This document shows positions 1 to 64,000 of a DNA stretch of 64,000 nucleotides, piece after piece. Numbering within the stretch: position 1 is the stretch's first letter; each line of letters opens with the position of its first letter. This DNA comes from Spirochaetota bacterium. GTDB lineage: Bacteria > Spirochaetota > UBA4802 > UBA5550. The notes beneath the pieces are model-generated. The model worked only from the letters and a program-made list of their open reading frames with translations. It was not told the origin of the DNA and did not search any database. The stretch is taken from NCBI GenBank assembly GCA_017999915.1, contig JAGNKX010000001.1, positions 186,001-250,000 of the forward strand. The letters are read 5' to 3'. The translations under genes were made by a program, and so were the position numbers.

Positions 1-372
1 CCTCCGTGGATGGAACCGTCCCACCCCGTCGACCTGTGGCCCGCTGTGGAGCAGAAGGGCGCCGCTCCGGTGTACATCGGGGCGGCCGAGGCGATCCTCA
101 AAGACCCGGCCGTGGATTCCATGATCCTGGAAACCTTCGCCTGGGAGTTCGGCAAGACCGATTACCTCGTCAACATAGGCGAGCTGAAGAAGAAATACGG
201 CAAGCCCGTGGCGGTATGGCAGATCGGACGGAGCCCGTTGAACGAGCAGTACCGCGCCGTGGCAGAAGACGCGGGACTTCCGGTATTTGAAGAGATCAGC
301 CGGTGCGCCGCCTTTCTTGACGCGGTCAAGCGCCACTTCACGAAAAAGGACGCGTTGCACCGGACAGCCTGA
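1..372 (+). CDS. NDP-forming acyl-CoA synthetase, C-terminal fragment
   Basis: The reading frame is open from the first base of the window (residues P-P-W precede the first Met), so this is the 3' end of a gene cut by the edge; 123 residues remain. The fragment matches the end of the succinyl-CoA-ligase-like domain of NDP-forming acetyl/acyl-CoA synthetases: a HPVDLWP motif (families usually show NPVD), then a Rossmann-like stretch with KYGKPVAVWQ and a closing helix with the usual EEISRCAAFLDA pattern. Family members convert acyl-CoA, ADP and phosphate to acid, CoA and ATP by a phosphohistidine route; the His and the CoA-binding domain would lie to the left of the window. The ATP-grasp beta part may be fused or separate, which cannot be seen. 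Identification rests on pattern recognition of a short fragment. Confidence 0.7.
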   Translation, partial: PPWMEPSHPVDLWPAVEQKGAAPVYIGAAEAILKDPAVDSMILETFAWEFGKTDYLVNIGELKKKYGKPVAVWQIGRSPLNEQYRAVAEDAGLPVFEEISRCAAFLDAVKRHFTKKDALHRTA

Positions 373-387
373 GAAATGCTGGACTGA

Positions 388-1332
388 TCAGCGGATTTTC
401 TGCAGCCAGATGCTACCCCCCGGATTTTTGAATACGAGGGGATACCTTTCCCTTAATTCTTTTTCATACATCGTTTCCAGGAAGGTGTTGAACAGCACGA
501 TCTTGAAATGCGAGTTGAACTCGAGGAAGGCCCGGAGGAGATACTGCTCGTTCCACGCCCTCCCCTCCTCGATCCACTCCTTCGAATATTCAAAGGGATA
601 GAAGATGTCATGGAAGTGAATGTACACCCCTGCCCGGAGGGCCGGCAGGATCTCATGAAAGATATAATTCACGTCGCTGTGGATCTTCGAAACATGGGTC
701 GAATCGATGAAGAGGATGTCGTTTTCACGGAGATCCCTGAAGACTTCCATCGGCACATCCTGCAGACGCCTTTCATGGATCGTTATTTTCCCCATATCCG
801 ACGGTTTGATCAGGCCCTTCAGAACCTCCGGAAACGGCTCGATAAAAGAGCACTTGATGGCGTTATTGAAAAAAAGCTCATTGGTGTCCAGGGTAACGCA
901 AGACGAATATCCGGACCCCGCCTCGATGATGGCGGCCGGCCGGATATGGCGGATCATGCAGTAGAGAAAAATCGCGTCGGAATAGCTGTAGGCGCCATTT
1001 GCATAATAATATCTCAGACTGCCGCTCTTTTCATCCGTAAAAGGAAGCTCCCGGTAATAGCGGTCGAATTCATCCAGCAGCGCCAGTTGTCCCGCATCGT
1101 TCAGGTCAATTCCCGGCAGTGTAGAAAGAGGCGCGCTCCAGATCTTATCCCGGTCATTCATGACTTCAACGATGGAGGGGATCGGCGAATAGAAGTGCCC
1201 CGGCGGAACGAACCTGGTAAAGGTGTCCCGTTCCCTGATCAGGTTATCATGCTCAATGATATAGGCTTTGACGACAGGCACCTGTAATAATATTTTCTTT
1301 AAAAGCTTCTCCATGCTGATGCCTTCTTTCAT
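388..1332 (-). CDS. Class I SAM-dependent methyltransferase
   Basis: A 314-residue protein of the Methyltransf_24 type. A leading alpha-helical part of about 120 residues is followed by the SAM-binding Rossmann core, with the glycine motif IIEAGSGYSS near residue 135, an acidic FIEPFPE strand (ribose-binding position) and the FIDSTH and HFHDIFYP motifs typical of small-molecule or sugar methyltransferases. The substrate is unknown. It starts by ATGA overlap with the stop of the upstream membrane-protein gene, so the two are translationally coupled. A second Met six residues in (ATG at 1314) has a GAAGG at better spacing and may be the true start. A plausible role is modification of a surface glycan made with the neighbouring GT-C-like protein; that is inference from adjacency. 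Confidence 0.75.
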   Translation of the reverse strand: MKEGISMEKLLKKILLQVPVVKAYIIEHDNLIRERDTFTRFVPPGHFYSPIPSIVEVMNDRDKIWSAPLSTLPGIDLNDAGQLALLDEFDRYYRELPFTDEKSGSLRYYYANGAYSYSDAIFLYCMIRHIRPAAIIEAGSGYSSCVTLDTNELFFNNAIKCSFIEPFPEVLKGLIKPSDMGKITIHERRLQDVPMEVFRDLRENDILFIDSTHVSKIHSDVNYIFHEILPALRAGVYIHFHDIFYPFEYSKEWIEEGRAWNEQYLLRAFLEFNSHFKIVLFNTFLETMYEKELRERYPLVFKNPGGSIWLQKIR

Positions 1333-2963
1333 CTGACGCCACGGGGCCGTTTACCCGGCGGGATTTTATCAAGAAGCCTGGCCTTGAACTCCGTACTTTT
1401 ATCCTGCCATCGGGGCTCGCGGCTCCTGTCGTATTCGAAATAATAGAGATTGGCCTTTGAATAGAGATCCAGGGCGGCCTCCGGCGTTATAGCAATAATG
1501 TCAGGAACCGGTATTTCATTAATGTCATTCCTTGCATAAACAAATGAAAACATATGACCGCAGCCATAAAGCCATTTTGCTTCAGCCGGATAATAAGCTA
1601 TGGTGGAACCTTTCGGTATCGAGGAGCCCGGCAGGGGCGGGTGCAGCAGCGCTTCGGAATTCAGCTTAAAAGCTTCATCAACGCGGTTCATGTCACGGGA
1701 AAAATTAATGGCCGATAATGTCATCGGCACGATCACGATAATGCACAGAGCGGCCACCGCGACGGTCCTGTTCCTTGCCTTTTCAAGGAGCCGTGAAACA
1801 AACCTGGCATAGAGCATCATGACGGCAACGGCAGGGAGCGCAAAATGCCAGGGTCTGCCGCCGCTGTAGACCGGCAGCATCATGAAGGCGGCAATGAAAA
1901 AAAGCAGCCCGAGTAACTTTCTAATTTCATCACGCTCCTTCCGGATAACGATTATCGCCCCGTAATAGAAAACGGCCGCCAGGACCATCAATCCATAGAT
2001 ATTATTGGCATTTGTGCTGTGCACGCGGAATAAGGGCCAGGTTTTATTTGGGAATTTGAATACATGGAAAAGCCAGAGGAAGCCGGAGACTATATTGTTG
2101 ATGATAATTGCGGGATTGAGACCAATCCGGTATTCCCCCGAGCTGAACGATTCCTGAACCCTGGATAGAAATATAGCAATATAAATGATGGTAATAATTA
2201 TTACCATCAGCGTCAAAACCAGGCGGTTCCTGAACAAGGCATTACCGGTGGCGACGGTCGTTCTATTGAAGAGAAATTCAAGGATCAAAAAACCAGCAAG
2301 AAAAACAGGAAGCCCGATGGCCTGTTCTTTGGATGTGACGGCCAGCAGATAAAGAAACATTGCTATAGCAATCCACGGGAAAGCTTTTTTTCTCTCCAGA
2401 AAATTGCCGCAGAAGATGATGCAAAACCAGAGAAGGAAGAACTGGTACAGGAAATCAGTCATGAAGAGATTGTGTATCAGAATGAAAAAAACCGGATGGA
2501 TGAAGGAGAGGAGCGATGTAAGAAGCGGCGTGATTTCATCTTTAAACAGCTGTCGCGTAAAATAGTAGATAAAAACACTATTAATGGCAAGCATTATAAC
2601 GCCAAGGACCTGGAATCCCGCGATATTGTGCCAATCGATAAAGGGCGTCACAAGCTGGTAAAAGGTGACAAAGGCCGTGGGACGGTAAAAATATTGACCG
2701 AATGATACAAGGAAAGGATTATACAGGGCGATGATATCTTTTAGCGACAGGTTATAATTCCAAAAATAGAAGAGAGACCATTCCGGGCTATACCGTGGAT
2801 AGGACAGCACCTGGGAATAAACCGCGAGGATTGAAATAATTAATGCGGCACAGTAAAAGATCAAGAAAAACTTTTTGGGCAATCGTTGCGTTCCCGCTGC
2901 CATCGCCGATTTTCCCTTGAAAAGAAAAGACCATTGATCCATGATTTTTCTGATAATACTCAC
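1329..2963 (-). CDS. Multi-pass membrane protein, GT-C glycosyltransferase-like
   Basis: A 544-residue integral membrane protein with about 11-12 hydrophobic segments. The first starts near residue 32; long loops follow the first segment and the last (the C-terminal ~130 residues look periplasmic). The layout resembles GT-C superfamily enzymes (ArnT/PMT/GT39-like) that transfer sugars from polyprenyl-phosphate donors, but I do not see a clear Asp-Asp or Asp-Glu catalytic pair in the first loop; the loop contains SPEWSLFYFWNYN and a YRPTAF element often seen in bacterial GT39-like proteins of unknown specificity. Base composition is clearly more AT-rich than the flanking genes, suggesting separate acquisition together with the overlapping methyltransferase. 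The role in surface polysaccharide or lipid glycosylation is inference. Confidence 0.6.
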   Translation of the reverse strand: MSIIRKIMDQWSFLFKGKSAMAAGTQRLPKKFFLIFYCAALIISILAVYSQVLSYPRYSPEWSLFYFWNYNLSLKDIIALYNPFLVSFGQYFYRPTAFVTFYQLVTPFIDWHNIAGFQVLGVIMLAINSVFIYYFTRQLFKDEITPLLTSLLSFIHPVFFILIHNLFMTDFLYQFFLLWFCIIFCGNFLERKKAFPWIAIAMFLYLLAVTSKEQAIGLPVFLAGFLILEFLFNRTTVATGNALFRNRLVLTLMVIIITIIYIAIFLSRVQESFSSGEYRIGLNPAIIINNIVSGFLWLFHVFKFPNKTWPLFRVHSTNANNIYGLMVLAAVFYYGAIIVIRKERDEIRKLLGLLFFIAAFMMLPVYSGGRPWHFALPAVAVMMLYARFVSRLLEKARNRTVAVAALCIIVIVPMTLSAINFSRDMNRVDEAFKLNSEALLHPPLPGSSIPKGSTIAYYPAEAKWLYGCGHMFSFVYARNDINEIPVPDIIAITPEAALDLYSKANLYYFEYDRSREPRWQDKSTEFKARLLDKIPPGKRPRGVR

Positions 2964-3249
2964 AATTCACCGTCCTTAATCACAAATTCCTTATTCCATA
3001 GAATGTTACAGGAGAGCACTATCTCTTACCGCTTAAAGTATCAGAGTAATAAGCCAGGATTTCCCACTAATTACGATAATCATTTCATACCTGTCAGCGT
3101 CCTTGTCAAATAAAAATCCTGTAAGGCGGCCCTTGCTCCGCCGGCATCGGTGCCGGCAAACTGCTAAACCATTTCAAGAATCCGTACGATAATATCCATA
3201 GCGACATAACCGTATCTGACCGCAACTTCGTAATATGGGGAGCACCGCC

Positions 3250-5910
3250 ATGGCAAAAATCACACTGTCCGTATCCATTCTGATGGTAATGATCCTTCTG
3301 GGCAACGCCCATGGTTTCGTTGAAAAAAGGCACCAGTGGTGGCAGGTCCATCTCAAGAACCTCGCTGAAGAAAAGGCGCGGGTCATGAAAAACAACGCCC
3401 TGGACCGGCAGGTTCTCGGTGTCATAGATGATGAAATGACCAGGGCCCGCGAGATCATTGCGGTCTTTGAAAGCGAAATGAAACATGACGGCTCGCTGGT
3501 CCTTGAGACACGGACCATGACAGAGGCCGATATCGCCTCCGAAGCGGCGAGGACCGTTCCGCCCCTGGTGGCGCTCCACCAGTTCCAGGCCCTGGTCAAT
3601 GAAGCAGGGACCGGCGCCGCCATGGATGAGGCCCGTCAGGCTGTGGAAAAACGCGTACAGGTCATGATACAGAGATCATTCACAAAAGAAAGTCCTGACC
3701 TGCTCCGCCGGATCATGGACACGAACATAGGGAAGGATGAATGGAAGAACCTCTCCATCGAATATTTCATCGGCAGGATGATGGCGTCCCGGCGAAACAG
3801 CATAGACCATGCCATCGCCGACATCACCGGCCGGGTATCCCTCGCCCTTAAAGGCACCTCCAATAGGACCAACGCCAAGGAACTTCATGGCATGACCGTC
3901 AAAGCAGCCCGCGAATACCTCGCGGAGTGCGGCTTCCATGGGTCTCCCCATGACAGCGCAGCCCTGGCGGCTTCCTGGACCTGGAAGAGGATAGAAGCAT
4001 CCCTGACACGGGACTTCAAAACCTGCAACGGCGTCATTTCCCTCATTCATGGCTCCGGCGGAAACCCGGGCGCGGTCTCCCTTGACCGCATCATGTACTT
4101 TTGCAAGAATCCGGCCGAGCTGGAATCGATCCTCTTCAAAGGACAGCATCCCCATCTGGGCGACACCAAGCCATCGGCCGTCCCGGGCCATGGCCGCCAG
4201 GGAACGGCTGTCATGATTGAAATACCCGGGCCCCTCCGCGCCAATGATTTGCTTGATGAAATTGACAGGCTGCGCAGGGGAACCATTGGGACCCTTACCG
4301 GCAGGGAGGATGGGCAATATTTCGAAAGAATCGATGCCGGCTTCACATCTATCATCAGCCGCCACAGCACGGCGGTGAAAAACCGTTTCGCCCGGGAAGA
4401 GGAAAGAATCCGCCTTCTGAAAAGGAAGGACAGCGGCGTGCGAATTGTCAACGAGAAAGAATTCAGTGACGCCCATAACGATTTTAAAAAGGCCCTCTCC
4501 ATGATCGACGGGTACAGGAACAAATCCATGGAATACCTCCGCATCGTCTCCGAGGGCATGAGGATTGACAGCGCCTCCCTCGCGGAGCAGTATCGCAGCC
4601 GCTTTCAGCGGGACCAGGATTATCTTCGGTTTGCGGCGGCGCTGGTGACCGAGTGCTCGCGGCTGTCGTCCTTTGAAGTGCCGGGGATCCACAGGGATTT
4701 CTCCCTCGCCATGTCCAGGGTGCGTTCAGTGTATAATTTCATCGATACGGGCCTGAGACTTGAAAAGGAGGACCGGACGCACCTGACCAAGCGCGATTTC
4801 GGCGCCATCCGCGATGACAAGATCCAGTTCACGGGCGCCATCAATTCACTCAAAGAAAATATCCGGAACACCTATGGGCGGTACGGCATTCAGCGCTCCT
4901 CATCCGCAATGGCAGGTAAAAAAAGCGAATCCTGTCTGAGGGACACGATAGCCCAGGACGAGATCGACGGCCTCTACCGCCATGTGGGACGATGCGTCGA
5001 GCTCTTCGAACAGTTCATCTACCCCGAGAAGGCCCTCTTCCGCTATGCCGAACGGTTCAATGCCTTCATGAAAGAGGCCCGCACCGGATCGCCGTCGAAG
5101 GAGCTGGAGCAATCGTTGAAGAACGGGTCCCTCTTTTCATCCATGGAGGATTTCGACGGCGCCCGTATAGCCCGCGAGACCGCCACGAAAAGCTATCTCC
5201 GGAAGGAAGGAAAGTCGGCCCTGGCGCGGCTTGCCACGCTGCTCCAGCAATATAAAAAGAGCGGTGTTTCCTTCAAGGACGCTCCGGCGGCAGGGTCTTT
5301 GGCGGCCCTGGCGGGACGCCTGAACGCAGCGCCGCAGGTGAAAATCGATTCCTGGGTGATGACCGAAAGCAACTGCGCGGAGATCGACGCCAAGGCGATA
5401 AAAAAGCTCTCTCTCCTGCTGAACCGCGGGGACATAGCCCCGGCCGCGTCTGCCGGCGCCAACGACATGGCCCGGACCGAGTCCCGGAAGATCGTAGCCA
5501 TCAAGGAGCCGGAGCTTTCACTGGCCTTTCCCCGCGGCTGGGAAGAGGATTCCATCGGGGAATCCGAATCGTACCTGGGCATCGTCAAATCGCTCCACAG
5601 CGGCGACGGCGCCTCCTCGGTGAAGCTCGTCAGGCTCGCCCTGGAGCAGGGCGACATGAAGGATACGGCCGAAGCGTGGATACGAAAATCAGGGTGCAGC
5701 CTGGTGGAAAAGAGGTGGGAAAAAACGGGCGATATACGCTATCTCTGGATCCTTGCCAGGGACAAGAACAGGAACATTTTCGAAACCTGCTCGGTTTCAA
5801 AGGACGGCTACGCGGTGCTTATCACCGGAAGGAGCGGCAGGGACCGGTACGTGAAATTCAAGGCGCAGTTCAAAAAGATCATCGATTCGTTGCAGATGGA
5901 GACGCTGTAA
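3250..5910 (+). CDS. Large secreted or periplasmic alpha-helical protein of unknown function
   Basis: I do not recognise this 886-residue protein. I chose the ATG at 3250 because GGGGAG lies about 7 bases upstream; an in-frame ATG at 3235 would overlap that ribosome-binding site. The start gives a clean Sec signal peptide (MAKITLSVSILMVMILLGNAHG). The rest is predominantly charged and helical with no membrane segments. Two Cys-containing stretches occur (around ECGF, TCNG, YFCKN and ECS). The last ~130 residues differ, with beta-type patterns (ELSLAFPRGWEED, YLGIVKSLHSG), resembling the small PsbP/Mog1-like modules that end many exported proteins of unknown function. The gene stands alone, convergent with aat. 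Confidence 0.7.
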   Translation: MAKITLSVSILMVMILLGNAHGFVEKRHQWWQVHLKNLAEEKARVMKNNALDRQVLGVIDDEMTRAREIIAVFESEMKHDGSLVLETRTMTEADIASEAARTVPPLVALHQFQALVNEAGTGAAMDEARQAVEKRVQVMIQRSFTKESPDLLRRIMDTNIGKDEWKNLSIEYFIGRMMASRRNSIDHAIADITGRVSLALKGTSNRTNAKELHGMTVKAAREYLAECGFHGSPHDSAALAASWTWKRIEASLTRDFKTCNGVISLIHGSGGNPGAVSLDRIMYFCKNPAELESILFKGQHPHLGDTKPSAVPGHGRQGTAVMIEIPGPLRANDLLDEIDRLRRGTIGTLTGREDGQYFERIDAGFTSIISRHSTAVKNRFAREEERIRLLKRKDSGVRIVNEKEFSDAHNDFKKALSMIDGYRNKSMEYLRIVSEGMRIDSASLAEQYRSRFQRDQDYLRFAAALVTECSRLSSFEVPGIHRDFSLAMSRVRSVYNFIDTGLRLEKEDRTHLTKRDFGAIRDDKIQFTGAINSLKENIRNTYGRYGIQRSSSAMAGKKSESCLRDTIAQDEIDGLYRHVGRCVELFEQFIYPEKALFRYAERFNAFMKEARTGSPSKELEQSLKNGSLFSSMEDFDGARIARETATKSYLRKEGKSALARLATLLQQYKKSGVSFKDAPAAGSLAALAGRLNAAPQVKIDSWVMTESNCAEIDAKAIKKLSLLLNRGDIAPAASAGANDMARTESRKIVAIKEPELSLAFPRGWEEDSIGESESYLGIVKSLHSGDGASSVKLVRLALEQGDMKDTAEAWIRKSGCSLVEKRWEKTGDIRYLWILARDKNRNIFETCSVSKDGYAVLITGRSGRDRYVKFKAQFKKIIDSLQMETL

Positions 5911-5932
5911 AAGGCGGGAACGGCGCCGCGCC

Positions 5933-6616
5933 CTAGAGCATATCCTTCCAGCTTCCGCCGACGGTCTCATGGCGCAATCCCTCTTCCAGGATGTCGAGAT
6001 ACTCCTCGCGGTCAATGTGCCGCGCTCCCAGGCTTTCCAGGTGCGAGGTGTACACCTGGCAGTCCACAATGATATACTCCAGCTCCATGAGCTTCCTCAC
6101 CAGTGTGATGAAGGCGGCCTTTGAGGCGTTGTCCTCCCTGGTGAACATCGATTCGCCGAAAAAGCAATGTCCCAGGGAAAGGCCGTAGAGGCCTCCCACA
6201 AGCTCGCCGTTCTTCCATGCCTCGACGGAGTGCGCTACCCCCAGCTCATGGAGTCCCACGTAAGCCTCCAGCATCTCGTCGGTGATCCAGGTGCCGCGCT
6301 CTTTTCTGCGCGGCTCCCGGCACCCCTGGATGACGGACCGGAAGTCACGGTCGCAGGTGATGGTGAAAATGTTCCGCCGGAGGACCTGACGCATGGTCTT
6401 CGAAACGTAGAGCTCTTCAGGGAAGAGGACAAAGCGGGGATTCGGCGACCACCAGATGATGGGGTCGCCGTCGGAATACCAGGGAAATATGCCGCGACGG
6501 TACGCCTCGACGAGCCGCTCGGCCGACAGGTCGCCCCCCACGGCAAGGATGCCGCTCTCTTCAGCCAACTGGACCGGCGGGAACAGGATATCTTTATTCA
6601 GCGCGAATATGGCCAT
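5933..6616 (-). CDS. aat: Leucyl/phenylalanyl-tRNA--protein transferase
   Basis: This enzyme transfers Leu or Phe from aminoacyl-tRNA to N-terminal Lys/Arg of proteins, creating an N-degron read by ClpS/ClpAP. The 227-residue sequence carries the family landmarks in order: LFPPVQLAEESGILAVGGDLS, the YRRGIFPWYSDGDPIIWWSP block, GTWITDEMLEAY, HSVEAW, GGLYGLSLG, FFGESMF, and VDCQVYTSHLESLGAR. I start at the ATG at 6616 (MAIFAL) because homologues begin about ten residues before LFPP; an ATG at 6667 would add a GC-rich, Arg/Pro-rich leader unlike the family. GGAGAG sits just upstream of 6616. The clpA-clpS-bpt operon lies 10 kb away, so both bacterial N-degron transferases and the adaptor/unfoldase occur in one window. 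Confidence 0.95.
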   Translation of the reverse strand: MAIFALNKDILFPPVQLAEESGILAVGGDLSAERLVEAYRRGIFPWYSDGDPIIWWSPNPRFVLFPEELYVSKTMRQVLRRNIFTITCDRDFRSVIQGCREPRRKERGTWITDEMLEAYVGLHELGVAHSVEAWKNGELVGGLYGLSLGHCFFGESMFTREDNASKAAFITLVRKLMELEYIIVDCQVYTSHLESLGARHIDREEYLDILEEGLRHETVGGSWKDML

Positions 6617-6783
6617 GGCTCTCCGGCGTAAAGGGCCCGGACCGCGCGGCGCTCCGGCCTTTGGCAATCACCCTAGCACCATATTCAAAATATGCCAGCA
6701 AAAAATGCGCCGCCCCTGCCATAAAAGCATTGATATTTTTAATCGGAGAATGACGATGCTACGACAATAAACGAGGTCTATCG

Positions 6784-7722
6784 TTGCCGATCATCCTGAA
6801 ATTCATCCTGTTCCAGCTTCTCATCATTGTGCCGTTCATCGCGGGCACCCTGGCGAGAAGATACTTCATCGATCCGGCTGCCGCGGCGAAAAAGATCATC
6901 AGGTTCAACCTCATCGCGCTGGAGCCGCCGGTCATCCTCTGGACCATCTGGGGCCTGAGGATCAGCCCGGACCTGGCCTTCCTTCCCGCGGCGGGACTGC
7001 TGATCGTTCTGTCGGGTTTCGCGGCCGGCTCCCTCATGGCCCCCCTGCTCCGCCTTCGGGGCGCGGCCAGGAAAACCTTTCTCATCAGCTCGTCACTGGC
7101 CAATCACGGCTTTACCATGGGCGGGTTCTTCTGCTATATCCTGCTGGGCGAGACCGGCCTCGGACTCTCGTCAATCTTTCTCGTCTATTTCGTTCCTTAC
7201 ACCTTTCTGATAATCTTTTCCTATGCGCGGGCCGGCGCCGGGAGGCCTTTCCACGCTCACATCAGGGATTTCCTGGCCGGCTCCAGGAACATGCCCCTGT
7301 ACGCCTCCCTGGCCGCCCTGGCCCTCCTGGCATCGGGCATACCCCGGCCCGCGCTGCGCCCCCCGGTGGAGCCCCTCATCATGGCCTCGGTGGCCCTCTA
7401 CTACTGGACCCTTGGCCTGACAACGGCAGTGAAGGAGATCACGCCTCTCCGCCGGGAGCACCTGGCCCTGGGGGCGATCAAATTCATCCTGATACCGGCC
7501 CTGACATGGCTGCTTCTCACGGCTCTTCCACTTGGCAGCGGCATGAAATCCGTCATACGGATCCAGTCCTTCATGCCGGCGGCCATATACTCGGTGGTCA
7601 CGTCGGTGCTCTTTGACCTGGATTCCCCCCTGGCGTCATCCCTCTTCGTGGTCAACACCATGATCTTCATCTTTATCGTTGTGCCGGCCATGGCGCTGCT
7701 CCATCAGGCCGGCCTCTGGTAG
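6784..7722 (+). CDS. AEC-family transporter (auxin efflux carrier-like)
   Basis: A 312-residue membrane protein with about ten hydrophobic segments arranged as two halves around a cytoplasmic loop, as in the AEC/PF03547 family (MdcF, auxin efflux carriers) of secondary carriers for small organic anions. Conserved-looking elements are the LEPPVILWTIW segment near residue 50 and NHGFTMGGFFCY near residue 110, plus FMPAAIYSVVTSVLFDLD late in the protein, which matches the usual MPxA motif of the second half. The start is TTG, with GAGGT 7 bases upstream. The substrate cannot be told from sequence, and neighbours give no pathway clue. Confidence 0.8.
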   Translation: MPIILKFILFQLLIIVPFIAGTLARRYFIDPAAAAKKIIRFNLIALEPPVILWTIWGLRISPDLAFLPAAGLLIVLSGFAAGSLMAPLLRLRGAARKTFLISSSLANHGFTMGGFFCYILLGETGLGLSSIFLVYFVPYTFLIIFSYARAGAGRPFHAHIRDFLAGSRNMPLYASLAALALLASGIPRPALRPPVEPLIMASVALYYWTLGLTTAVKEITPLRREHLALGAIKFILIPALTWLLLTALPLGSGMKSVIRIQSFMPAAIYSVVTSVLFDLDSPLASSLFVVNTMIFIFIVVPAMALLHQAGLW

Positions 7723-7730
7723 GGATTATT

Positions 7731-8069
7731 TCAGCGGCGGCGCAGCTTCCCGGCAAGATCGGCAAGGCGCGCCTTCAGGGTGTGACGCTCCGAATCAAAG
7801 AACTTCTCCCCGCTTTCGGTCAGGGGATAGTCGCCGTTATACACAAGGCCGACGATATCATCAAAACGCCTTCTGATGATGAGGGCATTCTCGTCAAGGT
7901 AGCCGATATCGATCAGCTCTAGGAGGATGAGGGCCTCCACGTCATTGATGAGCTCCTTTGGAAGGTCCCCGGGCCCTCCATGGTGATGCAGGTCCATCAG
8001 CCGTGACAGCGCCGGATAGTAATTCCTCCTGTGTTTCTGGAGGGCCCTTATTTCTTTTTTATAGTCCAT
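7731..8069 (-). CDS. Small hypothetical protein downstream of GDSL hydrolase
   Basis: A 112-residue soluble, charged protein with no signal peptide or membrane segment. It contains a HHHGG run near residue 29 and a wHTH-like pattern in the second half (alternating helices, then IIRRRFDDIVGLVYNGDYPLTESG, which resembles a wing followed by the 'LTE-GE-F' ending of PadR/MarR-type winged-helix folds). A DNA-binding or dimer module is possible but weak. It starts 16 bp after the GDSL hydrolase stop on the same strand with GGGA ahead of the ATG, so it is probably co-transcribed. Function unknown. Confidence 0.6.
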   Translation of the reverse strand: MDYKKEIRALQKHRRNYYPALSRLMDLHHHGGPGDLPKELINDVEALILLELIDIGYLDENALIIRRRFDDIVGLVYNGDYPLTESGEKFFDSERHTLKARLADLAGKLRRR

Positions 8070-8085
8070 GGCTGTCCCGCGGCGA

Positions 8086-8700
8086 TCATTCCCTGCGCCG
8101 ATCGAACACTTCCATTATGGCCTCGGCCATGAGGCGGTATCCCTCGACGTTGGGGTGCACCATGTCCGCCTGGACCAGGCTGTGGATATCGGTCCCCTCG
8201 GACATCTTTTTCTTCCAGTACTGGTGGACCAGGGCGATGGGAATGCTCTCTTCGCTGGAAACCTCGCTGAGCCTGCTGTAGAAATTCTCAGCCATGAAAT
8301 CAACGTCCTGGTGCATGATCGGCACCGATGTCAGGAGGAGGATTTCAGCGTCTGTATCGGTCCGTATGTGGTCCACGATGGTTTTTATCGTGTTCTTGAA
8401 CTGCGCCGGCGGCACCCCGGTGAAAGCGTCATTGAGGGCGAACTGGACGAACACAAGGTCCGGGTCGCCGTCAAGAACGTCCTCGCGGAGGCGGTACAAT
8501 CCCCCCTCTGCCGTATCGCCGGGGATGCCCCGGTTGAGGATCGACACGTCGCAGTCAGGAAAAAGGGATTGGAGCATTTCGGCGATGAAATCGAGATATC
8601 CCTTCCTCACCATCCACCCCTGGGTGAGGGAGTCGCCGAGGGCGATAATTTTTAAATGTTCGCCCGATGTGAGCTTCTTAATCGATTTTTGCAGTTTCAA
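8086..8700 (-). CDS. SGNH/GDSL-family hydrolase
   Basis: A 204-residue cytosolic esterase/lipase of the TAP/lysophospholipase-like GDSL group. Block I is ALGDSLTQG (nucleophile Ser near residue 23), block II NRGIPGDTAEGG (oxyanion Gly), block III FVQFALNDA (oxyanion Asn), and block V DMVHPN (Asp and His of the catalytic triad); all four catalytic positions are present. The start is TTG, preceded by GGGAGAAG at suitable spacing. There is no signal peptide, unlike many TAP-type enzymes. Substrate unknown; acyl esters or acetylated sugars are typical. Confidence 0.88.
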   Translation of the reverse strand: MKLQKSIKKLTSGEHLKIIALGDSLTQGWMVRKGYLDFIAEMLQSLFPDCDVSILNRGIPGDTAEGGLYRLREDVLDGDPDLVFVQFALNDAFTGVPPAQFKNTIKTIVDHIRTDTDAEILLLTSVPIMHQDVDFMAENFYSRLSEVSSEESIPIALVHQYWKKKMSEGTDIHSLVQADMVHPNVEGYRLMAEAIMEVFDRRRE

Positions 8701-9038
8701 TGTCTTCTCCCATATCTTAACTGAAACATCATCGATGAGCCCCCTGTATTAGTAAATCATATATCCACAGGGACTCATTAAAAATTGGGCATTTACATCC
8801 GCTCCCAGGAATGCCAAAAATCTGCTTAATAACTTATTCACATTGAATTTTTAGCTGTTACAGTTCAAAAAAATAGTAATTAATTGATTAAATGAATAAA
8901 TTTATATATTAATTATGCTAAAATTATACATTTTTTTTTGATATATAAATATTAATATTGATTTTAGAGATACCCTGTACTACACTAATATCCTGCCAAA
9001 AAATATGTCACGTGGTTCAAACTCAACGGGAGCTGGTT
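8701..9038. other. AT-rich divergent intergenic region
   Basis: This 338-bp gap separates the divergent GDSL hydrolase and PadR genes and is strongly AT-rich (8840-8960). A possible PadR promoter is TTGATT at 8958-8963 with TACACT 17 bp downstream. Just downstream, CACGTG (9010-9015) is a short palindrome that could bind a regulator. PadR repressors usually control their own promoter, so an operator is expected here; no long inverted repeat is obvious. Confidence 0.4.
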
Positions 9039-9548
9039 ATGAAAATAGAAATCACCATCCTTGGACTTTTAATGGAAGAAAACCTTTACGGCTATGAGAT
9101 CAAGAAAAAAATCGTGGAGCGTCTTGAAGATTACGTGGACATCAAATTCGGCTCCATCTACTACGCCATAAAAAAGGCCGTTGACAATGGCTGGGTGAAG
9201 CGTGTCGGCACGGAAAAGGACAGCGGGAACCCAGAGCGGTACATCTATGAAATAATGCCGAACGGAAAGAAATATTACAAAAAGCTCCTGAAGCAGTATT
9301 TCGACAAGACCATGATCCACTTCGACATCGACATCGTGCTCATGTTCATCAACTACCTCACGGAAGAGCAGAAGAAGCAGTTCATCGAACAGCGGACATC
9401 GATGCTCAAGGAAAAGCTGGACGCCATCAAGAAGAAAATCGACGAGGACAAGACGCAGCCCGGCGAGCAATCCTATCATGAAATTTTCACGTACCTGGAG
9501 CAGCACCTGAAGGCGGAGATGAACTGGCTGAAGTCGCTGAACTGGTAG
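9039..9548 (+). CDS. PadR-family transcriptional regulator
   Basis: A 169-residue winged-helix regulator. The N-terminal half carries the PadR signature: ITILGLLMEENLYGYEIKKKI, then FGSIYYAIKKAVDNGWV (recognition helix; most members have GSLYPAL) and a wing with ERYIYEIMPNGKKYYKK. The C-terminal ~80 residues are a charged coiled-coil of the PadR subfamily-2 kind used for dimerisation. The ATG at 9039 has GGGAG 6 bases upstream and gives the standard N-terminus; an upstream TTG extension lacks support. Family members repress efflux pumps or stress genes and respond to small aromatic or hydrophobic effectors. No transporter lies next to it, so its target is unknown. Confidence 0.88.
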   Translation: MKIEITILGLLMEENLYGYEIKKKIVERLEDYVDIKFGSIYYAIKKAVDNGWVKRVGTEKDSGNPERYIYEIMPNGKKYYKKLLKQYFDKTMIHFDIDIVLMFINYLTEEQKKQFIEQRTSMLKEKLDAIKKKIDEDKTQPGEQSYHEIFTYLEQHLKAEMNWLKSLNW

Positions 9549-9558
9549 TGGGCCGCTC

Positions 9559-10620
9559 TCAGAGCGAGTCCACGAGATCCTGGAGAAAATCGGCCTTCTT
9601 TTCCATCACCACGTCCTCCAGCCTGTTTTTCAGCAGGGTCAAATCATGATGGGCTCGGCGCGACAGCATCGCCTTCTTGTCCCCGCCTGCCGCTTCCCTG
9701 TCCAGGAGCTGCTCAGCCAGCGACTTGTTGACGGTCTCGATCCTGGCGACATTGTAATAATGCCGGCGCGCCAGGGTCATGGCAATATTGAGGAGGAAGT
9801 CATCCTGCTTTTCCGCAACCTCCTTCAGATCATTTTTGCGGACCCTGGTCATGATGACCGTGTTTTTAGCCTTCAGCGTCGCGGCCCGGTTCTCCCCCAG
9901 GAGAAGGGCCATCTCGCCGATGACCGTCCCCGGCTGGTCGATCATGCTGATCTTGCTCCCGTTCAGGAATAGATCGATGGCGCCGCTCTTGAGGATGAAG
10001 AGCTCATCACCCGGCGTGTTTTCCTCGCAAATGACCGAACCGCGCTGGTACTCGATTTCCTTGTCCGACAGTGACGCGGCGACGGTCATGGTGGAAGGCT
10101 CTGAGGATTTGACATAGGCCTCGCCTTTCTTGCTGGTGAGCGTGCCGTCATATTGTTCGACCAGCTCCTTCAGCCACGGGAGGCGCCGCTTGTCGTACTC
10201 CTGCTTGAGGCGGCCGACGATGGAATAATAGGCCGTGGCGTATTCGCGCATTTTGCTCTCTTCACCCTCGAGATCTTTCAGGTTCTTCTGCAGAATCTTA
10301 TTGGTGAGCATGACCTGCTTTGCCAGGACCATGGCCGCGTTCAGGGCGAAGGAATAATTGCTGAGGCCGGCAATGAATTTTTCCAGTGATATTTTTTTTA
10401 TATCGCTGCCGCCGTCCGCCACGGCGGTCTCAATGCGGCCGCTGTCCGTCCCGAGGAATTTCTTCATGATAATTTCAGTGGATCCGACAATGAGGTTTTT
10501 CCCGGAAATGGCGTACTTGTCGACGTTGGAGAGATAGAAATAGACGGATCCTTCGCTCAGGAAAAATACCGAGTCCGCCGCCCCTGTGGCGGCATACAAT
10601 TTCAAGTAATTACCGCTCAT
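9559..10620 (-). CDS. Protein with two cyclic-nucleotide-binding domains
   Basis: A 353-residue cytosolic protein. Residues ~1-110 look like a degenerate cNMP-binding beta-barrel without a phosphate-binding cassette. Residues ~115-160 are helical. Residues ~190-300 form a complete cNMP domain with PGDELFILKSGAIDLF and a phosphate-binding cassette GEMALLLGENRAAT, the Glu and Arg needed for cAMP or cGMP being present. A helical C-terminal tail follows. There is no DNA-binding HTH and no catalytic domain, so it is not a CRP regulator; it could be a cNMP-sensing scaffold or output partner. It starts 20 bp after the CheY-like gene and should share its transcript, suggesting joint phospho- and cNMP-input signalling. 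Confidence 0.78.
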   Translation of the reverse strand: MSGNYLKLYAATGAADSVFFLSEGSVYFYLSNVDKYAISGKNLIVGSTEIIMKKFLGTDSGRIETAVADGGSDIKKISLEKFIAGLSNYSFALNAAMVLAKQVMLTNKILQKNLKDLEGEESKMREYATAYYSIVGRLKQEYDKRRLPWLKELVEQYDGTLTSKKGEAYVKSSEPSTMTVAASLSDKEIEYQRGSVICEENTPGDELFILKSGAIDLFLNGSKISMIDQPGTVIGEMALLLGENRAATLKAKNTVIMTRVRKNDLKEVAEKQDDFLLNIAMTLARRHYYNVARIETVNKSLAEQLLDREAAGGDKKAMLSRRAHHDLTLLKNRLEDVVMEKKADFLQDLVDSL

Positions 10621-10640
10621 GGTTGTGGCTACCGGCTCGT

Positions 10641-11000
10641 TTATTTCAGGACGCCCTTAATGGTCTCCAGGAGCTCTTCCTTGTTGAATGGCTTCTGGAC
10701 ATAGGCAGCGGCATGAATCGTGTGGTCGTTCAGCTTGATCGTTTTTTCATTAAGGGCCGAGACCACGATTACTCGCGCTTTCGGATCGTATTCGCAAATA
10801 GACTGGACCGCCTTGATGCCATCGACGCCGCCCATGGTGATGTCCATGGTGACAAAATCAGGCTTCAGCGATTTATATTTTTCAACGCCGTCGGCGCCGT
10901 TGTCCGCCTCGTCAAGGACCTTGTGTCCGCCGCTTTCAATGGATTCGCGAAGTATTTTTCTCATAAATTTGGAATCATCAACAATCAATGCAGCTGCCAT
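10641..11000 (-). CDS. CheY-like single-domain response regulator
   Basis: A 119-residue receiver domain only. The acidic pair is in ALIVDDSKF, the phosphoacceptor is the Asp of FVTMDITMGG (near residue 55), the switch Thr/Ser position is VVSAL and the conserved Lys is in YVQKPF, so it is a complete, probably active receiver of the CheY class. I start at 11000 (MAAALIVDD) since AGGTGG lies 6 bases upstream; the in-frame ATG at 11087 overlaps the -10 box of the predicted promoter. It is the first gene of a two-gene operon with the cNMP-binding protein. Confidence 0.9.
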   Translation of the reverse strand: MAAALIVDDSKFMRKILRESIESGGHKVLDEADNGADGVEKYKSLKPDFVTMDITMGGVDGIKAVQSICEYDPKARVIVVSALNEKTIKLNDHTIHAAAYVQKPFNKEELLETIKGVLK

Positions 11001-11370
11001 TGGATCCACCTGTATGGATGAATTAAATACCTTGGAATTATACTGAAAAACAACCCCTTCGAGTTTTTCAGATATCCTCATGAACAATTATACAATAATA
11101 GTTTTACTGATCAATAACTTTTATTTTTTTTCTGGATAATAATATCCGCCACAGGCTGCCTGCCCGGAAGGATGACATACTTCTTGACATAACCATGTGA
11201 TTAGATAATCATTACCCTGTGGGCAACTCTCGCATTCAGAACGCGACAATGAAAGTGCCTCCAAGAAACATATACATTCGATTTTTCGAGGTCCCTGCAT
11301 TTAAAAAAGGCCTCGTATATGAAGAATTAATCCCTGATTCGACATAACAGCCCTGCAAGGAGATTATACA
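11001..11370. other. Divergent intergenic region with promoter and short inverted repeat
   Basis: This 370-bp gap separates the response-regulator operon (minus) from the AttH-like lipoprotein gene (plus). It holds the minus-strand promoter listed separately and a short inverted repeat GGATA-ATAA-TATCC at 11134-11147 that sits upstream of both and could be an operator. A TTGACA at 11182-11187 lacks a convincing -10 at normal spacing. The remainder shows no gene. Confidence 0.4.
11087..11114 (-). promoter_or_regulatory. Sigma70-type promoter of response-regulator operon
   Basis: On the minus strand TTGATC (11114-11109) is followed after 16 bp by a perfect TATAAT (11092-11087). A start near 11080 would give a leader of about 80 nt to the ATG at 11000. 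Prediction only. Confidence 0.5.
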
Positions 11371-12465
11371 ATGCGCCGTATTGCGCCCCTTCTCATGTTA
11401 ACGCTGATACTATCCTGTACGCCTAAATATATCATCGATCACGGGCGGCCCGTCAGGCCCCTGGATCTTCCAAAAGACGATGCCGCCCATTACACGGCCC
11501 AGATGGAGTGGTGGTATTATACCGGGCACCTTCGGGCCGATGACGGGACCGAGTACGGATTCGAGGTCACTTTTTTCAAGCGCCTCACCGGAGAGGACAG
11601 GGCGCCGGCATGTCTCTTCAGGATGCCTGCACACTGGATCAAGGAGGTCGCCATGCTGGGCCATTTCGCGGTCACCGACCTGGATCAGAAGAAATTCAAG
11701 GCTGCCGAGATCCACAACCTTGCCAGGCAATGGAAGGCGGACCCCGACCACTACCATGTAGCCATCAACGGATGGTCCGCCGAAGCTAAGGAGGGCTCCC
11801 ACATGGTCAGCGCCTCCATGTGCGGCTATTCGGTGGACCTCAAGCTGACGCCCAACAAGGCTGCGGCGCTGAACGGACCGGGCGGCATACTCGACAAGGG
11901 CGTCAATACCAACTACTATTATTCCTACACCAACATGGGAGTCGAGGGCACCATTACCGTAAAAGGTAAAAAGAAGACCGTCACAGGCAAGGCCTGGATG
12001 GACCATGAATTCGGCCCCATGAGCCTTCTTTCAAAGAAGATCGGATGGGACTGGTTCAGCATCCAGTTGGAGAACAACACGGAGCTCATGATATACCTCA
12101 TCAAGGAGAACGACAGCGTGGTGCCCCACTCGGGCGGGAACTACGTGGACGCGGAAGGCAAGACCCGTCTCCTCGCGCTTTCCGACATCGAAGTGACGTC
12201 AACCGCCGCCTGGACAAGCCCGAAAACCAAGGCGGTATATCCCGCCCGGTGGACTATCGCCATCAAGCCCCTGAACCTGCTGCTCCATGTTAAGCCGATG
12301 CTGGCCGAGCAGGAGTTGACGCTCAATCCCGTGACCTACTGGGAAGGAGCGGTGACGGTGGAAGGCTCGGCGGGGGGACAGGCCGTCGCCGGCAGGGGCT
12401 ACATCGAGCTCGTGGGATATGATAAAAAATCATCTTTTGATAAATACAAGCACACGACGAAATGA
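11371..12465 (+). CDS. AttH/CrtC-like lipocalin-type lipoprotein
   Basis: A 364-residue exported protein. The N-terminus MRRIAPLLMLTLILSC is a lipoprotein signal with Cys16 as the likely acylated residue. The body matches the AttH/carotenoid-1,2-hydratase-like twin-lipocalin family (PF07143/PF17186): QMEWWYYTGHL near residue 44, FEVTFFK, GHFAVTDL, KAWMDHEFG in the centre and GWDWFSIQLEN after it. Family members include CrtC hydratases and uncharacterised proteins, and no carotenoid genes are nearby, so the substrate is unknown; hydrophobic ligand handling at the outer membrane is possible. It overlaps ttcA by ATGA. RBS: AAGGAG 12 bases upstream. Confidence 0.85.
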   Translation: MRRIAPLLMLTLILSCTPKYIIDHGRPVRPLDLPKDDAAHYTAQMEWWYYTGHLRADDGTEYGFEVTFFKRLTGEDRAPACLFRMPAHWIKEVAMLGHFAVTDLDQKKFKAAEIHNLARQWKADPDHYHVAINGWSAEAKEGSHMVSASMCGYSVDLKLTPNKAAALNGPGGILDKGVNTNYYYSYTNMGVEGTITVKGKKKTVTGKAWMDHEFGPMSLLSKKIGWDWFSIQLENNTELMIYLIKENDSVVPHSGGNYVDAEGKTRLLALSDIEVTSTAAWTSPKTKAVYPARWTIAIKPLNLLLHVKPMLAEQELTLNPVTYWEGAVTVEGSAGGQAVAGRGYIELVGYDKKSSFDKYKHTTK

Positions 12466-13199
12466 CGGCTGAAAGGGGATCCAGGTACCTTCTCCAGGTG
12501 CAGAAAACGGTGGGACGCGCCATCAATCGCTACGGCCTTATCGCCGCCGGAGACCGGATCGCCGTGGGAGTTTCGGGCGGGAAGGATTCCGTCGTGCTCC
12601 TCGAAACCCTGGCGGTGCGGCGCCGGTGGATACCGATACATTACGAAATCCACGCCCTGCACATCAACGTGAAAAATATCACCGCCGAACTCGACCGGGA
12701 CTACTACGAAAAGCTGTGCGCCGACCTGGACATCACCTTCCATCACCGGTCGATTGCAATCGATCTTGACCGCGACCCCTCCAAGACCGTCTGCTTCGTA
12801 TGTGCCTGGCACCGGCGCAAGGAGCTCTTCACCCTCGTCAAGGAGCTCCGATGCGGGCGACTAGCCCTGGGCCACCACATGGACGACGCGCTGGAGACCC
12901 TGTTGCTGAACATGACTTTCAACGGCTCCATCAGCTCGATGCCGCCGAAGCTCTCCATGTTCGGTGGCGAGTTCGATATCATTCGTCCGCTGATACTGCT
13001 CAAGGAAAAGGAAGTGGAGCGGTACGCCAGGATCAGGGAGTTCCCGGTGCCCCGATCCCAGTGCCCCTACGGCGACACGACCCGCAGGGCCGACATGAAG
13101 CGCCTCATCGGCGAGCTGGCGCGCATGAACAAAAAAGCGAAGAACAATATCTTTCGGGCCATGTCGAATATACACGGCGACTATCTGCCGCCTGAATAA
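12462..13199 (+). CDS. ttcA: tRNA 2-thiocytidine synthetase-like PP-loop ATPase
   Basis: TtcA adenylates C32 of certain tRNAs and inserts sulfur. The 245-residue protein has the PP-loop GVSGGKDSVVLL near residue 37, the CFVCAWHRR motif (CxxC), the ALGHHMDDALETLLLN block and the SSMPPKLSM segment that is specific for the TtcA branch. In the third motif, where TtcA usually has CNLCG, it has QCPYGD with a single Cys, which still gives the three cysteines expected to hold the [4Fe-4S] cluster. Length is somewhat short for the family (usually 280-310). Its start overlaps the lipoprotein stop (ATGA), so the two are translationally coupled. Confidence 0.85.
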   Translation: MTAERGSRYLLQVQKTVGRAINRYGLIAAGDRIAVGVSGGKDSVVLLETLAVRRRWIPIHYEIHALHINVKNITAELDRDYYEKLCADLDITFHHRSIAIDLDRDPSKTVCFVCAWHRRKELFTLVKELRCGRLALGHHMDDALETLLLNMTFNGSISSMPPKLSMFGGEFDIIRPLILLKEKEVERYARIREFPVPRSQCPYGDTTRRADMKRLIGELARMNKKAKNNIFRAMSNIHGDYLPPE

Positions 13200-13265
13200 A
13201 TTATAACTGAAACGCATCCATGCCCTGAACAATGGGTATAGCCCTGTCTCTGGAAACGAAATAAT

Positions 13266-14615
13266 ATGATACAGGATGAGCGGATCACATACCTGAACAA
13301 AAACCATGCCGTGAAGGGGGACTACGTTCTCTACTGGATGCAGCAGTCCCAGCGGGCCGAGTGCAACCATGCCCTGGAATTCGCGGTGGCACGGGCGAAC
13401 GAGCGTTCATCGCCCCTCCTGGTTTTTTTCGGAATAACTCCCTCCTTCCCGGAAGCCAACGAGCGGCATTACCGTTTCATGATAGAAGGGCTCCGCCACA
13501 CGAAGGCGCTTTTAAAAAAACGCGGCATCGCCATGACGGTCCGTATCTGCTCACCCGATCTTGGAGCCGTGGAGCTCTCCCGCCATGCCGCCCTGGTCGT
13601 GACGGACCGCGGGTACCTGCGCATCCAGCGGCAGTGGCGTTCCCGTGCGGCGGCGGAGATGAAATGCCCCCTCATACAGGTCGAGAGCGACGCCATCGTG
13701 CCGGTCGAAACGGCATCGCCCAAGGAAGCATACACGGCGGGGACCCTCCGGCCGAAGATCCTGGCCCTGCTCCCCTTTTACCTGAAGCCGCTGCGCCATG
13801 GGCGCCTTCAAGTCGATTCGGCCGGCCTGAAGGGCCAATCCCTGGACCTTGATGACCTTGACGCGGTCATGGAAAAAATCGATTGCGACCGCGCTGTCGG
13901 GCCGGTGAGCTGGATTCGGGGCGGCACCGGTGAGGCAAAGCGTCTTTTGCGCCGCTTCATTGCGGAAAAGCTCGACAGCGTGCCGCACAGCAGGAACGAC
14001 CCGTCGCTGGACTGCGTGTCCCACCTGTCTCCCTATCTTCACTTCGGACAGATATCGCCGCTCCACGTGGCCCTGGAAGTGCTGAAAACAAAATCGCCGG
14101 GCAGGGATGTTTTTCTGGAGGAGCTCATCGTGCGCCGCGAGCTCGGATTCAATTTCGTCTTCTATAACAGCTCTTACGATACGATAGGATGCCTCCCGGA
14201 GTGGGCGCTGAAGACGCTGAATAAACATGGCAGGGACCGGCGCGAATATCTTTACGACAGGGGCGCTCTCGAAAGCGCCCGCACCCATGACCCCTACTGG
14301 AACGCGGCGCAGAAGGAACTGCTCCTCCGGGGGGCGATCCACGGGTACATGCGCATGTACTGGGGAAAAAAAATTCTCGAGTGGTCACCGTCTCCCGAAG
14401 AGGCCTTCGCGACGGCCCTGGCCCTCAACAACAGATACAGCCTTGACGGCAGGGACCCGAACAGCTTCGCCGGCGTGGCCTGGTGCTTCGGCAAGCATGA
14501 CCGCCCCTGGGCCGAGCGGCCAATCTTCGGCACCGTCAGGTACATGAACGACAGGGGCCTCGAGCGGAAGTTCGACATGGACCGTTACATCGAGCGGGTC
14601 GACTCGGCCGAATAA
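13266..14615 (+). CDS. phr: Class II CPD photolyase
   Basis: A 449-residue FAD-dependent deoxyribodipyrimidine photolyase that repairs cyclobutane pyrimidine dimers with light. The N-terminal Rossmann part has GDYVLYWMQQSQRAECNHAL typical of class II enzymes. The C-terminal FAD domain shows SHLSPYLHFGQIS, THDPYWNAAQ, GYMRMYWGKKILEW and NNRYSLDGRDPNS, with GVAWCFGKHDRPW and the final FGTVRYM, all class II hallmarks. It implies light exposure at some stage in an otherwise anaerobic-looking organism. It stands 66 bp after ttcA and converges with the chemotaxis gene. Confidence 0.95.
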   Translation: MIQDERITYLNKNHAVKGDYVLYWMQQSQRAECNHALEFAVARANERSSPLLVFFGITPSFPEANERHYRFMIEGLRHTKALLKKRGIAMTVRICSPDLGAVELSRHAALVVTDRGYLRIQRQWRSRAAAEMKCPLIQVESDAIVPVETASPKEAYTAGTLRPKILALLPFYLKPLRHGRLQVDSAGLKGQSLDLDDLDAVMEKIDCDRAVGPVSWIRGGTGEAKRLLRRFIAEKLDSVPHSRNDPSLDCVSHLSPYLHFGQISPLHVALEVLKTKSPGRDVFLEELIVRRELGFNFVFYNSSYDTIGCLPEWALKTLNKHGRDRREYLYDRGALESARTHDPYWNAAQKELLLRGAIHGYMRMYWGKKILEWSPSPEEAFATALALNNRYSLDGRDPNSFAGVAWCFGKHDRPWAERPIFGTVRYMNDRGLERKFDMDRYIERVDSAE

Positions 14616-14635
14616 CGCCGGGCCCTGAAGGTGAC

Positions 14636-16531
14636 CTATACCTTGAAATAACTCACCGACGATTTCAGCGCCGCGGCCGCTTCGGCGACAGACTGCGACG
14701 TGCTTGCGATCTCTTCGGCGCCGGCGGAATAGGTGTCGCTGAGGTGCGTGATGGTGTTCATTGACTGGGTTATCTCGTAGACGCCTATCTTCTGCTCTCC
14801 CGTCGCGATCTTTATGTCCTCGGACCTCGACTTGAGCATCATGACATTTTCCTGCACCGTGCTGTTCGTCTGCATCTGCGAGGCCATGGCGTTATTGATC
14901 TGCTTCATGCCGTTTTCAATGGAATCGACGCCGTGGATGATCCGCTGGAGCGTCTCCGTCGTGCCGATGATCTCCTTCATTCCCTTCGAAATCTCGACAT
15001 TGCTCATCGTAATGAGGGACGTGATCTCGCTGATGCTGTGCGCCGTCTGGTCCGCGAGCTTGGAAATCTCCTCGGCCACCACGGCAAAGCCGCGGCCCGC
15101 CTCGCCGGCGCGGGCGGCCTCGATCGACGCGTTCAGCGAGAGGAGGTTGATCCGGTCCGAGATATCGTTGATGATGTTGACGATGTTCATCATGTCGTTG
15201 GAACTGCGGGTGACGGCGTTCATCGTCTCGTTCATGTTCTTGAGGGACTGCTCGCCCGCCTGGATGTCGGCGGCGATCGCCTGGGTGACGGCGAAGGTCT
15301 CCTTCACCGAGGAGCTCATCCCGTGGATGTACTGGGACAGGAGCTGCATGTGCTCGATGAGGTGCATCAGGTCGTTGAAGAGGTCCACCGTGTTGCCCGC
15401 CACGCTGCCGATGCTTGAGGACATCTCCTCCATCGACGCCGTTATTTCCTCCGCGTTGGCCGCTTCCTGCTGCGCCGATTCGGAGAACTGGTTCGACGTC
15501 GACGCCATCTGCTCGGACGACGCCGCCAGCTGGGTCGACATGGAAACGATATCGCCGGCTATGCCGCGGATCCGCTCCGAGAGGATGTTCATTGACGTAC
15601 CGAGCATCCCGATCTCGTTGCCGCCGCTATTCTCAATCCTCCCGCCGGTGAAGTCCCCCTGGGCGAAGGTGACGGCCCGCTCGCGGAGCTCTGACAGGGG
15701 AGCGAAACGCTCGCTGAAGCTTTTGTACAGCAGCGCCGTGGCGATGCAGAGCCAGAACATCGTCATGCCGGCCATCCAGTAGAGGAGTGTAAGGGAGTAC
15801 TTCTCAAGGTCCACCGACTCCGCGTTATCGATTTTCGACACAGCCGCATACAAGTCCCCGAGGGCGTGGTTTCCCACCGTTATAGCGGTGACGATGAGGA
15901 TCAAGCACAGGACGAAGCAGATGGTGATGGCCCCGGCGACGATCTGGCCGGCCAGGGAGCCGAGGACGGTCCTTGTCCTGTCGGAAATAACATGATCCGC
16001 CTGGCGGAACATATCGAGCTCTGAAAATCTTTTTATCAGCTCCTTGGCGACGTAATTGTAATGGATGAGTGAAATGGTGATGACGCAGGCCCCGGCTATC
16101 CAGAGGTTCAGGAGCTGCTGAAACCGGATGCCGGATATGAGGGAGACCCCGATGCTCACGACGAGAAATCCCAACGTCCATCGGGCCACGATGCTTACAG
16201 AAGACAACACGTTGAAGCTGTTGAAACGTTCGCGCACGCCTATTTTCAGAATATCGTCGATCTGACCGCCGCGGTCGAGGGCGGAACAGTATTTCCTGAA
16301 GGGTCTGAATAGAAAGCGGTACCATAGCGCATTGAGTATCAGGAATATTACCGCCGTGACGCCTACGGTTATGATGAAGGCATAAACCTGTTTCTCGCTC
16401 AGCGTAACGCTGTACAGATACACGGCGACCACCAGCGGAATGACGATCAGATAGGAAATGCCGTCAGTAAGAAACATGCATTTGAAAAAAAAACGACGAA
16501 GAAGCCTTGAAGCACTATCCCTGTGTTCCAT
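14636..16531 (-). CDS. Methyl-accepting chemotaxis protein with six-helix membrane sensor
   Basis: A 631-residue transducer. The N-terminal ~300 residues hold about six transmembrane helices (near 25, 50, 120, 150, 200 and 250) with little periplasmic sequence, so the sensor is membrane-embedded rather than a Cache or 4HB domain. A HAMP linker follows (RFAPLSELRERAVTFAQGDF), then the cytoplasmic signalling hairpin with tip sequence around LLSLNASIEAARAGE and GRGFAVVAEEI. No C-terminal CheR-tethering pentapeptide is visible. I use the ATG at 16531 (MEHRDS), preceded by GGGGGA; an upstream ATG adds 16 atypical residues. Six-TM transducers of this type are frequent in spirochaetes. Confidence 0.92.
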   Translation of the reverse strand: MEHRDSASRLLRRFFFKCMFLTDGISYLIVIPLVVAVYLYSVTLSEKQVYAFIITVGVTAVIFLILNALWYRFLFRPFRKYCSALDRGGQIDDILKIGVRERFNSFNVLSSVSIVARWTLGFLVVSIGVSLISGIRFQQLLNLWIAGACVITISLIHYNYVAKELIKRFSELDMFRQADHVISDRTRTVLGSLAGQIVAGAITICFVLCLILIVTAITVGNHALGDLYAAVSKIDNAESVDLEKYSLTLLYWMAGMTMFWLCIATALLYKSFSERFAPLSELRERAVTFAQGDFTGGRIENSGGNEIGMLGTSMNILSERIRGIAGDIVSMSTQLAASSEQMASTSNQFSESAQQEAANAEEITASMEEMSSSIGSVAGNTVDLFNDLMHLIEHMQLLSQYIHGMSSSVKETFAVTQAIAADIQAGEQSLKNMNETMNAVTRSSNDMMNIVNIINDISDRINLLSLNASIEAARAGEAGRGFAVVAEEISKLADQTAHSISEITSLITMSNVEISKGMKEIIGTTETLQRIIHGVDSIENGMKQINNAMASQMQTNSTVQENVMMLKSRSEDIKIATGEQKIGVYEITQSMNTITHLSDTYSAGAEEIASTSQSVAEAAAALKSSVSYFKV

Positions 16532-16751
16532 ATGTCCCCCAACGAATATCTTTTTTTTGAAAAACCCTGATGGCCACACCTTGACGCCATCATAACTAAT
16601 TATTCATTAAACAGCTATCGTGCCCTGTTTGTTTGTTTTGAATCGTCACGATACATCAGTCTTGCTGCAAAAAGGTCATTTCTCCTCACCCCGGCAAGGG
16701 GGGTTCGAAATGACATATTCAGAAAAGCTAAAAGCTTATTGAATGCTTCGC

Positions 16752-16794
16752 AATCGGGCGCGATCAATCGCAGCCGTAGCGGTGCAGCCCGATT
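16752..16794. repeat. Three-way-junction-like inverted repeat at the clpA 3' end
   Basis: Outer arms AATCGGGC (16752-16759) and GCCCGATT (16787-16794) enclose two smaller hairpins: GCGAT-CA-ATCGC (16760-16771) and a bulged GCA/TGC + CCG/CGG stem (16770-16785). The right arm overlaps the clpA stop codon. On the plus strand an eight-T run follows, so it could end antisense transcription; for clpA there is no T-tract after it. Confidence 0.5.
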
Positions 16795-19060
16795 ATTTTT
16801 TTTCCTCCACTATTCGAATGGCCACGTCGTCATTGACGATTTCAGCCACGGCCGTGCCGCCTCCGGCAAGCCTGCCGAAGAGGACCTCGTCGACAAAGTA
16901 TTTCTTTATCTTGTCCTGCACCAGGCGGTCGATCTCCCGGGCGCCGAACTTCGGCGAATATCCCTTGCCGCCGAGCCAGCGATAGCATTCATCGGTCACC
17001 TCGAGGACGATATGCTTCTCAGCGAGCTGCTTCCGGAAGAGATCGATCGACTTTTTCACGATCTGCACGATGACATCCATGTCGAGATCGTTGAACTTCA
17101 CGACCGCGTCGAGGCGGTTCCTGAATTCAGGCGAGAAGATCCGGTCCACGGCGTCCTTGATTGCGGTCTCAGTGACCGTGCGGTCCTCGAAGCCCATCTG
17201 GGCCTTGCCGATCTCCCTGGCCCCGGCGTTGGAGGTCATGATGATGATGACGTTGCGGAAGTCCGCCTTCTTGCCGGTGTTGTCCGTGAGGGTGGCGTAG
17301 TCCATCACCTGTAGGAGCGTGTTGAATATGTCCTGGTGCGCTTTCTCGATCTCGTCAAGGAGAAGCACGGCGTAGGGCGTTTTCCTGATCGCCTCGGTGA
17401 GGAGGCCCCCCTCCTCGTACCCGACATAGCCCGGAGGCGCGCCGATGAGCCGCGCCACCGTGTGCTTCTCCTGGTATTCGCTCATGTCGTAGCGATGGAG
17501 CTTCACCCCGAGGGTCTGGGCCAGCTGCCGCGCCAGCTCGGTCTTGCCCACGCCGGTGGGGCCGACGAAGAGGAACGACGCGATGGGCCGGTCCGGGTTG
17601 CCGAAGCCGGCTCGGTTGCGCTTGATCGCCTCGCACACGTGCTCGATGGCGCCGTCCTGGCCGAAAATCTGCCGCTTCAGCTCCGCCTCGATGTCCTTCA
17701 GCCTTGTCGTTTCCGAGGAGGAGACGCTCTTTTCCGGTATCTTGGCCATCTTGGCGATGACCTTCTCGATGTCATGGACGGTTATCGAAATCTCCTCGTC
17801 GTCGCTCTCGCGGTACATCCTGGTGAAGGCGCCCGCCTCGTCAATGACGTCGATGGCCTTGTCCGGCAGGAATCGGTCGTTGATGTACTTAGAGGAGAGC
17901 TCCACCGCCGCCCGCAGTGCATCGTCGGAATATTTCACATTGTGGTATTTCTCGTAGCGCTCCTGGAGCCCCGCCAGGATATCGCGGGTCTCCTCCATGG
18001 TCGTTTCCGGGATCTCGATCTTCTGGAAGCGCCGCGACAGGGCGCGGTCCTTGTCGAAATACTTCTTGTACTCCTCGTAGGTGGTGGTGCCGATGCACTT
18101 CACCTTGCCGTGCGAGAGGAGGGGTTTCAGCATGTTCGACGCGTCCATGGACCCTCCCGACACGGCGCCGGCACCCACCACGGTGTGGATCTCGTCGATG
18201 AAGAGGATGACGTTCTTCATCCCCTGGAGCTCGGCGATGACCTTTTTCATCCGCTCCTCGAAATCGCCCCGGAACCGCGTGCCGGCTATGAGGGAGCCCA
18301 TGTCCAGGGAATATATCTTCGCGTCCTGGAGGGGCCGCGGCACCTCGCCGCGGGCTATGAACTGGGCCAGCCCCTCGGTGATGGCGGTCTTGCCCACGCC
18401 GGGATCGCCCACGTGGATGGGGTTGTTCTTTATGCGGCGGCAGAGGACCTGCACCGTGCGCTCGATGATGTCCTTCCTGCCGATGAGGGGATCGAGCTCT
18501 CCCGCCCCGGCCTTTTCGGTGAGCTCCGTGGTGAAGGCCTCGACCGCTTTTTTAGCGCCCTTTTTCTTTTCCCGCACGTCCGGCTCCGCCTCGGGCTCCC
18601 CTGCCATTTCCGCTTCCCCTTCATGGTCGGGAGGATACTGCGAAATGCCATGGGAGATGTAATTCAGCAGGCTGTAGCGCGTGATCCCCTCCTCCTGGAG
18701 GAAAAAGGCGGCGAAGGATTCGCTCTCGTCGAATATCGAAACCAGCACGTCGCTTATATCCAGCTCGTCCTTCTGGGCCGAGGAGGTGTGCCAGATGGCC
18801 CGTTCGAGGACGTTCTTGAAACCCTCGGACTGGACCGGCTCCTCGGCCTCCACCGTGGTGATGTGCTTGGTGAAGAATTCCTTGATCTTGCGGCTCAGGT
18901 TATCGATGTCTCCTCCGCTCCCCCGGATGATGTCCTTCCCCGTTTCATTGAACAGCGTCGCGTACAATACGTGTTCCGGGGTGAGATATTCGTGCTTCCG
19001 CATCTTGGCCTCCTGGAAGGCGGCCATCAGTATATTGTTTAATTCGTGGTTTATTTCCAT
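16793..19060 (-). CDS. clpA: ATP-dependent Clp protease ATP-binding subunit ClpA
   Basis: A 755-residue AAA+ unfoldase that feeds ClpP. The Clp N-domain (1-145, two repeats) binds ClpS, followed by an acidic/Lys linker. D1 has Walker A GDPGVGKT near residue 207 and Walker B ILFIDEIH; D2 has GPTGVGKT and VLLLDEIEKAH. The D2 ClpP-docking loop reads MGF where E. coli ClpA has IGL, still acceptable. The length is typical of ClpA (758), and no ClpB/ClpC middle coiled coil is present. The ATG at 19060 overlaps the clpS stop as TGATG, so clpS and clpA are translationally coupled; an in-frame ATG at 19081 lies inside clpS and is less likely. Confidence 0.96.
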   Translation of the reverse strand: MEINHELNNILMAAFQEAKMRKHEYLTPEHVLYATLFNETGKDIIRGSGGDIDNLSRKIKEFFTKHITTVEAEEPVQSEGFKNVLERAIWHTSSAQKDELDISDVLVSIFDESESFAAFFLQEEGITRYSLLNYISHGISQYPPDHEGEAEMAGEPEAEPDVREKKKGAKKAVEAFTTELTEKAGAGELDPLIGRKDIIERTVQVLCRRIKNNPIHVGDPGVGKTAITEGLAQFIARGEVPRPLQDAKIYSLDMGSLIAGTRFRGDFEERMKKVIAELQGMKNVILFIDEIHTVVGAGAVSGGSMDASNMLKPLLSHGKVKCIGTTTYEEYKKYFDKDRALSRRFQKIEIPETTMEETRDILAGLQERYEKYHNVKYSDDALRAAVELSSKYINDRFLPDKAIDVIDEAGAFTRMYRESDDEEISITVHDIEKVIAKMAKIPEKSVSSSETTRLKDIEAELKRQIFGQDGAIEHVCEAIKRNRAGFGNPDRPIASFLFVGPTGVGKTELARQLAQTLGVKLHRYDMSEYQEKHTVARLIGAPPGYVGYEEGGLLTEAIRKTPYAVLLLDEIEKAHQDIFNTLLQVMDYATLTDNTGKKADFRNVIIIMTSNAGAREIGKAQMGFEDRTVTETAIKDAVDRIFSPEFRNRLDAVVKFNDLDMDVIVQIVKKSIDLFRKQLAEKHIVLEVTDECYRWLGGKGYSPKFGAREIDRLVQDKIKKYFVDEVLFGRLAGGGTAVAEIVNDDVAIRIVEEKK

Positions 19061-19383
19061 CACGCTTCCTCGTATGAGCATTTCAGCGGGAATTCCCGCG
19101 CCCGCGCCATCTGGTGAACCTGTCCCACCTTGGTGACGGCGATATCAAAGGTGTAGACGCCGCACATCCCGGCCCCCTTCTTGTGGACGTCCATCATGAC
19201 CTGCACGGCCTTGGCGGAGGGCATGCGAAATATCTTCATGAGAACCTCAACGACAAAATCCATGGTGGTATAATGGTCGTTGTGAAGGATGACCCGGAAC
19301 ATCTTCGGCTCATCGAGCCTCTTCTCGGTCTTGAGGCTCTGATCCTCGTCAAACTGGTATCCTGCACCCCTATTATCCGGCAT
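19060..19383 (-). CDS. clpS: ClpS N-degron adaptor protein
   Basis: A 107-residue adaptor that delivers proteins with Leu, Phe, Trp or Tyr at the N-terminus to ClpAP. A flexible N-terminal tail of ~27 residues is followed by the core: FRVILHNDHYTTMDFVVEVL (Asn-Asp of the alpha-amino pocket, Met of the hydrophobic pocket), then MMDVHKKGAGMCGVYTFDIA (His of the pocket) and KVGQVHQMAR. The ATG has AGGAGG 3-4 bases upstream and lies about 30 nt below a strong promoter. It shares one base with clpA. Confidence 0.97.
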   Translation of the reverse strand: MPDNRGAGYQFDEDQSLKTEKRLDEPKMFRVILHNDHYTTMDFVVEVLMKIFRMPSAKAVQVMMDVHKKGAGMCGVYTFDIAVTKVGQVHQMARAREFPLKCSYEEA

Positions 19384-19418
19384 ATTCCTCCTCCGAATAT
19401 GCAGCCACTGGCATATTA

Positions 19419-19447
19419 ATTATACAAAGGAACGGCAATTTTGTCAC
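19419..19447 (-). promoter_or_regulatory. Strong sigma70-type promoter ahead of clpS
   Basis: On the minus strand GTGACA (19447-19442) and a perfect TATAAT (19424-19419) are exactly 17 bp apart. Transcription would start near 19412, leaving a leader of about 30 nt before clpS. It lies in the 128-bp gap between bpt and clpS, so clpSA can be expressed separately from bpt. Confidence 0.6.
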
Positions 19448-19511
19448 ATTTTTAGAAAAAATATTATGCACTCTGGATCCCCTTTTTATGTCCAGACAAC
19501 AGGGAATGTCG

Positions 19512-20222
19512 CTATTTTTCAATTCTTTTATAATCTTCCCTGGTCCAGGTCTCGGACGACCAGTCGAAGGTTTCATGGGGATGGAAGTGGCCCTTGTAGG
19601 CCATATGCCGGTTTTCTACTATATAATACCCGAGATAATAATAGGCAAGGCCCAGTGACGCTGCATGTTCCGCTTCCCTGATGACGCTGTAGGTGCCGAG
19701 GCGGTATTCCTCAAAGGATGTCCGGTAGATATAATACACCGAGCTCAACCCCTTGAGGGATAAATCTATAAAACCGATCCCTATGAGCTCCCCCCGGTGG
19801 TAATACTCGGACTGCATCGTGGGGCAGGACCTGGTGTAAAAGGCGGCGAAAAAATCATTCTCGTCGCTCTCCTTGCCGAAGCGGTTCAATGAGTGGTCGC
19901 GGTATATCTCGTATATCTCGTCCCGGTAATCAAGATCCCTGAAGCGCACCTCTATGGCGTCGCAGCGGCGCGCCACCCGGCGCTGGCTCTTGGTGGGCGC
20001 CAGTTCCCCGGCGATGACCCGCAGGGGAACGCATTTCCGGCAGTCGCCGCAGCTCGGCCGGAAGTAATATTCGCCGAACTTCCGCCATCCCCTGCTGAAA
20101 AGCTCTTCCAGGTCGGTGGCCGATAGGTCGTAGGCGAAAAAGTACTCGAACCGGCACTGTCGGTCCGGCAGGTAGGAGCAGGGCCCCCAGGGGCTCAACT
20201 GCGCTTCTTGAAGGAGTATCAT
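19512..20222 (-). CDS. bpt: Aspartate/glutamate leucyltransferase (Bpt)
   Basis: A 236-residue bacterial protein transferase, related to eukaryotic arginyltransferase ATE1, that adds Leu to N-terminal Asp or Glu and so makes a ClpS-readable N-degron. Landmarks: CSYLPDRQCRFEYFF, the RKFGEYYFRPSCGDCRKCVPLRV block with the Cys cluster, the basic SQRRVARRC segment, and the GNAT-like C-terminal half with GELIGIGFIDL, SVYYIYRTSFE, LGTYSVIREAEHA and YYLGYYIV. It follows the small membrane-protein gene with an ATGA overlap and precedes clpS by 128 bp on the same strand, forming a dedicated N-degron gene set. Confidence 0.94.
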   Translation of the reverse strand: MILLQEAQLSPWGPCSYLPDRQCRFEYFFAYDLSATDLEELFSRGWRKFGEYYFRPSCGDCRKCVPLRVIAGELAPTKSQRRVARRCDAIEVRFRDLDYRDEIYEIYRDHSLNRFGKESDENDFFAAFYTRSCPTMQSEYYHRGELIGIGFIDLSLKGLSSVYYIYRTSFEEYRLGTYSVIREAEHAASLGLAYYYLGYYIVENRHMAYKGHFHPHETFDWSSETWTREDYKRIEK

Positions 20223-20578
20223 AGTATCAGCTGCAGCGCCCCGAGGATGGCCATGGAAAAAACGAGGGTGTAGGAATACATTCCGCTGAATTCATTGGCT
20301 TCCTTGTTTCTGAACAACAGGTGAATGACGCCATGAAATATGAGAAAACTATTAATAATGATGGTGAAAACGCCATACGAGGCGCTGCCGCTGTTCATGA
20401 TAAAATAGAGGATAATGAAGCAGAGGGGCAGATGAAGGATCGAAAATACCAGATAACCACGCTCTTCCGGCATGTCCTTCAAAACGACAAAGAGCTTCCA
20501 TTCCTTTCTGCGGATTGCGTCCATCTCGTGGAGGATCAGGAGCGAAATGTTGAGTATGAAGAGATAGTTCTTAACCAT
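20219..20578 (-). CDS. Small three-helix membrane protein (DUF6713-like)
   Basis: A 119-residue protein with three or four hydrophobic helices (near 3-18, 43-62, 66-88 and 100-118). The first helix ends in LHEMDAIRRKEWK, a His-x-x-Asp-Ala-x-x-x-x-Glu-Trp pattern I associate with the DUF6713 family of unknown function. RBS AGGGG lies ahead of the ATG. Its stop overlaps the bpt start (ATGA), so it is the first gene of the N-degron operon; a functional link with membrane-protein turnover is conceivable but unproven. Confidence 0.7.
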   Translation of the reverse strand: MVKNYLFILNISLLILHEMDAIRRKEWKLFVVLKDMPEERGYLVFSILHLPLCFIILYFIMNSGSASYGVFTIIINSFLIFHGVIHLLFRNKEANEFSGMYSYTLVFSMAILGALQLIL

Positions 20579-20635
20579 ATGCCGGCCCCTTATAATAATG
20601 ATTTTTCATTTCAAAAAAGCATTTTTCCATTACCT

Positions 20636-20690
20636 TGTCATCGCGAGCAAAGCGAAGCGATCTTGCTATTGATCCAGCAATAGACCTTCT
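20636..20690. repeat. Intergenic hairpin element with TCATCGCGAG core
   Basis: The 146-bp gap upstream of the membrane-protein gene contains TCATCGCGAGCAAAGCGAAGCGATC followed by TTGCT-(8 nt)-AGCAA. The opening resembles the TCATTGCGAGGAG element at 49789-49809 and the widespread short dispersed repeats with that core found in many environmental genomes. Low-confidence family assignment. Confidence 0.35.
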
Positions 20691-20724
20691 AAAAGATAAC
20701 GTGTTTCATGCAAATCCATGCGGA

Positions 20725-21447
20725 TTACTTCACCGCGCCCAGTTTGATCAGCGTGTCAATCTGATCCTGATTTGCGTTTGTTTTCCTGGATATGGTCAAC
20801 GCTGTTTCCCCTGACTTGGTCACTATGTTTACATTGGCGCCTTTTTTTGCAAGATATTCAATTCCCTGGGAAAAATCATGGCTCAGGTACCCGCCCCCGC
20901 CTTTCTTTGACGCCGGGTATGACATGACGCGGGAAAGCATGCTCAGCAGCACAGATATCCCGTAATTATCCACCGAGTTGATATTACCGCCATTTTTAAT
21001 AAAAAAATCTATATCATTGAAAAACTTGCTCCATCCGCCATACACCTCGGTATACACCAACAGGTCATAGAGCATTGTCTGCCCGTGTGAATCCCTGATA
21101 TTTATATCAGCGCCCTTTTTCAAGAGATAGGAGCATATCTCATGATCATAACCGGCAAGATGGAGCGGGGGCGTTCCATTTTTATTGGGTAAATTCGGAT
21201 CAGCGCCATGTTTAAAAAGGACCACAAGGTATTTATTAATTGTCCTGTAGTATTCCTTCTTTTGCAGCAGATGCGTCAACGGTGTTTCTCCCTTGTCGTT
21301 ATAGCCATTGACATTAGTGCGATTGACCGCGCGGGAAAATGCCTTGAAATCTTCATTGTCAATCGCTATACAAATAGCATTGTTCTCCTGGGCGAATATG
21401 GAGAGCGAAAAGGCGCATATAACAATTCCGAGTAAATTCTTTATCAC
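20725..21447 (-). CDS. Secreted ankyrin-repeat protein
   Basis: A 240-residue exported protein. The signal peptide (MIKNLLGIVICAFSLSIFA, cleavage after AQ or FA) is followed by about five ankyrin-type repeats: NDKGETPLTHLL, LFKHGADPNLPNKNGTPPLHLA, LLKKGADINIRDSHGQTMLYDLL, FIKNGGNINSVDNYGISVLLS and LAKKGANVNIVTKSGETALTIS. Ankyrin repeats are protein-binding scaffolds; periplasmic versions occur in several Gram-negative groups. The start codon is GTG with a strong GGAGGA 6-7 bases upstream. It is more AT-rich than its neighbours. Partner unknown. Confidence 0.85.
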   Translation of the reverse strand: MIKNLLGIVICAFSLSIFAQENNAICIAIDNEDFKAFSRAVNRTNVNGYNDKGETPLTHLLQKKEYYRTINKYLVVLFKHGADPNLPNKNGTPPLHLAGYDHEICSYLLKKGADINIRDSHGQTMLYDLLVYTEVYGGWSKFFNDIDFFIKNGGNINSVDNYGISVLLSMLSRVMSYPASKKGGGGYLSHDFSQGIEYLAKKGANVNIVTKSGETALTISRKTNANQDQIDTLIKLGAVK

Positions 21448-21759
21448 GACAGTTCCTCCGATTATTTCCCCTTTATATCGGATTAATTGAATATATCTCT
21501 AATAGATCCGTGGCATCAACAGTTTTATGTTTTTCATCTATTCTATCTATTGATCTGAAAAATGATTAATCAACACTTTTTCTTCAAATGTTGATTTTAT
21601 TTCAATGATTATCACATAACAGTAGTTATTTTATTTTCATTTTAAGTCGATCTTGAAAAAATTCAGCGCAAGAAAAAATTTTCAACTTTTAGAGACATAA
21701 TCCATAAAATAATTGACATTTTTTTGATATGTGTTATATTTTTTCATAAGCAGTTAAAA
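21448..21759. other. AT-rich divergent intergenic region
   Basis: This 312-bp gap between the divergent ankyrin and ABC-ATPase genes is very AT-rich and contains no gene. It includes the plus-strand promoter listed separately. The ankyrin-gene promoter should lie between 21460 and 21560, but no box pair stands out. Confidence 0.4.
21713..21740 (+). promoter_or_regulatory. Promoter for Mla-type ATPase gene
   Basis: A perfect TTGACA (21713-21718) and TATATT (21735-21740) are separated by 16 bp. Transcription from about 21747 would give a leader of only about 13 nt, and no clear ribosome-binding site precedes the ATG at 21760, so the mRNA may be nearly leaderless. Confidence 0.5.
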
Positions 21760-22512
21760 ATGAAAGAAAAAATAATCATAAAAGATCTTCGCAAATCATT
21801 TGGACCCAAGGTTGTTCTTGATGGTCTCGATCTTACTGTGTACGATAGCGAAATACTCTGCATCATCGGCATCAGCGGCGTGGGAAAATCAGTCATCCTG
21901 AAAAATCTTATCGGCATTCTCGATCCCGACAGCGGCTCCATTCATGTGGACGGCGTTGAATTCACCGGCGCGGACGCTGAAACACGCCACCGCATCCTCG
22001 CGAAATACGGAATTCTCTTCCAGGGAGCGGCGCTCTTCGATTCGCTCAACATATACGATAACGTTGCCTTTGGCCTCAGAAGAAAAAAAGTCCCGGAGGA
22101 GACGATAGAAAAGACGGTGACGGAGATGCTCGAGAACGTCGGCCTCAGGGGAGTTGAATCAAAACGTGTTTCTGAACTCTCCGGAGGCATGCAGAAGCGC
22201 GCTGGACTCGCCCGGTCCATCGCGCTGCGGCCTGAGATCATGCTCTACGACGAGCCGACGACGGGTGTTGACCCCATAACCGGCGGCGCCGTGGACCGCC
22301 TCATCAAGAAGATGCGCGACACCTTCGGCATCACCTCGATCGTGGTGACCCACGACATGCGCTCCGCCTACCGGCTGGCAGACCGCATCGCGATGCTCTA
22401 CGAGGGAAAAATAATTTACGCGGGACCGCCTGACATCTTCAGATCAACCGACAATGCGCACGTGCGTCAATTCATCGAGGGGAAGGCCCATGGACCGATT
22501 CATGTGCTCTGA
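21760..22512 (+). CDS. ABC transporter ATP-binding protein, MlaF-like
   Basis: A 250-residue ABC ATPase. Walker A is GISGVGKS (near residue 36), the Q-loop is LFQGAALFDSLNIYDNVAFGLR (the ALFDSLxVxDNVAF pattern is the hallmark of MlaF/Ttg2A phospholipid-transport ATPases), the signature is LSGGMQKRAGLARS and Walker B is IMLYDEPTTGVDP, with H-switch VTHD. Mla-type ATPases normally sit beside a MlaE permease and a MlaD MCE protein, but neither is adjacent. Role: probably lipid transport between membranes, with partners elsewhere. A second start in frame upstream (21724) overlaps the promoter. Confidence 0.88.
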   Translation: MKEKIIIKDLRKSFGPKVVLDGLDLTVYDSEILCIIGISGVGKSVILKNLIGILDPDSGSIHVDGVEFTGADAETRHRILAKYGILFQGAALFDSLNIYDNVAFGLRRKKVPEETIEKTVTEMLENVGLRGVESKRVSELSGGMQKRAGLARSIALRPEIMLYDEPTTGVDPITGGAVDRLIKKMRDTFGITSIVVTHDMRSAYRLADRIAMLYEGKIIYAGPPDIFRSTDNAHVRQFIEGKAHGPIHVL

Positions 22513-22792
22513 CATGCATTCACACAGTGAATGGCGCCGTGTCAGCGATGACCACGCAACGATGAAGTCGAATTTTCTGAACCAACTCGCGCTTCAATCA
22601 ATGCAAGGAACGACTTCGCGACGCGATCACCCATCAGCGAAAAATATTTTCTTCATCGACGACGATACTATCATCACAAACGCGCGCATCGGGGAATTAA
22701 TGCGCGAAGAAGAGCGCGACGGAATTGAAATTAAAAACAAATTTAGTGCGCTTAAAAAACATTTTTTTCTAGACAAGAAAAAATTAATATAG
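22490..22792 (+). CDS. Small hypothetical protein overlapping the ABC ATPase gene
   Basis: An ORF of 100 residues beginning inside the end of the ATPase gene (23-bp overlap), with a strong AGGGGAAGG a few bases before its ATG. The product is hydrophilic and charged, with an N-terminal His/Asp/Met-rich stretch and a C-terminal NIFFIDDDTIITNARIGEL segment and Lys-rich helix. I do not recognise it. It is in an operon-like position between the ATPase and the alpha/beta hydrolase, and its RBS is better than that of the ATPase gene; still, it may be a chance ORF. Confidence 0.45.
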   Translation: MDRFMCSDMHSHSEWRRVSDDHATMKSNFLNQLALQSMQGTTSRRDHPSAKNIFFIDDDTIITNARIGELMREEERDGIEIKNKFSALKKHFFLDKKKLI

Positions 22793-22831
22793 TACAATGC
22801 ACACAAGTTCAAAAAAAGAGAGAAAGTATAA

Positions 22832-23809
22832 ATGAATTCGTACACGCACAGCATCGGAACATTCATCGGCAAAGGCGGTACGGAAATTTTTTTCCAGAAC
22901 TGGAGCGTCGATAATCCCCGCGGCATCCTCATCATCGTTCACGGCGTCGGAGAGCATTCCGGCAGATACGGCAACATCATCAATGAACTCAAGGGCTCCA
23001 ACGTATCGGTGTACGCCCTCGATCACCGCGGACACGGAAAATCAGGCGGAAAGACCGGCCACGTTGAATCCTTCATGGATTACGTGTACGATCTCAAGAT
23101 ATTCATCGATCTCATCAAGGAAGATATCAACGATAACCGGTTGATTCTTCTCGGTCACAGCATGGGCGGCGTCATCGCCGGCAAATACGCTCTCACCTAT
23201 TCCGAAGACATAGACGCACTCATCCTCTCCTCGCCCGGGTTTGTGCCGGCAATAGAGGTTCCCGCGTGGAAAACGAGCCTGGCGGGCATATTATCGCGGT
23301 ATCTTCCTTCTTTCACCATGGCGACAGGTCTTGATCCCAAGGGCCTCTCCCGCGATCCGGTCGTAGTCGACGAATATGAAAACGACCGCATGGTGCACGG
23401 ACAGGTGTCCGCCCGCTGGTACACGGAGATGATCAAGACCGCGGAAGAATGCATGAACAGGGCGATGGAGATCCGCATGCCCCTTCTTGTTTTTCACGGC
23501 GATGCGGACAAGATCGTCGACTACCGCGGCAGCGAAACATTTTTCAACAACGCGTCATCGGTGAGCAAAGAGCTGCATATACTGAAAGGCTTTTACCACG
23601 AGACCATGAACGACTCTGAAAAAAAATTAATTTTACCGGTCGTGGTCAAGTGGATCGGAACCGTTGTCGGCAGGAAAAAAACATCAAAAGATGCTAAAAA
23701 AAGCAAGCCGGCGAAGCCGATAATTAAAACGGCAAAGAAATCTGTTGCAAAAGCAGCAAATATATCTTTAAAGAAGGGCTCCCCCACAAGGGGCGCTAAA
23801 AACCAATAA
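22832..23809 (+). CDS. Monoacylglycerol lipase-type alpha/beta hydrolase with Lys-rich tail
   Basis: A 325-residue serine hydrolase of the Hydrolase_4/lysophospholipase group. Residues 1-275 form the enzyme: oxyanion motif VHGVGEHSGRY near residue 37, ALDHRGHGKSGG, nucleophile elbow GHSMGG (Ser near 110), acid FHGDADKIVD and catalytic His in GFYHETMND. Substrates are typically monoacylglycerols or lysophospholipids. Residues ~275-325 are an unusual tail rich in Lys, Ala and Ser/Thr (KKTSKDAKK, KTAKKSVAKAA), like histone H1 tails. The stop TAA is followed, in the same frame, by another 35 codons of Lys-rich sequence, discussed under the small ORF. Confidence 0.85.
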   Translation: MNSYTHSIGTFIGKGGTEIFFQNWSVDNPRGILIIVHGVGEHSGRYGNIINELKGSNVSVYALDHRGHGKSGGKTGHVESFMDYVYDLKIFIDLIKEDINDNRLILLGHSMGGVIAGKYALTYSEDIDALILSSPGFVPAIEVPAWKTSLAGILSRYLPSFTMATGLDPKGLSRDPVVVDEYENDRMVHGQVSARWYTEMIKTAEECMNRAMEIRMPLLVFHGDADKIVDYRGSETFFNNASSVSKELHILKGFYHETMNDSEKKLILPVVVKWIGTVVGRKKTSKDAKKSKPAKPIIKTAKKSVAKAANISLKKGSPTRGAKNQ

Positions 23810-23830
23810 AAAAAAGGAGTAAAAAAAATC

Positions 23831-23917
23831 GTGGGAACAACAAAAAAAACCGCTAAAAAAACCGTGAAGAAAGCAGCAAAGAAGACTGCGAAAAAAGCAA
23901 CCAAGAAGAAAAAATAA
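23831..23917 (+). CDS. Mini histone H1-like Lys-rich ORF (28 aa), or continuation of hydrolase tail
   Basis: Starting at GTG 23831, 28 codons encode almost only Lys, Ala and Thr (repeats of KKTAKK and KKAAKK). AGGAG lies 11 bases upstream, so it may be a separate tiny basic protein able to bind nucleic acid. However, it lies in the same frame as the preceding hydrolase: only the single TAA at 23807-23809 and seven further sense codons separate them, so readthrough or a recent nonsense mutation would give one hydrolase with a ~90-residue H1-like tail. It ends 11 bp before an intrinsic terminator. Confidence 0.45.
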   Translation: MGTTKKTAKKTVKKAAKKTAKKATKKKK

Positions 23918-23928
23918 GTTGTTAAGAC

Positions 23929-23956
23929 GGCGGGGCAAAAACCCCGCCATTTTTTA
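23929..23956 (+). terminator. Intrinsic terminator after hydrolase/Lys-rich ORF
   Basis: Stem GGCGGGG (23929-23935), loop CAAAAA, stem CCCCGCC (23942-23948), then a T-rich tail ATTTTTTA. A classical rho-independent terminator closing the ATPase-hydrolase transcription unit. Confidence 0.85.
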
Positions 23957-24283
23957 TCCTTCCGTACGTTAAAACGATTCGTTCAGCAGTGTGATTCCGA
24001 CGATCCCATCTCTCCATCATAAGCATTGAATCAAGAATGACAATGGAACAGCACTAAGGCATTGAAGTGTTTCCTGCTTCTGCATGCAAAGCCATCAACC
24101 GGTTTTTTATTCCGAGAATAATGATCGGAGCAGGAAACGCGAATCATTAAAGACAGGCACGCACGAGGGGAACGGGCACCTTGCAGTGCATCCAGAGGCA
24201 GCGACATGTTACCTCCGAACCGGGCCCGAAAAACCGGATCACCTGCCGGGGTGGAAAATTGTCCCGAACAGACGGAAGCGGGA
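23957..24283. other. Convergent intergenic region without recognised feature
   Basis: 327 bp between the terminator and the 3' end of the receiver-GGDEF gene. Short ORFs exist but have no ribosome-binding sites or recognisable products, and I see no repeats or RNA fold. Confidence 0.4.
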
Positions 24284-25231
24284 TTAATCCAGGAAAACCT
24301 CTATTTTATTATTGCCGCTTCGCATGGCCCGCTTCACGGCCAGCTCGGTCTTTTTTATCAGGGCGTCAAGGACCAGGTCGTTCAGGAGATTACTGTCAAC
24401 GGAATTGTTTTTCGATATCTGAGTCGGATCAAGCTCCGCAATACCGATGGCGAGGTTGATCTGCAATTTCAAATCGTTTACATCGATCGGCTTTTTTGTA
24501 AAAGCCGACATGATCCGCTTGGCGACTTTCTCGGCGTTGCCCCTCCCCGATCCGGGAAGAAAAATCAGAAAATCGGAAACCGTGTAACGTCCCAGCTTGT
24601 CATAGGGCCTGCAGGACACCTTAATCCTTCTGCCGCTCTCCACCAGGACCTCATCCATGACCGAAATGCCGTGCAGATCGACCATTTCCTTAAAATTCGT
24701 AATGGTTGCCACCATCGCCGATATATACTTCGTCTCCCGCGCGGCCCGGCCCATCTCCTTGAGAACTTCATCCAGGAGCGAGCGGCGGTTAAACAGGCCG
24801 GTCACGGGGTCTTCCTTGACCAGGGTCAGCATTTTCTTCTTGCTGCGCATCAGCTCTTCCTCGATCTTGATGATCCGCTCGGCGATCTTCATGCGGGACA
24901 GCATCTCGTCCTTGCCAAACGGCTTGAACACATAATCATTGGCGCCGGCCTGAAGGAACTTTTCAATGCCCCCTTCACGCTCCCGCGCGGTGACCACCAG
25001 GATGAAGATGTATTTACTCGTCTTGATCTTGCGTATTCGACGGCACAGCGTGTCGATATCGAAATCGCCGGAAGCCCAGTTTATTATGACCGTTTGTACC
25101 GCGTTTTTTTGTATGTCCACGGGAACATCATCGATTTTATCCGAGACAAAGAGCTTGGGTTTGTACCCCTTCAAGGAACTGGTCACCGCGGATTTGAAGG
25201 ACTGGTTGCTGTTTACCAATAACACATTCAT
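24284..25231 (-). CDS. Degenerate receiver-GGDEF protein
   Basis: A 315-residue protein with an N-terminal receiver-like domain (1-120) and a GGDEF-like domain (140-315) joined by a helical linker. Both are degenerate. The receiver lacks the acidic pair (LLVNSNQS in place of V-D-D) and has Asn where the phosphoacceptor Asp is expected (VIINWASG), though KPF is kept. The cyclase domain keeps DPVTGLFNRRSLLDEV but has YTVSDF where GGDEF should be and lacks a clear inhibitory RxxD site. It is therefore unlikely to be phosphorylated or to make cyclic di-GMP; a structural or nucleotide-sensing role is more likely. The ATG is preceded by GGAG at proper spacing. Confidence 0.8.
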   Translation of the reverse strand: MNVLLVNSNQSFKSAVTSSLKGYKPKLFVSDKIDDVPVDIQKNAVQTVIINWASGDFDIDTLCRRIRKIKTSKYIFILVVTAREREGGIEKFLQAGANDYVFKPFGKDEMLSRMKIAERIIKIEEELMRSKKKMLTLVKEDPVTGLFNRRSLLDEVLKEMGRAARETKYISAMVATITNFKEMVDLHGISVMDEVLVESGRRIKVSCRPYDKLGRYTVSDFLIFLPGSGRGNAEKVAKRIMSAFTKKPIDVNDLKLQINLAIGIAELDPTQISKNNSVDSNLLNDLVLDALIKKTELAVKRAMRSGNNKIEVFLD

Positions 25232-25428
25232 AAGTTACTCCCCTTGGGGCGGAATCGTACGCGTTCAGGCGCCGAAGGCGGACGCGCATGGCGCGTGCCG
25301 CCGCAGTTTCAGGAGCGTCCCGAAACATACTTAATACTAGTATGCCAATATTAATTTGTCAATAACTAAATGGAGATCGCCGCCGCGACCCTTTGCGCCC
25401 GGGCCGGCCACGATGCACATCATGACTG

Positions 25429-27888
25429 TTAGTGTATCTCGATGCGTGAGGGAAGCAGGTAGAGCGCCTTTTCATCCCTAAGCCTTATGTATTCCGCGTT
25501 CCGCACCAGCTCCCGAATCTGCTCGGCAAGCATCTTGAATTCCGGAAGCTTGAACAGCTCAAAGAGGGGACCCCGCTCATCGGGATACTTTTCAACATCG
25601 TAGCGTCCGTCGATTCCGGCCAGGTGCCGTGCGTATTCGACCGCTGTTATTATGCCCCCGGCCTCATCGGCAAGGGCCCTGTCAAGGGCCTGGGACCCGG
25701 AAAAGACCCTCCCCTCGGCCACCCGGGCAATGTCTGCGGCGCTTATTTTCCGCGCTTCCATGACCTTGCCGGTGAAGCGGTCATAGGTGAAATCGATCCC
25801 CTTCTGGAACAATTTCAGCTCTTTATCGGTCAACCGGCGCGATTCCGAGAAAATGTCCGCGAATTCGCTCATCTTGATGACATCCTTGGTGATCCCGATC
25901 TTTTTGTACAGCTCCTCCAGGGTCAGCTTGCCAAACACGACTCCGATGGACCCGGTCGTCGTGCCGGGATTGGAAAAAATCCTGTCGCCGGTGCAGGCCA
26001 CGTAATACCCCCCCGAAGCGGCGATATTCCCGAAGGAAAACACCACCGGCTTCCGGTATTTTTTCTTCAGCCTTGCCAGGGCGTTCCACATGAGGTCCGA
26101 TGCCGCTGCCGACCCGCCTCCCGAATTGACGCGTATGACCACGGCCGCCGTTACCGGGTCCCGGAAAGCCTCATCAAGCGCCTTCCGGTACGTCTCGTCG
26201 CCGATGGACCTGAACCATCCCGTATCAAAGGAGGCGCCGCCCACGATGGAGCCCTCAACGACGACAACGGCGATCTTCGGTGTCATGCCCCACCGGTGGT
26301 CAACCCGTGCCATGGCCATGTACGATGATATCGTCACCGTTGAAGCGCCGCCGCCTATCTCTTCAAGGGCATCGTCGGCATACCCGATGGAATCGACGAA
26401 GCGCCTTGTCACCGCCTCTGACGGATCAAGGGAGCCCCGGCTGAAGATGTCATCGACAACCTCCCTCGAAATCCCGCGGTCCGTCATGATGTCGGCCAGG
26501 TACTGCCGGTTAAGCTCCTCCAGGAGGGAGGTGATATTCTCGCGGAACGCGTCGGACATGTGCTCCCGAGTGAAGGCCTCGTTAAAGGACTTGTACGTGC
26601 CGCGCTTGATCGATTCGTACTGCACCCCCACCTTGTCCATCAATCCCTTGAAGAAATAGACCTGGGCCTTGAGTCCCGTGATATAAAAGGGGCTGTTGGG
26701 CGTAAACCATATCCGGTCGGCGGCGGACGCGAGATAGTATTCCCTGTTCCCTGGGCCCGCCATGACGGCATACACCTTCTTGCCTCTTGAACGCGCCTTC
26801 TTCAGTCCACGGCGCAGCTCCTGAATCTGGCCGAAGCCGAAAGCGGCATTTTTGATATGCACGATGATGCCTTCGATCGAGACGTCGCCGCCGGCCCGGT
26901 CGATCGCGGCGACGAGATCGTAGAAAACCGCCGCTTCCTTCCCCCAGAAGCTCCGCTTCTCGATTTCACTCATGGCGCCGTCGATTACGATCTTCAGGAA
27001 TCGGCCCTTTCCCGGAAGAACCAGGGCTGAATCGTTCGATGCCAGCGGTATGGAGAAACCGACGCTGTTACGGCCCGATGCCTCTCCGTTGTTCATGGAG
27101 CGGTAGTAATGCGGCGCGATGCCCGCTGACGGATAGGTACGGAAATAGAGAGGAAAGGACACACCGAATAAAAAATCAAGGTTCCGGTCTCCGGTCACGA
27201 AGAGGGATATGTCATACCAGAGGCGCAGGTCCGCCGTAGCCCTGTAATTCAGATCAGAGGCCGAGCCTCCCTTCTCGTGCACGATATCCAGCGAAAGAGT
27301 GAGGCGTTCCCAGTAGGGCCTGATGGAAATCGAGTAGATCTGCCGCCACCTGATCCTGTTGCCGTTGACGATCCCCCATGCGTCATCCATGACGAATCCC
27401 AGGGAGACGTATTTCCAGGGCCGGAGAAGGAGGCCGACGTCAACACCCCGGTATCCCTTGAAGCATCGCACCGACGACCAGCTGAATGAATAGCTCAAAC
27501 CGAAGCCGAAAATATTCCTGACCATGACGCCCTTGGTGAAGGAAAAATAGTCGGCCCCGGCATGGTCGAAGCATTTTCCCTTATTTATATAAATGTCCTG
27601 GAACCGCCCGTAGAGAAAGGTGAAGCCGTAGTACCCGGCCTGGATTAAGTGATCGCCGCTTTTTCTCCCGTCATAAAAGGAATACTGGTAGGCCAGAAGA
27701 GGCGTGGTCTTGAGATCGGCAAACACGGGATTAATGGTCTGGCCGAAGGGACCGGCACTGTGACTTGCTGATCCGCGCTCCTGTATCGTGAAGTGATTTT
27801 CCGCCGCGTCAAGGGTAGCCGCCGGAAGATGCATCGCCAGAAACAGAACGGAAAACAAACGCGTTATGGCAAATGCGGTTTTTTTCAT
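25429..27888 (-). CDS. sppA: SppA-type S49 peptidase with N-terminal beta-rich domain
   Basis: An 819-residue protein. A Sec signal (MKKTAFAITRLFSVLFLAMHLPAATLDA) is followed by ~280 residues rich in aromatic, alternating strands (YQYSFYDG, YGFTFLYGRF, LGFVMDDAWG, SLDIVHEKGG), which look like an outer-membrane beta-barrel. Residues ~320-800 are a tandem S49 pair as in 67-kDa SppA: the general-base Lys is in RGTYKSFNEAFTRE of the first repeat and the nucleophile Ser in GNIAASGGYYVA of the second. SppA normally cleaves remnant signal peptides from the inner membrane; here no TM anchor is seen. I begin at 27888, where the ATG overlaps the upstream stop (ATGA); the frame stays open further but that part is out-of-frame sequence of the upstream gene. 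Confidence 0.85.
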   Translation of the reverse strand: MKKTAFAITRLFSVLFLAMHLPAATLDAAENHFTIQERGSASHSAGPFGQTINPVFADLKTTPLLAYQYSFYDGRKSGDHLIQAGYYGFTFLYGRFQDIYINKGKCFDHAGADYFSFTKGVMVRNIFGFGLSYSFSWSSVRCFKGYRGVDVGLLLRPWKYVSLGFVMDDAWGIVNGNRIRWRQIYSISIRPYWERLTLSLDIVHEKGGSASDLNYRATADLRLWYDISLFVTGDRNLDFLFGVSFPLYFRTYPSAGIAPHYYRSMNNGEASGRNSVGFSIPLASNDSALVLPGKGRFLKIVIDGAMSEIEKRSFWGKEAAVFYDLVAAIDRAGGDVSIEGIIVHIKNAAFGFGQIQELRRGLKKARSRGKKVYAVMAGPGNREYYLASAADRIWFTPNSPFYITGLKAQVYFFKGLMDKVGVQYESIKRGTYKSFNEAFTREHMSDAFRENITSLLEELNRQYLADIMTDRGISREVVDDIFSRGSLDPSEAVTRRFVDSIGYADDALEEIGGGASTVTISSYMAMARVDHRWGMTPKIAVVVVEGSIVGGASFDTGWFRSIGDETYRKALDEAFRDPVTAAVVIRVNSGGGSAAASDLMWNALARLKKKYRKPVVFSFGNIAASGGYYVACTGDRIFSNPGTTTGSIGVVFGKLTLEELYKKIGITKDVIKMSEFADIFSESRRLTDKELKLFQKGIDFTYDRFTGKVMEARKISAADIARVAEGRVFSGSQALDRALADEAGGIITAVEYARHLAGIDGRYDVEKYPDERGPLFELFKLPEFKMLAEQIRELVRNAEYIRLRDEKALYLLPSRIEIH

Positions 27889-28394
27889 CTCTTTTCCTGC
27901 AAATCCATAAGGAAAAACCATGAACTGCGGGTAGCGGACACGAGGAGCATGATCATTCCGGCCATGACCAGCGAGAGGCTCTGCGCGTCCAGGAAAAAGA
28001 GCACGTGGAGCGACGCGAAGATAATGGCGCTGAAAGCGATGGCCGGCAGTCCGTAACGCCGGAGAGCCGGCATATACTCTTTCATGAGCAGCCGCGAGAT
28101 AAGGCCCCGCGCCGCAGCATACAGACCCGAGGCGCCGATGCAGGTGAGGGGAATGCCGATCCCGGCCGTGGACTGGTCCGGGATGAGGAAGGTTAGGGAT
28201 ACGCTGATGATCGACAGGAAGAGCCCGAAGGTCTGCCGCGAGTAGAACATCAGGTGGGCATTGTCCCGGTGCCGGATGATGGACCTGTTCAGGGATACCG
28301 ATACAAACAGGAGTCCCAGAAGGGTTGCCGCGCATCCCATGATCGTGGCATAGAATACCTGCCATTGGCCCACCTGCCTGCTGAAATCGGTCAT
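27885..28394 (-). CDS. Small integral membrane protein of unknown function
   Basis: A 169-residue protein with four predicted membrane helices (about 14-34, 53-71, 78-100, 115-150), charged cytoplasmic loops and a C-terminal WFFLMDLQEKR. No family recognised beyond a general resemblance to short four-helix proteins of unknown function found in many bacteria. It overlaps the start of the SppA-like gene by ATGA and is probably co-expressed with it. Confidence 0.7.
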   Translation of the reverse strand: MTDFSRQVGQWQVFYATIMGCAATLLGLLFVSVSLNRSIIRHRDNAHLMFYSRQTFGLFLSIISVSLTFLIPDQSTAGIGIPLTCIGASGLYAAARGLISRLLMKEYMPALRRYGLPAIAFSAIIFASLHVLFFLDAQSLSLVMAGMIMLLVSATRSSWFFLMDLQEKR

Positions 28395-28668
28395 AATCCG
28401 GCCGCTCCTGTTGCCTTAATTTTTCAAAAATCAATTATTTTGAGCAATATGTCAACAGTAATACAGTGTACTCCGGGCCTTGATTTATGGGCGATCATGG
28501 AATGAACATTCTGATCGGACTGTTTCGATGATTATAGTGAGTGAACCAGCAATATCCCGTCCCTATCGATATCTGCCATAAAAAGGGCTGGACAGGACCC
28601 TCGATGTCAATACAATCCACATCAACAATCTTCATTATCGGATCATTCACGAAAAGGGGAGGCCCGTC

Positions 28669-29307
28669 ATGGCGTTATTCGAAAAGGCGATACTTGCAAT
28701 TATAAGCTTATCTGTTCTCTTTTTTTCAATGCCGCTCCGGGCAGCTGAAATGAAGGTCAAATACAGCACGGGAGAGAGCGTCATAGTGAGAAGCAAGGCC
28801 GACGAAAAGTCGAAACCGATTGAGAGGCTTTCAAAGGGAGAGGCGGTTCTTTTTCTGGGGGAAATCAGCGGCAACCGTTCCCGGATAACCATCAACAAAA
28901 AAGAGCATAACGAGCCGTGGATTAAAATCAGGACGGCAAAAACCGGTTCGCAGAATGAAGGATGGGTCTATTCCCCACTGCTGGCCGATAAACCCATTTT
29001 GACCAAACGATTCGCGGTGATCGCCTTCACCGACACGACCGAGGTCAGTGAGGACTGGAACTGGTTTTTCCATGATATAACGACGGCCTTTAAAGGTACG
29101 GATATCCACGTCATCCATGTAACGAAAGAATCGCATCTGGCCATCGGCCCGCCGGCCGCTCCCTTTGATATTATCGATTTAAGCGAATACCTGAAGAAGA
29201 ACGGCAGCGGATACCTCTGTTATAAAAATGGAGAGATCAAATACGTTCCATACGATACGAGCGATCAAACGATCAGGATCGCAAAGGAATTCTTCGGCAG
29301 GCGCTGA
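28669..29307 (+). CDS. Secreted bacterial SH3-domain protein
   Basis: A 212-residue exported protein. A Sec signal peptide ends near RAAE (residue ~26). Residues ~28-107 form an SH3b domain: YSTGESVIVRSKADEKSKPIERLSKGEAVLFLGE, then WIKIRTAKTGSQNEGWVYSPLL, the classic 'vxVRs-ADxxSk-Ixrl-kGe-V--WvKV-G-x-GWVys' pattern. SH3b domains bind peptidoglycan peptides or proteins. The C-terminal ~100 residues are not recognised. RBS GGGGAGG lies well placed before the ATG. The gene stands alone between divergent and convergent neighbours. Confidence 0.8.
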   Translation: MALFEKAILAIISLSVLFFSMPLRAAEMKVKYSTGESVIVRSKADEKSKPIERLSKGEAVLFLGEISGNRSRITINKKEHNEPWIKIRTAKTGSQNEGWVYSPLLADKPILTKRFAVIAFTDTTEVSEDWNWFFHDITTAFKGTDIHVIHVTKESHLAIGPPAAPFDIIDLSEYLKKNGSGYLCYKNGEIKYVPYDTSDQTIRIAKEFFGRR

Positions 29308-29351
29308 ACGCGCCCGTGACCGGGTGGAGTGGCAAAGAATCCGCCATGGTT

Positions 29352-29963
29352 TTACAAGCCGCTCCGGGACAGAAGTTTTGTGAAATCTTCTTTGATGATT
29401 TCAAATATTTCATCAACGCTGCACGTTCCATCTATTATAAGGAAGCGCTCATCGGCGATGGAAAGAAAATTATCCCGCACCTTTTGTAAAAATGATTCCT
29501 TCTCGAATATCTCCTTCCCCTCCCCTCTGCCCGTCACCCTCTGCATCGCCCTGTCGGGCGGGATATCCACGAAATAGACGCGGTCCGGTTCCGGGAAGCT
29601 CATTTTCCGGTTCTCGGCAATGATCGTCTCCGGCGCCAGGCCCGCCGCGCCCTGGTATGCCGCGTTGGAATAGTAGTACCGGTCCATGACGATGATCCTG
29701 TTTTCCTTCAGGGCCGGAATTATGTTTTTCTCCGCGTCATCCTGCCGGTCGAGGATGAAGAGCCTCATCTGCTCCGCCGCCGGCGCCATCTCCTTCTCCT
29801 TGAGCATGGTCCGTATCTTGCGCCCCCAGGGTCCGTCTGTGGGCTCCACGAGCTTTACCGCCGGAAGCCCCAGCGATAGGGCGTGTTTAAAGAGGAGATC
29901 GCACTGCGTGGATTTTCCCGATCCGTCGATCCCCTCGAAGACAATAAAGAGAGGACGATTCAT
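29352..29963 (-). CDS. tmk: Thymidylate kinase
   Basis: A 203-residue dTMP kinase (dTMP + ATP to dTDP). P-loop EGIDGSGKST near residue 10, the DR-x-DD motif (LDRQDDAEKNI), the DRYYYSNAAYQG thymidine-site block and the LID region RGEGKEIFEKESF are all present; the Arg in the P-loop position of eukaryotic enzymes is absent, as in other bacterial type II enzymes. It overlaps the EI24-like gene by ATGA and is the last gene of a sua5-EI24-tmk operon. Confidence 0.95.
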   Translation of the reverse strand: MNRPLFIVFEGIDGSGKSTQCDLLFKHALSLGLPAVKLVEPTDGPWGRKIRTMLKEKEMAPAAEQMRLFILDRQDDAEKNIIPALKENRIIVMDRYYYSNAAYQGAAGLAPETIIAENRKMSFPEPDRVYFVDIPPDRAMQRVTGRGEGKEIFEKESFLQKVRDNFLSIADERFLIIDGTCSVDEIFEIIKEDFTKLLSRSGL

Positions 29964-30778
29964 GAAGACGCACCCCCGCGGTCGTTCCGCAGAGCCGGCA
30001 TGACGCGCTCGACAAAGATCATGGCCGCTGAAACGGCGGCTATATTCAACCCGAGGAACCCCGCCAGGGGGATGAAGGTCATCAGGAACACAGAGGCCCC
30101 CACACCGGCGACGGTCCTCCTGAAACGCCAGGCCACGGTCATCTTTTCACGGAACCGATACCGCCGTCGCTCCAGGGGAAAGTCGAAGAACTGGAAGCCG
30201 ATAAAAAACGACGTGGCCAGGAAGCCCGTGACCGAATAGAGAACGCTCCCCGCGGCCGGAATCAGGTTCAGGAAAAGGAGCAGAAGCTGGACCAGGATGA
30301 TCAGGCCCAGGAGCTTGATCACGTTGCCGACCACGCGGAACACGTCCTTGATGGCCGCGGCGAAGGAAAGCTTTTCATCGAACATGGAGCCGGTCAAGGT
30401 CTCCTCCACCTTCCGGGAAAGGAAATCGTTGAAGGGCGCGGTAATGACGCTTCCCAGAATGGAATATAGAAGAACGATCAGGATGGCCAGCGCCAGAAAC
30501 AGCAGCGGGGCCAGGATAAATTCGATGGCCCTGTTGTACCAGGCGGAGCCGGAAACCAGACCCAGCAGCGGATCATAAACCGTTGTAAAAATGAAGAAGA
30601 CCGTCGATGACAGGATGATGATGTTCAGCAGAAAGGGAATCACGAAATATTTCGCCATTCCCCTGTTCGATCGGACGAAGCGCAGGGCCCGCGGCGCCGC
30701 GGCCAGGCCGCGGAAGAACGAATCGTCCGCCCGCGCGTTTTCCCTGAAGAGCCCCGGTGCAGTGGTTTTCCCGCCCAT
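29960..30778 (-). CDS. EI24/CysZ-like membrane protein
   Basis: A 272-residue membrane protein of the EI24 domain family (PF07264), which includes CysZ sulfate permease. It has four or five long helices (near 45-65, 85-110, 155-185, 190-205, 230-260), the N-terminal FFRGLAAAPRALRFVRSN motif and the conserved FNDFLSRKVEE loop between helices, as in CysZ. I prefer the ATG at 30778 because GGAGGA is then 7 bases upstream; the ATG at 30784 overlaps the sua5 stop and is only 1 base from it. No cysteine-biosynthesis genes are nearby, so sulfate transport is not shown. Confidence 0.82.
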   Translation of the reverse strand: MGGKTTAPGLFRENARADDSFFRGLAAAPRALRFVRSNRGMAKYFVIPFLLNIIILSSTVFFIFTTVYDPLLGLVSGSAWYNRAIEFILAPLLFLALAILIVLLYSILGSVITAPFNDFLSRKVEETLTGSMFDEKLSFAAAIKDVFRVVGNVIKLLGLIILVQLLLLFLNLIPAAGSVLYSVTGFLATSFFIGFQFFDFPLERRRYRFREKMTVAWRFRRTVAGVGASVFLMTFIPLAGFLGLNIAAVSAAMIFVERVMPALRNDRGGASS

Positions 30779-30780
30779 GA

Positions 30781-31836
30781 TCATTCCTCCGGCATCGCCG
30801 TCTCTTTCCAGGCCGCCCGCCTGAGCCGGTCCATGATGGCGAGCCCCAGGCCGTTCTCCGGAACGGCCTCAGCCATGATGACCCGGACATTCATCCGGTC
30901 GAGACGGTGGAGTGCGGAGAACAGGTTCGCCGCCGCTTCCTTCAGGTCTCCGTCGGTGGAAAGGATCTCTGTGCGGCCTGCCGGCACTTCAAAGGCCGGT
31001 TTCTTAAAGAGCAGGAATCCCGCGTCGCTGCGGGAAAAGTCGATCTGGCGGATCGATTCCGCAAGATAGACCGAGATCGACGGCGAATAGTGCGACGGCA
31101 GCTGTCCCGGCGCCTCGGGGCCCTGAGCAGCCAGGGCCCCCCGCTCCACCGGACCGATCACAGATTCAATCTCTTCAACGGGAACGCCGCCGGGACGGAG
31201 TATGACGCTCCGCTCCCCGTCGAGTTTTATGATCGTGGACTCAACGCCCACCGCGCAGTCCCCGCCGTCTATGATCATGTCCACACGGTCCCCCATCTGG
31301 TCCAGCACATGAGACGCCTTGGTTGGGCTGATATACCCGAAGCGGTTCGCGCTGGGCGCCGCGATGGGCGTACCGGACCCAATGATGAGGTCCCGCGCGA
31401 TCAGGTGATCCGGCATCCGTATCGCCACGGTGTCGAGGCCGGCCGTGACGATGTCCGGCACCAGCCCGTGCTTGGGCAGCACCAGGGTGAGGGGCCCTGG
31501 CCAGAACCTGCCCGCGAGCCTCCCGGCGCGCCGGTCCATACCGGTCGTGAGCCGCTTCATCTGGGAAAGGTCGGCGATATGGACGATAAGGGGATCGAAG
31601 AGGGGCCGCCCCTTCGCCTCGAAAATGCGCGCCACCGCTAGGGGATTGAAGGCGTCCGCGCCGAGGCCATAGACCGTTTCCGTGGGAAAGGCAACGATTC
31701 CGCCAGACTTGATGATGCCCGCGGCCTTTCTCATCACCCTTCTTGAAGGATGGGATATCCCCATGGTCCCTTCGGCGGCCCCGGATAACCGGGATACCGC
31801 CCCCCTGGCCAGATCATACAGAGACGCGATCTTCAT
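30781..31836 (-). CDS. Threonylcarbamoyl-AMP synthase (Sua5 type)
   Basis: This enzyme makes L-threonylcarbamoyl-AMP from Thr, bicarbonate and ATP for t6A37 tRNA modification. The YrdC domain (about 35-225) shows KSGGIVAFPTETVYGLGADAF, KGRPLFDPLIVHI, FWPGPLTLVL, the SGTPIAAPSANRFGYISPT block and a DGG-VGVEST-I---------LRPG ending. A C-terminal Sua5 domain (to residue 351) with PGQLPSHYSPS makes it the long Sua5 form. Neither candidate start has a good ribosome-binding site; an ATG at 31764 would give an N-terminus more like homologues. First gene of the sua5-EI24-tmk operon. Confidence 0.92.
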   Translation of the reverse strand: MKIASLYDLARGAVSRLSGAAEGTMGISHPSRRVMRKAAGIIKSGGIVAFPTETVYGLGADAFNPLAVARIFEAKGRPLFDPLIVHIADLSQMKRLTTGMDRRAGRLAGRFWPGPLTLVLPKHGLVPDIVTAGLDTVAIRMPDHLIARDLIIGSGTPIAAPSANRFGYISPTKASHVLDQMGDRVDMIIDGGDCAVGVESTIIKLDGERSVILRPGGVPVEEIESVIGPVERGALAAQGPEAPGQLPSHYSPSISVYLAESIRQIDFSRSDAGFLLFKKPAFEVPAGRTEILSTDGDLKEAAANLFSALHRLDRMNVRVIMAEAVPENGLGLAIMDRLRRAAWKETAMPEE

Positions 31837-31940
31837 AATGACCGATCATTGCCGCACGGTTCGGGAAATTACAAGAAAAATCCTGCAGCATAGAAAAAAT
31901 AAATAGGACTTTTCCTGGCCGTGATCGCCATTTTCATTTC

Positions 31941-32010
31941 CCTGACAGGCTGTCAGGTATCATCACAGCCGCCCCTAATACTTCTTGACAAAACCCTCAA
32001 TTCCATTGAG
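31941..32010. promoter_or_regulatory. Two inverted repeats upstream of CoA-transferase fusion gene
   Basis: CCTGACA-GGC-TGTCAGG (31941-31957) and CTCAAT-TCC-ATTGAG (31996-32010) are both perfect short dyads in the 196-bp divergent gap between sua5 and the CoA-transferase-GNAT gene. TTGACA (31985-31990) lies between them, but no -10 box occurs at proper spacing. They may be operators or leader hairpins. Confidence 0.35.
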
Positions 32011-32032
32011 GTACTATACCATAGCGGTAATT

Positions 32033-33886
32033 ATGACGGTGGAAAAAAAATACCAGGACAAGCTCATCTCCCCCGAGGATCTCCGGGAGATCATCAAGCC
32101 GGGAAACAGGGTCTTCCTGAGCAGCGGCCCCGCCATGCCCGCACGGTCGGTGGAGGCCATCGTCGCGTCGGAGAGCTCCAACCTCCAGGACCTGGAGCTC
32201 ATCCAGCTCATCACCCTCGGCGACTTGCTCACCGGGGAAGCTTGCTACGAACGGAAATACCGCCTCAAGACTTTCAACATCGGCGAGAGCATCAGCTGCG
32301 AGTTCAGCGAAGGGAACGTCGACTTCATCCCGGCCAACCTCATGGAGATACCCCTCCTCCTGAAAAGCGGAGCGGTGGGCATCGACGTGGCCATCGTCAC
32401 CGCGTCGCCGCCGGACCGGAACGGCTTCATGAGCCTCGGCATCGCCGTGGACGTGTCCAACATCGCCGTGCAGAAGGCGCCGGTCGTGGTGGCCGAGATC
32501 AACCCCGCCATGCCCGTGACCTACGGCGAGACCATGATCCACCTCGACCAGGTGCACCATCTGGTCGAGAGCGACCGGCCCATACTGGAGCGGCCCTGGA
32601 AAAAATGGGATGACCAGCTCGACCGCATCGGCTGGCACATCGCCAACCTCATCGAGGACGGCTCCACCGTGTCGCTCCACGCGGGGCGCACCTACGACGC
32701 CATAGCCTCCCACCTGACGAGAAAGAGAAACCTGGGCATATACACCAACGTCATCTCCGACTGGGTCATGGAGCTGGTGGAGGCCGGCGTCATTCCCTAC
32801 AACCGGAGCCGCTACCGGGGCGGCCAGGTGACCTCCAGCTACTGCTACGGCACCCGGGACCTCTACGATTACGTGGACCGCAATCCCATCTTCGAGTTCT
32901 ACCCGATCGCGCGCCTGGTGCACCCTAACGTGACCCGGCGAATCCCCGGCCTGATCAGCATCATGAACGTCCAGCAGATAGACGTGTCCGGCGAATCGGT
33001 CATATTCTATCCCGGGGACAACCTCCTCTCCGGCTACGAAAGCAAGTTCATCTTCGCCATGGGGGCGGCCCTGGCCAGGCGGGGCAAGACCATCATCGCC
33101 GTCCGCTCCGTGGACCCGGAGGGGAGGAGCAACATCGTCATCTCCCACGACCGCAACCGCGAGCGGGTCCGGGCCACCCTGGGCTACGCACGCTACGTGG
33201 TGACCGAATACGGGGTCGCCAATCTCTTCGGCAAATCGATCCGCGAGCGGGTCCTCTCCCTCATCGACATAGCCCACCCGGATCACCGCGAAGGCCTGCT
33301 GGAGCAGGCCAAGCAGTTCGGCTACGTGTACAAGGACCAGATATACGTCATCAAGAACGCCAAGAACTATCCCGTGGAGCTCGAGACCGTCAAGTCCTTC
33401 AAGGACAGCCTGGAGGTGAAGTTCAGGCCGATCAAGCCCTCCGACGAGGACCTGATGCGGCGCCTCTTCTACCAGTTCTCCGACGAATCGAAATACCTCC
33501 GCTATTTCGCCCGCGTCCAGACCATGCCGCACCGGAAGATGCAGGAGTACGTCAACATCGATTACGTTGACACGGTCTCTATCGTGGGGATCATCAGCCG
33601 GGACCGTTCGGAGGAGATCATCGCCGAGGCGCGCTACTCCTTCTATCCCAGGGAAAAGATACACGAGCTCGCCTTTATCGTCGAAGATATATTCCAGGGC
33701 AAGGGGATCGCCACCTTCATGGTCGATTACCTCCTGAAGATAGGGAAGGAGCGGGGCCTCGCCGCGCTCTGCGCCACGGTGCTCCCGGAAAACAAGAAGA
33801 TGCTCAAGGTCTTCGACAAATCGAGCGTCGAGCACACGGCAAAATATTCCGACGGAGTCATTGTCGTCACCTTCAAGTTGCAATGA
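32033..33886 (+). CDS. Acetyl-CoA hydrolase/transferase-like domain fused to GNAT acetyltransferase
   Basis: A 617-residue fusion. Residues ~1-435 belong to the Cat1/AbfT/Ach1 class I CoA-transferase fold: PGNRVFLSSGPAMP, the C-terminal GG--NF-like block (GESVIFYPGDNLLSGYESKFIF) and EYGVANLFGKSIRERVLSLIDIAHPDHRE. In the active-site motif, where AarC/Cat1-type enzymes have Y/H-T-E, this protein reads GIYTNVISDW, so the glutamate that forms the CoA thioester appears replaced by Asn. Residues ~450-617 are a GNAT domain with IVEDIFQGKGIATFMVDYLLKIG (acetyl-CoA-binding loop). CoA-transferase-GNAT fusions are known as annotated proteins without clear function; a CoA-metabolite sensor or protein acetyltransferase is possible. 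I start at ATG 32033; an upstream in-frame ATG-like TTG overlaps dyad sequences. Confidence 0.82.
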   Translation: MTVEKKYQDKLISPEDLREIIKPGNRVFLSSGPAMPARSVEAIVASESSNLQDLELIQLITLGDLLTGEACYERKYRLKTFNIGESISCEFSEGNVDFIPANLMEIPLLLKSGAVGIDVAIVTASPPDRNGFMSLGIAVDVSNIAVQKAPVVVAEINPAMPVTYGETMIHLDQVHHLVESDRPILERPWKKWDDQLDRIGWHIANLIEDGSTVSLHAGRTYDAIASHLTRKRNLGIYTNVISDWVMELVEAGVIPYNRSRYRGGQVTSSYCYGTRDLYDYVDRNPIFEFYPIARLVHPNVTRRIPGLISIMNVQQIDVSGESVIFYPGDNLLSGYESKFIFAMGAALARRGKTIIAVRSVDPEGRSNIVISHDRNRERVRATLGYARYVVTEYGVANLFGKSIRERVLSLIDIAHPDHREGLLEQAKQFGYVYKDQIYVIKNAKNYPVELETVKSFKDSLEVKFRPIKPSDEDLMRRLFYQFSDESKYLRYFARVQTMPHRKMQEYVNIDYVDTVSIVGIISRDRSEEIIAEARYSFYPREKIHELAFIVEDIFQGKGIATFMVDYLLKIGKERGLAALCATVLPENKKMLKVFDKSSVEHTAKYSDGVIVVTFKLQ

Positions 33887-33925
33887 TGCAACTGGACAAC
33901 ATTACATGGATTAGAGGATTCAGTC

Positions 33926-34642
33926 ATGAAACACTTTTACGGGATGATCATTTGCGCCGCCCTTGGGGCGCTAACGGCGCTGCCGGCGACGGCGGGGAAG
34001 TCATCTCCGGTCACGCCGGAAGAGTCGAACCGCATCATCGCCTTGTCCTTCGAGCGGGGCATCGAGCTGCACAAGAAATACAGCGGCGTTGAATCGCTGC
34101 GGAAAGAAATCATTTCCGAGTTCGATCCGGAGACAAAAAAGCTCAAGAGCGTTTCGGAAGTGACCATGAAGCGGAAGGACTTCTTTTACAGCACTCCGGA
34201 GGTTGAAGTCCTCGCCTACAAAAAAGACGGCAAGGAGATGGAGCCTTCAAAGTTCCGCGTCATGAAAGCCATGCCGCTCTTTCCGGTCTTCGATGAGAAG
34301 GGCCGCGACAATTACGCCATAACCGTCACGGAGCGGATAACCTTTAACGGCAGGGAATGCTACCGCGTTCAGGTGGAGCCGCGGAAAGAGACATCGCGTC
34401 ATTTCAGGGGCAGTTTCCTTGTCACGGTGAGGGGAATGGAGACGATCTATATCGAAGGGACCATGGCCAAGCTCGGTTTTCCCATAAAGGAATTCAGGAT
34501 ATCGCTGAACACTAAAAACATAGACAATGTCCCGCTGACGCAAACAGGAAAGGTCCATATACGGGTCAATGTGCCGCTATTTTATCCCGACACCATTCTT
34601 GAATCAACCCTGACGACAATAGAAACCAAGCTGATGAAGTGA
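33926..34642 (+). CDS. Exported LolA/LolB-like protein of unknown function
   Basis: A 238-residue protein with a Sec signal peptide (cut near ATAGK, residue ~24). The mature part has the layout of a half-open beta-barrel with a long first helix (SNRIIALSFERGIELHKKYSG), reminiscent of the outer-membrane lipoprotein-sorting or DUF1571-like group: it has repeated strands such as KRKDFFYSTPEVEVLAYKKDG, NYAITVTERITFNGRECYRVQV and GSFLVTVRGMETIYIEG. Function not known. GAGGATT lies 9 bases before the ATG. It follows the CoA-transferase fusion by 39 bp and may be co-transcribed. Confidence 0.65.
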   Translation: MKHFYGMIICAALGALTALPATAGKSSPVTPEESNRIIALSFERGIELHKKYSGVESLRKEIISEFDPETKKLKSVSEVTMKRKDFFYSTPEVEVLAYKKDGKEMEPSKFRVMKAMPLFPVFDEKGRDNYAITVTERITFNGRECYRVQVEPRKETSRHFRGSFLVTVRGMETIYIEGTMAKLGFPIKEFRISLNTKNIDNVPLTQTGKVHIRVNVPLFYPDTILESTLTTIETKLMK

Positions 34643-34677
34643 AGAAGGCGGCACATAGACCACTTTTCCGGAAAGGT

Positions 34678-34695
34678 CCCGCCGGATCCGGCGGG
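34678..34695. terminator. Palindromic hairpin in convergent gap
   Basis: CCCGCCGGATCCGGCGGG is a perfect 18-bp palindrome (7-bp stem, GATC loop) in the 68-bp convergent gap. A shorter palindrome TTTCCGGAAA precedes it. It lacks a T-run, so a bidirectional terminator role is plausible but not shown. Confidence 0.4.
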
Positions 34696-34710
34696 CCTTC
34701 AGCGGGCCAC

Positions 34711-35355
34711 CTACCCCTCTGAAGCGTAGGTGCTTATGATCTTCTCCCAGACTGAGATGAGGGCGGGATCATTGGAGCTGGCGATCCTTGAATTGCGCAG
34801 CACGTCGAAACGCCCCCCCTCCAGCCACGTATAGATGCGCGACGCCGCTATGGCCGCGTTATCCGTGCCGTGGCACACCTTTACAAGCCTGCGCATCTCC
34901 TCCAGGGAGAGAAAATTTCGGTACCCGTTGAGGATAATGATAAAAAAGGTGCCGTCCTTCCCCTCCTCAATGGCGGCGGTGGCGGCCGGCGGCTTCGGGC
35001 CAGCCAGCTCCTTTTTGAGGGAGTATTCTTTGAGGACGCGCTCGTTATGGGCCAGGATAGCGGCGTCCTGTATCAGTTTCTTCAGGCTATCGTCGTCAAG
35101 GGTCGCCGCAAGGGCCGAGATCTGCACAAGCATCTGTTTCCGGAGGGTCCTGCTTTGCGCGTCGGTCCTGACCGGCGGTTTCGGTATAGCGGAAGATTTT
35201 TTCGCCACCGCAGGTTTATTCACGGCTTTTGGCTTCTTTACGGCTTTCGATCGCTTTACAGGTTTAGTCTTCTTAGCCGCCGGCTTCTTTATAGCGGCCT
35301 TTTTTGTAGTCTTTTTAGCTTTTGATGCTTTCGATCCAGCTGGTTTCTTCGCCAT
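34711..35355 (-). CDS. Histone H1-like Lys/Ala/Pro-rich tail fused to unknown helical domain
   Basis: A 214-residue cytosolic protein. Residues 1-62 are almost entirely Lys, Ala, Pro and Ser with AKK/KKP repeats (KAKKTTKKAAIKKPAAKK), as in bacterial H1-like proteins and the basic tails of some nucleoid factors. Residues ~63-214 are a folded-looking, mostly helical domain (SRTLRKQMLVQISALAATLDDDSLKKLIQDAA; GYRNFLSLEEMRRLVKVCHGT) that I do not recognise. The Lys tail suggests nucleic-acid or polyanion binding. GGGGGA lies just before the ATG. Confidence 0.75.
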   Translation of the reverse strand: MAKKPAGSKASKAKKTTKKAAIKKPAAKKTKPVKRSKAVKKPKAVNKPAVAKKSSAIPKPPVRTDAQSRTLRKQMLVQISALAATLDDDSLKKLIQDAAILAHNERVLKEYSLKKELAGPKPPAATAAIEEGKDGTFFIIILNGYRNFLSLEEMRRLVKVCHGTDNAAIAASRIYTWLEGGRFDVLRNSRIASSNDPALISVWEKIISTYASEG

Positions 35356-35646
35356 CGTCCCCCATCCTCCTATATCATCCTTTCAAAGGTCAAGAGATAT
35401 AAACCAATACCACAGGGAGTTAAGAAAATCAATACTTTTCTTCAATATTGTGTTCCGGGAGGCGGAAAAAGCATAAAACATGGCGTATAACCCGCTTTTA
35501 TAACTCCCAGTGGACCACTAATTTCACTTGACGGGGGAATTGTCTCTGGAAATAAGTATCAATTCAACGGGTGCGGTTCCCCATGGGTATGGAATGCCCC
35601 GGGATGAACATACTGTCAGGTCGCACCCCGTGGCCCTGGAACAGAC

Positions 35647-38600
35647 ATGAAACGAGACTTTAAATACCGCGAGATACCGTATAACTACACCTCTTTTTCG
35701 GATCGTGAGATTATACTGAAATACTATGACCAGGAGACCCTGGACATCATCGACGTCCTGCGCCATCAGAGGGTCACCGGACGCAGCGCCAAGCTCCTCA
35801 ACGAAACCATCGGCGATTTCTTCATCATTGACAGGAATCCCTATATTTACAATGACTTCCTTGAAGACAAGACCAAGCTGCGCCGCCTTAAGGCCCTTCA
35901 CGAAAAGCGCCTGGCCATCATAGCCTCCGCGGCCAACAACAATCCCCTCGTCGCCAGGCTCCTCGACCGCACCAGGAGCCTCGATGAGGCCTTCTTCGAC
36001 GGTTTTGCCGCGACGAAGCGGTTCCGCTTCAGGGCCTACCATGAGCTCCGCCAGGCCACCGCCCGGGACAACATCCACTTCGATCCCTTTCACCGGGTGG
36101 CCCATGTCACCGACGCCTCGGACTGGCGCGTCGAGTATCCTGCCGTCGTGGTCTACCCGGACAGCGTCGGCGAAATGCCGGGGATCATCCGCGCCGCCCG
36201 CAGGCTCGGCCTTGCCGTGATTCCCCGGGGCGGCGGCACGGGACTGACCGGCGGCGCCGTGCCGGTCCAAAAAAACACCCTCATCATCAACACTGAAAAA
36301 CTCCAGGCCATCGGGCCCATCACCATGGTGAGGGAAGGCGGCCAGGACATACCGGTCATATCGGTCGAGTCCGGCGCCGTTACGGAAGACGTGATCGAGC
36401 ACTGCGGCCGCCACGGCTACATCTTCGCCACGGACCCGACATCGGCCTGGGCCTCCACCATCGGCGGGAACATCGCAGAGAACGCCGGCGGCAAGAAGTG
36501 CGTCATGTGGGGCACCGCCATCGACAACATCCTCAGCTTCCGAATCGTGAACGCCCTGGGGCAGGTCCTTGAGGTGAAGCGCCGCGACCACCCCTATCAC
36601 AAAATCCGCGAGGACGACACGGTGACCTTTGACGTGATCTGCGAGGGCGCCCCTGTCAAAACGATCATCCTGAAAGGCACCGATATCCGCAAAAAGGGCC
36701 TCGGCAAGGACATTACCAACAAGGCCCTGGGAGGGCTCCCGGGCATACAGAAGGAGGGCGGCGACGGCCTCATCATCGACGCCACCTTCATCCTCTACCG
36801 GCCCTTTGCCCACCGCAGCACCATATGCCTCGAGTTCTACGGAACGAACATGAAGAACGCCGCCATGGCGATCGTGACCATCAAGAACGCCTTTGACGGC
36901 GAGGGCGGCGCGAACCTCACGGCCCTGGAGCATTTCGACGAGCAGTACGTATCGGCCATCAATTACCGGAACAAGTCCGAGCGCATCGAGCGGCCCAAGG
37001 CCGTTCTCCTCATCGACGTCGAATCGAACGATCAGGCGGAGGTTGACGAAGCCTGCTCCCGGATCGCCGCCATGGTGAAGCCCTATAACACCGAGGTCAT
37101 CGTGGCCCGCACCGAGGCCGAAAGCGCCATATTCTGGGCCGACCGGAAAAACCTGGGCGCCATAGCGAAGCACACCAACGCCTTCAAGCTCAACGAGGAC
37201 ATCGTCATCCCCCTGGAGGCGCTCCCCGCCTTCGCCGATTTTGTCGAGCGCCTCAACCTCCGCAAGGAGTTCACGAACACGCTGAGCGCCATCGCCCGCG
37301 CCGACGACTACCTGGCCGGTCGAGATCGCGCCGCCCTCCAGGAATTCACCCTGGGCCGTATCGACGCCTGCCGCGCCCATCTCGGCGAGGTAAGAGGGCG
37401 CTACGCCGCGTGGCTGGAGCAGATCGACGACGACGATCCAGCCGGCATATTCCGGCAGATACAGGACGGCGCCGTCGCCGTGTCCTTCAAGGAAGACGTG
37501 AACCGGTACATCCCGAAAATACTCCACGGCTATACCGACATGATCGACCAGATCAACGACGTCATCGGCGCCGAGCGGAAGAGAAAGGTCATCATCGCCA
37601 CGCACATGCACGCCGGCGACGGGAACATCCACGTGAACATCCCGGTCCATTCCAACGACTACGCCATGATGCAGGAGGCAGACGAAACGGCCGGCATCGT
37701 GATGAAGCAGGCCGTAGCCCTGGGCGGCGTCATATCCGGGGAGCACGGCATCGGCCTCACCAAGCTCCGCTACATCGACCGGGTCATCCTCGACGACTTC
37801 GACCGGTACATCCGGGAGACCGACCCGGACGACATCTTCAACCCGGGAAAGCTCACGCCGGACTTTCCGCTCTCGCGCATCTACACGCCCTCCTTCAACC
37901 TCCTCGAGCTGGAGGCCTTCATACTGGAGGCGACGGACCTGGAGGAGCTCATGGGCTCCATGGCGTCGTGCGTGCGCTGCGGCAAGTGCAAGGCCACGTG
38001 CAACACCCACTATCCCGGCGGCACCATGTTCTTCAACCCCCGGAACAAGATCCTCGGCGTGGCCCTGGTCATGGAGGCGGTGCTCTACGACGCCCAGACC
38101 TCCACGACCTTCTTCAAGAACTTCCGCAAGCTGCAGGACATTTCGGACCACTGCACCATCTGCCATAAATGCGCCATACCCTGCCCGGTCAAGATAGACT
38201 TCGGCAATATCAGCCTCATGATCCGGAAGCTCCTGGTGGCGCGCCGGAAGAAGAGCTTCAAGCTCATAACCCAGATCGCCCTCTTTATCATACGCCGCAA
38301 GGGCTATTACTTCAACATGGCGGTGCGGCCCGTCATGTACCGCCTGGGCTACAATGCCCTGAGGTTCGGCTATTTCGCGCTCAGGCCGTTCCGCGCCATC
38401 GGCCGGAACATCGCGCCGAAGCTGTACGCCATCTTCAGCTCGCCGCTGCCGGGCGACGCCGGGGAGCGCCCACTGAGGGAGCGCCTTGGCCTCAAGGGGG
38501 CCCACAACATCTACTCCTTCGAAAATCCCGATCTGCCGGTAAAAAAAAGCGTCGTCTACTTCCCGGGCTGCGGCTCCGAGCGGATGTTTCCCGAGATCAG

Positions 38601-39312
38601 CATGGCGGTCATCGCACTCCTCTACCGCGCCGGCGTGCGGGTCGTGATACCGCCGGAATACCTCTGCTGCGGCTACCCCTTCCTGGCCAACGGCCAGGAA
38701 GACCGCGCCAACATCAAGAGCTACGAGAACCGGATCCTCCTCCACCGCATCAACGACATCATCGGCTACATGGACATCTCCGACATCATCGTCTCCTGCG
38801 GAACCTGCTACGACATGCTGGAAAAATACGAGGTCGAGAACATCTTCAGCGGCGCCCGCCTCACCGACATCGCGGAATTCATCTGCCGGGAAGACCTGTA
38901 CCGGGCGGAGCCGGGAGCGACGGAGCCACTCCTCTACCACGAGCCGTGCCACACGCCCATGAAGGCCGCCGGCTCGGACAGGGTCCTGGCGAAGCTTTTC
39001 GGAGCCCCTCCCCGCCAGGTGCCCTTCTGCTGCGGCGAGGCCGGAACGATGTCTCTGTCCAGGCCGGACATCTCCGAAACCATACGGGACCGGAAGACCC
39101 TTCTCATAGAGGCCGCGGAATCGCGGAGCGACGATCTTGTTCTCACGGCCTGTCCCAGCTGCGTCCAGGGACTTTCCCGGAGCCGCCGTGAAACGGGGCT
39201 GGCGGCGAAGCATGTCGCGGTCTACGCAGCGGAGCGGTTCCTGGGCGAACGGTGGAAGCGCGAGTTCCTGCGAGAAATAAAGAAGCGCGGCTGCGAGACC
39301 ATCCTCTTTTAG
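35647..39312 (+). CDS. FAD-linked oxidase with ferredoxin and CCG domains (DUF3683-type)
   Basis: A 1221-residue oxidoreductase resembling D-2-hydroxyacid dehydrogenases. An N-terminal ~110-residue region (DUF3683-like) leads into the FAD_binding_4 domain (VVVYPDSVGEMPGII; RGGGTGLTGGAVP; ASTIGGNIAENAGG), then the FAD-oxidase C domain with the metal/substrate His motif HMHAGDGNIHVN and GEHGIGLTK. Two [4Fe-4S] motifs follow (CVRCGKCKATC and CTICHKCAIPCPV), with a basic linker and two CCG domains (PGCGSERMF, LCCGYPF, CGTCYDM; HEPCHTP, FCCGEAG, CPSCVQG). It probably oxidises D-lactate or another 2-hydroxyacid and passes electrons to quinone or another Fe-S carrier. It stands alone, with a weak RBS. 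Confidence 0.88.
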   Translation: MKRDFKYREIPYNYTSFSDREIILKYYDQETLDIIDVLRHQRVTGRSAKLLNETIGDFFIIDRNPYIYNDFLEDKTKLRRLKALHEKRLAIIASAANNNPLVARLLDRTRSLDEAFFDGFAATKRFRFRAYHELRQATARDNIHFDPFHRVAHVTDASDWRVEYPAVVVYPDSVGEMPGIIRAARRLGLAVIPRGGGTGLTGGAVPVQKNTLIINTEKLQAIGPITMVREGGQDIPVISVESGAVTEDVIEHCGRHGYIFATDPTSAWASTIGGNIAENAGGKKCVMWGTAIDNILSFRIVNALGQVLEVKRRDHPYHKIREDDTVTFDVICEGAPVKTIILKGTDIRKKGLGKDITNKALGGLPGIQKEGGDGLIIDATFILYRPFAHRSTICLEFYGTNMKNAAMAIVTIKNAFDGEGGANLTALEHFDEQYVSAINYRNKSERIERPKAVLLIDVESNDQAEVDEACSRIAAMVKPYNTEVIVARTEAESAIFWADRKNLGAIAKHTNAFKLNEDIVIPLEALPAFADFVERLNLRKEFTNTLSAIARADDYLAGRDRAALQEFTLGRIDACRAHLGEVRGRYAAWLEQIDDDDPAGIFRQIQDGAVAVSFKEDVNRYIPKILHGYTDMIDQINDVIGAERKRKVIIATHMHAGDGNIHVNIPVHSNDYAMMQEADETAGIVMKQAVALGGVISGEHGIGLTKLRYIDRVILDDFDRYIRETDPDDIFNPGKLTPDFPLSRIYTPSFNLLELEAFILEATDLEELMGSMASCVRCGKCKATCNTHYPGGTMFFNPRNKILGVALVMEAVLYDAQTSTTFFKNFRKLQDISDHCTICHKCAIPCPVKIDFGNISLMIRKLLVARRKKSFKLITQIALFIIRRKGYYFNMAVRPVMYRLGYNALRFGYFALRPFRAIGRNIAPKLYAIFSSPLPGDAGERPLRERLGLKGAHNIYSFENPDLPVKKSVVYFPGCGSERMFPEISMAVIALLYRAGVRVVIPPEYLCCGYPFLANGQEDRANIKSYENRILLHRINDIIGYMDISDIIVSCGTCYDMLEKYEVENIFSGARLTDIAEFICREDLYRAEPGATEPLLYHEPCHTPMKAAGSDRVLAKLFGAPPRQVPFCCGEAGTMSLSRPDISETIRDRKTLLIEAAESRSDDLVLTACPSCVQGLSRSRRETGLAAKHVAVYAAERFLGERWKREFLREIKKRGCETILF

Positions 39313-39544
39313 CTAAAATTCCCGTTCACCGTCAAAATTGGCATGAATTATTTTTCCAAAAAGTCATTATTTTTTGTTTTTCCACGACATAATCATTATT
39401 ATGTGTTTACCGGTTGTTATGAAGAGAGGTTGATAGTTACGAACAATACCAATAAATAGAAAATATATAAACCACTATGCATAATATGGAGGGTTTGCGT
39501 TTTCTCTGACATATCAGCCGTACGTTTTTCAGTGGGTAGATAAA

Positions 39545-41014
39545 ATGATAAAAAAAACGATTCTATCATTAATACTATCCGCAACGGCCTGTATCGGCTG
39601 CAGCAGGGGACTGGTGGACAATCCCGATTCTGTTCTCTTCTTTTTAAACCCACTTCAGGATACCCTGAAAATAGTTTCTTTCTTTCCCGCGGACGGCGCT
39701 ATTGACGTTCCCATATCATCGGCGGTAACGGCGGAATTCAACCTCGATGTATCACCCTCAACCATCAACAGCAAGACATTCATTGTGGCTGATGGAGCGT
39801 ACATTCCGGTTCCCGGCACCTATGCCTATGATCCGCAAAGCAGAACCGCGACCTTCAAGCCCTCGGCTGTGCTGGTATATGTGACCGATTATAATGTCCT
39901 GATAACATCCGATGTCAGGGATCTGAGCGGAAACAACCTGGTCGATGAAAAAATATGGTTCTTCTACACCATTTCGGACGGGACGATACAGGCCCCGACC
40001 TTTAATCCCGCGGGCGGGACCTATGAAGGCACCCAAAGCATCACTATCACATGCGCCGATCCTGGGGCGACGATCAGATATACGACAAACGGGATTGATC
40101 CCTCCAGCTCATCGGGCACAATATACAGCGGCCCCATCACGGTAAGTCAAAACACCGCTTCCCCCCCCATAAAAGCCATCGCTTACCGGTCCGGATATGC
40201 CGATTCATCTATCGCCACAGCAACGTATTACATACAGGTCATGACGCCGACCATTGACCCTCCGGCCGGGACCTACAGCAGCAACCAGACCCTTGATCTT
40301 TCGACGGCAACAACCGCACCGGGCACGTCGATTAAATACACCACCGACGGTACCGATCCACTAGGAGGAACGGTCTACAGCGCACCCTTCATGATAACAG
40401 CGCCCGGCACGACCGTCAAGGCCATAGCGCTCAATCCGCTCATGACGAACAGCCCCGTGCTGACAGCGGTGTATGTCATCGATACCACCCAGGTGGCGCC
40501 GCCGGTGTTCACGCCACCCATCGGTACCTATACATCACCATTTAATGTCACCATGACATGCGCCACGGCCGGCGCCACGATTAAATACACCATCGACGGA
40601 AGCAACCCCTCGGCAACGAACGGCATCGAGGGAACCTCGGTGCGCCTGACTGACACCACGGTGCTGAAGGCCTACGCCTATCTCTCCGGCATGACCGACT
40701 CAACCATCACCAACAGCGCCGGTGTCCCTTACGTGTTCGCGCCGAGAATAACGGCGATCGTTCCCAGCAAGGGCCCCAATACCGCTCCCGTTTCGGTAAC
40801 GATCAAGGGATCCTACTTCAAGGCCGGCGCAACGGCACGGTTGAAACTGGCCGGATACTCCGACATAACGGCATCGCCCGTTACCGTCGTGGATGATACC
40901 ACCATCACCTGCACCTTCGACATCACCGGGGCTTTCACGACAAAGTGGGACCTGGTCGTGACCAATACCGACGGCGGGTCATCGACGAACGTTAAATATT
41001 TCAGGATCTACTGA
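39545..41014 (+). CDS. Surface lipoprotein with Ig-like, chitobiase-type and IPT repeats
   Basis: A 489-residue exported protein. The N-terminus MIKKTILSLILSATACIGC has a spirochaete-like relaxed lipobox with Cys19 or Cys16 as acceptor. Domains in order: Big_5 Ig-like (about 40-147; FFPADGAIDVPISSAVTAEF, FKPSAVLVYVTDYNVLI), three chitobiase/HEX C-terminal FN3-like repeats (about 152-232, 236-318, 322-400), each with the pattern PxFxPxxGTYxxxxxVTxxxxxxGATIxYTxDGxxP, and an IPT/TIG domain (about 405-489). No catalytic domain, so it is probably structural, adhesive or glycan-binding on the outer surface. Arrays of these repeats are common in spirochaete lipoproteins. Confidence 0.88.
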   Translation: MIKKTILSLILSATACIGCSRGLVDNPDSVLFFLNPLQDTLKIVSFFPADGAIDVPISSAVTAEFNLDVSPSTINSKTFIVADGAYIPVPGTYAYDPQSRTATFKPSAVLVYVTDYNVLITSDVRDLSGNNLVDEKIWFFYTISDGTIQAPTFNPAGGTYEGTQSITITCADPGATIRYTTNGIDPSSSSGTIYSGPITVSQNTASPPIKAIAYRSGYADSSIATATYYIQVMTPTIDPPAGTYSSNQTLDLSTATTAPGTSIKYTTDGTDPLGGTVYSAPFMITAPGTTVKAIALNPLMTNSPVLTAVYVIDTTQVAPPVFTPPIGTYTSPFNVTMTCATAGATIKYTIDGSNPSATNGIEGTSVRLTDTTVLKAYAYLSGMTDSTITNSAGVPYVFAPRITAIVPSKGPNTAPVSVTIKGSYFKAGATARLKLAGYSDITASPVTVVDDTTITCTFDITGAFTTKWDLVVTNTDGGSSTNVKYFRIY

Positions 41015-41026
41015 GGCGGGGCGTCG

Positions 41027-41713
41027 TCACTTCCGGCTTGTTTTCTTGCCCGATTTTTTCTCAACCATCGAAAGGCGTGCCTCGTGGAGATGGTAATGCA
41101 CATCGGATCGCCCGATGATCGTGTCATCGTGGGTCACGACCACTATGGAGAGGCCCTCTTTATCCTTGATCTCCATGAAGAGGTTCAGGATATCCCTGCC
41201 GGTTTCGTTGTCCAGGTTCCCCGTCGGCTCATCGGCGATGATGATCTCCGGCCTGTTGATGATGGCCCGGGCTATGGCGACGCGCTGGCGCTCGCCGCCG
41301 GAGAGGGTGGACGGGTACTGGTGCATGATGTCGTGGAGGCTCAGGAACTCGACAAGGCGGTCCACGTCTTTCCGGTTCTTCGCCCCGGCGCGGCTGATCA
41401 GCGTGGGGTAGACGATATTCTGATACGCCGTCATATCCGGGAGCAGGTTGAAGAACTGGAACACGAAGCCGATCTTCCTGTTGCGGAAGCGGGAGCGCCT
41501 GAAATCAAGCCAGGAGAAGATGTCCTTGTCGTTGAAACAGACCGATCCTGAATCGGGCTTCAGCAGCCCGGACATGACGCCGAGGAGCGTCGATTTGCCG
41601 GAGCCGGACTTTCCGGAAATGGAAATCATGGTCCCTTCCCTGACGTCAAGGCTCACGCTGTCGAGGATCACCCTCTTTCCGAAGGACTTGGATACGTCTT
41701 TAACGATCAGCAT
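41027..41713 (-). CDS. LolD/MacB-type ABC transporter ATPase
   Basis: A 228-residue ATPase. Walker A is GKSGSGKST, the Q-loop FVFQFFNLLPDMTAYQNI, signature STLSGGERQRVAIARAI, Walker B IIIADEPTGNLD and H-switch VVTHD; these are typical of the LolD/MacB/FtsE-like group that powers mechanotransmission permeases. The ATG at 41713 has GAGGG about 8 bases upstream; a longer in-frame reading would start inside the permease gene. It follows the permease by 10 bp and completes the exporter. Confidence 0.93.
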   Translation of the reverse strand: MLIVKDVSKSFGKRVILDSVSLDVREGTMISISGKSGSGKSTLLGVMSGLLKPDSGSVCFNDKDIFSWLDFRRSRFRNRKIGFVFQFFNLLPDMTAYQNIVYPTLISRAGAKNRKDVDRLVEFLSLHDIMHQYPSTLSGGERQRVAIARAIINRPEIIIADEPTGNLDNETGRDILNLFMEIKDKEGLSIVVVTHDDTIIGRSDVHYHLHEARLSMVEKKSGKKTSRK

Positions 41714-41723
41714 AGGGACGCCC

Positions 41724-43001
41724 TCACTTGCGTACCGCCTTGAACAGGTTGATATTGGCGGCGAAGAGGGCCGGCAGCAGGGCCGATACCGCCGATATGA
41801 CAATGGAAAAGAGGAGCGCCATGGAAAGGACTTCCCGGCCGGCTCCCTGGACGACGATCCCGCTGAAGGCAGGGATCCATATAGAAATCTTGTGGGCCAG
41901 GTACCGGAGGGCCAACTGACCAGAATAAAAGCCTATGACTCCGTAGAGGAGCCCCACCACGGAGGACTCCGCCATGAAGGTGAGCACGATTTCGGCCTTT
42001 GACACGCCCAGGATCCTCTTCAGGGAGAACTTCTGGCTCATGTTATAGACGATGTTCATGTAGGAGTTGAATATCGATATGACGGTCAGGACCAGGAAGG
42101 CGCCGATGATCAGCAGGGAGAACTGGTCGAAGATCTTCAGCATCTCGCCGGTCTTCTGGGCTATGTCGTTCTGCGATTCCACGGTGAGGCCCATGGCCTT
42201 GATCCTCCGCGCCGTCTCGGGGAGCCTCTTGACGTCTTTCACCTTCGCGTAGATCATGACCGTGTTGTAGCCCTTCCTCGGCTTTCCCGTGTCGAGGCGG
42301 TGCTTCGCGGCGAAGCCCAGGATGAAATCCGAGGGGACCACGGCCCCGATGAAAGCGAAGAGGTCCGTGAAGGAATGGATCTCCGCGTCTATGGAGAGCT
42401 CGTTGTTCTTGTCCGCGCCGGCCGCCGGCGTGGTGACGATGATCTGGAGCGGCAGCCCCCGCAGGGTCCGCTCATCCATCTGGGGCGCGTCAATCACGGA
42501 AAAGTAATTGTTCAGCAGGTCGATGAAGGCCTTGGGGGCCATGATCGGCACCGGCGTCCGGCTCCTGAACCTTTCCCACTGCGGGTCTTTCCCCCTGAAG
42601 AAGCGCCGGTCAATGCCGCACAGGGGCATGTGTATCCTCCGCGCCTGCCCCATCATCTCCCCGCGGATCCTCACCTCGTAATCAAGCTTGATCACGGGGA
42701 ACACCTCCGTGACGTCGGGGAGCGACCTGATCGCGTTCACCCTGCCGGGGGCAATGGTTTTATTCAGGTTCGCCGCGTGGGCGAAAAGCTTGTTCTTTCC
42801 CGGGGAATAGGGATAGATGACGAGCTCGTTGATATTGAGCTTGCCGAACAGATTCGCCTCGATGTAATTCTTGATGGAATCGCGCAGGGAGGTGTACACC
42901 ACCAGGAAGGATATCAGGAAGAGTATTCCAAAACTGGAAAGGAGCGCCTTCAGGATATTCTTTAATGAGTCGCCGATTAAGATTTTAATGGCATTGAACA
43001 T
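41724..43001 (-). CDS. FtsX-family ABC transporter permease (LolC/E-MacB type)
   Basis: A 425-residue permease. TM1 near residues 20-40 is followed by a ~240-residue periplasmic domain, and three TM helices close the protein (about 295-325, 345-375 and 390-415), with FKLKRILGVSKAEI-like coupling helix sequence (FSLKRILGVSKAEIVLTFM). This is the MacB/LolCE FtsX topology with four TM segments. The domain is devoid of a signal peptide. With the adjacent ATPase it forms a lipoprotein-release or export pump; a homodimeric permease would suffice. The lipoprotein gene just downstream may be a client by position, but the strands converge. Confidence 0.88.
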   Translation of the reverse strand: MFNAIKILIGDSLKNILKALLSSFGILFLISFLVVYTSLRDSIKNYIEANLFGKLNINELVIYPYSPGKNKLFAHAANLNKTIAPGRVNAIRSLPDVTEVFPVIKLDYEVRIRGEMMGQARRIHMPLCGIDRRFFRGKDPQWERFRSRTPVPIMAPKAFIDLLNNYFSVIDAPQMDERTLRGLPLQIIVTTPAAGADKNNELSIDAEIHSFTDLFAFIGAVVPSDFILGFAAKHRLDTGKPRKGYNTVMIYAKVKDVKRLPETARRIKAMGLTVESQNDIAQKTGEMLKIFDQFSLLIIGAFLVLTVISIFNSYMNIVYNMSQKFSLKRILGVSKAEIVLTFMAESSVVGLLYGVIGFYSGQLALRYLAHKISIWIPAFSGIVVQGAGREVLSMALLFSIVISAVSALLPALFAANINLFKAVRK

Positions 43002-43414
43002 GGTCTTTACACGATGGCCGTTCCGCTCCCGGTTGTTACCGGCTTAAAGGCCCGGAAATTGGGATTTAAGCCAATTCATCGGATACCGTCAAGTATATTA
43101 TTCCACTCTGTCTGTAACGTCAAGCCCCATGGTAACTCTGGCATCTCTCCTATGGTATCGGTTACAGAAGAATTCTCATAGATTGATGAATAACTTGTTG
43201 CGAAACTGCATCTCGCGCTCGCAGGATAGCCCCTGCGGGGGCTTTTAAGGGGCTTCGCCCCTTAACCCCGATTAAATGATTCAGATTTTCAACAACTCTA
43301 ATAACTTCTTATATTGCCAAGCCGTTCTAATGATGTATTCAATTTCTAAAATTGTATTGCGCGTCCTATTCCGGTATATACAATATCCAAAACGATAGTA
43401 AAGGGTCCATGACT
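43002..43414. other. Divergent intergenic region with dispersed hairpin repeat
   Basis: 413 bp between the FtsX permease and MFS genes. It contains the paired-hairpin repeat at 43228-43269 (listed separately); the rest, AT-rich to the right, should hold the promoters of both genes, but I see no clear boxes. Confidence 0.4.
43228..43269. repeat. Dispersed double-hairpin repeat, copy 1
   Basis: AGCCCC-TGCG-GGGGCT (43228-43243) is followed by TAAGGGGC-TTC-GCCCCTTA (43246-43264) and ACCCCG. A second copy with compensating stem changes lies at 53946-53993. Confidence 0.7.
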
Positions 43415-44608
43415 ATGAATGATCGCCGCCTTTCCCCATTACAACTCGCAGGCTTTGCCATGGGTCTTTTCGCGGTCCAGAGCTTCTGGGGCTTTACATG
43501 GGCCACCCTTCCCCTGTACCTCAAGGGCTTCGCGGAGTCCAACACCGTTACGGGGATCATGCTTTCAACGGCGGGCGTGACCGGCCTCGTTCTCCCGGTC
43601 CTCTCAGGGGCCCTCTCGGACAGGATCAACACGCCCTGGGGAAGGCGGCGTCCCCTCATTGCCGCAGGCTGGTTCCTCACCTGCGCGATGCTCCTCCTCA
43701 TGCCGCACCTGGGATCCCTCCCGGCGGCGCTCCCGGCGATGATCATCGCCTACGCGGGCTTCTTCATGGCCATCGGCCCTTACTTCTCCCTCCTGCCCGA
43801 CATGGTGCCCGCGACCCAGCGGGGCACGGCGTCGGGCGTCATGTTCCTGGTGGGCGGGACGGGAATGCTGAGCTATCTTTTTTTCGCGGCGCGCCTCTGG
43901 GACCAGTCACACCTGCGACCCTTTCTCTGGACGGTGGGTGCCATCATAGTTTCCAGCGCCGTCATGTGCATTTCTGTGAGTGAGCGCCCCGGTCCCGGCG
44001 TCCCTGTGAAAAGGAGCGGCCTCATCAATGAAGCCCTGAGGAACAGGGAAACCGCCCGCTTTTTCGCGGGGATGATCCTCTGGTGGGTGGGACTCTGGAT
44101 GGTGAGCGCCTTTTTCGTCATCGCCTGCAGGGACCTCTTCAGCGTGAGCACCGAGCGGGCCGTCCGGGCCTTTTTGATTTTTAACGCGGCCTTCGTGCTC
44201 TTCGCCCTGCCGTCGGGAATACTGGCCACGCGCCTGGGCTTCAAGCGGGTTCTGGTCGCCGCGCTGATCTTCCTGGCCGGAGGTCTCCTGTGCATTCCCT
44301 TGCTGAAGGATTATACCGCCTCAATTCCGTTCCTGATCATTACCGGGGCTGCCTACGGCGCGGTCATCGCAGTGTCATATCCGTTCTTTCTCAGGCTCAT
44401 CCCGGCCGATAAAACTGCGGCCTTTGTCGGGATCTACATGGCGTGCCAGAACGGGACGCTCCTCCTGGGTCCGGCCATCGGAGGAATCATCCTGGACCGG
44501 TTCGGCTATACCGCTCTTTTCTTTTCCGCCGCTGCGTTTATTATCGCGGGGATGGGGGTATTGCTGACGGTACGATCGGGGAAAAGCGGCGCTGTCACGG
44601 TTATTTAA
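43415..44608 (+). CDS. MFS transporter (SLC45/GPH-like)
   Basis: A 397-residue carrier with 12 membrane helices. The loop 2-3 motif is GALSDRINTPWGRRRPLI, and WGFTWATLPLYLKG in helix 1 plus the D-R-x-x-x-x-x-GRRRP variant point to the SLC45/sucrose-symporter-like MFS branch. The second half has the related GILATRLGFKRVL motif. The substrate may be a sugar or glycoside, but is not shown. AAGGG lies 9 bases before the ATG at 43415; another ATG 6 bases earlier is possible. Confidence 0.85.
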   Translation: MNDRRLSPLQLAGFAMGLFAVQSFWGFTWATLPLYLKGFAESNTVTGIMLSTAGVTGLVLPVLSGALSDRINTPWGRRRPLIAAGWFLTCAMLLLMPHLGSLPAALPAMIIAYAGFFMAIGPYFSLLPDMVPATQRGTASGVMFLVGGTGMLSYLFFAARLWDQSHLRPFLWTVGAIIVSSAVMCISVSERPGPGVPVKRSGLINEALRNRETARFFAGMILWWVGLWMVSAFFVIACRDLFSVSTERAVRAFLIFNAAFVLFALPSGILATRLGFKRVLVAALIFLAGGLLCIPLLKDYTASIPFLIITGAAYGAVIAVSYPFFLRLIPADKTAAFVGIYMACQNGTLLLGPAIGGIILDRFGYTALFFSAAAFIIAGMGVLLTVRSGKSGAVTVI

Positions 44609-44673
44609 AATTTTAACTTCCCGTCACAGGACCGTTCTTATCATTTAATTAACATTACTAATTGGAAACATCC

Positions 44674-45993
44674 ATGATCAAATATCTGGTATTAGCTTGC
44701 ATCGTTCTTCTCCAGGGTGTTGTCGCGGCCCAGGAGCCGGGCCCCGTCATGGTGGCCCTTCCCTTCGATTCAGATGAAAAAAGCGCCCGGGCCGCCGCTG
44801 ACCTCCACGGAGCGTTCAGCAATCAGGTCCTGGAGAAATACAATTTTACGATAAAAAATGCCGACTTGGCCAAACCCGTGCGGTTGCCTGAGGGTCTCCA
44901 CGAAAAAGAAGATATCGTACGAATCGTCCAGGCTGGTAAGGACGCCGGCGCATCGTACATCCTCCTGGGACGGGCTTCCTCCTATCCGGAGGGGGCTTCC
45001 GCCGAGATATATGTTGTGTCCGCGGATGGAAAAAAGATCCTGTATAAAACCGGGTGCTCCTTTACCGGAACGGACGCCCCCAAAGCCGCTGATATCCTTT
45101 CCGGAAGGATCAGCCTTTTTCTGAAAAAGACGCCCATCCCACGGGTAAATGAATGCGCGGCCAGCCGCGGCGATTCATCGGAAAAGATCGCCCTGTCATG
45201 GGAGCGGACAAAAGACACGAATCAATACGCGGTGTACCGCTCATACTTCGAGCAGGGACCCTTCACGCATGTGGCCTCTGTTGAGGGAACGTCCTATGAT
45301 GATGCCGACGCCGAACCGGGCCTCCAGTACTGGTATGCCCTGGGGCCCGTGGTTGATTCGGTACCCTGCGAGCCGGGAAAAGCCTCGCCGGGATACCGCA
45401 GGGCCGATCCCCCACGGGGACAGGATATCGACAGGCTCATCAGGGAACGGACAAAACCGGTGCCGGTCGTCAGGAACGACACCGAGAAAAAGAAGGCCGC
45501 CTCCTACGAAACCTTCCTGAAGGGCTACTACAAGAACCCCGTGGAGCTCTCCATCGTTCTCAACATCATCAAGTCCTACGTGAAAAAAGGCGCGGTCACC
45601 GTCCTGGACGGTTTCGATCGATACGATATCAACCTGGAGCGGCGGGAGATCATGCTCGTCGATGAGAGGTACCGCTACGCCGTGCTCTTCACCTCGACAC
45701 GGCTCATCCGGATTTTTTACGAAGCCCAGATGAAGAATCCCGAGCCGGAAACCAAAAAGGATCTAACGGACATCCTGGTAAAGAACATGATCGCCTTCTG
45801 CGTGTTCCGCGAAGAAAGGGCCATAACCGACGGGGACAACCGCACAAGGTACGTGCCCTGCTACGACGCCATAGGCGTCGCCACGGAGCTGCACAGGAAC
45901 TGCCGTGACTGGAAGAAACACACCATGATCTTCGGCACGGGGAACAAGGACCTGGAAGAGAAGATCAAGCAGGCCCGGAAGAAGGGTGAATGA
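44674..45993 (+). CDS. Secreted protein with FN3-like domain, unknown function
   Basis: A 439-residue exported protein. A Sec signal peptide (MIKYLVLACIVLLQGVVAAQ) begins at the ATG 44674; a TTG start four codons earlier is possible. Residues ~25-150 have the look of a TolB-N/CsgG-like or FlgO-type periplasmic module (VMVALPFDSDEKSARAAADLHGAFSNQVL; GKDAGASYILLGRASSY). An FN3-like segment follows (ALSWERTKDTNQYAVYRSYFEQGPF, GLQYWYALGPV). The C-terminal ~190 residues are not recognised. No neighbours give context. Confidence 0.6.
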   Translation: MIKYLVLACIVLLQGVVAAQEPGPVMVALPFDSDEKSARAAADLHGAFSNQVLEKYNFTIKNADLAKPVRLPEGLHEKEDIVRIVQAGKDAGASYILLGRASSYPEGASAEIYVVSADGKKILYKTGCSFTGTDAPKAADILSGRISLFLKKTPIPRVNECAASRGDSSEKIALSWERTKDTNQYAVYRSYFEQGPFTHVASVEGTSYDDADAEPGLQYWYALGPVVDSVPCEPGKASPGYRRADPPRGQDIDRLIRERTKPVPVVRNDTEKKKAASYETFLKGYYKNPVELSIVLNIIKSYVKKGAVTVLDGFDRYDINLERREIMLVDERYRYAVLFTSTRLIRIFYEAQMKNPEPETKKDLTDILVKNMIAFCVFREERAITDGDNRTRYVPCYDAIGVATELHRNCRDWKKHTMIFGTGNKDLEEKIKQARKKGE

Positions 45994-45996
45994 CAT

Positions 45997-46025
45997 AAAA
46001 AGAGACCGCCGTTACCGGCGGTCTC
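45997..46025 (-). terminator. Intrinsic terminator of pckG
   Basis: Stem GAGACCGCCG (46002-46011), loop TTAC, stem CGGCGGTCTC (46016-46025); reading on the minus strand it is followed by a T-run (AAAAA on plus at 45997-46001). It lies 24 bp below the pckG stop and close to the end of the convergent gene. Confidence 0.85.
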
Positions 46026-46048
46026 CCTGTTCAGCGTAATCAGTGCTC

Positions 46049-47848
46049 TTATTGAAGACGCTTCTCCAGCCCTGCAAGCTCCTCCAGGAGCTCCTTCGGG
46101 AGCCATGAACCGAACTTGGCGTAGTGCTCCTTGATGAGGGCGATCTCTTTTTTCCAGCCCTCGCGATCGACCGTGAGAAGCTCTTTCATATCATCCCCGG
46201 TCACGCCGGAAAGGCCGGAAATGTCTATGGCGTCCGGCGCGGGCATGTACCCGATGGGGGTTTCCACGGCCTTTCCCTCGCCGCTGCAGCGCTCGAAGAC
46301 CCACTTGAGGACCCGGCTGTTCTCGCCGTATCCCGGCCAGAGCCACTTGCCGTCAGAGGTCTTGCGGAACCAGTTAACGTAGAAAATCTTGGGCAGCTTG
46401 TCCGCGGCGGTGCGATTACCAGTCTCGATCCAGTGTTTGAAGTAATCCCCCATGTGGTAGCCGCAGAAGGGAAGCATTGCAAAGGGATCGCGGCGCACGG
46501 TGCCGGCGGCCAGGTCAAGGGCGGCGGCGGTCACCTCGGAGCCGACGATGGATCCCAGGAACACGCCGTGGTTCCAGTTAAATGACTGGTGCACCAGGGG
46601 AATGGTGCTCGGCCTGCGCCCGCCGAAGAGGAAGGCGCTTATGGGCACGCCGTTCGGGTCTTCCCAGGACGGGTCGACGCCGGGGCACTGCCGCGCCGGC
46701 GCGGTGAAGCGCGCGTTGGGATGGGCGGCCGGCTTATCCGATTTTCCTTCCTCCCACTCGTTGCCGGTCCAGTCGATGAGCTTCCCCGGCGCCTTGTATC
46801 CGATCCCCTCCCACCAGACATCGCCGTCGCCGGTGAGGGCCACGTTGGTATAGATGGTGTTGCGGTCGATAGACTTCATGGCGTTGGGGTTTGACTGCAT
46901 CGAGGTCCCCGGCGCCACGCCGAAGAAGCCCGCCTCCGGGTTGATGGCGTAGAGGCGGCCGTCCTTTCCGAACTTCATCCACGCGATATCGTCGCCCACG
47001 CACTCAACCTTCCATCCAGGGATGGTGGGGATTAGCATGGCCAGGTTCGTCTTGCCGCAGGCGGAGGGGAACGCGCCGGCGATGTACTTCTTTTCTCCCT
47101 TCGGGCTGGTAATGCCGAGGATGAGCATGTGCTCCGCCAGCCATCCTTCCTCCCGGGCTATCACAGAAGCGATCCGGAGGGCCAGGCATTTCTTCCCGAG
47201 AAGGGCGTTGCCGCCGTACCCGGACCCGTAGGACCAGATGGTGTGCTCTTCGGGAAAGTGGGATATGTATTTCTTGTCAAGGGGCGCGCAGGGCCACTTG
47301 CCGTTGTCACTTTCGCCGGGCTTCAGGGGCTTGCCCACGGAATGCATGCAGGGGACGAAGTCGCCCGTTTCTCCGAGCACCTCAAGCACCTTTTTCCCAA
47401 CCCTCGTCATGATATGCATGTTCACCACCACGTAGGGCGAATCTGTTATCTCGACGCCGATCTTCGATATGGGGGATCCCACCGGGCCCATGCTGAAGGG
47501 TATGACGTACATGGTGCGGCCCTTCATGCAGCCCTTGTACAGGTCCTTCATTATCAGCTTGAGCTCTTGGGGATCGATCCAGTTGTTGGTGGGGCCCGCC
47601 TGATCCTGCGTACGGGACGCGATATAGGTCCTGTTCTCGACCCGGGCCACGTCGGAAGGATCGGAGCGGAAGAGGTAGCATTGGGGAAGCCTGTCTTTAT
47701 TGAGAGGTATCGCTATTCCCTCATCAACGGCAATCTTGATCATGCGGTCGTATTCCTCCTTGGAACCATCGCACCAGTAAATGCTTTCCGGGGTCGTCAT
47801 GGCAGCCATTTCATCGACCCATGCAATGAGTTTCTGATTTTTCGTCAT
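46049..47848 (-). CDS. pckG: Phosphoenolpyruvate carboxykinase (GTP)
   Basis: A 599-residue GTP-dependent PEPCK that interconverts oxaloacetate + GTP with PEP + GDP + CO2. Family blocks: [40 protein letters not shown], the kinase-1 P-loop [14 protein letters not shown] with the mobile Cys, GDDIAWM, the [12 protein letters not shown] motif and FNWNHGVF. I start at 47848 because AGGAGAAGGG precedes that ATG; an in-frame start at 47923 adds an atypical leader. Next upstream is gdhA on the same strand, 300 bp away. Together they manage PEP/oxaloacetate/2-oxoglutarate flow. Confidence 0.97.
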
Positions 47849-48149
47849 CGCCCTTCTCCTGTAATTATTGCGGTAAACAAACGTTATAGTCAACTGTATC
47901 TGACGGCCATCCTTTAACACCATACACCATAGTCAAGCAAAAACATCGGACCATCTGATACATTCGGGTCAGAAAAACACGCATGAAAATATGCGGGATT
48001 ATTTCTTTGCATTGATGCGGGCACGGCGCCGCCCGTTATCCGGGGGCGCGGATTCCGTGATGACAGATGCGGATATGACATGGGCACACCCGGCGTGCCG
48101 GATGTGCCCATGGTTACATTGCAGCGATTCAAATGACGGCGCGGCGCTT
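47849..48149. other. Gap between gdhA and pckG
   Basis: 301 bp, same-strand genes on both sides. It contains the hairpin at 48079-48112. TTGACT (47893-47888) and AATAAT (47869-47864, minus strand) have 18-bp spacing but would start transcription inside the pckG ribosome-binding site, so I do not call them a promoter. Confidence 0.4.
48079..48112. terminator. Long hairpin downstream of gdhA
   Basis: CATGGGCACA (48079-48088) pairs with TGTGCCCATG (48103-48112), enclosing CCGGC-GT-GCCGG after one mismatch, a 15-bp hairpin 37 bp after the gdhA stop. No T-run follows, so it may end transcription with Rho or stabilise the mRNA. Confidence 0.5.
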
Positions 48150-49820
<1,671 letters not shown>

Positions 49821-52409
49821 TCACCGGTGCTCAAAACATACCAGCTTCTGGACATTGATATCCGCGATGAGCCGTATGGCGAAATCGACATCATAGACGT
49901 GAAGGACCTCGCCAAAGAGAGCGTCCTCCTGGAGAATATCAGCGGTGATATTTTTATATTTGCCCAGGAGCTGCGGGTTGAAATTCATACCCTCTTTGTC
50001 GGGGATTATCGCTATGTAGTAAGTGTCGCTTTCCACGATGTCCTGAAAAAAGTGGGTCCCGTAAGAAATGTCCGGGATCAGGTCGTCCCTCATGACCGCG
50101 ATCTCGACTATGACCGAGGCGTTGTTTATCTCGAAGTATTTCACGGGAACCCCGAGGGCCGGCGTCGTCGTTCCCCACCGTCCCGGGCCGATCAGCATGA
50201 CGGGAAACTCGCTGCGGTTGCCCGCCTTCCTGTTTATTTTCCCTATAAGATGGGCCAGGCTGTACTTGTCAGATTGTGAGAGCTCGCTGTATTTACGGGG
50301 ATCAACAAAGATGACCCACTTGATATCGGAGGTTATGCAGCCGCCGAGAAAATTCCCCTCGGACCTGAAAAAAAGCTTCTCCGCCGGGACATTGTCCGGC
50401 ATGGGGGCATTGTCGGTATGGCAGCGGAAATGCTGCGGCCGGCACTGGAGCAGGTTGATCCGGTAATTGCCGTCGGCGGTGAAGTTCACCGCGTATTCGA
50501 TGTCCACCGGGTTCTCATAGGTCTCCTCGAGGATCTTCATGATCATCTGCATATCCTTCACGAAGGGGGTCTTGAGGATGAAATCATCGAAATTCACCAG
50601 CCATGATTCGGCGTCCGTCGCGCCGCGCTCCCGCATCTTCTCCTCGACTTCACTGTCGCGCATGCCCACGAAGGACTTCACGGTTTCCCTGCCGTCCTTG
50701 AAAAAATCGGCCACATCGATCGTTTCCAGCCTGTTGTCCGTGATGTTGAGCACGTCCAGGTGCCGCTGCGAGAACTTCCGCGCATCCCCCATTCCCGACT
50801 GCGGCTTCTGCAGGGGATTGTCGAGGGCGATGATCCTCGGGTAGTCTCCCTCGACCCGGTTGACGGCCCGGGTGCCGAGGCCGATGACGTTGCGCAGCAT
50901 GCCGGCGGCGGGATCCATGTCCCGGTTCCATATGTAATGATTGTAGGACAGGCCGACCCCGGCCATGTCGGGATAGAAATTGGTGCCGTGGTACGATCCG
51001 GAAACACGCATGACCAGGAGGCCCATCTGCTCGTCGAGCTTCTGCAGCCCCTTGTTCATCCGGTAGGTCAGGGCGTCGTCCCCCATGACGCTGGCGAATA
51101 TCTGCTTCACCGCCTTTTCAAATTCTACGTAGCGCACGTCCGGAGAGGCCTGGTTGACCAGGAACAGGCTCTCGTACTTCCCGGCGAAGGCGTTCCCGTA
51201 GGCGTCCTCCAGGAGGCTTGAGGAGCGCACGATGATGGGCGACTGGCCGAAATACTCGATAATCCTCTGGAAGGTCCCCTTTATTTCGTCCGGGAAGCTT
51301 CCCTCGGGGATCAGCTGGCGAAGCGTCGCGGCGGCGGTGTAATATCCCTCGTCGGTCTTGTGCTCCATGAAGAGCTTCCACCATCCGTTATGGACGATAT
51401 AGGTGTAGAACACATCGGAGCCGATGTAGAAGGAGTCGTGGGCTTCCTGGAGGCGCTCCCACTTCACCCGGTTCTTCTTCAGCAATATCTTCCTGGCGAG
51501 GATCATGCCGACGGCCTTGCCGCCGATAAATCCGGTCCCGATGAGGTGGTCCTTCAATTCCAGAAAATCGTCGAGGGTCAGGTATTCCTGGGCCAGGGAC
51601 AGGATCTTCTCGTCGCGGCCCATGATCATCCGGCAGAGCTGGCGCACCATCGCCTCGCGCTCCTCCCTGTTGTTCTGTCCCATCGCCAGGTCTTCCGCTT
51701 TCAGGAAGGTCCGGTCCCAGTAATCGAGGATGCGCAGGGTGCTTTCAAGGCCCCGCTTCTGGATATGCTTCACCAGGTACGTCGCCTCGATGCTGTCGAT
51801 GATGGGGGTGAAGGCGTTTCCCTTCTTCAGATGGGGGAAGAACATGGTCGGCGTGTACCGGTTCAGCACCTTCAGGGGATGGATGTAGAAATTGGTCTCC
51901 GCGTTGTACACGTCGATGAGGAGCTGCGTGGTTTCCCTGATCCGCGCCACGGTCTTGAAGGAATGGTTATTCCGCAGCAGGGCGAAATAGGCTATGGTAT
52001 CCAGCTTGAAAAGATAGGGGCAGGTGATGCTGAAAAAATTGCCCAGCATCAGGTCCGTCGCCCAGGCCGACTGCAGGTCGGAGAGGCAGTCGAAGACATA
52101 GAACACCTCGTTCCCCTCCTGGCCGATGATGCCGTGGAGGGTCGTGGTAAAGAGCTCGAAGCCGCGCTGCGCGTCAAGCTCGTACGCCGCCGAATACTGG
52201 TGCGGCGCGAGGAGCGGCTCGTGGGTCGCGAAGCGTATGTACACGACCCTCCGGCCCTGCTTCAGCGCCATGTTGGCGAAGGGAAGTACGAACTGCTCGT
52301 AGTCGTAGAGGGTATCGACCTGCCAGACCACGTTATCGCCCAGCCTCAGGCTGTCGCACACCTCGTCAAGGCTGGGTAATCCGGTGCTGATTTTCATCAG
52401 AGTCTTCAT
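49821..52409 (-). CDS. P-loop-less KaiC-like domain fused to PEP-synthase-type ATP-grasp domain
   Basis: An 862-residue protein. Residues ~1-230 are KaiC/RecA-like (ISTGLPSLDEV, GDNVVW, FYVFDCLSD as Walker-B-like strand) but no GxxxxGK[TS] follows the first strand, so ATP binding there is doubtful. Residues ~310-660 are a PEP-synthase/PPDK nucleotide-binding domain: GGKAVGM, PIIVRSSSLLEDAYGNAFAGKYES, VIGLGTRAVNRVEGDYPR and the closing NLLQCRPQ. The phosphohistidine and PEP/TIM-barrel domains are absent; instead a ~190-residue C-terminal domain with GPGRWGTTTPALGVPV and SYGTHFFQDIVES occurs, a combination I associate with uncharacterised 'PEP/pyruvate-binding' proteins. GAGGG is best spaced for the ATG at 52409. 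It follows its KaiC-like paralogue by 37 bp. Confidence 0.82.
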   Translation of the reverse strand: MKTLMKISTGLPSLDEVCDSLRLGDNVVWQVDTLYDYEQFVLPFANMALKQGRRVVYIRFATHEPLLAPHQYSAAYELDAQRGFELFTTTLHGIIGQEGNEVFYVFDCLSDLQSAWATDLMLGNFFSITCPYLFKLDTIAYFALLRNNHSFKTVARIRETTQLLIDVYNAETNFYIHPLKVLNRYTPTMFFPHLKKGNAFTPIIDSIEATYLVKHIQKRGLESTLRILDYWDRTFLKAEDLAMGQNNREEREAMVRQLCRMIMGRDEKILSLAQEYLTLDDFLELKDHLIGTGFIGGKAVGMILARKILLKKNRVKWERLQEAHDSFYIGSDVFYTYIVHNGWWKLFMEHKTDEGYYTAAATLRQLIPEGSFPDEIKGTFQRIIEYFGQSPIIVRSSSLLEDAYGNAFAGKYESLFLVNQASPDVRYVEFEKAVKQIFASVMGDDALTYRMNKGLQKLDEQMGLLVMRVSGSYHGTNFYPDMAGVGLSYNHYIWNRDMDPAAGMLRNVIGLGTRAVNRVEGDYPRIIALDNPLQKPQSGMGDARKFSQRHLDVLNITDNRLETIDVADFFKDGRETVKSFVGMRDSEVEEKMRERGATDAESWLVNFDDFILKTPFVKDMQMIMKILEETYENPVDIEYAVNFTADGNYRINLLQCRPQHFRCHTDNAPMPDNVPAEKLFFRSEGNFLGGCITSDIKWVIFVDPRKYSELSQSDKYSLAHLIGKINRKAGNRSEFPVMLIGPGRWGTTTPALGVPVKYFEINNASVIVEIAVMRDDLIPDISYGTHFFQDIVESDTYYIAIIPDKEGMNFNPQLLGKYKNITADILQEDALFGEVLHVYDVDFAIRLIADINVQKLVCFEHR

Positions 52410-52446
52410 TGCAAACATTCCCTCGTGTCAGATTCGCGATAATGCC

Positions 52447-53718
52447 CTATGCCAGTATATAATAAAACACACATTTCCCGGCGCCGACGCAACGCCAGCG
52501 GGAGACAAAAATATCGGTGAGCAGCAGCGAGTCTCCTTCGGCGACGATGATGCTCTCCTCATTCATAAAAACTTCCAGCGACCCTTCGGTTACAATGATA
52601 AATTCTTTTCCCTTGTGGAGCAGTATGGGGCCTTCGATCGTCCTATTCCGCTCCAGCGTGATGCAATACGACTGCATGCCATATCGATCCGTCTCGATCA
52701 TGGCGGCTATATCCGCCTCCCGGTGAGCCAGCGGAATACGGGCGCTCTTTTTTGTGAACGCGTATCCGCGGGCGGCGCCGCCAGGGGACGCCAGACCGAA
52801 AAAATAATCTATGGGCTTGCTGAATACGGAAGACAGCTGGATCAATGTCTGCAGCGAGGGGGTGATGATGTCGTTTTCAATCTGCGAAACGGCCCCGGGT
52901 GTCATTGAGAGGGACATCGCCAGCTCGGCCTGGGTCATGCGGGCCTCTTTTCGCAGGTTCTTCACCTTTTCGCCGATCTTGAACGACTCCGACGCTTTCT
53001 TGTCGTCGAAGACAATGTTGTTGTCGATTATTCGAAAGAAGCTCGGCTGTGATCCGTAGAGCGGCGTGCGGTCCTGGAGCTTGTGGACCTGCAGCTCGTA
53101 ATATTCCGAATCCGTGGCCTTGACGGAAAACACGATCTGAGTGATGTGCATGATGCCGGCGATGAATTCCCGCGAATGGGCCTCGCGGCGGATGATCCAG
53201 TAGGCAAGAGCATTGAGGTCATAGAGCTTGGGACAGGTAAAGGTAAAAAAATCAAGGACGGCCGATTCGTCCTTCCAGAGCTCATGCATGCCCGTAACGC
53301 CGTCAAAGATATAGAAGGTGCCCTCCTTTTTGTGTTTCAGCTCGATTTCGTTCAGGATGCTGACAAAGGAGGTTATGTTTTTCGGATTCTCTATTTTAAT
53401 GATACGGTCACTGTCGTACTGTTCGCTGTTATAAAAATCGAGAAACACGCTGTCACCGTTGCCCTTCCCATGGGTAAAGGCATCCACCAGGATCGCGTTT
53501 TTCCGCTTAAACAGGTAGTCATACCGCTTGAAGATTGTCTGGGGCGAGAAATTAAAATTGATATAAATGATAGTATTGCTAAAATCCTTGGAGGAATCAA
53601 AAAAGCACCTGATAAAATCCTCTACGGGAACCCCGTCAGCCGCCTCCCAAACGACATTATCGCCATTTTTCAATCCGCCCGTCAATTTATCGAGGTATGT
53701 CAAGCCTGTGCTAATCAT
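52447..53718 (-). CDS. P-loop-less KaiC-like domain fused to XRE HTH and cupin
   Basis: A 423-residue regulator. Residues ~1-235 are homologous to the N-terminus of the next gene: STGLTYLDKLTGGL, GDNVVW, FYIFDGVTG and FFTFTCPKLYDLNALAYW mirror FFSITCPYLFKLDTIAYF there; again no P-loop. Residues ~250-305 form an XRE helix-turn-helix (VKNLRKEARMTQAELAMSLSMTPGAVSQIEN). Residues ~345-423 are a cupin beta-barrel (EGPILLHKGKEFIIVTEGSLEVFMN). XRE-cupin regulators sense a small molecule in the barrel; here a third, protein- or nucleotide-sensing domain is added. AGGA lies 8 bases ahead of the ATG. A palindrome 116 bp upstream may be its operator. Confidence 0.85.
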   Translation of the reverse strand: MISTGLTYLDKLTGGLKNGDNVVWEAADGVPVEDFIRCFFDSSKDFSNTIIYINFNFSPQTIFKRYDYLFKRKNAILVDAFTHGKGNGDSVFLDFYNSEQYDSDRIIKIENPKNITSFVSILNEIELKHKKEGTFYIFDGVTGMHELWKDESAVLDFFTFTCPKLYDLNALAYWIIRREAHSREFIAGIMHITQIVFSVKATDSEYYELQVHKLQDRTPLYGSQPSFFRIIDNNIVFDDKKASESFKIGEKVKNLRKEARMTQAELAMSLSMTPGAVSQIENDIITPSLQTLIQLSSVFSKPIDYFFGLASPGGAARGYAFTKKSARIPLAHREADIAAMIETDRYGMQSYCITLERNRTIEGPILLHKGKEFIIVTEGSLEVFMNEESIIVAEGDSLLLTDIFVSRWRCVGAGKCVFYYILA

Positions 53719-53833
53719 AGTCTACATCCTTGGTTGCGAATCAAAATAACAGCAACCTGTTGTGATCATACTATTTATAATATAATCTGTGTCTATTAAG
53801 AATTACTTAATTTATTATTAGATATATTTAATT

Positions 53834-53847
53834 TTACAATATTGTAA
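53834..53847. promoter_or_regulatory. Perfect 14-bp palindrome, candidate XRE operator
   Basis: TTACAATATTGTAA is self-complementary throughout and lies 116 bp upstream of the XRE-cupin start in an AT-rich promoter-like stretch. It has the size and symmetry of an XRE-dimer site. Confidence 0.45.
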
Positions 53848-53884
53848 TAAACAGACTCGCTGTGGAACCGCGTCACACGCTCGG

Positions 53885-53936
53885 CCGACGCCTTTTTGCA
53901 CATCCTGTGCGGCGTCGGCACTGCAACATCCTGTTG
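53885..53936. repeat. Tandem hairpins with shared ATCCT loop
   Basis: CCGACGCC (53885-53892) pairs with GGCGTCGG (53911-53918), enclosing GCACA-TCC-TGTGC; next comes CAACA-TCC-TGTTG (53924-53936). The two inner hairpins share the same loop but have different, self-compensating stems. Confidence 0.6.
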
Positions 53937-53945
53937 GGCGCATGG

Positions 53946-53993
53946 AGCCCCTGCGGGGAGAGGGGCTTATGAGGGGCTTCGCCCCTCAACCCC
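53946..53993. repeat. Dispersed double-hairpin repeat, copy 2
   Basis: CCCC-TGC-GGGG (53948-53958) and TGAGGGGC-TTC-GCCCCTCA (53970-53988) followed by ACCCCG. Compared with copy 1 (43228-43269), an A-T stem pair is replaced by G-C on both sides, keeping the fold. Confidence 0.7.
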
Positions 53994-54193
53994 GGTATAA
54001 AGAATTAAATACGCAGAAATTCCAATGATTCATGGAGCGTACCCATAACATTGTCAATTATAGAAATGAATACCCGCGCACAGGGAGAACCGCGGAGCAG
54101 AGAGTGGCGACCGCCATATCGGCGGGCACTGGATTTATTGCACACTGCCCCAAGGGGACGTGTCTTTTATTTCAACATACGGCATGGATCCGG

Positions 54194-54865
54194 TTAAATC
54201 CGATGATCTTCCCGGATGATAACCCTGCTTCCGCCATGAAGGCTCACATTCCAGTTTTTCGGCGCTTTCACCACCTTGAGCCTGTCAAGCTCGCCGATCT
54301 CCTTAAGCCTTCGGTATATCAATTGCCACGCGCAGCTGCGGTCAGGCCTCACTTCGCACCGGTCTTCCCGCGACCCGCCGCAGGGTCCGTTGAGCATATG
54401 CTTGGCGCACCTGGTGACGGGGCATATTCCCCCGTATTCATGGAGGACGCATTTCCCGCAGGCCGCGCATTTCTCTGTCCAGACCGCCCGCTCTTCGAGA
54501 ATGCCTATAAACTCCGTGTCAAGGCCGGCGTAGACCGGCTTGTTGTACCGCTCGGCGACGGCCTGCACGCCGGCGCCGCAGCCGAGGGAGAGTATGATGT
54601 CGTTCCGGCTGATCGCTTCCGCCGCCTTCTCCAGGAAAATATTATCGCACTGGCGCTCGATGGTCAGCTCCTCGATCTCCAGCGGAAGGCTCCTCAGCCG
54701 GGCCGCTATGCGAAGGGCCGACGAGATGATGCTCACCTCGCGCTCGCCGCCGGCCAGGCACACGGTCACGCAGGTGCCGCATCCCAGCACCAGCACTTTT
54801 TTCTTTCCCTGCAGCATGTCGATGAGCTCGGGAATGCTTTTTCTCTGCGCTACTATCATACGCAT
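54194..54865 (-). CDS. metV: MetV-like methylenetetrahydrofolate reductase C-terminal/zinc protein
   Basis: A 223-residue protein of the MTHFR_C family (PF12225). Cys motifs are LGCGTCVTVCLAGG near residue 29, LSLGCGAG, and the C-terminal CAACGKCVLHEYGGICPVTRC with LNGPCGG, the signature of MetV and of the C-terminal domain of archaeal/acetogen MetF partners. In acetogens MetV binds MetF and links it to Hdr-type electron carriers. Here it overlaps the end of mvhD by 10 bp and ends the Hdr operon; no metF occurs in the window. GGAG lies upstream; the second Met (codon 3) has better spacing. Confidence 0.85.
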   Translation of the reverse strand: MRMIVAQRKSIPELIDMLQGKKKVLVLGCGTCVTVCLAGGEREVSIISSALRIAARLRSLPLEIEELTIERQCDNIFLEKAAEAISRNDIILSLGCGAGVQAVAERYNKPVYAGLDTEFIGILEERAVWTEKCAACGKCVLHEYGGICPVTRCAKHMLNGPCGGSREDRCEVRPDRSCAWQLIYRRLKEIGELDRLKVVKAPKNWNVSLHGGSRVIIREDHRI

Positions 54866-55305
54866 ATCTCCTGATTGACTGATTGGTTGGTTTTTTTCAG
54901 CGGGTTGGGCCCGAGCTGCCTCACCGTCTCTATCATTTCATTGATATGATCAACTAAAAGCCGCGCGCCGGCCGCGGATACATTCACCATGCGAATGCGG
55001 CTTTCATCCAGGCCGCTTTCCGAAAGAAAGGACCGAGTATAGCGGACCCTGCCCTTGGCCAGAAGATTACCCTCCGAGAAATGGCATCCCCCCTCCAGGC
55101 ACCCGGCGACGAGAATGCCGTCGGCGCCCCTCTCGAAGGCCTTCATGAAAAACTCGACCTCGAGCCTTCCGGTGCAGGGGGTCCGGATGATACGCACATT
55201 GGTCGGGTACTGCAGCCGCATGGAGCCGGCCAGGTCCGCTGCTGAATAAGAACAGTACTGGCAGCAAAAGGCTATGATCAACGGCTCGAAATATTCATCA
55301 CTCAT
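54856..55305 (-). CDS. mvhD: MvhD-type hydrogenase/Hdr iron-sulfur linker protein
   Basis: A 149-residue FlpD/MvhD-like [2Fe-2S] protein that passes electrons between an electron-donating enzyme and HdrA. Family landmarks: IIAFCCQYCSYSAADLAG, VRIIRTPCTGRLE, FERGADGILVAGCLEGGCHFSEGN, giving the usual five-cysteine set. A C-terminal helix follows. RBS AGAGGAAAT precedes the ATG. It lies between hdrA and metV in the operon, which suggests that it connects the HdrABC complex to MetV or to a MetF encoded elsewhere. Confidence 0.92.
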   Translation of the reverse strand: MSDEYFEPLIIAFCCQYCSYSAADLAGSMRLQYPTNVRIIRTPCTGRLEVEFFMKAFERGADGILVAGCLEGGCHFSEGNLLAKGRVRYTRSFLSESGLDESRIRMVNVSAAGARLLVDHINEMIETVRQLGPNPLKKTNQSVNQEICV

Positions 55306-55377
55306 GTATTTCCTCTTTCATGCATAATTTCCTGTTTTATTTCATCGTCCCTCTGGGTTATGGGAGGCCGGCCATCC

Positions 55378-58300
55378 TCATTTTTTCTTTCCGGCAGCGG
55401 CATAATCCGCGATATAGTTATCCAGCAGTTTTTCCAGCATGGTGTTGAACTGCCGTGACTCGAAATGATTGAGCTGTATGGCCCGTGCCGGGCACTCAGA
55501 GGCGCATATGCCGCAGCCCATGCATTTCGCAGCCATGATCTCCCCCTTGCCGTCGACGTTCATGAAGGGCGCCCCGTAGGGACAGGCGTGGACGCAGGTC
55601 ATGCAGGATATGCACTTGTCCTGGTTCACTTCCGACACCTGGGCCCCGACCTCGAGATGGGTCTTCGACAGGACCGTGGCGGCGCGCGACGCCGCGGCCC
55701 TGGCCTGGGAAATGTTCTCATCGATCATTTTCGGCGAATGGGCGAGTCCGCAGAGGTACACACCTTCCGTGGCGAAATCGACCGGGCGCAGCTTGATGTG
55801 GGCTTCCAGGAAAAAACCGTCATTGTTGAGCTGCAGCTTCAGCATGTCCGACAACCGCCGGTTATCGGGAGAGGCCTTGATCCCCGTGCTCTGGATCACC
55901 TTGTCCGCTTCGATCTCGATCGGTTCGGGAAGATCGGGGCTCGTGAGGGAGACGATGAGCATGTTTTCCTCGTAATACACTTCCGGCTGCTTGGTTTCGC
56001 TGTAGCGGAGAAACACGATGCCGGCCTTGCGCGCCCGCTGATAGTGCTTTTCCCTGAATCCGTAGGTCCTGATGTCCCGGTACAGGATATAGATATTGAC
56101 TTCGGGGTTCTTCTCCTTGAGTATCAGGGCATTCTTGACCGCCATGGAACAGCACACCCGGCTGCAATAGGGCGTTTCCCTGTTGCGCGAGCCGACGCAC
56201 TGGATCATGACGATGTTCTTCACGTTCCGGGCGAAATGCTCTTCGTGGATAAGCTGCTCCAGCTCGAGCTGGGTGAGGATGTTGTCCGATTCGCCGTAGA
56301 GATATTCAAGGGGCCGCGCCGGCTCCGCTCCGGTGGCGACAATGACGGCCCCGCAGGACACTTCTACGCCCTTGCCGTTACCGGCTTTCATCTCCGTCAG
56401 CGTGGCTGTGAAATTGCCGATATGGCCATGGACCGAATCGACCTCGCAGTTCAGGTGGGTCGCGATGTTGCGGTGGCCCTTTACTCTCCGAATGAGGTCA
56501 TTCATGAATTCCGCGGTGTTGTCGCAATCAAGGGTGGAGTGGATGAGTGACATCTGCCCCCCCAGCTTCCCCGACTTTTCGACCAGGGACACGGAGAACC
56601 CCTGCTCCGCCAGGGAAAGCGCCGCGGTCATGCCGGAGAGACCCCCGCCGATGACCAGGCCGTTCTGGTTAATCGCGATCGATTCCCCCGTGAGGGGCTT
56701 CAGGAGCCCCGCCCGGGCGATGGACATCCGCACCAGCTCGATGGCCTTCAGGGTCGCGTGGTCCGGATCGGACGAATGCACCCACGAGCACTGGTCCCGT
56801 ATGTTGGCCAGCTCGAAGAGGTAGGGGTTCAGGCCCGCCTCGCGCAATGTCTCGCGGAAGAGCGGCTCGTGGGTCCGCGGGGTGCAGGAGGCGACCACGA
56901 CCCGGTTGAGACGGTATTCGGCGATGCGCTTCTTGATCTCCGAAAGGCTCGAATCGGAGCAGGTGTACATCGTGTGGGAGGCGACGACCACATTGGGATC
57001 GCCGGCTATGGCGTTCGTCACTTTTTCCACGTCAACGGTCGAGGCTATGTTGATTCCGCAGTGGCACACGAACACGCCGATCCTCGGCTCCTCGTCCGTC
57101 GTATCGTGCTCTACCGGGTATTTCTTCTTCGCGATGAGGGTGTTGCGGGACCCGGCCAGCAGCTCCATCGACAGGGACGCGGCCGCGCTCGCCTGGGTCA
57201 CCGTTTCCGGAATGTCCTTCGGCTCCTGGAAGGCGCCGGCCACGAACACGCCGGGCCGCGACGTCTCCATGGGCGCGTACCGGCTGGTCTTGCAGAAACC
57301 CGACTGGTCCAGCTCGATGCCGAGGCGCGCCATGCCTTCGGAAATATCGGTCTTGGGGTCCATGCCGACGGCCAGGACCACCAGGTCAAAATCGCGCTCC
57401 TCGTGCCGGAACCGCTCATTGAGGAAGCGGAGCCTGATGTCCCCCGTTCCGGGGACCTGGAGGGCCCTAGAGGGAATGCTCTTTATGTACGCGATATTGT
57501 CCCTGGCCCTGGCCCGCTCGTAGTACTGGTCGAAATCCTTCCCGAAGGCACGTATGTCCATGTAGAATATGGACGCCTCCATGCCGTCAATGTGCTCGTC
57601 CGCCACCAGGGCCTGCTTCGTCGTGGCCATGCAGCAGATGGAGGAACAGTATTCGTTGCCGCACCTGGAGTCGCGGGAGCCGACGCACTGGATCCAGGCT
57701 ATGCGCTTCGCCTCCCTGCCGTCGTCCCGCCGCACCACGTGGCCGCCGTAGGGACCGGCCGCGGAAAGCATCCGCTCGAACTGGACGCTGGTGAGCACAT
57801 TGGAATAACGGTTGTAGCCGAATTCGCCCTTCCGCTCAGCGTCAAACTCCCTGAAGCCGGGGGCCAGGATGACGGACCCTATCTCCAGGCCGAAAGACTC
57901 TTCCCTCATATCGTGGACGACGGCCTTCTTGTCGCAGGCGGCGACGCACTCCATGCACTCGGAGCAGACAGCGCAGTTCAGGCATCGCTCCGCTTCGGCC
58001 AGGGCCTCTTCAACGGAAAAGGCGGCTTCAACCTCGTCAAAGCCGGCGATCCTGGCGTCCGCCGGAAGATGGACAGCCGTGGCCCGGGATTTCTTTTCAA
58101 TATGTTTCAGGGATGGAAGCATCTCCTCAGGCACGGGCCGCACCGTTGATTCAAAGCGGTCGGAGAGCATGTCCTTGCCGTCCAGGTAGCGCTCTATCGA
58201 TTCGGCCGCTCGCTTCCCCGCAGCCACCGCCTGGATAACGCTGGCCGGACCGGAGGCGTTGTCGCCGCCGGCGAATATTCCCTTAAGGGACGTTTCCATG

Positions 58301-59868
58301 GTGCGGGGATCGACCTTGAAGCAGCCCCGCTCCGCGTCGGCGCCGATATGCTTGAGGAATTCCCCATCCGTCATCTGGCCGATGGCCACGATGACCTGGG
58401 TTGTGTCTATTATCGTGAGATTCTTATCATTGTATTCGGGGCTGAATCTTCCCTTTTCGTCAAAGACCCTGAGGCACTCTTTAAATTCTATTCCTGTGAC
58501 GGAATCGCCGCCGAGGATGCGGCGGGGCCCCCAGCCGTTGCGTATGACGATCCCTTCAGCCAGAGTCGCCTCTATCTCTTCCCGGTATGCCGGCATTTGA
58601 TCACGCCGCTCCAGGGAAACCAGCTCCACCTGCGTCGCGCCGAGGCGGACAGCCGTCCGCGCCACGTCCACAGCGACATTGCCGCCGCCTATGACCACGA
58701 CCTTCTTTTCAACAGCGGGCCAGCTTCCCGGCTCGCCCGCCTGGCGCAGAAAATCCACGCCGCCCGAGACGCCCTTCTTCTCCTCTCCCTCGATGCCGAG
58801 CTTCCTGCCGCCATGGGCGCCGGCGCTGATGAAAATTGCGTCAAATCCCTTCTTCAGCTCATCCAGGGTCTTGTCCTTACCGATGCTGCAGCCGGCGACG
58901 ATGGTGACGCCCTTTCTCTTGATAAGATCTATTTCATAATCGAGGATGTCCTGGGGAAGACGGTAGCGGGGTATCCCCCACCGGAGCATGCCGCCGGCGT
59001 CGCTCCTGGCCTCGAAAATCGTCACCGCCAGACCCCTGTCGGCCAGGTCGCCGGCGCAGGTGAGTCCCGCGGGGCCTGCGCCGATTATGGCGACCTTCCT
59101 GGCTTTTTCGGAAGGCGTCTTCTGTTCCGGCAGAGGGAGCTCCCCGGACCGAACCAGCATCATCTCCTGGTCCGAGGCGAAGCGCTTGAGCTGCCTGATG
59201 GCCAGGGCCGAATCCACCTGCGAGCGGGTGCACTCGCCCTCGCAGGGGGCCGGACAGACCCGGCCGCATATGGCTGAGAGGGGATTCCGCTCCCTGATGA
59301 GGTTTACGGCCTTCACATACTCTTTCTTCCTGATCAGCTGGATATACCCCTGTACGTTGATGTTCGCGGGGCAGGTGGCCTTGCAGGGAGCGTGGCCCAG
59401 CTTCTGGATCGCGGGCTTGTTGGGGATCGCCTGGGCCGAATATTTCTGCACGACCTTCCGCTTCCCGAGGCCGCGGTTGAACCGGTCCTCCACCTCCACC
59501 GGACAGGCCTTGGTGCAGTCGCCGCAGTCGTTGCATATCTTTTCATCGATATAGCGGGGCGACTTTTTGATACGGGCCGTGAAATTGCCCGGCACGCCCT
59601 CGAGCTTTTCGATCTCGCAGAGGGTGTGTATCTCGATATTATGATTTCTCGCGCATTCGACCAGCTTCGGCGACACGATGCAGGTCGCACAGTCGCCGGT
59701 GGGAAAGGTCTTGTCCAGGTGGGCCATCATGCCGCCGATGGCCGCGGATTTTTCCACCAGGTGCACCTTGAAGCCGGAATTGGCCAGGTCAAGGGCAGCC
59801 TGGACTCCCGCGATTCCGCCGCCCTGGACCAGGACCGCGCCGATTATCTTGTTCGTATCTTTTTCCAT
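55378..59868 (-). CDS. hdrA: HdrA-GltD-HdrA fusion flavoprotein
   Basis: A 1496-residue Fe-S flavoprotein with an unusual order. Residues ~1-125: HdrA start with FAD site VQGGGIAGVQAALDL, Cys-rich TGDCATCIVSPK and ferredoxin motif CNDCGDCTKACPV. Residues ~155-590: an inserted GltD/NfnL-type unit with CKATCPANIN, CGRVCPAPCEGEC, FAD motif GAGPAGLTCAGDL and NAD(P)H motif GGGNVAVDVARTA. Then a [4Fe-4S] segment CLNCAVCSECMECVAAC and the rest of the first HdrA (VGSRDSRCGNEYCSSICC). Residues ~915-1400: a second HdrA with VCHCG, GGGLSGMTAALSL and VGSRNRETPYCSRVCC. The end carries two ferredoxin motifs (CISCMTCVHACPY, CMGCGICASECPA). It probably takes electrons from NAD(P)H and may bifurcate them to ferredoxin and to HdrBC or MvhD. 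It follows hdrB by 6 bp. Confidence 0.9.
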   Translation of the reverse strand: MEKDTNKIIGAVLVQGGGIAGVQAALDLANSGFKVHLVEKSAAIGGMMAHLDKTFPTGDCATCIVSPKLVECARNHNIEIHTLCEIEKLEGVPGNFTARIKKSPRYIDEKICNDCGDCTKACPVEVEDRFNRGLGKRKVVQKYSAQAIPNKPAIQKLGHAPCKATCPANINVQGYIQLIRKKEYVKAVNLIRERNPLSAICGRVCPAPCEGECTRSQVDSALAIRQLKRFASDQEMMLVRSGELPLPEQKTPSEKARKVAIIGAGPAGLTCAGDLADRGLAVTIFEARSDAGGMLRWGIPRYRLPQDILDYEIDLIKRKGVTIVAGCSIGKDKTLDELKKGFDAIFISAGAHGGRKLGIEGEEKKGVSGGVDFLRQAGEPGSWPAVEKKVVVIGGGNVAVDVARTAVRLGATQVELVSLERRDQMPAYREEIEATLAEGIVIRNGWGPRRILGGDSVTGIEFKECLRVFDEKGRFSPEYNDKNLTIIDTTQVIVAIGQMTDGEFLKHIGADAERGCFKVDPRTMETSLKGIFAGGDNASGPASVIQAVAAGKRAAESIERYLDGKDMLSDRFESTVRPVPEEMLPSLKHIEKKSRATAVHLPADARIAGFDEVEAAFSVEEALAEAERCLNCAVCSECMECVAACDKKAVVHDMREESFGLEIGSVILAPGFREFDAERKGEFGYNRYSNVLTSVQFERMLSAAGPYGGHVVRRDDGREAKRIAWIQCVGSRDSRCGNEYCSSICCMATTKQALVADEHIDGMEASIFYMDIRAFGKDFDQYYERARARDNIAYIKSIPSRALQVPGTGDIRLRFLNERFRHEERDFDLVVLAVGMDPKTDISEGMARLGIELDQSGFCKTSRYAPMETSRPGVFVAGAFQEPKDIPETVTQASAAASLSMELLAGSRNTLIAKKKYPVEHDTTDEEPRIGVFVCHCGINIASTVDVEKVTNAIAGDPNVVVASHTMYTCSDSSLSEIKKRIAEYRLNRVVVASCTPRTHEPLFRETLREAGLNPYLFELANIRDQCSWVHSSDPDHATLKAIELVRMSIARAGLLKPLTGESIAINQNGLVIGGGLSGMTAALSLAEQGFSVSLVEKSGKLGGQMSLIHSTLDCDNTAEFMNDLIRRVKGHRNIATHLNCEVDSVHGHIGNFTATLTEMKAGNGKGVEVSCGAVIVATGAEPARPLEYLYGESDNILTQLELEQLIHEEHFARNVKNIVMIQCVGSRNRETPYCSRVCCSMAVKNALILKEKNPEVNIYILYRDIRTYGFREKHYQRARKAGIVFLRYSETKQPEVYYEENMLIVSLTSPDLPEPIEIEADKVIQSTGIKASPDNRRLSDMLKLQLNNDGFFLEAHIKLRPVDFATEGVYLCGLAHSPKMIDENISQARAAASRAATVLSKTHLEVGAQVSEVNQDKCISCMTCVHACPYGAPFMNVDGKGEIMAAKCMGCGICASECPARAIQLNHFESRQFNTMLEKLLDNYIADYAAAGKKK

Positions 59869-59874
59869 GGTTGA

Positions 59875-60726
59875 TTACCTTCTCGCCACCGACGCCGCAA
59901 TCGCCTTCGGTGAATGTATCAGCTTGCTCAGCCCGAGACTGTGATGGGAAATGCCAAGGCACAATCCGAGGAGCTGTGTTATATACAGGACCGGCAGGGG
60001 GCTTTGGCTTTCGCCCTGGCGCATATCCAGGTTGATCTGGCACATGGGGCAGGCCACGGCGATGCAGTCCGCGCCGGCTTCCCGGGCCAAATCAACGATG
60101 CCGCCGGAGAGTATTTCCACCAGGTCGGACCTAGTCAGGGTCAGGGAGGCGCCGCAGCATTCCACCTTGTGGGGCCACTCCAGGCTCTCTCCGCCCATGG
60201 CGGCGACCAGCCTATCCATGGACACCGGGTTCTCCGGATCGTCGAAGCCGGTCACCTCGGCGGGACGGACCAGTAGGCATCCGTAATATGAAGCTACCTT
60301 TATGCCGCCGAGGGAATGGGTTATGGCCCCCTTGAGGGCCTCGATCCCCAGGTCCTCGAGGAGGACCTCGATGAAATGACGCACCGGCACGGAGCCGTCA
60401 TAGTCCCGGCCGATGGCGCTGGCCACCCGCTCCCGCGCTCCGGGATTGTTCCTTATTTCATGATTGGCGATCTTCATCCTGCTGTAACAGGAGGCGCAGC
60501 TGACGACCATGTCCAGACCCCTATCCTTCACCTTGAGAAGGTTCGCGGCGGCAAGTGAGAGAGCCAGGTCGTGGTTTACCTGGTGCGCCGGCGTGGAGCC
60601 GCAGCAGGTCCATCCGCCGGGCTCAACGAGATCGATCCCGAGGGCCTTTGCAACCGCCTTCGTCGAGCTGTACTGGTCACGGGCGGTCGATTCCGCCGAA
60701 CATCCGGGGTAATATGCGTATTTCAT
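59875..60726 (-). CDS. hdrB: Heterodisulfide reductase-like subunit B
   Basis: A 283-residue CCG-domain protein. Both cysteine sets that hold the noncubane [4Fe-4S] clusters are complete: YYPGCSAEST, GGWTCCGST, SCASCYSR and YYGCLLVRP, VECCGASL, CPMCQINLD. In methanogens HdrB reduces CoM-S-S-CoB; in bacteria without these cofactors, HdrB homologues act on other disulfides or pass electrons. The start overlaps the hdrC stop by ATGA, so HdrC and HdrB are made together. Confidence 0.93.
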   Translation of the reverse strand: MKYAYYPGCSAESTARDQYSSTKAVAKALGIDLVEPGGWTCCGSTPAHQVNHDLALSLAAANLLKVKDRGLDMVVSCASCYSRMKIANHEIRNNPGARERVASAIGRDYDGSVPVRHFIEVLLEDLGIEALKGAITHSLGGIKVASYYGCLLVRPAEVTGFDDPENPVSMDRLVAAMGGESLEWPHKVECCGASLTLTRSDLVEILSGGIVDLAREAGADCIAVACPMCQINLDMRQGESQSPLPVLYITQLLGLCLGISHHSLGLSKLIHSPKAIAASVARR

Positions 60727-61292
60727 TTTCCTTTATCCTTGTCAGCGCCGGTCATGGCGAATATCCGCTTCACCGTCCTGCGGTCCGCCCCGAAGGGGGG
60801 AAGAAGAGCTATCTTTCCCTTTCTCAGTATGGCGGGAACCTTGTCCGTATCCTTCATATAGGTCGATGTGCCGATCTTGTAAAGGATCATGGCGCCCATG
60901 TCGTAGGTGCGGCCGAAATATTTCATCGTTCCCAGCAGGATCCTGTTCATCAGCGGCATGTTGCCATTTGGCTTTTCGGCTTTCATCCTCTCGGCCAGGA
61001 CCTTCAGGGAGTCCATGAGGGCGGAGCTGTCGATTTTCATGGGACAGCGGCTGAAGCAGGTTCCGCAGCCGGCGCACATCCAGATGAATTCATTCCGGAG
61101 GAGCTCCTCGCCGGCCCCCATCTGCAGCTGCTTGATGATCTCCGACGGCGAGGACCCCGCATGGACGGATACGGGGCATCCGCCGGCGCACCGTTTGCAC
61201 TGCAGGCAGAGGTCGATGGTCACGTCCGACGATTCCTCGACGATGCGCTTCAGCTCCTTTTTCATTTTTTCTTTCGTGATTCGTAAAGGCAT
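60723..61292 (-). CDS. hdrC: Heterodisulfide reductase-like subunit C
   Basis: A 189-residue ferredoxin-like protein with two [4Fe-4S] motifs, CLQCKRCAGGCPV near residue 29 and CAGCGTCFSRCPM near residue 73, followed by a helical tail (MKYFGRTYDMGAMILYKIGT) of the HdrC kind. It links HdrA to HdrB. It overlaps hdrB by ATGA and lies 35 bp after the glutamate-synthase-like gene. The tail is cytosolic; there is no HdrE-type membrane anchor here. Confidence 0.93.
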   Translation of the reverse strand: MPLRITKEKMKKELKRIVEESSDVTIDLCLQCKRCAGGCPVSVHAGSSPSEIIKQLQMGAGEELLRNEFIWMCAGCGTCFSRCPMKIDSSALMDSLKVLAERMKAEKPNGNMPLMNRILLGTMKYFGRTYDMGAMILYKIGTSTYMKDTDKVPAILRKGKIALLPPFGADRRTVKRIFAMTGADKDKGK

Positions 61293-61327
61293 TCCGGATT
61301 TCCGTCCTTTGTTAAAATTATATCTTT

Positions 61328-64000
61328 CTAGGTTTCGGTGCCGATATCGCAGGAAACGGGCTCATTCTCAAAGACGACATCCTCCTCGATAAACTCATCG
61401 TCTATGACCGGCACAGGCCTGTCGCCGGCCGTGCGGGCGGCTCCCTGCGGCACGACCTTGCGGAACACCTGGAGGGGACTCCGCATTTTGTCGTTCACGG
61501 CAAGGAGAACATCGATCGGGATATTGAAAAGGCGCTCGTTCTCTTCCAGGTAAGGAAGGATGAGCTTCCAGTCCTTCTCCTCCAGCGCCTCGATCACGCC
61601 GCCGTTGAGCTGCTGGTCCACCAGGGTCTTCCGCGGATCACGCACGTAGATCGCTCCGCCAGAGGCCAGGGAAAAGATGTTGCTCCCCGGATAGGGCTCT
61701 TCCATTTCAACGACACGGCCGTCATCGTCGAAGGTTACGCCGTTCAGGATCACGAAGCCGCCTTCATTGTGCGGGTCGCCGGCCATGAAGGATTCGCCCA
61801 GGAAATCGAGACAGGTGCCGTTGATGACCACCCGGGGGCACCCGACCGAGTTAATGAGGGGCCGGCCGGCGGCGTTGCCCATGACGTAGATACTGCCGCC
61901 CTTGGCGCCGTAGAGGAATGTCTGGCCCGTGTCGCCGTATATGACGAGCTTTCCGCTTTTTATGATCTGTCCCAGCTGGTCCTGGGCGTTGTTGTGGACC
62001 GATATGGTCATGCCGTCGATGCCGGAGGCAAGGTAGTCGCCGGAGCTGTCATACACGTCAATGGTCACATCCTCCGTGCCGGGGCCCAGTCCGTTCCCGA
62101 TATAGCGCTGGCCTATGCATCCGAAGGATATGAAGCGCCGCCACCCCTTCATGTACGCGTCCATGAGAAGCGAGGCGTCGCTCCCCTCGCCCTCCGGAGG
62201 GAACCCGGAGGCGTTGATCGCCAGGACCGTTTCGTGGCGCGCCGGGGCCCGCAGGGTATGGCGGGTGTCGAGGTCAATCAATCGATAACCGATTTCAGCT
62301 GCGGCGCCGCCGTCATCAAGGCGGGGAAATCCCTTGAAGATTCCCGTGAGCTCGCTTCGCACGATGTGGAGGATATGGCTCCGCTTTTTCCCGCCCGTCG
62401 GATACCGCCGGTCATTGAGCAGGGTCAGGGCCCTGATCGCGATCTCGGCCGTGGCCGTGTCCTTGATCCCGCCGGTGATCATCCTGAGAACGGCCCGCAG
62501 GTCGTCATAGGTCCAACCGGGAATGCCGTCGCGGACATAGCTGAAGAGATCGTACCCGCCGTTCTCCATGAGGCGCCTGATGTCGCTTTCCACGGACGCG
62601 GCCATGGCATGGCTGAGATAGGCCTCGGAGGTGAAATCGCACGGTTCAGTGTCCCTGGGCATGGCAACGGGCTTCCCGAACTTATCCGTGCAGGAAAGCC
62701 TTAGCCTCCCCTCGGAATTTTTCGCGATATTAAATATGAAGGCGCCGCCGTCGGTGTGGCTTCCGCCCCGGGCGTTCCAGTAGCGGTCGGCCACCGGGCA
62801 TATCCGGGGATCGTCATTGGAAAGGCTGAGGAGCGTCGCGTCGATGGCCTGCTTTTCCGATCCGATGAGACCCACCTGAACCTCGCCGTCGCAGAAGGCG
62901 AACACCTGGGGGCGAAGCATGGCGGTATCGGTGATGCCGAGGAGCTGGAACTGCTTCCGGACCGCGTCGTTCCGCGCTATGATGAAGAACCAGGGCCCGT
63001 CCGGCGAGCCGTGTATGTGCGTGGCCTGAATGGCCCGGTAGACGCCCTGTTTATCCTCAGGGAGCCGGTCGAAGTCGAGCTCCGTCGTGGGGGCCATGGC
63101 CTCGATGATGTATTCAAGAGGATAGCGGTAGGTGCGGTTCAGCAGGTCGAAGAGCAGGACCGATACCTCGGTGTCGGTGAGGAACTGGGGACGGATGTTC
63201 CTCTGCAGCAGGTGCTCGGAAACGGAATGGTAATTGGCGAAGTCCCCGTTGTGCACCAGGGCAACGTTCACTCCCGTGAAGGGGTGGGCCCCGGCGGGGT
63301 GCCAGACGCGGCCCTTGGTAGGGAAGCGCTGGTGGGCGATCCAGACATGGGCGCGGAGGTCCTCGATCATGTAATACTGGGTCACCGCCTCAGCGTATCC
63401 GACAACCTTCAGGATCATCATGTTCCTGCCGTTGGATAGGACGAAGGCCTGCTTGTCCCCCAGGGAGGCGTAAAAGGTCTGGTTGAGCCTGAAGCTGTTC
63501 TGGTTCAGGAATTCCTCTTCCCCTTCGCGGCGGTCCAGATCGAGGAGTTTATTTTCATTAATAAAAGAATCAAGCACCGCCGGTTTGACACGCACGAAAT
63601 AGCGGCACACGTCCGGCGGCCTCACTTCCAGGCCGGGGACCTTTTTCCAGTCATCGACCGTATCGAGCATCGCCCTGTGGGCTATGTCAAAGAAAGGATC
63701 GATGAATTGTTTTTCCACCTCGGGCTGCGACGCCGGGTCCAGATAGGCCACGTGGACCATGTAGCAGTCGTCGAGGATTTCCCTGGTCACGCCGAGCTCT
63801 TCCGGCACGAATCCCACCGCCGCTATGCCGCCGCCCTTGCCGTTGCCGCGGTTGTGCATCTGCTTGGAGGGCTCGTGAATGTGCTTGCCCGGGACAGGCT
63901 CGGAGCAGCAGAAACCGACGACGCCGCAGCCACCCTCCTCTTCGCATTTCCCGGCCTTCGCCGGCAACCCGAATTCCGCGACGAGCCTTTTCCTGGAATC
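61328..64000 (-). CDS. Glutamate-synthase-like amidotransferase with GXGXG domain, 5' end cut off
   Basis: The frame is open to the right edge (eleven further codons beyond a TTG at 63967), so the start lies outside. Of 890 visible residues, the first ~400 form a class II glutamine amidotransferase: nucleophile Cys in EEGGCGVVGFCCS (preceded by a propeptide), HQRFPTKGRVWHPAGAHPF and ALVHNGDFANYHS. Residues ~560-800 form a GltB C-terminal beta-helix with GCIGQRYIGNGLG, GDTGQTFLYGAKGG and GGFVILNG repeats. The FMN/[3Fe-4S] synthase domain usually between them is missing, so ammonia could be passed to a separate synthase subunit (possibly upstream of the window) or be used otherwise. First visible gene of the operon with hdrCBA, mvhD and metV. 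Confidence 0.88.
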   Translation of the reverse strand, partial: DSRKRLVAEFGLPAKAGKCEEEGGCGVVGFCCSEPVPGKHIHEPSKQMHNRGNGKGGGIAAVGFVPEELGVTREILDDCYMVHVAYLDPASQPEVEKQFIDPFFDIAHRAMLDTVDDWKKVPGLEVRPPDVCRYFVRVKPAVLDSFINENKLLDLDRREGEEEFLNQNSFRLNQTFYASLGDKQAFVLSNGRNMMILKVVGYAEAVTQYYMIEDLRAHVWIAHQRFPTKGRVWHPAGAHPFTGVNVALVHNGDFANYHSVSEHLLQRNIRPQFLTDTEVSVLLFDLLNRTYRYPLEYIIEAMAPTTELDFDRLPEDKQGVYRAIQATHIHGSPDGPWFFIIARNDAVRKQFQLLGITDTAMLRPQVFAFCDGEVQVGLIGSEKQAIDATLLSLSNDDPRICPVADRYWNARGGSHTDGGAFIFNIAKNSEGRLRLSCTDKFGKPVAMPRDTEPCDFTSEAYLSHAMAASVESDIRRLMENGGYDLFSYVRDGIPGWTYDDLRAVLRMITGGIKDTATAEIAIRALTLLNDRRYPTGGKKRSHILHIVRSELTGIFKGFPRLDDGGAAAEIGYRLIDLDTRHTLRAPARHETVLAINASGFPPEGEGSDASLLMDAYMKGWRRFISFGCIGQRYIGNGLGPGTEDVTIDVYDSSGDYLASGIDGMTISVHNNAQDQLGQIIKSGKLVIYGDTGQTFLYGAKGGSIYVMGNAAGRPLINSVGCPRVVINGTCLDFLGESFMAGDPHNEGGFVILNGVTFDDDGRVVEMEEPYPGSNIFSLASGGAIYVRDPRKTLVDQQLNGGVIEALEEKDWKLILPYLEENERLFNIPIDVLLAVNDKMRSPLQVFRKVVPQGAARTAGDRPVPVIDDEFIEEDVVFENEPVSCDIGTET

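Follow-up and report, generated by a model that had tools for sequence, protein, structure and literature searches.

The window analyzed here is a 64,000-nucleotide stretch of a Spirochaetota genome. It contains two neighboring genes, A and B, whose products begin with similar domains and continue into unrelated ones (Table 1). Both genes are on the same strand, B is upstream, and they are separated by 28-37 bp. The ORF calls agree with the coordinates given for both genes in an earlier note on this DNA. For A, the second ATG at position 52409 is the more likely start, as it fits the orthologues and a GAGGGA Shine-Dalgarno sequence better, and yields a protein of 862 residues. The identities of gdhA and pckG, which that note had named as neighbors, were confirmed with NCBIfam models. 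In the source genome, B and A would form one operon ahead of gdhA.

Table 1. Positions of the genes, domains and candidate regulatory element at the locus, numbered along the window.
Feature	Position	Strand	Evidence
Gene B: pseudo-KaiC + XRE HTH + cupin, 423 aa	52447..53718	-	ORF, Pfam, orthologues
B residues 1-240, KaiC/RecA-fold domain without P-loop	52999..53718	-	AlphaFold2 pLDDT 92; Foldseek to 2dr3/KaiC
B residues 252-306, XRE/HTH_3 DNA-binding domain	52801..52965	-	Pfam PF01381, E 2.9e-12
B residues 363-412, putative cupin	52483..52632	-	Pfam PF07883 (Cupin_2), E 1.1e-5, 25.5 bits vs 27.2 gathering cut-off
Gene A: pseudo-KaiC + PPDK_N ATP-grasp + conserved C-terminal domain, 865 aa	49821..52418	-	ORF, Pfam, orthologues
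A N-terminal KaiC/RecA-fold domain without P-loop, homologous to that of B	51804..52409	-	BLASTP, profile-profile, Foldseek
A residues 298-675, PPDK_N ATP-grasp	50394..51527	-	Pfam PF01326, E 3.5e-45; Foldseek to RPH, HpeI
A C-terminal conserved domain (GPGRWG ... E772 ... SxGTHFFQ; invariant R747, E772, H789)	49824..50375	-	Orthologue conservation
gdhA, NADP-specific glutamate dehydrogenase, next gene downstream from A	48150..49607	-	NCBIfam NF006929, 745 bits vs 536 cut-off
pckG, GTP-dependent PEP carboxykinase	46049..47923	-	NCBIfam NF003253, 970 bits
Palindrome ATTAAG-N5-CTTAAT ahead of B; possible operator or promoter element	53795..53811	.	Kept in nearest relative

The N-terminal domains of A and B are homologous. 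In a single BLASTP comparison they share 24% identity over 218 columns (E 2e-19), and profile-profile alignment with hhalign gives a probability of 99.6 (E 1.2e-24). The kinship also emerged from a search of the whole genome that was not aimed at it (E 2e-10). The single-chain AlphaFold2 model of the B domain is confident (pTM 0.88). Its top Foldseek match is the RecA-superfamily ATPase PH0284 (PDB 2dr3; E 1e-13, TM about 0.76), followed by KaiC CI (E about 1e-11). The N-terminal third of the A model matches KaiC as well (E 2e-9). Aligned by hhalign to genuine spirochaetal KaiC domains, the module scores a probability of 93 (E 4e-7), and the Pfam KaiC family PF06745 matches two relatives at E 1e-4, under its curated cut-off.

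None of 84 N-terminal domains has a Walker A motif at the P-loop position, and the sole regular-expression match lies elsewhere, in a helix. A Walker-B-like FYxFD strand and an FF...CP motif are strongly conserved, and many residues are invariant despite the loss of the P-loop. These results bear out the proposal in the earlier note that A and B carry paralogous KaiC/RecA-like domains lacking Walker A. We refer to this domain as the pseudo-KaiC module. Like KaiC and RAD55-like RecA-superfamily ATPases, it has the fold, an STGxxxLDxxxGGLxxGD start and the Walker-B strand. Unlike them, it has no P-loop and has another residue in place of the Glu that follows strand 2, and it is a single domain fused to unrelated outputs. 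An insertion, DAFTHGKGNGDxVFLDFY, is present in the B-type module and absent from A, and the two modules are distinct subfamilies.

The remainder of B has an HTH_3 domain, as in XRE-cupin regulators such as PuuR, followed by a putative cupin whose Cupin_2 score is slightly under the gathering cut-off. This is the arrangement read earlier from the sequence. B differs from these regulators in its additional 240-residue pseudo-KaiC domain, and in being encoded with glutamate synthase and not in a catabolic operon.

In A, the module is followed by a PPDK_N ATP-grasp region that can also be aligned to PEP synthase and matches RPH and HpeI in Foldseek (E 1e-12 to 7e-11). K301, R398, E641 and Q658 in its ATP site are invariant in 41/41 orthologues. 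The C-terminal domain matched no Pfam family. Searches for a phosphohistidine domain (PF00391) and a PEP/pyruvate-binding barrel (PF02896) found no match in A, the swivel signature [TS]xxGGxxxH is missing from all 41 orthologues, and NCBIfam PEPS models score far under cut-off. With neither swivel nor barrel, A is not a PEP synthase; the earlier description of a PEP-synthase-type ATP-grasp protein without the phosphohistidine part holds. A cryptic swivel domain in the C-terminus was also rejected, as the signature is absent and the best 50 matches of a Foldseek search with full-length A include none specific to this region. A thus shares the ATP-grasp domain and the invariant K, R, E and Q with PEP synthase/PPDK, rifampin phosphotransferase and the split dikinases HpeHI, CreHI and PpsAB. 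It differs from all of them by what it lacks, by the added pseudo-KaiC and C-terminal domains, and by being encoded beside glutamate dehydrogenase (GDH) or glutamate synthase (GOGAT).

This gene linkage extends far beyond the window. A lies within 3 kb of GDH or glutamate synthase in 52 of 99 loci from about ten phyla (counts without phylogenetic correction), and within 400 bp of a GDH in 28 of the 99. The linked loci show several different gene arrangements and come from Spirochaetota, Omnitrophota, Elusimicrobiota, Gammaproteobacteria, Desulfuromonas, Desulfatibacillaceae, Margulisbacteria, Chitinispirillaceae, Lachnospiraceae and other Bacillota. Roughly half of the A loci in the sample, including those of Actinobacteria and several Clostridia, have neither gene within 3 kb. 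A 1065-residue paralogue of A without the KaiC domain adjoins a second type of GDH in 9/9 loci, one of them in the source genome. As an internal control, a short 575-residue PPDK_N form is linked to GDH or GOGAT in 0/17 loci, which excludes this form from the system. B adjoins glutamate synthase in 33/47 loci. Among conserved neighbor clusters of the long form of A, no neighbor besides nitrogen-assimilation genes stood out. By gene linkage alone, a GDH regulator and an enzyme of that pathway cannot be told apart.

The earlier note had suggested control of PEP and glutamate metabolism from gdhA and pckG. The glutamate part is far stronger than could be known from the window, because proximity to GDH and glutamate synthase genes turns up repeatedly in different phyla. 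The PEP part is weak, with pckG adjacency observed only in the genus of the window.

A third architecture is found in Kiritimatiellae and Planctomycetota, in which pseudo-KaiC is followed by GAF, sigma-54 AAA+ and Fis HTH domains. These proteins are NtrC-family sigma-54 activators with GAF, to which the N-terminal pseudo-KaiC adds a further input domain. The module therefore recurs on transcription factors, and is found on three output types (ATP-grasp, XRE-cupin and sigma-54 activator).

From domain content and gene linkage, we infer with slight preference that A and B are two outputs of one pseudo-KaiC module that acts as a sensor or scaffold in ammonia assimilation, transcriptional in B and at the protein level in A. 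The module would be a KaiC-family domain that lost the ATPase P-loop and now serves ammonia assimilation, sensing a nitrogen/carbon or adenylate signal. B would be a transcription factor that controls glutamate synthase (and glutamine synthetase) genes locally. A most likely acts on GDH or GOGAT, and with its predicted intact ATP site it would be an ATP-dependent regulator or phosphotransfer partner. More tentatively, at distinctly less than even chances, the family may represent an undescribed form of nitrogen-assimilation control. A dead KaiC sensor would work through DNA-binding outputs (B and the sigma-54 form), and the swivel-less ATP-grasp protein A would control GDH, possibly by a new phosphotransfer via its C-terminal domain (H789).

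A palindrome, GGYAAnCGnTTRCC, is found at the start of B in Nitrospirota. Within 260 bp upstream of the 47 B genes there are 29 sites, compared to 18 in about 650 kb elsewhere. B would bind this palindrome and probably regulate its own gene too. A candidate operator sequence for the B or NrpR protein of a Thermodesulfovibrio-type genome is GGTAACCGTTTACC. Two sites away from B, in other genomes, precede glnA/GATase genes. The palindrome could instead be an NrpR operator with B as a co-regulated passenger, a reading to which we give roughly one chance in three. Its GG-N10-CC geometry presumably resembles that of the archaeal NrpR operator, and NrpR is encoded in the cluster of B in many Nitrospirota. 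In archaea, NrpR is a repressor of nif and glnA that responds to 2-oxoglutarate (PMC4902934, PMC9765008). However, several motif-bearing loci show no NrpR nearby. The site is present at B itself in 8/8 genomes scanned, and a 1.8-Mb single-contig genome has one exact copy, before B, so an autoregulator fits better than a global one. B and NrpR share gene clusters, a similar palindrome geometry and a presumed role in nitrogen control, whereas their domains are unrelated (NRD1/2 and a winged helix in NrpR).

No GGYAAnCGnTTRCC site turned up ahead of the B genes of Spirochaetota, and we therefore only infer direct regulation of gdhA in the window. Evidence for the ATTAAG-N5-CTTAAT element is weak because, with up to 2 mismatches allowed, the window would contain about one by chance. 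This palindrome, common to the window and one relative, was the only candidate for a Spirochaetota operator and is unconvincing. Upstream TCGGCA-N6-TGCCGA repeats were also rejected as operators, since they look like dispersed repeats.

A could also provide the ATP-grasp component of a split dikinase or ligase for small molecules, similar to HpeI or PpsB, acting on a metabolite near glutamate. The histidine or substrate partner would be encoded elsewhere or be the C-terminal domain (H789). The Foldseek matches to RPH and HpeI, the conserved ATP site and the invariant R747, E772 and H789 are consistent with such an enzyme. HpeI offers a precedent, since the swivel partner of this ATP-grasp protein, HpeH, is a protein of its own (PMC12167813). 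The missing swivel signature, the lack of a recurrent neighbor beyond nitrogen-assimilation genes and the sensory-type N-terminal domain argue against it, and we consider it rather unlikely.

The earlier note proposed that A and B hetero-oligomerize through their KaiC modules, with B reading the state of A. KaiC-fold domains are usually hexamers, the modules are homologous, and the genes lie close together in one predicted operon. Adjacency is retained in genomes G036, G037, G028 and G033, and the pair is also present on two deltaproteobacterial contigs, divergent on one. The survey rules out an obligate pair. Of 11 Spirochaetota (home-class) genomes having both genes, five have them adjacent and six unlinked, and many home-class genomes carry A alone or B alone. 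A sample of 148 Nitrospirota genomes gave 23 matches, all B-type. A occurs without B in most phyla. The A-B heteromer is not a general principle, because no A was detectable in 18/18 Nitrospirota and Desulfobacterota genomes that carry B. With the two modules also being distinct subfamilies and the insertion in B only, we regard this interaction as improbable, though a local one between A and B may occur in Spirochaetota.

Still less credible is that the linkage reflects mere housekeeping co-expression and that pseudo-KaiC is a structural remnant without sensing: the unlinked half of the A loci fits this, but the several arrangements with two GDH families, the contrast between the paralogue and the short form, the three output types and the many invariant residues speak against it.

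The family spans about ten bacterial phyla and also occurs in one archaeal genome, and no function is assigned to it by Pfam, NCBIfam or the literature searched. Searches for combinations of KaiC-like, PEP synthase/PPDK, ATP-grasp, glutamate synthase, GDH, cupin and NrpR found no description of these proteins. Glutamate synthesis is nitrogen's entry point into nearly all biomolecules, and genes of this family often travel with GDH and glutamate synthase. B is a candidate regulator family, with a candidate operator, for the archaeal-type glutamate synthase of Nitrospirota. If the proposed functions are true, KaiC-type domains would have become sensors of metabolism once their ATPase activity was lost, and in many bacteria an ATP-dependent partner of GDH would have gone unrecognized.

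The two genes encode A, an 865-residue protein with a PPDK_N ATP-grasp domain (Pfam, 3.5e-45), and B, a 423-residue protein with HTH_3 and, at a borderline score, cupin matches. They are separated by 28-37 bp, and the positions in the earlier note are correct. Pfam gave no match for the N-terminal third of either protein. Sequence and profile comparison showed that these regions are homologous along their entire length. A PDB sequence search with their joint profile matched PH0284 alone (E 0.77). In structure searches, the AlphaFold2 model of the B N-domain (pLDDT 92) hits PH0284 at E 1e-13 and KaiC at E 1e-11. In the full-length model of A (pLDDT 86), the N-terminal third matches KaiC and the middle matches rifampin phosphotransferase/HpeI. 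When profiles were compared, genuine KaiC domains of spirochaetes aligned at E 4e-7, and none of 84 N-domains has a P-loop at the P-loop position. The earlier note described paralogous KaiC/RecA-like domains without Walker A and named structural alignment as a test; both the description and the alignment hold. We refer to this domain as the pseudo-KaiC module.

Locations of the genes encoding A, B and related proteins
Feature	Location	Strand
A, ORF	window 49821-52418	(-)
B, ORF	window 52447-53718	(-)
1065-aa PPDK_N-nucleotidyltransferase paralogue and GDH	L225 (window's own genome, G000:C28), about 994-4188 plus neighbour	
Sigma-54 activator, N-terminal pseudo-KaiC plus GAF	L100 462-2891	
Sigma-54 activator, N-terminal pseudo-KaiC plus GAF	L106 7944-10274	

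The intergenic flanks at 53855-54000 and 49760-49830 carry stretches, among them GCCGACGCC...GGCGTCGGC and TCATTGCGAGGAGTCCCTCGACAGC, that are putative dispersed repeats by appearance. The gene cluster at 54194-60726, which lies upstream of B and shares its strand, encodes HdrB/HdrA-like proteins, FlpD (methyl-viologen hydrogenase delta) and a PF12225 protein (methylene-THF reductase C-terminal), a set that hints at electron-bifurcating one-carbon metabolism.

The window comes from a Spirochaetota MAG. Among 46 genomes of its class, B orthologues are found in 15 and A in about 23. Conservation of the gene pair, which the earlier note proposed to test, held only in part. Of the 11 genomes with both, five have the genes side by side as B-A, and six have them apart. 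Beyond the class, B was detected in Nitrospirota, Deltaproteobacteria and Desulfobacterota, and A in roughly ten phyla plus one Methanobrevibacter. A was not found in any of 18 B-bearing Nitrospirota and Desulfobacterota genomes by a search that detected it in five others, and all 23 hits among 148 sampled Nitrospirota genomes are B-type. Individual absences carry little weight because many of the genomes are incomplete MAGs; the B-without-A pattern is nonetheless uniform.

Kiritimatiellae and Planctomycetota have a protein in which the B-type module is joined to GAF, sigma-54 AAA+ and Fis-type HTH domains; the two genomes concerned also carry A. A tree separates A modules from B plus sigma-54 modules, the latter with support of 1.0. 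The fusion indicates that the module is a portable part of transcription factors.

The suggested control of glutamate metabolism gained support from gene neighbourhoods, analyzed by clustering of neighbor proteins, then Pfam and BLAST mapping. Of 99 A loci, 52 have glutamate dehydrogenase (GDH) and/or glutamate synthase (GOGAT) within 3 kb (38 with GDH, 25 with GOGAT), in several arrangements. The chance expectation is roughly 1%, assuming that a 3-4 Mb genome contains a few such targets. Several Omnitrophota and Elusimicrobiota have the order glnA-gltB-gltD-A-carA-carB. A 1065-aa paralogue, composed of PPDK_N, the C-terminal domain of A and a C-terminal nucleotidyltransferase domain, lacks the pseudo-KaiC module. 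It directly follows a second GDH type in 9/9 loci, L225 in the window's own genome among them. As an internal control, none of 17 loci encoding the 575-aa PPDK_N form from Bacillota has GDH/GOGAT neighbors. For B, 33 of 47 loci have glutamate synthase alongside; B is mostly immediately upstream of its archaeal-type FMN subunit and often clustered with NrpR (a 2-oxoglutarate-responsive nitrogen repressor), GATase and Fe-S subunits. GAF-ANTAR (RNA antiterminator-type) genes were seen near several glutamate-synthesis clusters (L096, L113, L118, L143, L146, L199).

De novo enumeration found GGTAA-N4-TTACC in eight B upstream regions (shuffle maximum 3), between a TTGACA/TACTAAAAT-like putative promoter and the start codon. 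With one mismatch allowed, 29 sites occur in the 260 bp upstream of 47 B genes, whereas about 650 kb of sequence elsewhere contains 18. GGYAAnCGnTTRCC lies by the B start in Nitrospirota (L098-L112, L173-L187). Across eight genomes the strict palindrome is almost restricted to B, and a 1.8-Mb single-contig genome has one copy. The exceptions include sites between glnA and a glutamate-synthase GATase gene, ahead of a GATase-glnA pair in another genome, on G510:C54, and near an ABC transporter gene in G539, which may be a chance occurrence. The palindrome is a candidate operator of B or of NrpR; recognition helices are alike in motif-bearing and motif-less Nitrospirota B proteins, and therefore do not decide between them.

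Except for the PPDK_N, HTH and cupin domains, Pfam and NCBIfam have no family naming A or B, and no description of either was found in open-access papers. The component domains are already known; their combination and the tie to glutamate synthesis appear undescribed so far.

K301, R398, E641 and Q658 of A, whose assignment to the ATP site follows what is known of PPDK/PEP synthase, are invariant among 41 orthologues. In its C-terminal domain, R747, E772 and H789 are likewise invariant. R398, E641 and Q658 lie in segments aligning with PEP synthase. The swivel histidine domain is absent. In known split dikinases such as HpeHI (PMC12167813), the ATP-grasp protein has its swivel partner on a separate polypeptide. 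No gene for a partner of this kind recurs in the neighborhoods of A. We therefore tentatively prefer to a metabolite dikinase the possibility that A acts on GDH/GOGAT in an ATP-dependent way, as a regulator or in phosphotransfer.
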